Translations under genes and position numbers: made by a program
Shown here: positions 1 to 45,000 of the stretch, piece after piece
Layout: every line of letters starts with the position of its first letter
How positions within the stretch are numbered: the first letter of the stretch is position 1
The notes under the pieces: generated by a model
Told to the model about the DNA's origin: nothing
Seen by the model: only the letters and a program-made list of their open reading frames with translations
Databases searched by the model: none
DNA from: Chromera velia
Taxonomy: Eukaryota > Sar > Chromeraceae
Assembly (NCBI GenBank): GCA_018398765.1
Contig: JAHBMJ010000347.1
Coordinates: 1-45,000 of the forward strand
Reading direction: 5' to 3'
DNA length: 45,000 nucleotides

Positions 1-16
1 TCCCTCTCTCTCTCTC

Positions 17-88
<72 letters not shown>
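1..88. repeat. (CT)n/(TG)n compound microsatellite
   Basis: Uninterrupted CT-rich repeat followed from about position 54 by a TG repeat. It lies in the intron before the first recognisable exon of the plus-strand gene. The same compound CT-then-TG arrangement recurs at 3590-3666 in another intron of this gene. Confidence 0.95.
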
Positions 89-89
<1 letters not shown>

Positions 90-155
90 ATGATTTATCT
101 GTACGTGCGGGTGAGTGGTTGAGTACTCGCTTTGTGTCTCTCTTCTTTTTTGCAG

Positions 156-3100
156 AACGGCTACAGACGATCTGAGACTTTCTGACTGGTCAGTCATCTG
201 TTTTGATGATTTTCCGCAGCTGCCGCGTGAGTGTGCATGCCGACTGAAACACAGGTCGGCCAGAAAGAAAGATGCAGGAAGACAGAAAACGAGAAAAAGG
301 GGGAAGAGGGGATACAGAAAGAGAGACAGCCCACTCGTCCATAGGACAATCAAATTTTCGGACTCTTCAGATAACGTGCTGATCGACACTCGAGATCAAT
401 TTCCCCATGCAAGATGAAATCACACATGCAGCTATCGATCGATTCACGTCTGCGGTCCTTCATTCCTGATTTCTTCCTATACTTCTTTCTTCGTTCTCCG
501 CCCTGATGGTGTGCCTGCAGGCATGGGGTCAAGATTATTCGGACGCCCCCGGTGTCTCCCTCTCCCTCCCCGGAGGGTTCCAATCAAGAGACTCCCAAGC
601 CACTGCTGACAAAGACGGAAGATGCGACTCCCCATGAGGCACACGAACGCGACGACACCCAAGGGGAATCCTTTACAGAACCCCAGTCAGTCAGCCAGTC
701 AGTCAGTCAGTCAGTCAGTCAGTTAGTCAGCCAGTCAGTCAGTCAGTCAGTCAGTCAGCCAGCCAGTCAGCCAGTCAGCCAGTCAGCCAGTCAGCCAGTC
801 AGCCAGTCAGTCAGTCAGCCAGCCAGTCAGCCAGTCAGCCAGTCAGCCAGTCAGCCAGTCAGTCAGTCAGTCAGTCAGTCAGCCAGCCAGTCAGCCAGTC
901 AGCCAGTCAGTCAGTCAGTCAGTCAGTCAGGGGGTCACGAGCGTTCCATATGTGTGCACACAACTTGCGCTCCAAACAAAACAGTATGATCCATGCAGTC
1001 AAATGGGTGTGTTGGACGGACATGTGCCTCTGGACTCCGTGAGCCTTTGTGATAGGACTGGCAGTCTTTCATGCGTCTCGTGCACATGTCAGCCTCATTG
1101 ATCATCATTGATTGATTGGATCGTCAGCATGCACGCCCAGTCGTCAGCAAGAAGCTCTATGCAACAAATCGGTCTGCAAACGCGTTTCTCTAGCTCGTTT
1201 GTGGTGCTTCTTTGACGCTTTTTGTCTCTGCTCCCGTCTTTGCAGAGCTCTCCACAAACAGTGAGTCGAGCCGTGGTTTTAGTCTTTTGCTTTTCTGAAC
1301 GAGGGAGGGTCTCTTGTCTGCGTGTGTTTGGCTTTACTGCATGGGGCTTTCTGGCAACCCTGTCCCTTTTTGTTTCCGTCTAGGATAAGGGATGGGTTTT
1401 GCGGAGAGGCTTTCTTTTTCTGCGTTTGGTTGCTTGAAGAACTGCAAGAGAATACACACTGAACAGATATGCGGGTCACATGTCTTCTCTTCTTCTTCTA
1501 TCCATTCATAAACTAAGTCTTTGTTTACTTCTACCCCAGTCTTTCCCGCAATTTCTGCATGGATGGACTTTTCCGATTTGCGATCCTTCGTGTTTTTGAC
1601 TGATTGGTTTGCAGAAGCATCAAGCTGTCAGTGGATGACTGGACTCAGCTGCTTTCTTTCTTTCGGGCTTTCTTCTGAAAATCTCTCTCTCATTCATCAT
1701 CTGTCTCCTCTCTATTCAATGGGTGTTCGTTGATCGGCTCGCTTGTTCGTGAGAGCGAGTGGCACGCCCAGCTTATTTCAGTGTCTTTCTTTCCGTTCGT
1801 CTCGTCTAAGTTTCTCCTGTTTCACTCGTTCCTGTTTTCCGATAGAGCCTCAGGAAGGGAGGCGTAGCCCTATAGAGAGAGCCTCAGGGGAGTGAAATTT
1901 ATAGGGAGAAGGGCAGTCAAGCAGTTTGTGAGACAGAGAGAAAAGTCGGATTCTTTTTCCTTCAGCTTATCGAATTTTATTTCATTCCCTTTCTTTTCTT
2001 GCTAAGGCCCTCATCCGATCATCCCCCCCCCCTTTGTTTTCACTGAAAACAAAAATGGACAATTTTGCAGAGCGCAAGAGACCCTGTGAGTCCTGTCTGT
2101 ATCATGGAGGGAGTGAGGGAAGTAGGTGGCGTGGAAGGAAGACGAGGCGGAAGAAGGGGGAAAGGGAGGAATTACTCGTGATCGAAGAAAAGAGTGAACA
2201 AATTTAACGACACTTTGAGAAGGTTCTCGAGAGATAATGTGAACAGACGGCAATAAAAGAGGCAAGCCGACAGACACAATCCTCTCATTGATGCTCTTTC
2301 TTCTCGTTCGATCGCGTCCTTCCTCAATCTGACTTCTTTGCCCCTTCTTATCGACTCTCCTTGGACCGTTTAGATCACAGGGTTGTGCGTCACTCTGTCT
2401 GTCTGTCTGACTGTCTGTTTGTCTGTGCAGAGACAGACAGCGAGGGTGAGTAGTTCAGATTGAGTGAAGTACATTCTTTCCATTGTCTCTGTTGTCTCGC
2501 AGTCTCAGGCTCTCCCGCATGTGCATGGGTTTTTCGTTCCTTTTTTGGCTGTACGCAAGAGGTAATCATGTCTGGCCGTCTAGCATGAAATTTAAATTTT
2601 GCGCCTTAATTAAATCTCTTTTGTCTGTGTGCCATGTATCTTTGCTGTTCTGCAGCACCCTGCAGCAGTCAGTCAGCCAGCCAGTCACACCCAGCATTTA
2701 CTTCTTCTCCCAAATGCCACAGCACGGACTTCACTCGTGTGTCACTAGCTTTGCCACTTTCTTTCTCTTTTGCCCATGTGGGATTGTTGAGTGATCGAGG
2801 GGAAAAAGAGAGCTAGGGGCAGAGAGAGAAGGCGAAGGAGAGAGACGCATCGATCGATCGATCATCCGCGGTGCCGCAGAGAGAGCGAGGAGGAATCGAG
2901 GAAGGAATTCTGTCTTCTTGGAGGGCAATTAAGAGAAGTGACTGGACAGGACAGAAATGAATCTGATTGGCTTTCATCGTCATCGAATCCGTTTGTATGA
3001 AGAGATTTCTTCCACCTCTCTGTTCGGGATACGTTTTCTGAACACACAGCACCCGTTTGCTCTGTTTTGATTTTTCATCTGCATTTTGTTTTTTTGTCAT

Positions 3101-3606
3101 GAACAACTTGGCGTCATCTGCAGGCTCCTTGAAAAAAGGTGAGTAAGATTGTGAGCACCCTGCTGAATGTGATCCGTTCCCCTGATCTCCAAAGCATCGA
3201 TGAGACAGGACAGGACAGAACAGACCATACAACACATGAGAAAGAGGCTGAGGTAGGTGACCATCCCTTACGCACAAATAGGATGCAGGATTTTTTTCCC
3301 AAAAGAACAATTCTGTATGGAAAAGTCCTTCGCACAAATATGATGCAGGACTTCGTCTCGTCCCTTTTCGCCCTGTTTTGTCCCTTTCATCCTTCTCCTT
3401 CTGCCTGTGTATGCGAGGCCCTGCATGCCACAGAGACTTCGGCAATCACGTCACAGACATTCTCGTGAAATTTTGCTGCTGCACCTGGGGAGAAATGAAT
3501 GAAAAACAAAAGAGAATTAAGGGCGTGTGGGACCACGGTGATGTGCTGTTCGAAAAGCATGACTAGAAGACCATCCTCCCTCCCACCCACCCTCTCTCTC
3601 TCTCTC

Positions 3607-3666
<60 letters not shown>

Positions 3667-6600
3667 CATCCCAACACACCTGCCTACCTGCTTGCCTGCC
3701 TGAGTCCATGCAGGGAGAGAATGAAGAAGGAGAGGGAGGCGCTGAGTGACGACCTGGAAAAGGAGAAGGCGCGGCTCGAGCGGTCAGTCTTCCTTGCACC
3801 TCTGCCTCCCTCCATGTCCTTTCGGGCCCCCCGGGCTTATGAGGGACGGTTGATCACCGTCATGCATGCAGAAAAAAAGAATTAGAGGGCAGTCCGAGGA
3901 AGGGAGCTTAGTTTGACTGCGCAGAAACGAACTTGAAAGACCCGCATTCACCTCCATTCTCTCGTTTCTGCTCTGCATGCTCTCTCTGTGTGTGCAGGGA
4001 AATGCTGAGGCTGAGAACGTGAGTAGAAGCGATCGAAAAACGTCTTTCCCATCCAAATTCTTTTGAGCTCTTCTCTTTGTTCTCCGGGTGTTGTTTCTTC
4101 TCTTTCCCATGGCTGTCCTTTCCTTTTCCTTTCCTTTCCAGGAGCTCGCTAGGTGTCTGTCCCTTTCTTCAACCCCGTAGAGCTCAAGTGGCTACCCCTT
4201 TCAAACGAATAGTGCTTCAATGATGCAGATTTCCTTCTCCCCCCTTCCCCCCTTTTTTTCTCTGTGCAGCGAAGAAGTGAGGATGGACATGTCAGTTGGC
4301 CCTGAGTTTCTTGGCGCTGGTTTTTTCTTCTCTTGTTCTCCCTCTTCTCTTTTCTTTCTCGCATTAGCGGTGGTCGTGGACGGATGGACGGCGCAAAGTG
4401 CAATGAATTACCGGTCTATGGATGGACAGATGGACATGCAGAAACGGTCAATTTTCAGTCCCCTCTGGGGATTTTGACAATCTTCGGGCACAGGCAAAGC
4501 CGATTGGACCTCAGAGCTGCCTGGGAGAAAGTAGAAGATTGGCATGCACGTGAACAAAACGAAAGGAAGGAGCGGAATATCGGCTCAGTCTGCTTCATCA
4601 TTGGACCAACCGTGCACCAGAGCAGAGTGCTTCCAACTGAAAGGAATGGACGAAAGACCATCTGTATGGTTTTTGCGTTTCCATAAGTGTCTTTTCTTTT
4701 CTTTGTCTGACTTTCGAAATTTTGTTTTGCTTGCAGGAGCGTCACATTCCAGTGAGTCAAGTGGCGTGATATGTCTCCTTTGTTTTTGCTTGAGTCGTTT
4801 CTTTTCCTTTCGTCCCTTTCCTTCCCTCTTATTCACTTGTTGGTGACGCTCTATCTTTCTTGATTGCTTTCTTTCGAACTCCGACTGTCAAACAATGATT
4901 GGCTGTCTTCGTGCTTTTAGCGGGCTGCCAAAATTGTTGGTAACGGATTTTTCTTTCAGGCTTTTGCGATGTCCTCGTCCATTTGTCCCGGCTTTGTCTA
5001 TGAGTCTTCACCTGCTCTCATTTCGTTCCCATTCGTCGTATGACGGTCTGAGTGTTCGTGCTCAGAGACTGCAGTTTTCTTATGGGTGCGATGCAAGCAA
5101 AGACAACCCAAAAGCAGGCTCACAGATAAACTCTCTGACTAGTCGCGGATCTACGTGAAGCTGGGACTTCATTTCTCCCGCTTGAAAAAACGCGAATGTC
5201 TCTTGGAGCCTTCGACTTCTCTGGTCCTTCTTCTCCTTCCTTTTGTCGCTTCACTCTTCTCTCTTTTTGTCGGTGTTTGGTTTTGCAGGCGCAAGGAAGT
5301 GTGAGTAAGCTAAAAGGGAAAGGGATAGACAGAGACAGAAGAAGCGACAGAAGGACAAACAGACAGACAGACCGACAGACCGACAGACCGACCGACAGAC
5401 AGACAGCTCAACATTTCCACAGTAGGGGGGAGAGAGGGAGAGGAAGAGCAGCAGAAGGACACGGAAGAAAAAGAGGGACAAAGAGAGGAAACGGAGGGGT
5501 ACATCAATGCATCGCTTCCTCCCAGCTCGATGAACGATCTCTGTCTTTCTTTCTTTCTTTCTGTCCGACGGCCAGATAGATCCTGGGGTTCAGCTTTCGT
5601 CTTCTCCCTTCCCTCACAATGAGGTGACAACCAATAATAACATTAGCTCTTGTTCATCCGCTAGCTGTTCACAGAATTCATTCGCAGTTTGGAAGGCCTG
5701 AAAGAAATCGCCTCAATTCACGCACAATGAACAGACGGGTCTCGAGCCCTTCCAATGTGAGGTGTCCTTTGTTTCACCCAACTTTGATGTATGCATTTGC
5801 GTCCCTGCTGTTGAATTAACTAGCTGTCTTTCGTGCTGTCTGCCTGTCCTCCGATGTGCTTCCGTGATGCATGCATCGTGCAGAGACAATGCCGAACGGT
5901 CGGTGCACTCATTCTAGCGTTCTGTACGTCAATCTTTGTCTTACCGCGTTTTTTTATCGTTCGCGAGAGAGGACACAGACATGCACGCATGGGTTGAGTT
6001 TCGACTTGACGCCCGTGGTGGGGACCCTGTTGAATTAAAGCCATGCACGGATCGAATGACTGTGAGGAATCCCCCGAGACTTCATGCAGTGAAAGTTTAG
6101 AAACAGGCAAGTGCAAGTTTGGAAACAGGCAGACAGTCAGACGGAGAGACACACTGACTGTTGGCTGGACGGACGGACAGGCAATGAGTTCAATTTTTCC
6201 TTCCTTGGACAGACATTGATTGACATGGGTGGGATTCATGATTCATTCACGCAATCAATGAAATGGTGCATGCGTGTCTGGCTGTGTCTTCGTTTTATTG
6301 TTCGTGTTTTTGCAGAGCCCTCAAATCGTCAGTCAGTCCGTGAGGCTGCATGTCAACAAACTGGCTTGCTTATGCGATGGAAATTCTGTGGCTTCATACA
6401 TCCTCCCTGCAATCTCTTCATGCATGTACTGCACAAAAGAATCCATTGGTGTTTTGAAGTTTGTTGGAGCTCTTTCTTAAATCTTCTTCAAGACCGACGT
6501 ACCCGTTCGATGGCATGGCATTAGGTCAGTCTCATTCCTCCCTCGAGGGCCTGATCGATTTGGTGCTTCTTAGTAAATACAATAATGCCCTCTATGTTCG

Positions 6601-8356
6601 TGATTTTTTTTTTGCGTGCAGAGCCCAAGAACGCGCGTAAGTGTCTGTTTTAATTCCATTCCGTTGACATTCTTTGCATTCGGTTTCTTCAATTGCATGC
6701 AGGGCTCCCTCTCTCCGAGTTGCTTAATTTTTATCCTTCTGCTGGTGATTCGGGAGCATCCCTGTACTTGTACTGTCTTTCCTCTGTCACTGCTGAAACT
6801 TCAACGGGGGGGGAATATTCTCCTCGTGAGATGACGCTCACTTAATTTTTCTGCTCTGCTCCAAAGCTCCCCTTCATTCTGTTGTGACGACAACTTCTGG
6901 GGCCTTTGTCTTCTGGCGGTGCTTCACATTTATTTCATCTCTTTCTCCCCCCCTCCCTGCTGCCTGCAGCGAGGCATACGAGCGACAGTTTGCTGCCGCG
7001 TCTGCCCTTCTGAAAAGCCATCCAACCGTGACCATCTCCCTCTCCCCTCACCACCCAGACGCTCCAACCCCTCTGGTCGTTTCCCCGAATCCTCAACTCT
7101 CTCTGCCCACAACAGCAATTGGCGAGGCAGGCATAGAGACTCCCGACACCACCACCCCCGTCGTTTCCATCTCAGCCCTTAGGGTCTCTCGAACGTCTTC
7201 CAGCTCTCCGACCCACGCGATAGAAAAAAAGGGAGCCGGAGAGACGCCCTCAGTCGATGGTCCCAGTGCCACTCTACCAGAAAGTCGAACAACAACAGAA
7301 GCGGATCTTGAGGAAGGAGAAAAAAGAGAGACAAGACAAAAGATTGAGAAGCAAACAGAACAGCCAACCGGCCCATCGCACAGTGTTGCTGTCACCCTTC
7401 CAACCGCTTCCCCGTCAGCTTTACAGTCTGAGCCTCTGGGCGTGGACGCACACACAGGCATCGACTTGAAGGTCAACAACAAAACTTCTCACACAGAGTC
7501 TCTCAAGGAAGACAGACACAGTACGTACTTGCCCTCTGTTTCCGTCTCCCCTTCGAGCAACCTGTCGACAATCCAGGGATCCACAGAGACGTCGTTGACA
7601 TCCTCTCAAGGCTCCCCTTTGAACTCCACTGACCGATTTCCTCTCCCAAACTCCGTCTCCAGTCCCTCCCTCATCAATTCAGAGGGACTCATTCAGGTCA
7701 TCAGACTGCAACCAGACAACAACGAGAAGACACACACACTGACAAGAAACAAGTCATTGTTGAAGAACGATCGGGGGATCCAAAGTGTATCACTCACAGA
7801 TTCTCGGAAGGAGCAATCTACAAATAAAGAAGTGGAAGGGGAAGGGAAGCTTCCATCCAGGAGAATCACACTGCGGCCGGACTCGAATGCTTCCTTCTCC
7901 CTGTCCCACTCCGTTCAAGACCTGGAAATCCTCCCATCGTCCCCTTCACTTTCGGCCCCCGCACTTCTTGAGAAGGCAAAAAAAGAAGACGAGGAACGTA
8001 CGAAGCCCACTCGGACTCCGCAGCGTCTCCCAAAGTCACAGCATGCCAGTGCTGCTGGAGGCTCCACTGACTTTAGCGCACTGCAGCAACGGGAGCTTCA
8101 AGAAAATCTTAAGGCTCAGTACCAGGCTCAAGGCGCCCCTCACGGTCCTGATCTGAGTCAAAGAGAAGAAACGGCCCTCCACCCCCAGAGTGCAGAAGCC
8201 CCAAGCTCGAATACAGTCTCCCTCCAAAATGTAAAACCCCACTCACCGAAGTGGACAGCCACTCCGAATCCGGCTCAAAAGAAGTCCTTGGTGGGATCTG
8301 ATCCGTTTGACAAACTGACACTAACAAGTTCGATTGACGTTAAGCCTGCTTGGTGA
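156..8356 (+). CDS. Coiled-coil protein built from tandem micro-exons (3' part; gene starts upstream of the window)
   Basis: No known family recognised. Exons by frame and splice sites: 156-188, 521-685, 1246-1260, 1615-1626, 2071-2085, 2431-2445, 2503-2520, 2656-2667, 3124-3138, 3714-3782, 3998-4018, 4270-4290, 4737-4751, 5289-5300, 5884-5898, 6316-6327, 6622-6636, 6970-8356. Every intron is phase 2 and every internal exon is a multiple of 3, so the joined frame is open for 621 residues to the TGA at 8354-8356. Residues about 67-178 of this partial protein form a charged, Leu/Ala-spaced coiled coil; pieces include LAQETLDRQRGLRLS, REALSDDLEKEKARLE and ALKSAQERAEAYERQFAAA. The last exon (461 residues) is low-complexity and rich in Ser, Thr and Pro, without recognisable domains. 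Donors are mostly GTCAGT or GTGAGT. The two first exons and the 5884-5898 exon (donor GTCGGT) are the least certain. The gene converges on the next, minus-strand gene. Confidence 0.72.
686..931 (+). repeat. Tetranucleotide GTCA/GCCA array at the start of an intron
   Basis: About 245 bp of GTCA units interspersed with GCCA, beginning exactly at the GTCAGT donor of exon 521-685. The array is a head-to-tail run of GTCAGT-like donor sequences. It reads open in the upstream exon's frame as Ser-Val-Ser-Gln repeats, so intron retention would be translatable. Confidence 0.9.
3590..3666. repeat. (TC)n/(TG)n microsatellite
   Basis: CT-rich then TG-rich dinucleotide tract inside the intron upstream of exon 3714-3782 of the plus-strand coiled-coil gene. 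It explains the spurious Ser-Leu and Cys-Val open frames there. Confidence 0.9.
5350..5405. repeat. (ACAG/ACCG)n tetranucleotide repeat
   Basis: Tandem ACAG and ACCG units in the intron between exons 5289-5300 and 5884-5898. No coding signal is seen. Confidence 0.85.
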
Positions 8357-9580
8357 CTTACAAAAGCAACTTGAAAAGAGACAAAAACGATTTGCAAAAT
8401 CTATCAAATGAAAACAGTATACCAAAAACGACGCTAGCTTGAAGCCTGTAAGGGTATTTTTTGGAGCACTGAAGGCTTATCAGCTCATATCAGGAGTTAC
8501 TAAGACTGTCACTTTGTACAAGCAGGAAAGTCACGGTTATCACAGTATAGGATGATGTGGAGGGCAAACGCAATGCAGCTAGGTAGTAGATATAGACATA
8601 CCTTGAAAGTTCTTTCTGGTGCCTCCCCTTGCATATGCTCTTTGAACTAGTTCTGCTCTACTTCTACGTATACATTTCAAGTTTTTGTATTAATTTCAAA
8701 AATTACTACTTCTCAGTAATAGCGAAAATCATTAATTTTTAAGATTATATGATTAAAAAAAAATAAATAATAACAAAAATCATTCCACAGTGATGATGAT
8801 GATGATTTAGAGTTACTTTTTAAATCTATCAATGTTAAATCCCAAGCTAGTTCCCAAGCTACCGAGTATTTTTGCCATTAGCAAGGCTTTAGAAATAACC
8901 GTAGTGACACATTCATTCATATAATTTTATGGGGGAACATTGACTTAAAGTTTGTTCCTAGCGTCTGGCCTATACTTCTTTTGTCTCTTCCTTCTGTCCT
9001 GGTTACTGCTCTTGCTGCTAGCTCTCTCTCTCGTGCGATCTCATAGTTGATGCTCCTCCATTCGAATGCCTTCTTCAGCATTTGCTAAACATATAATTTT
9101 ATAGTAGTAGATGGTAAAATAGTATTAAATGCAGCGGCTATATAGTACTGGCTATAAAAATCTCACAAGAAAATGAAAGTTTTAAACTTAGTTTTTAGAA
9201 AATATCATACATGATAATTTGATAAATTTACAGATTTTACATTCAACTAATCAAAGGTCTCGTTCCCCAACTGGCGTTGGCTAGGGCATTGGTCCGTTAG
9301 ACCGCGTTGCATATGTATTAATGCAAGCTTGCTATCACTATACAAGACTTTCACTGGACTTCTCCCTAATAAGACTTTTTTAAATCTGTGATGATGATGA
9401 TAAAAATTTTAATGCTGAGGGGGGCTAAATCCTATATTCAATAATTAATTTTTAAAGTGACATGCTGCATTTTTCTTATTGCGTATCTTAGTGCCAGTGC
9501 AGTGTAGGTAGGTACTTGTCTAGGGTGAAAAAGAAGGAATTATAAAGTTTTACAATCTGAGCAAAGGAATAGCTTTGCTT
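8357..9580. other. AT-rich gene-free island after the coiled-coil gene
   Basis: Composition changes abruptly after the stop codon at 8356. The next 1.2 kb is clearly AT-rich, with A and T runs and short GAT repeats, and has no long open frame. The first part presumably holds the 3' UTR. The rest looks like decayed non-coding or transposon-derived DNA, but I see no clear terminal repeats. The sharp edge with the CT/GA-rich DNA after 9580 suggests an insertion. Confidence 0.55.
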
Positions 9581-10630
9581 ATTCTTGTGTACGACAGTTG
9601 CATGCGAAGGTTATAACCCCGCGTACAAGGAAACACGTTGACCTGCAAACGTCAGCCAAAGTCGTTGCATGTTGAGGATGTGAGCCTGCACGTAGCGAAC
9701 ATGCATCAGGGGAAAGCTTCAAAATCGGTTTTCGCTGGCATCGTACGAACAGCTGTACTCCAGAAGAGGGCGCTGGCATCAGACACAACCGGAAGAGAGG
9801 GGTGATACAAACTGCTCCTTCGTCCATTCACACATGAGGACTGACACGTTTCCATCCTGTTTGGCGCACTTTGCCTGTTTCCTTCCCTCCGGTACATTAC
9901 CCTTCGCGTCTCTGCAGACACGCAGACACGCAGACACGCAGGCAGGCAGGCAGGCAGGCAGGAAAGGGAGCAAGTTGAGGCCGTGGACAAAGGGAAAGAA
10001 TTAATTTAGAAAAACGAAAACAACGGAAGACTTCATCCCCTCGAGGCCCGCAAAGGGGCCAACCCATTCCCTCATGCAGACATCTAGGGTCAAAATGATG
10101 CCAGCCAAACGACTCAAATACATTTCGGAGTGCGGTTTTCGTACAACTGCACGCTGGGTTCGACGCAAGGCGATTCACAAGAGCGCAAACATATGTACGT
10201 ACAAAGGTGAGACTCCGAAAGCAATATATGACGGCACTTTGCAGTCTCTTTATTCTTTCTTTGTCTTTATCTCTGTCTTTCACTTCCACCAACCTGCCCA
10301 ACGTCCCGATACCTTCTTACAGCATGATCTGAAAATTGACCGTCCTCCTTTCCAGGCGGGGGACTTGTGTTCGAAAGACAGGTGTTCTGTTTTAGGGAAA
10401 CAAAATAGTCCCATGCAGACTTCCCTAGGCAGCTACCGAAGGAAATGCACTGACTTGCAGCTGCAGAGAAGGGCTCAAGAGAGATGGCGACCCGAATCCA
10501 CAGACAGAGAGGAAGAGACACCCAAACCAAAACCACGGGAGGGAGAAAGTGATCGAAGAAGATCCACAAAGCCCCAGAGTTGAGTACAATGCCCGTAGAC
10601 AGATCAATCGCCAGGTGCCAAGTGTACACA

Positions 10631-10670
<40 letters not shown>

Positions 10671-11069
10671 AACAGAAAGGAAAGACGTCAGCGAGGATGC
10701 ACAATAGAGAGGCAGCATGCGGAACATGGACAGAAAGTCAAACAGAGAGGACGTCAGAGGGCAAGACAGACTCTCCGTAAAAAAAACAGAATGAAGCAAT
10801 ATCAGGTTCACTCAGTTTGTGTTTCTCTTTCTTTTGACCTCTATTCTTCCGTCTTTCTTTCTCTCTCTCTCTCACACACACCCACAAACATTCAGAGGGA
10901 GAGGACGATACAGGACAAAAAAGGAGATTCACGCATTAATTCCCAAATGGAGCTCACAGGACAGGCACACAAAAAGATAGAGAGAGAATCTATTAGTGCA
11001 CGTCTTCAAACTTCCTTCCCTGGCTAGTCTCCCCCCCCATCCCCTCCTCCTGTCGATCGATCGACTCAC
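9581..11069. other. Intergenic DNA with simple repeats
   Basis: Contains a (GGCA)n tract at 9937-9962, a (CA)n/(GA)n tract at 10626-10672, and a 169-codon plus-strand open frame at 10074-10583 whose composition does not look constrained. I see no gene that I can support in this stretch. Confidence 0.5.
10626..10672. repeat. (CA)n/(GA)n microsatellite
   Basis: A CA dinucleotide run followed directly by a GA run. The same order recurs at 22672-22770, 23091-23162 and 39900-39942. Confidence 0.92.
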
Positions 11070-12549
11070 AAAGAATCACATGGCGGTTCCCTGCATGCAG
11101 GTGCATGAGTGCAGGATGATACAATGATTAGTAATTGCACATGCGAAACAAACGCAGCCACGTACGTCCACAGGGGCGGGACGCACTCATCAAAACAAGA
11201 CAAGACAAGGCAGAAAGAGGCAGTAGGAATAGGGAGAAGCCTCAGAACAATGCTGTCTGTCGGCATTTCCTCGCGCATGGACAGGCAGACGTTCGCACCT
11301 ACATAGTCAGGGAGGATATGGGAAGATGAAGGAACTTGAGGCTGGCAGGCGAGGAACTAGGGGGAGGGAGTAAAACAGGACAGGGGCGAGAAACAAAGCA
11401 TCTACATGTTGCGTCTAGGCAGGTATGAGACTTACATGATGGAGCAAATGTGCTTCTCAAAGACTCTGCACACATAAACAGAAATGCGCATGAATGATGG
11501 CAAGAAGAAAGAAAGACTTCCATGCAATGTGATGGTGCATTCGTGTGCAATGGAGGCTTTGCAGGTGAGAACTTCGAATACGCATGCACTTTGAGGGAGA
11601 GCCCCTGCACTGACGACTGAAAGTTACCAGGAGACAGTGCGTGAAGTGAAGCAGCGCAATTCATGTCACAATTAAGGTCAGTCGACGAAACGCAAACCAG
11701 GTAGCGAACCGATCGATGCAAAGACCGACCGGGAGATAGACATACAGATAGGCGAGCAGCCAGAGAGCCGGCAAGGGAACAAAAGAGGCGAATCTTCACA
11801 CGTACAGGCAGACCCACTTTCGACTTGGCAAGAAAGTGCATGGCTCTTACTTAGCTAAGCAAGGCTTTACACTTTCAGTACATGAAAAGCACAGCCATTT
11901 CTTCAAGTAGGTAGTATGTACAGGAAACAAAGAAATCATGCTACACCGCTTGGAGAACACACTCACTCACTCTGGAGGGCATAGGTCCACCAACGCGCTG
12001 ATGGAGTCAGTGCTTCCTCCCAGCCCGAGCCTGCGCAAGGACATAGTAAGAAAATGGAGGGGAAGAGAGTCAACCGTCCTTCCTTCCTGCAGTCTGGGAT
12101 CGAACAAAATTCTAATCTCGCACTAGCTTCCAAGTGAATGGAGCAGACAAGTATGGGGAGTAGTGAGAGAAATAAACTTGAACGATCGGTCCGTGGTCTG
12201 AACCCAGCTTGAACTAACTGCGCGATTGCTTGACAAATCAACGGCCATTCCCCCTACCTTCCTGCCTGCCTCCCTGCCGACTCACTCACTCACTCACTCA
12301 CTCACTCACTGACTCACTGACTGACGCTTCAAGACGTCCTTGGTTTGCGTTCCACTCTGCTTCCATGGAAGCGCTACACGTAGAAAGGAAGGAGAGAACG
12401 AGAAATGTCCAACACACTTTGAAGTCAGTGGGAAAGATTCAGACCAGACCTTGGCAGCTCCACTCATGCATGCACATGCTCTCTGTATGCATAGGACTCA
12501 CCGGCGTTGAGTGCACCAGGTGAAAAGCGAAATCGCGATAATTTCACTT
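11070..12549 (-). other. Candidate cluster of short minus-strand exons (second micro-exon gene or 3' alternative exons)
   Basis: Five segments on the minus strand have good splice borders and lengths that are multiples of 3: 12502-12549 (48 nt), 11971-12030 (60 nt), 11590-11604 (15 nt), 11436-11465 (30 nt) and 11070-11090 (21 nt). Donors are GTGAGT, GTGAGT, GTGCAT, GTAAGT and GTGAGT; acceptors are mostly TGCAG. They can be joined in phase 2 (giving for example LGLGGSTDSISALVDLCPP) and also in phase 1 without stops, so the reading frame is undecided. They lie just downstream of the stop of the secreted-protein gene at 12803. They could be an independent gene or alternative 3' exons reached through a weak donor near 12814. 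Confidence 0.3.
12284..12325. repeat. (ACTC)n tetranucleotide repeat
   Basis: Tandem ACTC units, which on the minus strand read as GTGAGT repeats, i.e. donor-like sequence. They end in GACTGACTGAC, the complement of GTCAGTCAGTC. Confidence 0.85.
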
Positions 12550-12802
12550 CTACGAGCAGTAAAACAATGTGAAAGACACTTAGAGGGGGACCGAGCTGGG
12601 GCAACAGGGCAAACCGACATGGAGCCACCCCGACAGACAGACAAGTCCACAGAGACACAAACAAATAAACAGGCAGAGAGGGACCCGAAACAATCAATAC
12701 ATGCAGGCAGCTCCCTTCTCTCTCTTCTCTTCTGCTCTCTTTTTTTCCTGCACACACTGCTTTCCTCAGCCAAGCAACCAGACAGAAGAAAGTTCAACAA
12801 AC

Positions 12803-15800
12803 CTACAGGTCACTGAGGTCCTTCAGCCTCTCTGCAGAGCTGTACGGAGTCAACCCCAACCTCTCAGCGTACACAATCACGGGCTTCCTGCAGGGGGTCA
12901 TGCATGCGGGATTAGTTTAATTGAGTATATATGTATACTTGCGCAAATAATAGGAGTTGAGACGAAAACTAGATACGGAGTGACACAAATTTATCAACAC
13001 GGACGTCTTATTGCTTTTTCTACCGTCTCTCCAGAGTCTTGGACCTTTTCGAAATGAATTGCGAACACACTTCTGCCTGACTCACTCACGTGTCTGGTTT
13101 TGTCTTTGTGAGGGTTCTGTGGTCGATCTCCATTGCCTTGAGGTCTTCAGGGAGAAGGAGACTGGCCCGGATCTGGTCCTCAGTCATGCAGCTCTCGTCA
13201 CACCCACTCGCCCGCATTTTTCGGATGCGCCCCTCTTGGCTGCAGCATCACACACACACGTGGGCGGTAGACAGGCAGACGAACGGGTGACCGGAAATGA
13301 TGGGGATCTCGCAGGGGATGTCAGAAGGTGCGGAAGAAGAGAGAGGAAGAATGACAAAAATGACAATTCAAGCGGATGTTACTGGATGACTGCTTGAGTG
13401 CTTCAAACTTCTTGTGACAGAGGTGCTTGGCAGCCCTGCAAAGGAACAAGTGCTTTGCTCAGCTGACAAAAATCACAGCTAGACTTCTGAGAGAAAGAAA
13501 AGGAAGGCCGAGACCAAAGTGGTACTTTTCGGCATAAAACCGGCTCCTCCTCTTTTCTGCCATCCTCTTCGCACTGGATCCTTTCCACCACCCACCCACC
13601 CAAAGGCTCCAGGGCTCTCCACCGGGAAAATCCCAGAGGACCAGCAGAGAGTCGTCAGGTAGCGCTTGTAGAACCCAGAGGGCTCTCTGCATTCAGGCAG
13701 AATTAAAGAGGACTGAAAGGACCGGATTGAAAAAAGATACAAAGGGAGGAGTGAAGAAGTGTGGAGGAGTTCCCCTGAAACAAACACCTTCTAGCTTCCA
13801 GTGAAAGGATGAAAGAGACACCGAGAGCGCAGGAGGAGTCCAAGGCGTCAAAATGCTCATAGAATATAGTCAAGGCACAAAACAAGGAAGGACTTTCCGA
13901 GCCTTTAGACTTCGTCAGTGGTCATTCAAAATCTCTTCCATAGGCACAAAATTAGTACTGATGTCATTCGTTTCTCACCATGAGAGTTTCCTTTCTCAGT
14001 CCATTTCATGTATCATACCATCACGCACAAGACTAAGTATCATCCCATCAGCTTCAACTGAGCGGGAGCACGGTGATTGCATGAAGATTGCACGTCTGAC
14101 CCCCGCGCTGTCCGCCAGCTACCTGACACATGCACTTTTTCTCTAATTGACTGTCAGAGTGGCAAGAAAGAGACTCACTCACACATTGTGGGCCCTCAGG
14201 TTGGAAGGCAAAAGTCTGTCGCTCTGGAGGCTCTCTGGAGTCACCCCCGCAGCGTCCAAAAGTCTCCAGAGACCCCACTTGTCCTCTATGCCCATCGCCT
14301 CGAATCTGTCTCTCGCTGTCTTCGTTTCCTTCTCCTGAAAAGCGCGGGCCTTCAACCTGTTTCCATTTCAATGAAGCAAACGTTGAATCAAGGCAGTTGA
14401 TGGAGTTATCATACACAGGACAACAATAGGGAAGGAGAAGAACCCAAAAAGGAACTACTGGTGGTACCCCCTCGCCGGACTGGGTGAGGACAAAAGAGAA
14501 AGGAAACATGCGATTGAATCTTTTAATATTGGAATCCCTTCGGTTTTTTCTGACAGCCAACTGCACCTCTCTTGCATTGAGGCTTTGCCGACTCGCCGAT
14601 CCCTCCCCTGCTTCCCTTTACACACGCGCACAATTACTTGCTTACCCACAAACTAAAGTACCCAGCGGCAAGCTGACTAAGTCCCCACACCCCAAAGGCA
14701 AGCCACCACAAATTCATGCTGCCCTGCTGAGACATTCGCGCTTTCGCACATCCACACGTGCATATTCACACTCATACTTTCCCCCCGTATGTTTCACTCA
14801 CTCAATCAATCACTGACTGACTGACAAATTGCCTGTCGCAATGTCCAGCGTTCTTTGAAACAAGGCTTTCATCTCCTCTCCGTTCCCAGTCCTCAAGGGC
14901 TCCCTTCCTCCTTTTCTTGAGGAAGTCCCGCTACCTCCGAGTCGACCTCCGTCTCCTCTGCCCTGCTGCTGGTGTCCCTCTCTCCCCTCTCCCCCCTCCT
15001 GTTCTGCTTCAGCCGAGTGCGTGTCTCTTTCTCCGTCTCTGTCTTGCGCCTGCTCTCCTTCCTCCTCCTCTCCACTCGAGTTATCGCTCTCATGGTCATC
15101 GTCCCCCCACCCAAAAAACATTTTGACCTTCTGCCAGCCGCTTTTGTCTCTTTTCCCACTTAGCCGGCTTTGATCCAAAAACGACACGGCATTGCCCGTC
15201 CGATGAGCTCCTGCATATGCAACACCAAGAAGAAAATTCACTGGCTGCAGGGGTCACAATGACGATCGTTCAATTGATGGGCGTCCTGTGTCAGAGAAGA
15301 AGAACGTGGTAACGCCAAAGGGAAATTAGGAATTGTGAATGACTTTGCCCACTCATACGAGGCACCGCTTCATGGGAGGCCTGCCGTCTTTTCAAGCTTG
15401 GAACGTTTCAATGACGATCCACTCGATCATGGAATTCTGGGATGATGGCAGCCATGCAAAAAAAAAGAGAGAGATCGAGCCTGTATGAAGAAGCTGAGTG
15501 ATGGAAAGAATTTGTGTGTGCGAGAAAGAAAAAGGGCAGTCAGACGGACCCGCCTCCTCCTCGACTTGAAGTTCGCGAATTGGCGTCCGGGACTCGTCCT
15601 CCAAATTCCTTTCGCCTGATGCCATTCCTTCATTTAAGTCGGCGGCACGGTCATCGAGTCCGGTCACCGGCTTTTTGCCTCTCTCTGCACTCTCGTCAAG
15701 GCTTCTCTCAGATCCAGGCCTGCCAGTATCATCTCTGTCTACTATCTCATCGAGGCTTTTGCGAACGACAGGTGCCCCCATTTCATCTCTGTCTGCACTC

Positions 15801-16843
15801 TCGTCAAGACTTTTGCGAACGACAGGCGCGCCTGTTTCATCTCTTTCTGCACTCTCGTCAAGACTTTTGCGAACGACAGGCGCGCCTGTTTCATCTCTTT
15901 CTGCACTCTCGTCAAGACTTTTGCGAACGACAGGCGCGCCTGTTTCATCTCTTTCTGCACTCTCGTCAAGACTTTTTCGAACGACAGGCGCGCTTGTTTC
16001 ATCTCTTTCTGCACTCTCGTCAAGACTTTTGCGAACGACAGGCGCGCCTGTTTCATCTCTTTCTGCACTCTCGTCAACGCTCTCATCCAGCCGAGGACCC
16101 GATCTTTCGTCCCGGTCTGATCTGTCTCGTTCCTCCCTTTCTCGTGTCAACCTTACCGCTTTCTCTTCCTCCAGAGCCCTTTTTTGGGCTTCTTCAGTGT
16201 TCCTCCGCTCCTCTTCTGCCTTCCTCTTTGCTTCTGCTTCCTCTTTTCTCTTCGCCTCCTCTTCCCTTTTCTTCGCTGCCTCCTCGTGCTCTTTCTTCAC
16301 CAGCGTCTCCGTCTTCTTGAAGGTCTCTTTGAAGCTCTCAGGGGACACATTTAGAGACGCGAAGGTCTCTAGATCCTTTGGCTCGGGAAGGAACTCTCCT
16401 CCTCCTAGGTCGTTGGCAATCTTTGCAACCATCTTTTCCAACGCCTTCTTTTTCTTTTTCTCCTGTTTCCTTCGCATCTTCTTGAAGTTGAACTTCTCGG
16501 TCTCTCTGCATCAAATTGGATCGGGCATTCAGGAAGAGGAAAAACGAGGGACGAAAAGACTTGTCGAGTGCAATCATGCAGAAAAGACACATGCATCAAC
16601 CAATTAATGGCAGCAACTCACTCGAAGAGACCCAAAACTTCTCTCCCTCCAAACTCAACCAGAGATCATACACAGAGCGTTAATCGTCCGCTGATGCCAA
16701 GGAGAGAAAAAAAATGAAGTGCATGTCATGCGTGCAACCGATTTCCTTCTCCTTTCCTTACTCCCTCCCTCCCTTCCTTTCCTCCCTGCTTGCTTTCTTT
16801 CTCCCTTCACCACCTTTTTTTTTTCTGAAGCTCGACGCCACGA

Positions 16844-16875
<32 letters not shown>

Positions 16876-19800
16876 TGTTTGTGTTTGTGTGTGTTTGTGT
16901 TTGTGTGTGTGGTAATGTCTCTCTGAAAATCGCAGCTTCAAACGACAAATCACGCAGAAAGACAAAAGCCTCCAAAGAGAAGAGCAGAGGAAAAATCAAA
17001 AACAAGGGAGACTGACGGTACTTCTTTGCCCTCTTTTGTTCGAGCCTCATAGAGACTTGTGTAAAAGGACTTCATCTGCTCCCTGCACGCACGCACGCAA
17101 GACCAAAAAGAAAAAGAAAGAAGGAAAGTTTGTATCCTCGGCATTCCCATTCTCGTCGCCTGCGAATTTTGGGCTTTTGTAAAGACGAGAGTCATTTGCT
17201 CTCGGTAAGTGTGTGGAATGGCTTCTTCCTCTTTCATTCTCCTCTGTTCTCTTCTCTTCTCTCCATCGGTTGAATGTGCACTCATGAAGTTTCGACTGAC
17301 GGTTTGACGTCCATCTCCAGCAATTCCTTCGGTGTCGCGTGCAGTGCCTTCAGCTCTCTGGCGGTGATTCTCGCCTTCTTGAGAAGATCCAAAACCTCCG
17401 TCCAGTCCACAGCCCTCACTTCGTCGGGGAGGTCGTCATCTGAGTTAGAGGTTCCCTTTTTGTCCGAGGAGTCCTGCAAGAACAGCAATTTGTTTCTCTC
17501 TTCACTCTCGTCCTCTCCTGCAAGGGGGGCACGGTCCTTCCTACCCCCCAGACTGGCAGACGGACTGCCTTCATGCTCAGAGACGGGGCCAGTGGACACA
17601 CTGCCGCCACCCCTCTTATCACTTTCCTCGTCTTCAACACGGGGCCCTCCAGACACGTGGTTGTCACTTCTCTCCTCAGGTTCCTCCAAAGATCTTTGAG
17701 AAGATCGCGTCTCTCCTTCTCCAGGCGCCGGCCGGACCTCCCCTCCTGGACCAGTCACTGCTCCTTCTCGAGCCAGCTCGGCAGCCCTCTTCTCCTCCTC
17801 CCTCAGCATCCGTGCAACGGGAGGGGGGTCTTTCTCTCTGCACACAAACACATCGACAAGCAAATAGATAGGGGCACACTAGAAAATGAAAGATTGAACG
17901 CTGCACAACAAGCTGGAGAGAGCTCTAATGAGTCAGAGTGCTGATCTCACATGTGTACTGCAGTCAGTGAGGCACTTCGTGACCAAACCTCATGCATGTT
18001 ACACTGGCAACCAGTCGATCACGTACCTTTTCAACCGATCGAATTCTTATTCAAACTTTCCTACGTCTTTTTCAGAACTTTCAACGTCTGGGGACTGCTA
18101 ATGAGTCATGAATAAATGCCCTTTTTATCGTCTTGCATTCCTCTTGCGACTGACACTTTTGATGTCCATAGCTGGGGGTCCCTCTTTCTCACCAACAGGT
18201 CGCGGTAGACGTCCGCCGGGTCGCTGAGCGGACAGGAAGACAGATTTGAAAAGTTCAGGTCGGAAGCAAGACGCAGGGAGACATCCAGAAAGTTAGAAAC
18301 AAACAACGGAAGAAAGGAAGGTAATATGTAAAAACAAAAAAACAGGAGCCTGTAAGCGCAAAGTCAACCGGCACCAAAGAAAGGATTAGCCCAGACAGAG
18401 GCAAAGGCTGGCCGAGAATTGGTGCGAGGAAATGAGGAGAGCAAAGAGAGATGACAGGAACCCAGACAGACACACAGGGAGGGCGGCAATCTACACACAC
18501 AAACAAAAAGGTAGACCATAGGATGGGAAGACAGGCAGGGAGAATGGGAAGCAGGTAGGTGGGTGCTGCGGGGGGTAAAACAACAAAAAGGAAAGAAAAT
18601 CTGTTTGATTGTCTCAGACAGGACATATCATTTCAAATGACTGACTGACACATCTGCCCTCTGACAGTCCTCCGGAGTGATCCCCAGTCTCTTGAGGTAA
18701 TTCATGTCGATGCCCTCCTTCACAAACACCCGCCGGAAGAGGCCCAAACTCGCACCCGTCAGGCCTGCCCCAGAGAAGGACCTCATGTTCGCCTCCTGCC
18801 GCATTCTCTCTTGGATCAATGCCTGTATCACTTTCTGATCTCCTTCTCCGTCCTCTTCTGTTTTTTCATCTTTTTCAGAGATTACATTTTGCTTCGAGCT
18901 TTGTGCGGGGAAAAGAGAGAAGGCGGCTGAGAGAACTCTGAAGGCGTTGAAGGCCATTGACAGAACTCCAGTGTCTGAGGGGCGAGGGGGCAAACCAGAG
19001 GGGCCCGAGGATTCGTGAGAGTCACTGGAACCCTTAGATGGTTTTGTGAGAGGAAATGGAGGAGAAGAGGGTGATGTTGGATTGTGCAGAGCTTTGTGTG
19101 AAGGGTTGATAAGAGGGGGTGGAGAGGCTTCGTGAAAGAAAGAGCCGAGTTTCGAAAGAAAAGAGAGGGAGGGCAGGGCAGGACTCTGTCCCCCTCTTTC
19201 TCCTTTTCTTTCTCTGGGGGACTCTTGATTGCTTGCAGTGGGGTGTCTTCCATGTGGACGTTGCAATGCAACAACCTGGCTTCTTCTTACTGAGGATCCC
19301 AACTTTCGTCCCTCTTTTATTCTCGTTCGTCTGTTCTCTCTCAGAGAAGCTTTTTCTTCCTCATTGTCCTCGTCTGTTTTTTTTCTATTTTTCAATGAAC
19401 TTGAAATGCCTTTCAGACTTCCTCTTTGGTGTCGACCGATTTGGTCTCTAGAAGCCGCCCCTCCTTCCTTGTGTACAGACGTCTCCATGCCGGCCTGTTG
19501 CAAAAACTTGCGCGGCACGTCTTCGTGTTCCCCCTCCCCCTCCCCTTCTTCTTCTGCCCCCGATGTGGATTCATTTTGGTCAGCATTTTGCTGGGGTGGT
19601 GGTGGTGGTTTGGGCATCTCTCCTATTCCCAACTCTGCATACGCCCTGTCCCATGTTTTGTCTCTGAATCTTCGGGCTGCCTCTTCGCCCTCTTCGTAGA
19701 TCTTGAACAAACTCAACTTCTCAAACTGTGTGAACAGATCGGGGTTCAAACAACGAAGAGCACAAAAATCAAAAGAACCACAAGTAGACAGAAACCTCTC

Positions 19801-22672
19801 CTCAGTAGAGCCTTCACCCCTTGTACCTTTGACCAGACAGGGCTCCGACTGTGTCACTGACGCACGCCATTTCGGGTTCTTTCTCATAAACGGACAAATA
19901 GCGTTGCAGGCCGGTATCTGCCAGTCCTCACAGAACAAGTTCTTCTCCACCTGACCCATCCATGCTCTAGGCATGTTGCACTGCTGAGATGCCTCTGCCA
20001 GTGCCGCGTTTTCTGCATTCTCCTCAAGCACCTGACCTGCCCAGCGTGCTTCGAAATCTCGGCACTGCCTTCCGCAGGCACGGAAATGCTTGCATTTTGT
20101 CGTCCAGGCCTCAAACTCTTTCTGCTGATTGCCTTCTCCACGACCATCTTCCCCCTCATCGGATCCCCTCTTCTTCTTCACCATCACCCGGCACTTCGAT
20201 GGGTAGAGGTTGGGGCAGAGGGTTTCTGCAGATGCGCAGGGCATCCATCGGTCGCAGAGAGAGGGGGGAAACCCCATTCTGCTCTCCATAGTTCGGATGT
20301 GATTCATCACACTCAGCTGAGCGTCTTCCTGCCCTTTCAAGTACTTCATTCGGAGCAGAAAGGTGCACCTGCACATTGAATCGAAGTGAAGGAGACAGAA
20401 AGAGATTGGAAAAGGGATGATGGCCAACGCGAAGGCCCCTTTTGACCCCACAATATCAAATTGGACACACATCTACATAACAAAAAGAAAGAATTGAAGT
20501 TTCCAAAACAGAAAAGAGCCTGTCTGGCACACGAACAGCCACCTGATTCAAAACTCTATTGAGGGCTCAGAGAAGCTCATCAGTAATGATCACCTTCTTT
20601 TGACGTGCAGAAAAAGAGACGAAAGAGTCAACTGACCTGTGTGCGCACTGTTCTCTCTTCGCGAACTCATCACAGAAGGGAGTGGACTCCTCCATCAAGG
20701 TCATCTCTTCAGAGACGGCAGCCCTCACAGGGCACTGCCCAACTTTCTTTCTGTACAAGTGGGCTGCCTCGTCGATCGTTGCCTTCTTCATCAACTCGCC
20801 CTTCTTTTTATCCTCGACGATCCTGCTTGCAATCATTGGGACACTCATTCGTTCGTTCGTTTGTTTGCTGTATAATTAAGATGATGTGATCTGTCACATT
20901 GTGGATGAATCCCCCCCACAACGGAGAAATGCGAGGTCGCCAATATGCACAGAACCTTGCGGCAACCACTTTGTGAACAGGCAGCAAAATCAGAATGCAA
21001 AAGAGACAGCGGGGAATAAACAAAATGCCGGAGGGAAAAAACGAGAGTGTCGCGAGGGGGCGTCAGAAGACCAACAACGAACATCTCTGGCATCGCGAAG
21101 AATCGTCTGGACATTCAAGGGCCTTGACTGGGAAGGCTAGACTTGATGTGTCCTTGCGTGCGTCAGAAGAATTGGACATTCAAGCGTATGCAAAGGGAAG
21201 AGTAGATCGACTTACGGTTTGCAAAAGCTGCAGCCAGAAAGAAAGGAAAACAAAAGAGCGTAAATTCTTTTCAAATAACAAAGCATACTGCAAAGCCCTG
21301 AAGTCTTTCTTTTCTTCTCAAGACGCACATCTGCTACACCTCTGCATCTAGACTCACTCTTCCGCTAGTTCTGGTTTTTCCTTCCTTTCTTCCCTCAACG
21401 TCCGCACACATTCAACGCGACAGATTCATGAAGCCCCGTTTCTTTCCATCCTTCTGTTTTTTCCTCTCGGCAAGTGCTTGCAAGCTGCCTGAGCATTGCT
21501 TTAGAGCTCTTTGCTGGAATCCCCCCGATGGGCTTCCTGTTCCTGTTTGATTTCTTTCCTGTTTGTCCCTTTGAGGTCGTCACAATCGCCTTTCCCAAAG
21601 GATCTCTTTGCCCTGCTGACTTGCTCAATCACGGCTTTTTGTTTTGCTGCCTTCTTCTCTACCTCCTTGACTGCCCTTGTTCGTTTGTGCCCAGGCACTC
21701 GAGCCATCCTGCCAGTGACTTGAACGGACAGTAAATGGAAAAGAGAGAAGGGAGGGAAAACAGACAGGGAAAGTGGTCGTTTCATTGGGCTGACTGAATG
21801 ACGCACTCACTGACTCACACAGTTCTGCCCTCCCTCCCTCCCTCCCTCACTCACTCACTCACTCACTCACTGACTCTTCGCAGTCCCTGCAAGCAGAACA
21901 CATATGGGAGGGGATGGGGATGTGTCACGGTGGTCCTGTTGCGAGCTTCCGCCCTCCATCTCTGAAGAGAGTTTGTGGTGCCAGGAAGGGAAAACAACTT
22001 CAAAACTGTGCGACACTCCAAGAGGAGAGAAAAAAACGTGAGGTCCATGAGTCGAGGGAGGGATCCGTCTCTTGAAGAGACGAGCGGGGCGGTATTGCAT
22101 CCTAATGACTTTCTTCGCGCAACCAGCTCTTCCAGTCAAATGATAGCCAGACTCACTCGTACTGTTCTGCCGTTTCCAAGGGAGTGCTGCAGTCAACGAA
22201 AAAAAAAGAAGACAAAGAGATGTTCACGTCAGTGGAGTCAGATCGCAAATTGAGAAGAGAGAGGACCCAGCAAAAAGGTCTCTCGCATGTCTTGCTTCAC
22301 TGCCAGACAGACCAACAGAAAATTCGAGTCCTACAAAAAGTCGATCAATCGAAAAAGGAAAAAGGAGAACAGAATGCGCGAGCAGGCGTGTCGATCGAAT
22401 CAATTGCTAATGTATTTCTGCCTGTGGTACCTTGACCTTCTTTTTTTGGCTGTCCCTGCATTTTTCAGTCAGTCTGCCTCTTTGTGTTTTGACCTCTATT
22501 TCCCCTTTGCCCATTTCCGTGATTATTTTTCTGTAAGCAATTCAACCAAAGCGGATTTGCATAAGCATTTATGCTCGTCCTTGGATGATCCCGCCGAGAA
22601 ACCAAAGGGACTGACAACAAAGTGCAAGACGACTCCCTGCAAAAAGACAAACGAGGTGAGGAAACACACACA

Positions 22673-22751
<79 letters not shown>

Positions 22752-23073
22752 GAGAGAAAGAGAGAAAGAGAGAGCGCAATCACGGACTCGAAGACTAAGA
22801 AGAGGCAAGGGCGTTGCCCATGGAAGGAGAGAGGAAGCTTCCACCATATCGATGATCAGATAAGAGAAATGGATGATGATCGAAGAGAATATCTAGAAGC
22901 ATTCTTGGCTGACCTTTCAAAGCATCTGCACAGTTCTCATTGCGGAAAACAGACCAGGCAGGAAGGTAGAGGCACAACACTTGCATGTGCAGAATGACAT
23001 TTCCACAAAGGAAGCATAGGACGAAATGGACCCAGACGTGATCAAAAGGAAAGGACACTCACTCACGCACATA

Positions 23074-23107
<34 letters not shown>

Positions 23108-23127
23108 GAGAGAGAGAGAGAAAGAGG

Positions 23128-23166
<39 letters not shown>

Positions 23167-24231
23167 GAGAGAGGCAGAGGGAACGAGACGACGAGAGAGG
23201 GCCGGACGCACTGAAAAATTGAAGGGAACCAGAAAAACGCAAATCTTCTAGAAATCCCAGGAAGAAATCTCATGGTTCAACGCAGAGAGGGGGCTGATTG
23301 GTAGACGAAAGACTGTCCGCAGGCCCAAAAGAAACGAAACGTGGAGAAAGGACGAGACTCAAGAAAATTGCCTTAAAGCACTTCACGAAATTTCATTCCA
23401 CCACTTCCGAGCGACCCATCTCGAGAGAAGCACATCAAAGAATCAAAAGGGAAATTAATTTCCAAAACTGACACTGAATGACAGTTCCTGCATGCAGACA
23501 CGACCAGACGGGAAGAGAGGCACTCGTAAACACACACAGAAAAATCGACACTGGACAGAAATTCCCCTTGCGAACGCCCACTTGGCGAAGAGAAGAAGGG
23601 AGGTCATTGTGCCGAATGACCGTACAGTTGCCAGCCTTCACGCCTCTACAGCAACAAACAGATTGAGATAGAGTCAGAGAGACACAACTTCGAATAGAGA
23701 ATCAACAGTGCCTTTTTGATATTAGTGCGTGCGTGCTTTTCGCGCTCACGTCAATTGACTGACGGCAGCATCAATCCGAGTCCCGTGGCGTCCAGGTTGT
23801 CGTCCCCCTCCACAACGAAGGTCCGACTTCGGGCAGACGCCAGTGAGAGCAGCGAAGAGATCGCTCTGCATGCTCACATATGGGAGTAACACGGTCACAC
23901 TCGCAAATTCAGTCAGATCAATTGATATATGCACACAACGGCAAACACTCACACACACATACACATGCACACACAGATCCACGGGGATGGGGTGTGGGGG
24001 TGGAGGAGACAAAGCAGGACAGAGAAGGAACGATAAAAGAAGGAGGTAGGTGCAGTGTAACCTTTCAACATAAGAAACAAACGAGCACCGGCTCGCAAAA
24101 ACTGCGCATGTATCGACTAACGCATCTGCGTGCATGTACATGTACGTGTGCGTGTGCACGTACATATATACTGTCAGAGAGCAAGGAAAAGAAACTGTCG
24201 AGACTGACATGCCAAGTAGATGGAGAATCAT
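12803..24231 (-). CDS. Predicted secreted, cysteine-rich multidomain protein, about 1,532 residues
   Basis: No family recognised. Exons from the 5' end: 24209-24231, 23764-23865, 23473-23487, 22157-22186, 21875-21886, 20637-20867, 18650-20368, 18155-18223, 17301-17837, 17017-17082, 15550-16505, 14826-15210, 14183-14356, 13391-13435, 13090-13239, 12803-12887. They total 4,599 nt, exactly 1,533 codons. All introns are phase 2 except the phase-1 intron between 15550 and 15210. The start gives a plausible signal peptide, MILHLLGIAISSLLSLASA, then an acidic stretch. Residues about 42-320 are cysteine-rich. Next come Ser/Pro- and Glu/Lys-rich linkers, an 18-residue tandem repeat and a recurrent 'L..LGITPEDC..ADV' type motif, ending at TAG 12803-12805. 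It probably enters the secretory pathway; no membrane span is obvious. Further micro-exons may be missing in the 1 kb gaps before 20867, and an optional 45-nt exon at 13642-13686 would add 15 residues. Confidence 0.7.
15690..16080 (-). repeat. 54-bp coding minisatellite (18-residue repeat), about 7 copies
   Basis: Lies inside exon 15550-16505 of the secreted-protein gene. The unit encodes DESAERDETGAPVVRKSL. Three to five copies are nearly identical and those at the low-coordinate end are degenerate (for example DEIVDRDDTGRPGSERSL). The period is a multiple of 3, so copy-number change keeps the frame. The opposite strand is open in two frames across the array only because of the repeat. Confidence 0.92.
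16846..16912. repeat. (TG)n microsatellite
   Basis: TG repeat with interspersed TTTGTG units inside the intron between exons 17017-17082 and 15550-16505 of the minus-strand gene. Confidence 0.9.
19735..20867 (-). other. Cysteine-module region of the secreted protein
   Basis: After splicing exon 20637-20867 to 18650-20368, the sequence FCDEFAKREQCAHRCTF is created across the junction. The pattern C-x(15-32)-C-x(5-8)-C-x3-C then appears four times; the last three cysteines of each are CDEFAKREQCAHRC, CKHFRACGRQC, CEDWQIPACNAIC and CGSFDFCALRC. One further cluster, CDRWMPCASAETLC, sits between the first and second. With a signal peptide upstream, these cysteines are likely disulfide-bonded. I do not recognise the fold; it is not a clear ShK, EGF, PAN or CPW-WPC pattern. 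Confidence 0.65.
21828..21874 (-). repeat. Donor-like GTGAGT repeat after a 12-nt exon
   Basis: On the minus strand the intron after micro-exon 21875-21886 starts GTCAGTGAGTGAGTGAG and continues as GTGA units, then GGGA units. The donor hexamer is thus repeated many times in tandem at the intron start. Confidence 0.8.
22672..22770. repeat. (CA)n/(GA)n microsatellite
   Basis: CA run followed by an interrupted GA run in the intron between micro-exons 23473-23487 and 22157-22186. It produces the Ser-Leu and Cys-Val pseudo-frames on the minus strand. Confidence 0.92.
23079..23162. repeat. (CT)n/(CA)n/(GA)n microsatellite
   Basis: Successive CT, CA and GA dinucleotide tracts within the same intron of the minus-strand gene. 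The CT and GA arms are complementary and could form a hairpin. Confidence 0.9.
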
Positions 24232-26261
24232 TCCGGTAGACGGGCAGCAGCTACGCAGATACAGAGCTTTCCCTGGTCGGCGAAAAAGAAGGGAGGGATT
24301 TGCCTACAAAAATTGGGACATGCGCGCGCCCGCCCAGAGTCCGAGTAAATTTCGGACCTGTTAGCGACTCTTCAGTAGCCGTTTCATCGAAAATGTCTTG
24401 AGCTGCAGTGCACAGAAGCTGTGCAGGATCACGTTTGGTTGTCTGACTGGATGTTCTGTTTGGCCTTATTGGTTGCTGCACCCTAACGCATGCGTGGGGA
24501 AGAGCTTCGAGAAAGTGATACACAATGAAATCGTGCCAGACGTCAGTTCGTGTGCTTGCCAGTGGCATATATGCATCTCCATAGAGAACTATGAATGCAT
24601 GTATATATTGAGAGAATGATTCGATCTGGAGCTGCATGTGCATGAAGTCGGACGCGTGTGCATGTATATGTATGGATGTGCTGCATGCGAATCTCTGTTG
24701 TTCGTGTATCGGTATGCATGATCGGATCGAAAGGCTGCATCCATGCATGGAGCCTAAAGAAATGCATGGAGCCGCGGTTGCATGGGGACATGCACGCAGA
24801 ATTGCATGCAGAAATATAGGTTATATATATAGATCCGCCCCGGCCTCATAAATGCATGCATGGGGACTCGGCATGCATAACAAAACCCTCAACCATCGTT
24901 CATACTCATAGAATCGCCGCTGATCGAAGGACATTATACTGAGTCCAAAGTACCACATAACACGCACCCCCTGCTCAAGATGGCACTCCACGGTCGTCTG
25001 AAATGACAGCTTCCTTGCTTGGGTTCTTTCGTTTGCATGCGGCTCGAAAAGCTGCTCGTTGATATAACACGTCTCCCCTGCTCAAGCCCACAAGTTTTTT
25101 CTTTCCAAACTCCTTGGCGATTCCATCTTTCTTCCTCAAAACAAGGTGAGTGCTGCTGGCAAAGTAAGAGAAGGGAGTGAGTAGAGAAGCTGGAAGTCGT
25201 ATGCTACCGAGATGCAAAGACAGATCGAAAGATTAGCGTAGACAGATCGAAAGATTCAAAGACTCCCGTCTCCTTCCGTCTCCGTGAATTTCCTTCACGT
25301 CTTCCCTTCTTTTCACCTCTATCTGCCATGTTACCAGCCTGTCGTCATCCTATCTGTCCACATTTCCTTACCTCTTGCTCTTTTTCTTTGAAATGACGGC
25401 AGCCGTGGCAGCTTCCAAACCGATTCGAGCTTGACGAGAGGAGACGGCGAATGTAGAGATCCGTCTCCCTTCTCGATCGTTTGGTTCAATCTTTGTCCCT
25501 TCTCGATCGTTTGGTTCAAGCTTTGTCCCTTCTCGATTGTTTGGTTCAATCTTTGTCCCTTCTCGATCGTTTGGTTCAATCTTTGTCCCTTCTCGATCGT
25601 TTGGTTCAATCTTTGTCCCTTCTCGATCGTTTGGTTCCATCTTTGTCCCTTCTCGATCGTTTGGTCCAATCTTTGTCCCTTCTCGATCGTTTGGTTCAAT
25701 CTTTGTCCCTTCTCGATCGTTTGGTTCAATCTTTGTCCCTTCTCGATCGTTTGGTTCAATCTTTGTCCCTTCTCGATCGTTTGGTTCAATCTTTGTCCCT
25801 TCTCGATCGTTTGGTTCAATCTTTGTCCCAAGGTCACTGGCAGCTCTGCTCTGTTGAAGCTTAACACGACGTTTCTCATGATCAATCTGAAGTGTCCCTT
25901 TCCTTGCATGTGGCAGCTAGCTGTGCTTCCTTTGAGGTGGTTGCGAGATGAACGCCCCGGGCCCGTCAGTCCCTTAATTTCTTTGTCTCCATGCATGGCA
26001 TTGCCCTGTGACCTCGAAAGCTGAATGATACCTGGTTTCTCGCATCTCCCGCTCCTCCAAACAATTCGGTCCCCCCCCAGCTGAGGCTTGCACACTCTGC
26101 AGTTCTGTATGCAAACTCACCATTGCTTTACAGTAGTAGTGTAGTCACTGCTTTTCTTCCTTCTCTGCAGAATGCGCCAATCTTTTTGACACCCGCCGTA
26201 CGCAGTCGAATCGCCGGACCGGTAGACTGACACTAGGGCTGTAGAGGTAAGGAATAGACTG
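24232..26261. promoter_or_regulatory. Divergent intergenic region between the secreted-protein gene and the hydrolase gene
   Basis: About 2 kb between two predicted start codons pointing away from each other, so both promoters should lie here. It contains many ATGCAT-type palindromes (24590-24890) and the 30-bp satellite at 25462-25830. An open minus-strand frame at 24975-25217 looks mildly coding-like but could not be linked to either gene. No TATA box or initiator could be singled out. Confidence 0.4.
25462..25830. repeat. 30-bp satellite, about 12 tandem copies
   Basis: Unit CTTTGTCCCTTCTCGATCGT plus 10 more bases, nearly identical between copies (single changes such as TTCAAG, TTCCAT and GTCCAAT). 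Each unit carries the palindrome CGATCG. Because 30 is a multiple of 3 and the unit has no stop, all three plus frames and at least two minus frames stay open through the array. The minus frame reads GQRLNQTIEK repeats. Open frames here are therefore no proof of coding. Confidence 0.95.
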
Positions 26262-27131
26262 ATGGCGTCTATTCGGCTGTCGTTGGATGATGGGGAGGGT
26301 ACGGAGCTCACTGGATTCTCGTGGGGAAGGGAGACGGATGAGCTGGTCCTCTGCGTCGCCGGGGGGGGGGGTCTGGTGATGCCTCGATACAGAGAGTTCG
26401 CTGCGAGCGTCGCTGCGCGTGGATTCTTCGTGGTGGCTCTGAACAGTAGAGGCTTCGGTGGGGGGGTAGGAAGAATGGAGCGTGTCGGAATGGAGACGAA
26501 CGCTCAGGACGTCGTGAACGTACTGAGGAAGTTGGGACGACACCGAGCCCACTTGGTGGGATGGGCGGGCGGCAACAGAGTGATGCGGTTAGTGGCTGCG
26601 CGACACGGGCAGCTCGCCAGGAGTGTGGTTCTGCTGGCTGCAGGGGGGCTTTATGGCCCGACTGTCGACGCGGAGACATTGCGTCGTGCCAGCGAGGCCA
26701 GCTCGACGAAAGTTTCCATGAGCGATGAGGAGCGTGTGCGACTCGTGAAGGCGTGCATGTTCGCGCCCTCCACGGCGGATACGCGCGTACGTGAGTTCGT
26801 GGAGTCGGTACTGCGGAGCGAGGCCGAGGGGCTGATTCCTTCTGTGCCGCCGGAAAGTCGTGCGCAGGCTCCCGACAGAGAGGAATGGTGGGGGGGGGGT
26901 GAGGCGCCTCTTCTGGTTGTGCAGGGACTCGATGACAGGATGGCCCCAGTCGAGAACGGCCGCGAGCTGAAGAGACAGTTCGGAAACCGGGTCAAGCTTG
27001 TCGAGCTACGGGAGGCCGGGCACATGCTCGCTTACGAACAGGCTGGGGCATGCGCCGATGCCGCTGTGGCCTTCTTCACTTCACTGGAGCCTCAGGACAA
27101 TGGAGCTCCCAACCAAGGAGGGGACTGCTGA
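26262..27131 (+). CDS. Alpha/beta-hydrolase fold protein lacking the nucleophile serine
   Basis: Intronless 289-residue frame, the usual size for a single-domain alpha/beta hydrolase. Seen: an oxyanion-type glycine loop after the first strand (VAGGGG, residues 32-37), LNSRGFGG near residue 60, the nucleophile-elbow position G-W-A-G-G at 100-104 followed by NRV, the acid-loop GLDDRMAPV at 222-230, and EAGHML with His254. The nucleophile position is Ala102 rather than Ser, so normal esterase or peptidase chemistry is unlikely. I recall bacterial hydrolases with GHAxGNR at this site, which would make it a bacterial-type subgroup, but this must be checked by search. Lack of introns and the strongly GC-rich coding sequence, next to intron-rich neighbours, suggest lateral acquisition or retroposition. 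Start chosen at the first ATG, which directly precedes the first predicted strand. Tandem G runs at 26360 and 26890 fall in the coding frame. Confidence 0.82.
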   Translation: MASIRLSLDDGEGTELTGFSWGRETDELVLCVAGGGGLVMPRYREFAASVAARGFFVVALNSRGFGGGVGRMERVGMETNAQDVVNVLRKLGRHRAHLVGWAGGNRVMRLVAARHGQLARSVVLLAAGGLYGPTVDAETLRRASEASSTKVSMSDEERVRLVKACMFAPSTADTRVREFVESVLRSEAEGLIPSVPPESRAQAPDREEWWGGGEAPLLVVQGLDDRMAPVENGRELKRQFGNRVKLVELREAGHMLAYEQAGACADAAVAFFTSLEPQDNGAPNQGGDC

Positions 27132-28166
27132 TCAAATATAATTCAAATTGGCTGATTGAGCGTTTGATATCATTCAAAGTAAACACTGACAAATTTTATT
27201 CAAATTGGTGCAGACCGTGTAGTGAGCCGACTAGATGAATTATTTTGGTAGTGAGTATTTTTTAAATGTCGGACTCTTTTTTTTTTTTCAGACAATGACG
27301 GACATTTGGCATATTGAGGCGAGCCCGGGCGGCCCTCGAGGCCAATACTTTCGCATGCCGGGGGCGAGTGGGGTGCTTTTTGCCCCCCCCTCTGCATAGT
27401 AGGAGACCCGCGCTTTTCCGCAAAAAACTCGTTCTCATAATTGGTAAGGAGTTAGAAGCTGAAACTTTGTGTAAGAAGACGTTGTAACGATAGAAAAAGA
27501 ACTATGGAACCGATTTTTTATATCATTTCTAGAAATATAGGCTGCCATACAAATTTTATAAGTTTCATACCGTTTTTCTTACTATTCAAAACCGTTAAAA
27601 AATGGTATGAAAATCAAAAAATTTGTATGACAACCTATGTTTCTAGAAATGATATAAAAAATCTGTTCCCTAGTTCTTTTTCTATCGTTACAACGTCTTC
27701 TTACACAAAGTTTCAGCTTTTAACTCCTTACCAATTATGAGAACGAGTTTTTTACGGAAATGCGCCGCTTTAGGGAAGCAAAAAGCACCCCACTCACCCC
27801 CGGCATGCGTTTAAGATTTGATACCTCACAGTTAGTTTTAGAGCTTTTGACCACGTTATACTATCATCATCATCATGCATTTTACGTTATCGCCGCCATC
27901 AGCCTATTTCTATGCTTCTACTAGATAGGGTTTCACAGTGTATAACTTTTGAATGTATAGAAACATATCTTTTTTTGAAAAAAAAATACAGTTTCGAAAA
28001 CATTTAAAATGCCATAAAGAAACTTTGGTGTTTATCATGTGATTTTAAGTGAAGTTGAGGTACCACCATGTAATGAACTATAGGCAATGAAATTTAATTT
28101 TATGCACTCTTCCGTGCAATTCAAGCACAATACATATGACACCACATTAGTCATTTTGACCCCTAG
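27132..28166. other. AT-rich convergent intergenic region with a foldback element
   Basis: Lies between the 3' ends of the hydrolase gene (+) and TRAPPC4 (-). Apart from the inverted repeat at 27352-27809, it holds AT-rich unique DNA with no supported gene. Both 3' UTRs and polyadenylation signals should be here but could not be pinned down. Confidence 0.6.
27352..27809. mobile_element. Foldback (long inverted repeat) element, MITE-like, 458 bp
   Basis: The two halves are inverted copies of each other almost from end to end. The left end starts CGCATGCCGGGGGCGAGTGG and the right end is its near-exact complement. Inner blocks such as CTCGTTCTCATAATTGGTAA, AAACTTTGTGTAAGAAGACG and TTTCTAGAAATATAGG also recur inverted. 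The arms are about 225 bp, with a short centre near 27585-27600. There is no coding capacity. A TTT flanks both ends and may be a 3-bp target duplication. About 40 bp of the left arm near 27382-27420 has no counterpart of the same length on the right. Confidence 0.85.
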
Positions 28167-29166
28167 TTACACAGCCCCCACTACAGGCCGCCATGCTTCC
28201 CATATTCTCATGACTTGCTTGTCGAAAGATTCGACCCTGACAGGCTGGTCCTGCTCGTAGAAGGGGTTCTTCAGGACCCAGTCCGAGTAGGCCTCGTAGA
28301 TCTGTTTCAAAAAGGGGGCAAGGTCCTGAATGCCTGGCTGGGCAACCACAAAGAAGCGCATGCCTGCACACATATTGGGGCAATCCATCGAGAGAGAAAA
28401 GAAGAACAGAGGGACTGCAGGTTTTTTTCTTTTCCCACATTCTTTTTGCATGCACAACAGACAAAAAAAAAAGAAAGAAAGAAGCAAAGCCAAAGAGAAA
28501 GACGGTCACTCAGACAGATATAGACAGACCATATCATTCTCTCTTTCCTTCTCTCTTCCTTTCTTTCCAATCACGGAGACCAACTGAGAGAAACGCAGGC
28601 AGACACCCAGACAAACAGCATCACTTATTCATTCTTTGTCTTTTTCCTTACAGAAACACAACGAAATAAGAAAAGAAAATCATATGGACAATCAAACATA
28701 AGACAGACAATTCAACAGTGTGGAGACAGACATACTCTGTGGCTTCTTTTCTTCTTTCCTTTCACATACACAGACAGACTGTATGTTTCTTTTTCTCCCT
28801 TCTTTTCTTCATGTAGATAACAGACAGTCAGAGGGACAGACAGACACACCGGACGAGAAAAAAAAGAGAGGAAGAAAGAAAGAAGGAAGGAAGGAAGGAA
28901 GGAAGGAAGGAAGGAATGGCGGAAGGAAAGAAGGAAGGAAGAAAGAAAAAAAGAAAGAAAGAAAGAAAGAAAGAAAAAAAAGAAAGAAAGCCAGGGAGGA
29001 ACGAACGAATGAACGAGATAAAGAAGGAATGAATGAATGAATGAATGAATGAAGAAAAAGAGAGAGAAAGAGACAGAGAAAGCCAAAGAGAAAGCAAAGA
29101 ACGAAAGATACAGAAATAGAGACATATGTGTATACACACAGACACAGAACCACGCACGCGCGCACA

Positions 29167-29202
<36 letters not shown>

Positions 29203-30626
29203 GATAGAAGAGGAAAGGAAAAGAACCTGAAACCAACAGAGAGCCGTTAACAAGCCTCTGGAGAGTGAGTACAAGAACGCACGGACATTACCCACGTAAC
29301 ATCTCTGACACACACGGTGTCATCAAGATGGAGCCATGCACAATTCCCCGGGGTGACTGTGATTGCTGTGGAAAGTCAATGCAATTTTGTGTCTCCCCCA
29401 TTGAATGCATCTGTGTATCTGTTCATTCTGCTGGCAAGGCACCTTTACGCGCTTTGCCACTTCCCATACACACACTCACGAACCAACTAAAAAAGCAACC
29501 ACGAACCTGTGAGTGTCTCAAAGCACTGCAGTTTGAAGGTGTCGGCCTCCACGAAGGAGATTCCGTCCGGTTGAAGGAAGCTGAAGGATCCAGGTTTGGG
29601 TGCAGGGAGGGGCGCAATCTGTTGGGAGATCGCGCAGAGGCCGTGGAACGTGGACGCCAGTCTGATCTTGTCATTGGCCGAATGGTTCACACTCGTGGAG
29701 AAGTCCTGCAAGCAGTGACAAGAGAAGAGAAGAGAAAATAAAAGTGGAGGCGCATGTGGGGCGCAGGAGGGTGGGCGAACCCTCGGGAGTTGTCAGGCAG
29801 AAGGGATTGAAAGGGAGATTGAGGACAGCCGAGAGAGCACGAAACAGAAGTGAATCATTGTCAGGAAAAAAAAAGGTCGAGAAGAAGAGGTTACCTCATT
29901 CAGCTCTGCCAATTCGACCTCCCTCGACGTTTCGCCCCCCTAATTTTTTCGCCTTTGAAAGGAGAGGCATTTGAAGAGAAACCAGTAAAAAAAGAGAAAT
30001 ATACGGATCATTGAAAGACTTCGATCGTCAGTTGGGATCTGAAGATCTGATCCTTCATCGTGAAACGATCAAGGGTTTCATTCAGACTGCATTGATTCAG
30101 CTCTCACAGAATGAACCCAGGCTGTTTCTCGATCTGTTTGCATTCATCTTCTCCTCAACGATCTGACCGACTTCCACTTGCTTCTCTCTCCCCTTCCTTT
30201 CCTTTCCTTTCCTTTCCTTTCCCTTCCCTTCCTTGCTTCAAACCCGGCCTTCCCAGCCGAGGATGTGTGCATGGACGTGAAACCATCGTCACCCGTCTAC
30301 GTCCCCTCAGTCGTCTCTCCTGTCCTTCTTTCCTTCCATGCACTCAACGCTGCCCATGTGTTCGCCTCTTCAGTCCTCAATCCACCTTTCCTCCAGGGTG
30401 TAACATCCATTCAATATTCTTTTGCTTCCCCCCTTCCCTTCTCTCGGCCTACCTTTTGGTAGATCAAGGTGCCACTTTTGTTGTTGATGTTCCCCCCTTC
30501 CCTTCTCTCGGCCTACCTTTTGGTAGATCAAGGTGCCACTTTTGTTGCTTCCCCCCTTCCCTTCTCTCGGCCTACCTTTTGGTAGATCAAGGTGCCACTT
30601 TTGTTGTTGATGTACAGAGAGTACAT
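28167..30626 (-). CDS. TRAPPC4: Trafficking protein particle complex subunit 4 (TRAPPC4/Trs23, sybindin-like)
   Basis: Three exons: 30576-30626, 29507-29705 and 28167-28363 (447 nt, 148 residues, stop TAA at 28167-28169). Exon 1 encodes MYSLYINNKSGTLIYQK, the typical longin-fold start of TRAPP subunits. Exon 2 contains KIRLASTFHGLCAISQQ and ADTFKLQCFETLTG. Exon 3 continues GMRFFVVAQPG and ends with the hallmark IYEAYSDWVLKNPFYEQDQP. Intron phases 0 and 1 join these without gap. TRAPPC4 is a core subunit of the TRAPP Rab1/Ypt1 exchange complexes on ER-Golgi membranes. The protein is much shorter than the roughly 220-residue human form, lacking the insert between the first strand and the LASTFH segment. 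Exon 1 is partly copied into intron 1. The donor of intron 2 is GTTCGT, a weak site, and the intron is dominated by simple repeats. Confidence 0.93.
28855..29060. repeat. Purine-only GGAA/GAAA/GAAT tract
   Basis: About 200 bp of nearly pure purine on the plus strand, made of GGAA, GAAA and finally GAAT units. It is within intron 2 of TRAPPC4, where the transcribed strand gives a polypyrimidine RNA. It causes long artificial open frames rich in Phe, Leu and Ser. Confidence 0.92.
29168..29201. repeat. (CA)n microsatellite
   Basis: CA repeat in TRAPPC4 intron 2, shortly after a CGCGCG-containing alternating stretch. Confidence 0.9.
30427..30612 (-). repeat. Triplicated 59-64 bp unit containing the 3' part of TRAPPC4 exon 1 and its donor
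   Basis: Three head-to-tail copies. Each contains, on the minus strand, ACAAAAGTGGCACCTTGATC, then TACCAAAAG and the donor GTAGGC, followed by a GGGAAGGGGGG tract. The copy next to 30626 is contiguous with the start codon and is the real exon 1. The other two lie in intron 1 with donor sites at about 30515 and 30451. Use of the first donor is required by frame: reading past it meets a TGA within the next copy. Confidence 0.9.
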
Positions 30627-31160
30627 TCTTCTCTCACTTTGTCTTCCGAGAAAGAAAGGAACTCCAAAGACGGACTCCAGCCAAAGATCCTGGCTGGACT
30701 ACACAGAGCTGCCAATCTCAAACAAGGAGACGGGGCCCTTTTCTTGTCACAGGGAGATGAACACTCTACCTTGGCGCCAGAAAACCGAACAAAAAAAAGA
30801 GAGAGCCGTTTGGCTGATTCAGCAGGCCTTCTTCTCTGCCTTCCACCTACCACCTAACAACGCGGTGGGTATCGATCCGCTCTTTGAAGTACTTACCGTA
30901 CAGAGCACACGATTTCATACCATCCAGTCCGAACAAAACTCGTGCATGGAAATCTTCTCTAAAGCTGCATGGACAACTGGTGCGGATGACGTGCAGGCCT
31001 CCGACCTCTGACGACACCAACATCGACTTCGTCGGAGGGATTCGGAAGGATGATCTATCCTCAGTCGCGGGAGGAATCCCGGAAGATTCGTCGCATCGAA
31101 GGAGACGTCGACAACCTTGGAGGAGACGGCCACCGCGGCGCTGCATGGCTGTGGGCCCGA

Positions 31161-31209
31161 CAACGCGCGCGCGGCATCGACAACGCGCGCGCATGCCGCG
31201 CGCGCGCTT
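31161..31209. repeat. Alternating CG tract
   Basis: Three blocks of (CG)4-5 (CAACGCGCGCGCGGC, CAACGCGCGCGCATGC, CGCGCGCGC) within 50 bp, with Z-DNA-forming potential, in the divergent promoter region. Confidence 0.75.
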
Positions 31210-31464
31210 GGCTTTCCGGGGCCATGCATCTGACGCACGCATTGCAAAAGGAATGCAAAAGGACAATGATCAAGCTCGAGTATGCTCGAGTGCATGGTAT
31301 TATCAGATCACTCTGACTGAATCAGCCGCCAATGGCCCGCCATGCAGCCCACCTCGCTTTCCCATTCTCTGCCCACGTACAGCTGCAAACAACTTCTTCA
31401 TCAGATTGCTTCAGCGAAGCTGCCGAAGTGTTTTGCTCCTTTAGAAATTAGATTAATTGTCGGT

Positions 31465-31532
31465 ATCGATCCGAGTGTTGCATCGATCCGAGTGTTGCAT
31501 CGATCCGAGTGTTGCATTGATCCGAGTGTTCC
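31465..31532. repeat. 17-bp tandem repeat, four copies
   Basis: Unit ATCGATCCGAGTGTTGC, the last copy with two changes. It lies about 110 bp upstream of the USP start codon and each unit contains the palindrome ATCGAT. Confidence 0.9.
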
Positions 31533-31640
31533 GTCCGTCAATCTTCTCCAACTCTAGCTGTGCTCTGTCGTTCGTGAGGAAGAGTCCAGCAAGTCCATTG
31601 CGATTCTCCCCGTCTTTCTTGTCTTGTAGAGCGGGTAAAG

Positions 31641-34600
31641 ATGGATGACCTACTTCACCAAAAGTTTCTTTCTTTCACTCTGATTGAGAGAGAGGTTGCG
31701 CCCTTCGTGGACCTCGAATGGGGGAATCTCAAAGTCGGGTCACCGGACTCCGACTCGGAGGCGGTAGATCTCGAGTGGGGACCCTTCGGTGGACCTTTGT
31801 GTTCGTTGTTGGTGTTCTCACAGAAGTCGCAGGTTGAAGTGAGACACCAATTGCAGACTGAACACCCGCACCAACTACAGTCGACCGAAACTTCTAGTCT
31901 ACCCAACAGCCTTTCTCTCTGTAGGCGACCAGCTGATTCCAGTGAACAGATACCGACAGAGAAGCAGACGAATGCCGAAGATGCCGATAATCATCTCAAA
32001 TCAGGATGCCCCTTCGCGTGTGTCGATCAGGAGGGACCTCAACTCTCTCACCTGAGAGAGAGCAGCAAAGCCCCTGCTTCAGCCGAAGGCAGTCAGACCC
32101 AGAAGACCGACGCTCCTCTGTTTGGTGAACAAGGACCAGTTGTTGACAAATCGAGTGGGAAAGAGAAAGCTGGTGAGCCAGGAAGCCTTAGGGGGCTTTG
32201 GAGGGATCGGTGGAGATGCATGACTCCGGATTTCTTTCTTTCTTTCTTTCTTTCTTTCTTGTTGTCAGTCATTTGATTTGATTTGAGTCGATTTGATTTC
32301 ATTGCCCTTGTTGCACCTTTAGTTTCTCTCCATTTTGGAGTCCCGGGGGCTGTGAGAGATCTTTCTTTCGTTTGCTGTACGTATTAAATTTTTCTCTTTC
32401 TGTCTGTCTGCAGGTGTGAATCAGATCGATCAGCAGCAGTACGATATTCTGCTGAATGAGACCGCCGTTCCAGCCCCCCCCCTTTCAGTGTGCCAGCCTG
32501 CCCCTCCCACAACCCCGCACCCAGACGTGACGGTCCCACAAAAACCCTCATCAGTTGTGTCGCAGACTGAATGCCCTCACGGCAAATTGCGAAGAAGCGC
32601 CTGCGACACTTGTATACAGGAGGCAAGGAGCAGGCAAGTGTGCCCAGACGGTCTGAACCGCGCTCTCTGTCAGACCCCCGAGTCTATCTCTGCGTCCAAG
32701 CAGCTGGAAGGTCGTATGAAGGCCGAGGGTTGGTCGGGTGCAGGGGAGGATGTGGACGCGTGTCTGAGAGAGACGTTTGAGAGTCTCCGAAAGGTCAACG
32801 AATTCCTTCGACCGAATCAGAGACCCTCCCCAGACTTTGCTGCCGGGCTTCCAAATTTCCAAGCAGACATTCGGAACGCGTGCTTTGCAAACGCAGCGTT
32901 CCAATTGCTCGCAGCGTCTGATTCCTACCGCTCCACTGCAGTGCAGCTGCTCCATTCACCTTTTGTTGCCGACTCCCCGACTCGTGCCGTCGTGTTGGGT
33001 ATTTTGATTGTGGGTCTGCGTGACAGCCGTCTCCGTCTCCAGGCTGCGAGCAGAATCCACCAGGCCCTCCCCCGCTTCCCCAATTTCCGACGCCACCAAG
33101 ACACACGGACGGGCCAAGTGCACTGCTCCCACGAGTTCATGATCACGGTGCTTGACTTGATGGACAAGAACCAGACCGCCCCCCCACGCATAGAGACGTG
33201 TGACTGCTACAAATGCAAGTCGTGTGGGTGGGTGCGGGAGTCGAGGAAGATCACGGGAGTGCCCATGGTCGAGATCCCCATTAGAACTGTCGAATCTCAG
33301 CAGCAGCAGCAGCAGCAGGGGGTTTCTTGGACTCTGGAAAACGGTATCGGGGAGGCAATGGAGCAGGGAAAAGCGGGGGAGTGGAAAGGAGCGCGGGAGT
33401 ATGATGAACGTTGCGGAAACCCTGATTGTCCCTTTTTTGACGGCACAGAGAAGGTGAAGAATGCGTTCTGTCAGAAGATCATATACCCCCCTCAGACAGT
33501 CCTTTTCCACATCAACCGAACTGTGCACAGCAGGGACGGTCTAGTCATGGGAAAGGACACCCGCCACCTAGAGTTTGGTCGAACGCTGGACCTAGGCCCG
33601 TTCCTCTGTGACCGTCCTTCAAGTGGGTCAAGTGGGGCGGGCAGCTCTGTTTCGTCCTGCACTGAAGATGAGAAGAGAGAGAGGGGGGGAGAGGTCCTGT
33701 ACCGTCTGGTGGGGGGCGTTGTGCACTTGGGCAGTAGGTGCGCATCGGGTCACTTCAGAATCTTTGCGTTCGCACGTCGTTCGTGTGACGTCGAGGTACC
33801 ATACGGACAGACCGAAGAGACTCGTGTTGTTTGTTTGGATGCAGAGGCAGGCAGAGAAGGTCGTTTGAATCCTTTCCTTGTGTTTGATGATGCTGCCTGT
33901 CCTGTAGCGAGACCATGGAAGGAGTTGTCTAAAAAAGAAGCCTCTCTGCTTCTCTATGAGAAAGCCCCTGCAGGGTACACCAGAGAGAGAGAGACGGAGG
34001 GGGGAGTGGATAGAGAGGAGTCTAAAGGAGAGGGGAAAGATGCTGAGGGGTATGAGGGGGGAGTGGGCGTCACTGACGCGGCAGAGCCTGCCAATGACCC
34101 CTCTGCCTCTTTTGCGCTTACAGATGACGCTCTGCAGATGCAGCACATATCAGTAGGTGAGGAAAGAGACAGAGAGGCCAAGAGAGAGGGAGAGACGGGG
34201 GAGGGTGGTTTCTCGTGCTCTCTTTTGGAGGGGAGTGGAGTTGAGGAGGGGGACCTCAGTGGGGGACAGGAAAAAGAGTGTGAGGACAACTCCCCGTCCA
34301 CGGTTTCTGTGGCCCCAAGGGGGGCTAAGGTTCTCCTGCTCCATCTGTTTGAGCTTGAAGAGCAAGCAGAGATGGGGGACGTCTCCGACTGCTCGTCTGC
34401 GACTTCGTCTCCCATGGGCTCGAGAGCCCCTTCAGAGGCTGTGTCGTCGCCCCCCCTGTCCCCTCTTGCCTCCGCGACGCTTCGGGAGCTTGGCTGGGAT
34501 TTGGAGGCAGGAGTTGAAAGGTATCATCAGAGGGAGGAAAGTGAAGAGACGGCGTACTTGTTTGAGTCCCTCTGGAAGGAAAAGACACGGAGGCTTCTGT

Positions 34601-35061
34601 TGTCTGCACAGAGGAGAGACCTTGTGATCTTCTTCCTTGCCTTTCTCTCTTTCTTCTTTGGGATTCTCGGCTTTCTAGTCCTCTTCAGAGGCCCCGTCCT
34701 GCTTCCCTTGTCCTCTTCCCCGTCGTCCTTCCTCGTCCTCAGCAGACGAGTCGGGGAGGAGTTCTTCCCTGCTGCGGTCACTGCGGGGTGTGTGTGGGGG
34801 GGAGTGGGGATTTGCTTTTCGTTTCTGTTCTCTGCGTTCACGAGGGCAGACGGAAAAGAGAAGAGGGAAGTGAGAAGAAGGAAAGCGGGAGGAGATACTG
34901 GGTGGCAGGGGAGGAGGGCAGGTCTGACTGGCCTCCCTCTCCTCGATTGTCCGGACCGCCCCCCCGAAAGTTGGAAGGAAGCACACCAGTGCTGGCAGGA
35001 GTTCGAGCACAGAAGGTGGAGAAGTGCTTTCAGAACTGTTTTGTCTTTCCTTTCTCTGTGA
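31641..35061 (+). CDS. Ubiquitin-specific protease (peptidase C19) with C-terminal membrane segments
   Basis: Two exons, 31641-32172 and 32414-35061, joined by a phase-1 intron (GTGAGC donor, CTGCAG acceptor), give 1,059 residues. A small cysteine/histidine motif CPHGKLRRSACDTC lies near residue 231. The catalytic domain begins with a Cys box GLPNFQADIRNACFANAAFQ (Cys334), then HCSHEF and zinc-ribbon pairs (CYKCKSC, CGNPDC). The His box GGVVHLGSRCASGHFRIFAF follows (His624), then FDD (Asp669/670) and the closing EASLLLYEKAP. All three catalytic positions are present, so activity on ubiquitin conjugates is expected. After an acidic linker come two hydrophobic spans, about residues 914-935 (VIFFLAFLSFFFGILGFLVL) and 961-985, implying anchoring in an internal membrane with the protease in the cytosol. 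The start is the first ATG after a possible acceptor (TTGTAG); an upstream exon is not excluded. Confidence 0.88.
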
Positions 35062-35830
35062 ATTAGCATTTTACCTTCCTGCGCTCGTGACTCACCCATG
35101 CAACCACTTTCAGAGGAAAGCAGCTGGTGCACAACAATGACTTCGTGACCCAGTGGCGGTCTGTGCCTTATCATCAAACGATAAGAAGCGGCCGCATTTC
35201 TTCGTATGACTGTCCACATGTGTACCTTAGACTGATCAAGCGAAGGGAGAGAGGCAAAGCATTCGTGGACCCTCTCTTTCATTCGTGAACGTAATGGCGG
35301 AAGAGGAAGAAGAGAAAAAAAGGAATATATGAGGGCGGGAGACTTGTCTTTTGGAGTGGGGTGCAGAAATTTGGGAGTAGGGGGGCCCGCCTATACATGT
35401 GTCTTTCATTCGTGAACGGTCTGCCCTTTAGCCCGTCAATGCCTCTCCCTCCGGCATTTACGGGAGTGTCTTGATCTCTTATCTTACTCCATGCTTCTGA
35501 AAAGAGGAAACTTTTTTGGGAGAGAAAGGAAAGGGAGAAAAGAGAAAGCAGAAGAGGACAGACTCGAGGAAGAAATCTTGCCGACAGTGGTGCACGAAGT
35601 GCCTACTCAATGAAAAGACAGGAAGAGCTCTTTCTCATTTCTTCTGTCTGAATGGGTCCACTCGTCAGGGCTTCGATCTGCTGGTTTGGTTATTTAAAGT
35701 TGCAAGCCGATGGAGTGAGTCTCCGTTCGGCTGCACAAAGACAATGACTGCATGCATGTACATGCACGCCGTTTTCGATGCATACAGCTCGAGTTTGAAC
35801 ACCGTCCATGCGTGCGTTTCTCTATTTGTG

Positions 35831-37290
35831 CATGTGCACGACGTTGAATTGTACTCATAGGAGCACACAAAACGGTCGATGTAAGTCATAAACAGGCGGC
35901 GTTCTTACACTGCGATGATCGCTGAGCCTAGACCCTGCCTTCGCCGTTGAGGAGCACCGAATGAAGAAATGGCTGAGAACGAGAGAAGTCTTGGGGGAAG
36001 GCATGCGTTGGTGGTGAAAATCAGATTCATTCAATGCAGCGGTGTTCTTGTCTTTCTCTTTTTTTCTCCCTCCCAATTCGTGGTCACCCTGATCTCCCCC
36101 CCGTGCCTGTCAGTCTCTTTCCATCATGCTTGTGAAGTGTGGGACAGCAATTCCCTCTCCTTGCCTGACTTTTCTTTGTAAGTAGATGACCACGCCGGGA
36201 AGAAGAGTTTTGACGAAAAGAAGGAGAAGTGCAGTTAGAAAAATACATCGTCATGCAGACTGGTCGTGTGCCAGCAGTAATGCTGAAATGAATTACGAGA
36301 AGGAAATCACAGACAGTGACTTGAACTGGGGGGTGTCTTGTTTTCTGCATGTGCACAATTTTAAATTGTACTCATAGGAGCATACAAAACGGCTGATGTA
36401 AGTCATAAACAGGCGGCGCTCATCAACCGCGATGATCGCTCAGCCTGGACCCTGCTTTCGCCGTTGGGAAGGAGAAATCAAAGGAATAAACGGGTGAGAA
36501 TTAACGAGAGAAGTTTTGGGGGAGGGCATGCGTTGGGGAGGATTCGACTCGCGTCAGCTGTCCATCCATTCTCTCGCTTGTACTGTAGCGTCTGCTTTTC
36601 CCCTTTCCTTTCATTCAACGTAGCGGTCGTCTTCACGTCAGTCAGACTGTCTGTCTGTCTGTCTGTCTGTCTTTTTCTCCCTCCCTCCCTCCCTCCAAAT
36701 TGGTGGTTGCGGGTCCTGGTCTTCCCCCCATGCCGTCAATCTCTTCCCGTGTGGGACAGCAATCTCTTCTCCTCTCCTCTCCTCTGTTTTCCTCGCAAGC
36801 AAGTTGCCGCGACCTTGGGTCCACCCGACAAAAGCACGAAAAAAAAGAAAGAGAAGCACAGGAGAAGAAAAAGAGGAGATAGTGGAAGAGAAGGGAAGGG
36901 AAGAGAAGAGAAGAGAAGAGGAGTGTGATGGTGTCTCCCTCTGGGGGTTGGAAAGTCCTTTCGCAACACGATCAGACAGAGACACACACAGAGAGCCGAT
37001 CGAGCAATCGATCACACAGAACTTAAGTGCACAATTTTGAATTGTAATCATAGGAGCACAGAAAAGGGCCGATGTAAGTCATAAACAGGCGGCGTTCATA
37101 CACTGCGATGATCGCTCAGCCTGGACCCTGCTTTCGCCGTTGGGAAGGAGAAATCAAAGGAATAAACGGGTGAGAAAGAGTGAAGTTTTGGGGGAGGGCA
37201 TGCGTTAGTGAGGAAGGTCAGATTCGCGTCAGCTGCCCACCCATTCTTGCACTCATGGAATAACGTCAGCTTTTTCCGCTTCTTTTCATT
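35831..37290. repeat. Dispersed tandem triplication of a ~500-680 bp segment
   Basis: Three related copies start near 35831, 36347 and 37025. The best conserved core (about 120 bp) runs from a GTGCAC plus AATTGTACTCATAGGAGCA block through GATGTAAGTCATAAACAGGC to the palindrome GCGATGATCGC and CCTGCTTTCGCCGTTG. A second block, GGGGGAGGGCATGCGTT, follows about 150 bp later. Copies 2 and 3 are closest to each other. The unit includes a donor-like GTAAGT. No protein is encoded consistently across the copies. Confidence 0.85.
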
Positions 37291-38439
37291 CATTCAAGGT
37301 AGTTGTGCATGGTCTTCAGGTCTGGTTTTCTTCTTCCTCCGTCCCAGTGATTACGGGTCCGTATTCCATTCGAAGAAGCAGAAAGCAGACAGGAATAATA
37401 AAAATGCTTGGAGAGGGTGTGAATAAGAAGAGGCCAATCTGTCCTGTGTGTGTGCCCATACGTCAGTGTGTTTGAGTGTCCGTTTGTCTGGCAGAACTCA
37501 AAAGAAGGGAAGTTCTGTTCGACCTCTTTCTTTCTTTTTTCCTTCCTTCCTTTTTGCCCAGCCTTTTGGGAAACCTTGCACGCCTTTCCCTTCTACACAC
37601 CCATGGCATTGCCTGTACCTTTCTTTTCTTTTTGAAGACAAATCTCTTTCCTTTATTCATAAATTGCGCCGGAGAAGACAATAAACGAAACGACGGAGAA
37701 TCACGTACATGTGGGAAGAGAGCAGAAGAGAAAAGGAGTGCGTTTCTGTCTCTCAGGGGTGGAAATTAATTTGACAAGAAGATCAGGAAGACATGCAGAC
37801 AAAGAGCCGATGAATCACACAGGAAGAGGTGCTCGACAGTGCTCGACTGCCTGCTTCTTCCATCTTGCCTCCTCGTCATCGTATGCTGGAACTTCTGTTA
37901 CCTCTCCCTCGTTCCTTCTTCGCGTGTTGAAGCCTCCTCTAAACTCCCACTGTAACACCGAACAGCAGATGTGACGTCCGACCGTCTTCAGTTTCTTTCA
38001 CGTGTGTCCGGCGATACTGCACGTTGTTTTTTTTTTTTTTCTCTCTGAAAATGCAAACAGATCTTTCGAACTTGGGGGGACGGAGAAGCGAAATGGCACT
38101 ACTTCTCATGCAACCGATAGATCCGTACTTAACCTTGCAACGCGATTTAATTGAGCAGAAAAGAAAGACTGTGTGAAAGATCGAGCAAGTCGTTCGTTCT
38201 GGGTGCCGAATTAAAAGAACCAGGAGTCAATCACCGAGATGTCACCGATCGAGAGTTTACAGCTTTCTGATCGATGCGCGAGCTGTCCGCAGTGTTTCGC
38301 TTTCGGACTCCTGATGATTCCACAAGACCTAGGGGGGGTTGGAGGGGCCCTTTCCGGCTGCTTGGGTAGTTAGGACTGCAAGACAGCCGCAATTCGAATG
38401 CTTGAAGCAGCAGCTGTAGCGAGGCAGGCAATAACATCC

Positions 38440-38745
38440 TTTGTTCACCCATGCTGACAGTGTTTCTCCTGCTGTGTGGCTCACGGGGAGAAATAGCATG
38501 GTGCTCACTCAGATCGGCTATGAACTGACGAGCGTTCTTTTTTTTCGTCCTTCCATCCATGCTGTTCTCCTGCTGTGTGGCTCACGGGGAGAAACAGCAT
38601 GGTGCTCACTCAAATCGGCCATAAACTGACGAGCGTTCATTTTTTTTCGTCCTTCCATCCATGCTGTTCTCCTGCTGTGTGGCTCACGGGGAGAAACAGC
38701 ATGGTGCTCACTCAGATCGGCCATGAACTGACGAGACCTTCGACA
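38440..38745. repeat. 102-bp tandem repeat with an internal hairpin, three copies
   Basis: Three copies with a period of 101-102 bp. Each contains the imperfect palindrome GCTGTTCTCC ... GGAGAAACAGC around TGCTGTGTGGCTCACG, then GGTGCTCACTCAGATCGGCC, and, in the second and third, a T run and CGTCCTTCCATCCA. The first copy is the most diverged. The minus strand is open through the repeats (QFMADLSEHHAVSPREPHSR), but no gene context supports coding. Confidence 0.88.
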
Positions 38746-38843
38746 CACCTGTGGACAAATGTGTTGATCGATGCGGGCTGTGTTTGAGCTCTCGAAGATG
38801 ATCGACGGGACCCGCACGCACCTCGAAAAGATGAAGAAACTAG

Positions 38844-38869
38844 AGAGAGAGAGAGAGAGAGAGAGAGCT
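38844..38869. repeat. (GA)n microsatellite
   Basis: Short GA dinucleotide run directly downstream of the 102-bp satellite. Confidence 0.85.
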
Positions 38870-39572
38870 AAACGTACGAGCACTTCCCTTCATGTCTCAT
38901 TTTCATTTATTTGACCGTGTGTGTCCGATATTGTATGTTGAATTTCAGTGGCTTCTGTTCCTCTATATTCCTGTAAGTTGCGCTCATAGACAGAAACAGC
39001 GCCCCCATTGTCTGATTTTGTTCTTCAGTTGGAGAGGGGGGAAGAAGAGCAATTAAGACAGCATATGGGCTGTGTAGAGAAGGGGAGAGGGGGAACAAAA
39101 GAGATAAGAGAAGGGGTGCATCATATTGGTGGTCCTTCAACGATGGTAAGCTCGGTTGATCTCTCTCTCGCTAGGCTTTGATAGTTACATGTACCTGCAT
39201 TGCTTGAGAATCCTAAACGGTGTAAGCCGACCTTTGAGAGTGGACCACGCGTAAAAAACCCGGAACATCGATGCTATGCTAAATGCTATGATGTCATTGC
39301 TAGCTATATGCTAATAAAACAAATGTAATTAAACAAATTAAAAAAACAAAACTGGCTAGCAAAAGCAGAGCCTAAATCGAGATTTTCAAAATGAAGTGAA
39401 GAAATGACTAGCATCTTCTAATCAATTAGCTTAAATTGGTAGTAATTGATTGATTGATTGATTAATCTGAAAAACTAGACGGAAGGAAGAAAAAAAGAAG
39501 AGAAAGAATGAAGGAAAGAAAAAACGTTTTTTAGAAAATTAATAGAAAAGTTTTAATGGGACGGAAACTTTG

Positions 39573-39814
39573 CAGCGCACTAAAGATTTTTCGTAACCCA
39601 GTTACGTTCGGGGGCGGGGGGGGGGACAGAGTTACATTTCATGTCAACCTATGGGCAATGAGACACACCTCCCTCCTTACACCACCCCTACCAAACCTCG
39701 GGGGTTACGGGGGGGGGGTTACCAAATTAAATAATAAAAGGGGGGACTCCCGGGGGAGGGGGGGCGGGTCAACCGCCTAATGTAACTGGGTTACCAAAAA
39801 TCTTTAGTGCGCTG
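39573..39814. mobile_element. Small TIR element (MITE-like), 242 bp
   Basis: Perfectly placed terminal inverted repeats: the left end starts CAGCGCACTAAAGATTTTT, and the right end reads the same on the other strand. Together they share about 33 of 36 bases, continuing into GTAACCCAGTTAC. The interior is non-coding with several G runs of 5-10. I see no clear target-site duplication. Confidence 0.75.
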
Positions 39815-39899
39815 TTCCTATAGAGGAACGGAAGGAAGAAGAGAACTGGGGAAGGAAGGAGAAAAGGATGGAAGGACAAACGCAAAAAAAACGCACACA

Positions 39900-39910
39900 T
39901 ACACACATAT

Positions 39911-39942
<32 letters not shown>
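39900..39942. repeat. (CA)n/(GA)n microsatellite
   Basis: CA/TA dinucleotides followed by a GA run, downstream of the TIR element. Confidence 0.88.
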
Positions 39943-40315
39943 CATCGGTAGAGAGTCTCTACAACAATCAAAATATGCACATGCATGCAAGGTCCATGGA
40001 AACCGAGCGATCTGAAAACGTTCAGCGCCAGCTAGCCAGACACTGACAGAACCCGACTAATCAGCACCGATCCCAATTACACCTGGAAGACCCAGAGCTC
40101 CATCCTTCCAAGTTCCAAAAAACCTCTGCATGCTCTCTTAATTACGCTGCTGCTTATCCCCTTAATTATTGTCCCCCCATGATCGATATTAGTACAATCC
40201 TGCCAGGGTCCTACAGTTCCGCGTAGTTTCTTCCGGCCGTGTCGCTTTCTCTTCGCGATCAACAAACCAACGATTCATCCATCCATTGAAACATGCATGT
40301 CTACCGGAGTCACTT

Positions 40316-42810
<2,495 letters not shown>

Positions 42811-43517
42811 TTCTGCGCTTTCCTGAGGAGAAAAAGAAGGAGATAGATCTTCTGCCGAGCTAGGTTTCTTAGGCCGTCTCCGAGAGTGGATCCAAAGAAC
42901 GACAGTCGTTTGAGAAACCGTGGCACAGCGGCAGGTCTGCAAGTTCACCAGGAGCTGTACGTTGGCGTTGTGAGGGGCAGAATTCGCATAAGCACGAGGT
43001 CGACTTTGCAGTGAAGATGTGACTGAGTGCCGATCGACCACTCGATCACTCATGCAGTGTTGTTGCGGACTGTCAGAATCGGGAGTCAGGATCGCGTGCA
43101 TGGGCCGCGCGCGGGGGGGGGTCCGACCAGCGCGTCGGGCCTGAATTTTGTGGTTTGCGCCGCCGCGCGGACAAAATTTCAAAACAGTGAAAATCCCGCC
43201 TCATTGACCTCTCCGACGATTCGACTGATATATGTTCGACTCTTCAAATTTCATTCTCGAAGGGACTTGAGTTCGGAGTTCATAGGACTGAGATCGAGGT
43301 AGTGGGACTCATCCAGAACACCGTACGATCGAACTTCCAGCCTTCCTGGCGTTGTTTGAGGTGACTCCCTGTTTGCTCTGTCTGTTGTTCTGAAGGGCGG
43401 CAGGGGACAAGGCAGTGTGCTTTCCTCCTTCGAGGGCGCGCTTCCATCTCCCTGGAGCACGATTCAGATCAGCTTCATTTGTGCTGCACTTCGCTTGCTT
43501 TCTTTAGGTGCTTGAGA
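42811..43517. promoter_or_regulatory. Divergent promoter region between REEP and RBM42-like genes
   Basis: About 700 bp between the start codons of two well-supported genes transcribed away from each other. GC-rich around 43095-43170 with a run of G and CGCGCG. A TTTCTTTAG just before the RBM42-like start could be an acceptor of a 5' UTR intron. No TATA box is evident. Confidence 0.5.
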
Positions 43518-44231
43518 ATGGCTTCCTCGTCTTCTGCCTCCTCATCAGACATGCCTGCCCCAGCTGTCGGTCCGACAGTTGGTGGTGGTGGTGAGGATGC
43601 AGGAAAGAGCAAAGAAGCAAAGAAAGTCGTCAAGGGCACCAAGAATGAAAAACACGTGCGGCATCTTCGTAAGGCCGCGGGAAAGATCTGGAACGACAAG
43701 ACCCTCGACGACTGGCCAGAGGAAGACTACCGTGTGTTCATCGGAGACCTTGGAAATGAGGTCACCGACGACGTCTTGGCCAACTCGTTCCGCAAGTTCG
43801 AGTCCTTCCAGAAGTGCCGCGTTGTTCGTGACAAGCGCACTGGGAAGAGCAAGGGCTTCGGTTTTGTTTCGTTCCGCAACGGCGAGGACTTCCTCAAGGC
43901 TCTCGACACCATGCAGGGGCAGTACGTCGGCAACCGACCGATCAAGGTCACGAGGTCCAAGTGGAAGGATAGAGAGATCGACTCGGAGAGAAACCAGAAG
44001 ATGAACGAGCTCCTTGTGACCACTGGAGAGAAGTCCAGAGAGCTGAAGAAGTTCAAGAAGATCAAGCCCGTCACAGGAGGAAGGAAGGAGAAGGACAAGG
44101 AAAAGATCACCGCACAGTGGAGACCTCGGAGGCACTTCGGTCACCCCGCGGCCTTCGGTGTCACCCTGCAGCGTGTGCTGAACAACCCGGTCCAGATGCC
44201 CAACTACCACGCTGGAGCTGCCCTTATCTAG
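43518..44231 (+). CDS. RBM42: RBM42-like RNA-binding protein with one RRM
   Basis: Intronless coding region of 237 residues. The region before and within the RRM follows RBM42: AAGKIWNDKTLDDWPEEDYR leads into RNP2 VFIGDL (73-78) and the family-typical GNEVTDDVL, then FESFQKCRVVRDKRTGKSKG and RNP1 KGFGFVSF (112-119), ending with YVGNRPIKVTRSKWKDR. Homologues bind RNA and have been linked to splicing and stress granules; that role is inferred here. The N-terminus (1-45) is Ser/Ala/Gly-rich and shorter than in animals. A basic C-terminal extension of about 85 residues (HFGHPAAFGVTLQRVLNNP) follows. The ATG at 43518 is the first in frame. Codon use is GC-ending and regular, suggesting good expression. 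Confidence 0.92.
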   Translation: MASSSSASSSDMPAPAVGPTVGGGGEDAGKSKEAKKVVKGTKNEKHVRHLRKAAGKIWNDKTLDDWPEEDYRVFIGDLGNEVTDDVLANSFRKFESFQKCRVVRDKRTGKSKGFGFVSFRNGEDFLKALDTMQGQYVGNRPIKVTRSKWKDREIDSERNQKMNELLVTTGEKSRELKKFKKIKPVTGGRKEKDKEKITAQWRPRRHFGHPAAFGVTLQRVLNNPVQMPNYHAGAALI

Positions 44232-44387
44232 AGGGGCGCATGGGCTGCTCGAAGGAGCGAAGGAGGGTGGGCGGGTTGTTGCCTTCTGCGTGTGGATGAG
44301 TGGAGTGATTAGAGAGGAAGAGACCTTGCATGTGTTGGCGGGGGGCGGCGGGAAAGGAGAGAGAGGGGAAGACAGAAAGAGGGGGGA

Positions 44388-44424
<37 letters not shown>

Positions 44425-45000
44425 CAATCGCCTGACAGCCACAAAGTTGCTCGCGTTCTCTGCGATCGCGAAACAACCAAACGATCACGGGAGAAAGTGC
44501 AATGCATTCTCCCCTGTTCGATGGTTTCTTTCATGGCTGAGTAAGGCGGGTGCCCAGCCAAAGATGTCCGCAATGCACTGGGAGGGGTGGACTCGATGAG
44601 GGAACACTCCTTCCAGTTGCAGGTGAAAAGAGGTTGGCAGTGGGAGAGTGAAAGTCAGTTAGCGAATGCAGGAGGAACGGCATCCTTCCATTTTCTCGTT
44701 CCCTTTCTTTCTCTCTTAGGCTCTGTCTCTGCATTATTGCCACTCTTTCTCCCGCAAAATCTCCCTGTGCTTCTCCGCTCAACTGTGCTCTATCGATCCT
44801 CTTTGGTCCTCTTCGTGTGTATGGCTTCTGTAATGTGCATGGTGTACGTATTCAGTCGAGTCGATGTCTCTTTTTGTGTCTTCATCAGACGGCCGTCATT
44901 GTTTGATCGTTCAGTGCTGCAGTCAGTGCCTTGGTTGCCTCAATTATAGAGGTAACGTTTATCTTTTGGGCAACCATGACTTGTTCTTTCTCTTCTCAAT
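44232..45000. other. Downstream region without a supported gene
   Basis: Follows the stop of the RBM42-like gene. It holds the expected 3' UTR, a GA microsatellite at about 44391-44420, and CT-rich DNA. A plus-strand frame at 44587-44949 is hydrophobic but has no family features or start context, so I do not call it. Confidence 0.5.

What the first reader, a model, noticed from the sequence alone, without database searches (positions are those of the whole stretch)
1246..6636. Coiled coil encoded by a run of fourteen 12-21 nt micro-exons, all phase 2
Micro-exons of 4-7 codons follow each other with only one longer (69-nt) exon among them. Each has good splice borders and a length divisible by 3, and all are in phase 2. 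Translating the joined exons gives an uninterrupted heptad-like coil, which would be very unlikely if the exons were chance matches. Skipping exons would change coil length and register in steps of 4-7 residues without frameshift. Consecutive arrays of this length are unusual; the idea of combinatorial coil tuning is inference.
Basis: partly seen in the sequence, partly recalled or inferred. Interest (0 to 1): 0.88.

Follow-up and report, generated by a model that had tools for sequence, protein, structure and literature searches.

The report
Coiled-coil gene built from micro-exons
In the genome of a single-celled organism, probably an alga related to malaria parasites, part of a gene is chopped into thirteen tiny coding pieces of 4 to 7 amino acids that all break the code at the same point, so any piece could be left out without scrambling the protein; no RNA evidence was available to show whether that happens.

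Summary
Between 1246 and 6636 (+) lie 13 (not 14) micro-exons of 12, 15 or 21 nt plus one 69-nt exon, all with TGCAG acceptors and GT[ACG][AG]GT donors, all phase 2 on both sides. Upstream exons (156-188, 521-685) and the terminal exon (6970-8356) keep that phase. Chance is excluded: 13 matches against a mean of 0.027 (maximum 1) in 1000 shuffles and 0.08 expected from a genome sample. The joined frame has no stop (2 and 10 in the others) and shows heptad periodicity (p = 0.003; 0.7% of exon orders reach it). Combinatorial tuning is possible (all 8192 exon subsets stay open) but not shown. It is not a one-off: a second gene here (minus strand) and a contig elsewhere (C2637, 21 predicted exons of 9-48 nt) show a similar phase-2 micro-exon layout, while predicted splice sites in other long ORFs are of mixed phase. 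Closest known: schistosome micro-exon genes and aphid bicycle genes (also phase 2); it is a member of neither. It looks like an independent case in an alveolate, probably Chromera velia (inferred, no species test). Transcripts would decide.

The parts
156..188 (+). exon, 33 nt, phase 2-2 (first exon found; the contig starts at base 1, so the 5' end of the gene is missing)
   Evidence: TGCAG / GTCAGT, open in phase 2
521..685 (+). exon, 165 nt, phase 2-2; donor lies at the start of a long (GTCA)n run
1246..1260 (+). micro-exon 1, 15 nt, phase 2-2
1615..1626 (+). micro-exon 2, 12 nt, phase 2-2
2071..2085 (+). micro-exon 3, 15 nt, phase 2-2; pyrimidine-poor tract, not returned by the filtered lists nor by the chain searches
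   Evidence: implied by the count of 13
2431..2445 (+). micro-exon 4, 15 nt, phase 2-2
2656..2667 (+). micro-exon 5, 12 nt, phase 2-2, followed by gtcagtcagc
3124..3138 (+). micro-exon 6, 15 nt, phase 2-2
3714..3782 (+). 69-nt exon of the coil, phase 2-2
3998..4018 (+). micro-exon 7, 21 nt (7 residues), phase 2-2
4270..4290 (+). micro-exon 8, 21 nt (7 residues), phase 2-2
4737..4751 (+). micro-exon 9, 15 nt, phase 2-2
5289..5300 (+). micro-exon 10, 12 nt, phase 2-2
5884..5898 (+). micro-exon 11, 15 nt, phase 2-2, donor GTCGGT; not returned by the chain searches
   Evidence: one search used coordinates one base off
6316..6327 (+). micro-exon 12, 12 nt, phase 2-2, tandem donor gtcagtcagt
6622..6636 (+). 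micro-exon 13, 15 nt, phase 2-2, donor GTAAGT
6970..8356 (+). terminal exon: 461 residues (end of the coil, then a Ser/Thr/Pro-rich tail), stop TGA at 8354-8356
23764..23865 (-). second gene (minus strand): 102-nt exon, phase 2-2 in the model
23473..23487 (-). second gene: micro-exon 15 nt
22616..22636 (-). second gene: micro-exon 21 nt
22157..22186 (-). second gene: micro-exon 30 nt
21875..21886 (-). second gene: micro-exon 12 nt
21216..21227 (-). second gene: micro-exon 12 nt
20637..20822 (-). second gene: 186-nt exon picked by eye (acceptor AAGCAG, not TGCAG; not returned by the chain searches); it is what decides for phase 2

Best explanation
This is a spliced nuclear gene of a protist in which a coiled-coil segment of about 100 residues is split over 13 micro-exons and one 69-nt exon, all in phase 2, joined to a terminal exon that encodes 461 residues, mostly a Ser/Thr/Pro-rich tail. 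Each intron (210-583 nt) would be recognised across the intron, since exons of 12-21 nt are too short for ordinary exon definition (established knowledge), by a canonical U1 snRNA at GTCAGT/GTGAGT and by a TGCAG acceptor, mostly behind a pyrimidine-rich tract. Because every intron lies between codon positions 2 and 3, inclusion or loss of any exons keeps the frame, and the split residue stays the same in 90 of 105 skip junctions. I think the main mRNA includes all exons, with skipping forms as minor or regulated products. Shown: exon borders as sequence, phase, open frame, periodicity, skip-safety. Inferred: splicing itself, the main isoform, coil formation in vivo, any role of skipping.
For: 13 motif-bounded open phase-2 micro-exons against 0.03-0.08 expected. 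Of 14 motif matches of 6-36 nt in the region, 13 have lengths divisible by 3 and the other is a second, tandem donor of the exon at 6316; the 39 filtered matches in the genome sample split 11/13/15 for mod 0/1/2. No stop in 107 codons against 2 and 10. Heptad power p = 0.0028; exon-order shuffles 0.7%; full inclusion in the top 5% of 8192 exon subsets. Codon score p = 0.0024. Same-phase chain scores 192.5 for phase 2 against 145.4 and 97.0 for phases 0 and 1. Skip junctions: 0 stops in 105, residue kept in 90. The U1 candidate above Rfam's cut-off has the 5' end AAACUUACCUG. Similar layouts in two further genes.
Against: No RNA evidence. No homologue or paralogue: the genome search gave only the gene's own exons below E = 0.03, Pfam nothing, PDB only generic coils (vimentin, E = 0.11). 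Periodicity in residues 8-70 alone is weak at 3.5 (p = 0.087; 3.6 gives 0.024), and 8 of 14 single skips do not lower the signal of the whole, so full inclusion is only mildly favoured. The splice matrices were trained on these arrays, so the chain scores (199 and 283 against at most 67 in 40 sample strands, two of them wholly masked) overstate the contrast. The free chain did not return the full model: it missed micro-exons 3 and 11, took a spurious 13-nt exon at 4142, left phase 2 from there on and ended micro-exon 12 at its tandem donor.
Confidence: 0.72

Rival explanations
1. Regulated or stochastic combinatorial splicing: many isoforms that skip different subsets of the 13 micro-exons are the normal output, producing a family of coils of different length and register, as described for schistosome micro-exon genes.
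For: All 8192 subsets stay open and 90 of 105 skip junctions keep the residue. Donors GTCAGT and GTCGGT mismatch the canonical U1 at +3, and the last exon base is not enriched for G. Some donors are tandem (2656-2667, 6316-6327). Eight of 14 single skips do not lower the heptad signal. Schistosome MEGs of similar layout are described as generating variants by alternative splicing (PMC4350168 and PMC5825161, passages).
Against: The same donor GTCAGT follows the longer exons (156-188, 521-685, 3714-3782), so it does not mark optional exons. Full inclusion ranks in the top 5% of subsets. Skipping the exons at 4737, 5884 or 6622 cuts the heptad power from 5.9 to about 2. No isoform data.
Confidence: 0.28
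2. The micro-exons are chance motif matches inside one or a few long introns.
For: Acceptor and donor motifs are short; a stop-free 88-codon frame in a given phase is expected in 3.6% of within-exon shuffles.
Against: 13 observed against 0.027 in shuffles and 0.078 from the genome sample, none on the other strand, one shared phase, no stops, heptad continuity.
Confidence: 0.03
3. The introns are recently inserted mobile elements (introners) that fragmented an ordinary coil exon, and the phase is a by-product of target choice.
For: Dense introns in a short coding stretch; three genes without evident sequence relation share the phase.
Against: A 1001-base stretch of exons and introns matched nowhere else in the genome (the search skips simple repeats). 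The 36 introns of the two arrays share only stretches of 21-34 bases, in few introns. An element that inserts in DNA cannot read the codon phase (established knowledge).
Confidence: 0.08
4. Pseudogene or decaying gene.
For: The 5' end is off the contig and no homologue was found.
Against: No stop or frame break across 615 codons of the joined model; all 16 introns GT..AG.
Confidence: 0.05

Closest known systems
Schistosome micro-exon genes (MEGs)
   Same: 10-20 very short exons, mostly multiples of three, mostly 15 nt, separated by introns of 100 to almost 5000 nt (PMC10526429, one passage); short symmetric exons of 6-36 bp (PMC5825161, passages). The terminal exons of MEG-8 and MEG-9 are phase 2 at their 5' end (same paper).
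   Different: MEG short exons make up about 80% of the coding region and the products carry signal peptides (passages); here exons of 36 nt or less are 12% of the visible coding sequence, the product is a coil plus tail, and the 5' end is missing. MEGs appear restricted to platyhelminths (PMC4350168, passage).
Aphid bicycle genes
   Same: Many micro-exons and almost all internal exons in phase 2, unlike other genes of the same genome (PMC9168663, passages): the closest match to the phase pattern seen here.
   Different: Bicycle homologues show CYC motifs (passage; that this means Cys-Tyr-Cys is recalled); the joined protein here has no cysteine. No bicycle sequence was compared.
Plant conserved micro-exons
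   Same: Exons of 15 nt or less inside coding frames, often missed by annotation (PMC8831610, passages).
   Different: 45 conserved clusters of mixed phase (16, 21 and 8 in phase 0, 1, 2), with two adjacent micro-exons mentioned in one rice transcript; the passages seen mention no long run in one phase.

Membership tests
Schistosome MEG | Consecutive symmetric micro-exons (6-36 bp) | tested here: met
   13, consecutive but for one 69-nt exon, all multiples of 3, all phase 2
Schistosome MEG | About 80% of the coding region in such exons | tested here: not met
   228 of 1849 nt (12%) in exons of 36 nt or less, in the visible part of the gene; the 5' part is missing
Schistosome MEG | Signal peptide / secreted product | not testable with these tools
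   The first exons lie before the start of contig C346
Schistosome MEG | Alternative splicing of micro-exons | not testable with these tools
   No transcript data
Schistosome MEG | Platyhelminth genome | tested here: inconclusive
   11 matches to the alveolin family IMCp suggest an alveolate, but the same search also rang in 1 of 14 control genomes (Caulobacter vibrioides), and no species-level test was made
Aphid bicycle gene | Many micro-exons, nearly all internal exons phase 2 | tested here: met
   All 16 exons of the model before the terminal one are phase 2-2
Aphid bicycle gene | CYC motif(s) | tested here: not met
   No cysteine in the 615-residue joined model
Coiled-coil protein | Heptad periodicity of hydrophobic residues | tested here: met
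   Power at 3.5 residues, p = 0.0028 over 107 residues, but p = 0.087 for residues 8-70; no published coil predictor was run

The most novel reading that the evidence does not exclude
An alveolate alga evolved, independently of flukes and aphids, a set of unrelated genes whose coding sequence is cut into phase-2 micro-exons, and uses exon choice in them to make many in-frame protein variants, here up to 8192 coils of different length and register. The recurrence of phase 2 in aphids, in part in flukes, and in this protist would then reflect a shared constraint of splicing very short exons, for instance the wobble base falling at the acceptor's +1 position (A or G in 25 of 35 exons).
Probability: 0.25. 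Interest if true: 0.85.

Novelty: new variant of a known kind. Interest (0 to 1): 0.62.

Why it matters
Runs of micro-exons in one phase are described for two animal gene classes at host interfaces. Finding a similar layout in several genes of a protist, one of them a coil, would suggest that it can arise without that setting and would give a third, independent system for asking how a spliceosome with a canonical U1 recognises exons of 9-21 nt and why phase 2 recurs. It would also mean that standard gene models of this genome may be wrong over such stretches.

Tried and rejected
Genome-wide phase-2 rule: not supported. In 98 ORFs of at least 180 aa from the sample and the window, strong predicted acceptors fell in phase 0/1/2 in 5/4/3 cases and strong predicted donors in 3/5/8. 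These are predicted sites, not verified introns, and the phase-2 counts include one acceptor and two donors of the second micro-exon gene. A looser first count gave 27/28/17 and 41/32/40.

Altered U1 snRNA to match GTCAGT: rejected. Of three U1-like loci, the two that align over the 5' end both read AAACUUACCUG; one is above Rfam's cut-off and one below.

Introner origin: no support. RBFOX-like TGCATG (motif role recalled) in the array introns: 25 against 15.4 expected, a mild excess. Exon boundaries tied to the heptad: p = 0.10.

Single skips of 12- or 15-nt exons destroying the coil register: this was my draft claim; one search does not bear it out as a general rule (8 of 14 single skips do not lower the heptad power). 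I therefore lowered full inclusion from 0.75 to 0.72 and raised combinatorial skipping from 0.25 to 0.28.

Mod-3 bias of isolated micro-exon motifs elsewhere: of the 100 places listed (202 in all) I kept 73, dropping tandem-donor duplicates, repeat copies and this contig; lengths mod 0/1/2 were 30/26/17. For one search outside C346 and C2637, 44 places gave 18/7/19, and 33 without obvious repeats gave 16/7/10. No clear bias.

Skip-safety as the reason for phase 2: not sufficient, because phase 0 would be at least as safe (reasoning).

An actin search for placing the organism gave an actin-related protein and was not pursued.

Literature: the pair 'micro-exon' and 'Chromera' returned 0 papers; a search needing any 2 of 6 terms listed 20 of 1735 papers, none with either spelling of micro-exon; brought nothing on protists in their listings. 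This is not proof that nothing is in print.
Full report
WHAT WAS CHECKED. The window is contig C346, bases 1-45000, of an assembly of 177.8 Mb in 4040 contigs. Reading 1-9000 and listing acceptor-donor pairs gives the exons in the parts list. Between 1246 and 6636 there are 14 exons: 13 of 12-21 nt and one of 69 nt. All borders are TGCAG and GT[ACG][AG]GT, all lengths are multiples of 3, and all are phase 2 on both sides. The array is preceded by exons of 33 and 165 nt in the same phase and ends in a terminal exon with a stop at 8354-8356. The gene's 5' end is missing because the contig begins at base 1.

CHANCE. A strict count (TGCAG, 12/15/18/21 nt open in phase 2, GT[ACG][AG]GT) finds 13 on the + strand and 0 on the - strand of 1201-6660; 1000 dinucleotide shuffles give a mean of 0.027 and a maximum of 1; 20 loci of the genome (350,062 unmasked strand-bases; L025 wholly, five others partly masked) hold 5, which predicts 0.078 here. 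In that sample the looser candidates (6-36 nt, tract filter) number 39, with lengths mod 3 of 11, 13 and 15 for 0, 1 and 2. A free exon-chain search gives 199 for this region against at most 67 (median 9.8) in 40 sample strands, but its matrices were trained on the arrays, and its path missed micro-exons 3 and 11, took a spurious exon at 4142 and left phase 2 from there on. Restricted to one phase, the chains score 192.5 (phase 2), 145.4 (phase 0) and 97.0 (phase 1).

THE PRODUCT. Joined in order, the 14 exons and the start of the terminal exon give 107 codons without a stop in phase 2, against 2 and 10 stops in the other frames; the segment has one glycine, one proline and no cysteine. Hydrophobic power at a period of 3.5 residues has permutation p = 0.0028, and 0.7% of random exon orders reach it. 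Residues 8-70 alone are weaker (p = 0.087 at 3.5, 0.024 at 3.6). Codon scores of the 13 micro-exons are reached by 0.24% of sets of intron pieces of the same lengths, though another frame scores as high with 7 stops. PDB sequence search finds vimentin chains at E = 0.11 and NCBIfam finds MutS2 and SMC at E of 0.02-0.03, far below their cut-offs: generic coil similarity, not homology. The terminal exon encodes 461 residues with 70 Ser, 46 Thr and 44 Pro. Pfam recognises nothing in the joined protein, and a genome search with the coil and the start of the tail found only the gene's own exons below E = 0.03; both queries carried one extra serine.

NOT ALONE. Two more cases turned up. (1) On the minus strand of the same window: exon 23865-23764 (102 nt), then five consecutive micro-exons (15, 21, 30, 12, 12 nt), all multiples of 3. 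These six alone leave two frames open and the chain scores of phases 0 and 2 tie at 70.3. With the next exon, 20822-20637 (186 nt, picked by eye, acceptor AAGCAG), phase 2 has 0 stops and the others 4 and 6; with part of the exon from 20368 they have 4 and 11. A further exon of that strand, within the ORF 17878-17282, also shows phase 2 at both ends. The product contains cysteines and does not look like a coil. (2) A motif search of the whole genome (49 places, 31 for the reversed control) showed one other contig, C2637, with two separate same-strand hits. Its sequence holds a phase-2 chain of 21 exons of 9-48 nt over 28304-38183, all multiples of 3, seven of them 9 nt; joined, it has 0 stops in phase 2, 4 in phase 0 and 6 in phase 1. 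This chain was searched under the phase-2 constraint; same-phase chains score 250.8, 230.3 and 190.1 for phases 2, 0 and 1, while the free chain, with 24 exons of mixed phase, scores 283. Exons 34827 and 35552 have low scores and may be wrong. Within-exon shuffles are stop-free in 0.125%. Pfam and PDB give no identity for it (Pirin at E = 0.28). Further motif searches found 202 places against 91 for the reversed control, 28 against 17 and 307 against 83: isolated micro-exon-like sites exceed the control, in part through (GTCA)n runs. In the complete list only C346 held two hits that are not tandem copies, one on each strand, i.e. one in each gene; for only the first 100 places could be seen.

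PHASE AND SPLICE SITES. Predicted splice sites in other long ORFs do not share the phase: acceptors 5/4/3 and donors 3/5/8 in phases 0/1/2, with one acceptor and two donors of phase 2 from the second micro-exon gene. Donors in the two arrays are GTCAGT 17, GTGAGT 12, GTCGGT 3 and GTAAGT 3 of 35; the C2637 exons were found with a TGCAG and GT[ACG][AG]GT pattern, so these shares depend on it. The C at +3 is unusual (established knowledge), yet the two U1 candidates that align over the 5' end read AAACUUACCUG, so +3 C is a mismatch without a compensating change. Introns of both arrays share only short stretches, and a 1001-base stretch of this array occurs once in the genome: no sign of recent introner insertion.

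MECHANISM. With all introns in phase 2, leaving out any exons keeps the frame: of 105 pairs of non-adjacent exons from 521 to the terminal exon no junction makes a stop and 90 keep the upstream residue (171 of 190 and no stop for C2637), and all 8192 subsets of the 13 micro-exons stay open. This makes skipping harmless to the frame but does not show that it occurs. Of the 8192 subsets, 406 reach the heptad power of full inclusion (5.91; median 1.47); skipping the 69-nt exon or the exons at 4737, 5884 or 6622 cuts it to 1.0-2.2, while 8 of 14 single skips do not lower it. Full inclusion is thus mildly favoured as the main product, and a set of coil-compatible skip forms cannot be excluded.

ORGANISM. 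Eleven matches to the alveolin family IMCp suggest an alveolate, although that search also rang in 1 of 14 prokaryote controls. Chromera velia (193.66 Mb in 5953 scaffolds; passages of PMC4501334) fits the size if small scaffolds were left out. This is inference; no relatives could be searched.

COMPARISON. Schistosome MEGs share the exon lengths and symmetry (PMC10526429, one passage; [quoted passage not shown] Membership in either fails on tested features (coding fraction 12% of the visible part; no cysteine). The resemblance is in architecture only, so I call it a new variant of a known kind.

Noticed in passing
window 23865-20637 (-): A second gene with five consecutive micro-exons (15, 21, 30, 12, 12 nt); phase 2 once the next exon is added; cysteine-containing product with no Pfam match over cut-off.
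   Followed up: partly
L031, L030, L032 (C2637:20500-47500): A predicted chain of 21 phase-2 exons of 9-48 nt, seven of them 9 nt, longer than the array that was given.
   Followed up: partly
window 686-930, 2668-2690, 6328-6340; many contigs: Donor sites often run into (GTCA)n tandem copies, giving several possible donors 4 nt apart; TCTGCAG-N9-24-GTCAGTC occurs 307 times against 83 for the reversed pattern.
   Followed up: no
L040 11-165, L041 11-139: U1 snRNA candidates with a canonical 5' end although GTCAGT (C at +3) is the commonest donor in the two arrays; L041 is below Rfam's cut-off.
   Followed up: partly
window 32356-35061 (+), 26226-27131 (+), 43365-44231 (+): Neighbouring ORFs: ubiquitin carboxyl-terminal hydrolase domain, alpha/beta hydrolase, RNA recognition motif; the best acceptor in the ubiquitin-hydrolase ORF is phase 1, not 2.
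   Followed up: partly
window about 15700-16090 (-) and 25435-25860: Tandem repeats inside open frames: six copies plus degenerate ones of DESAERDETGAPVVRKSL on the minus strand, and about twelve copies of a 30-nt unit at 25435-25860.
   Followed up: no
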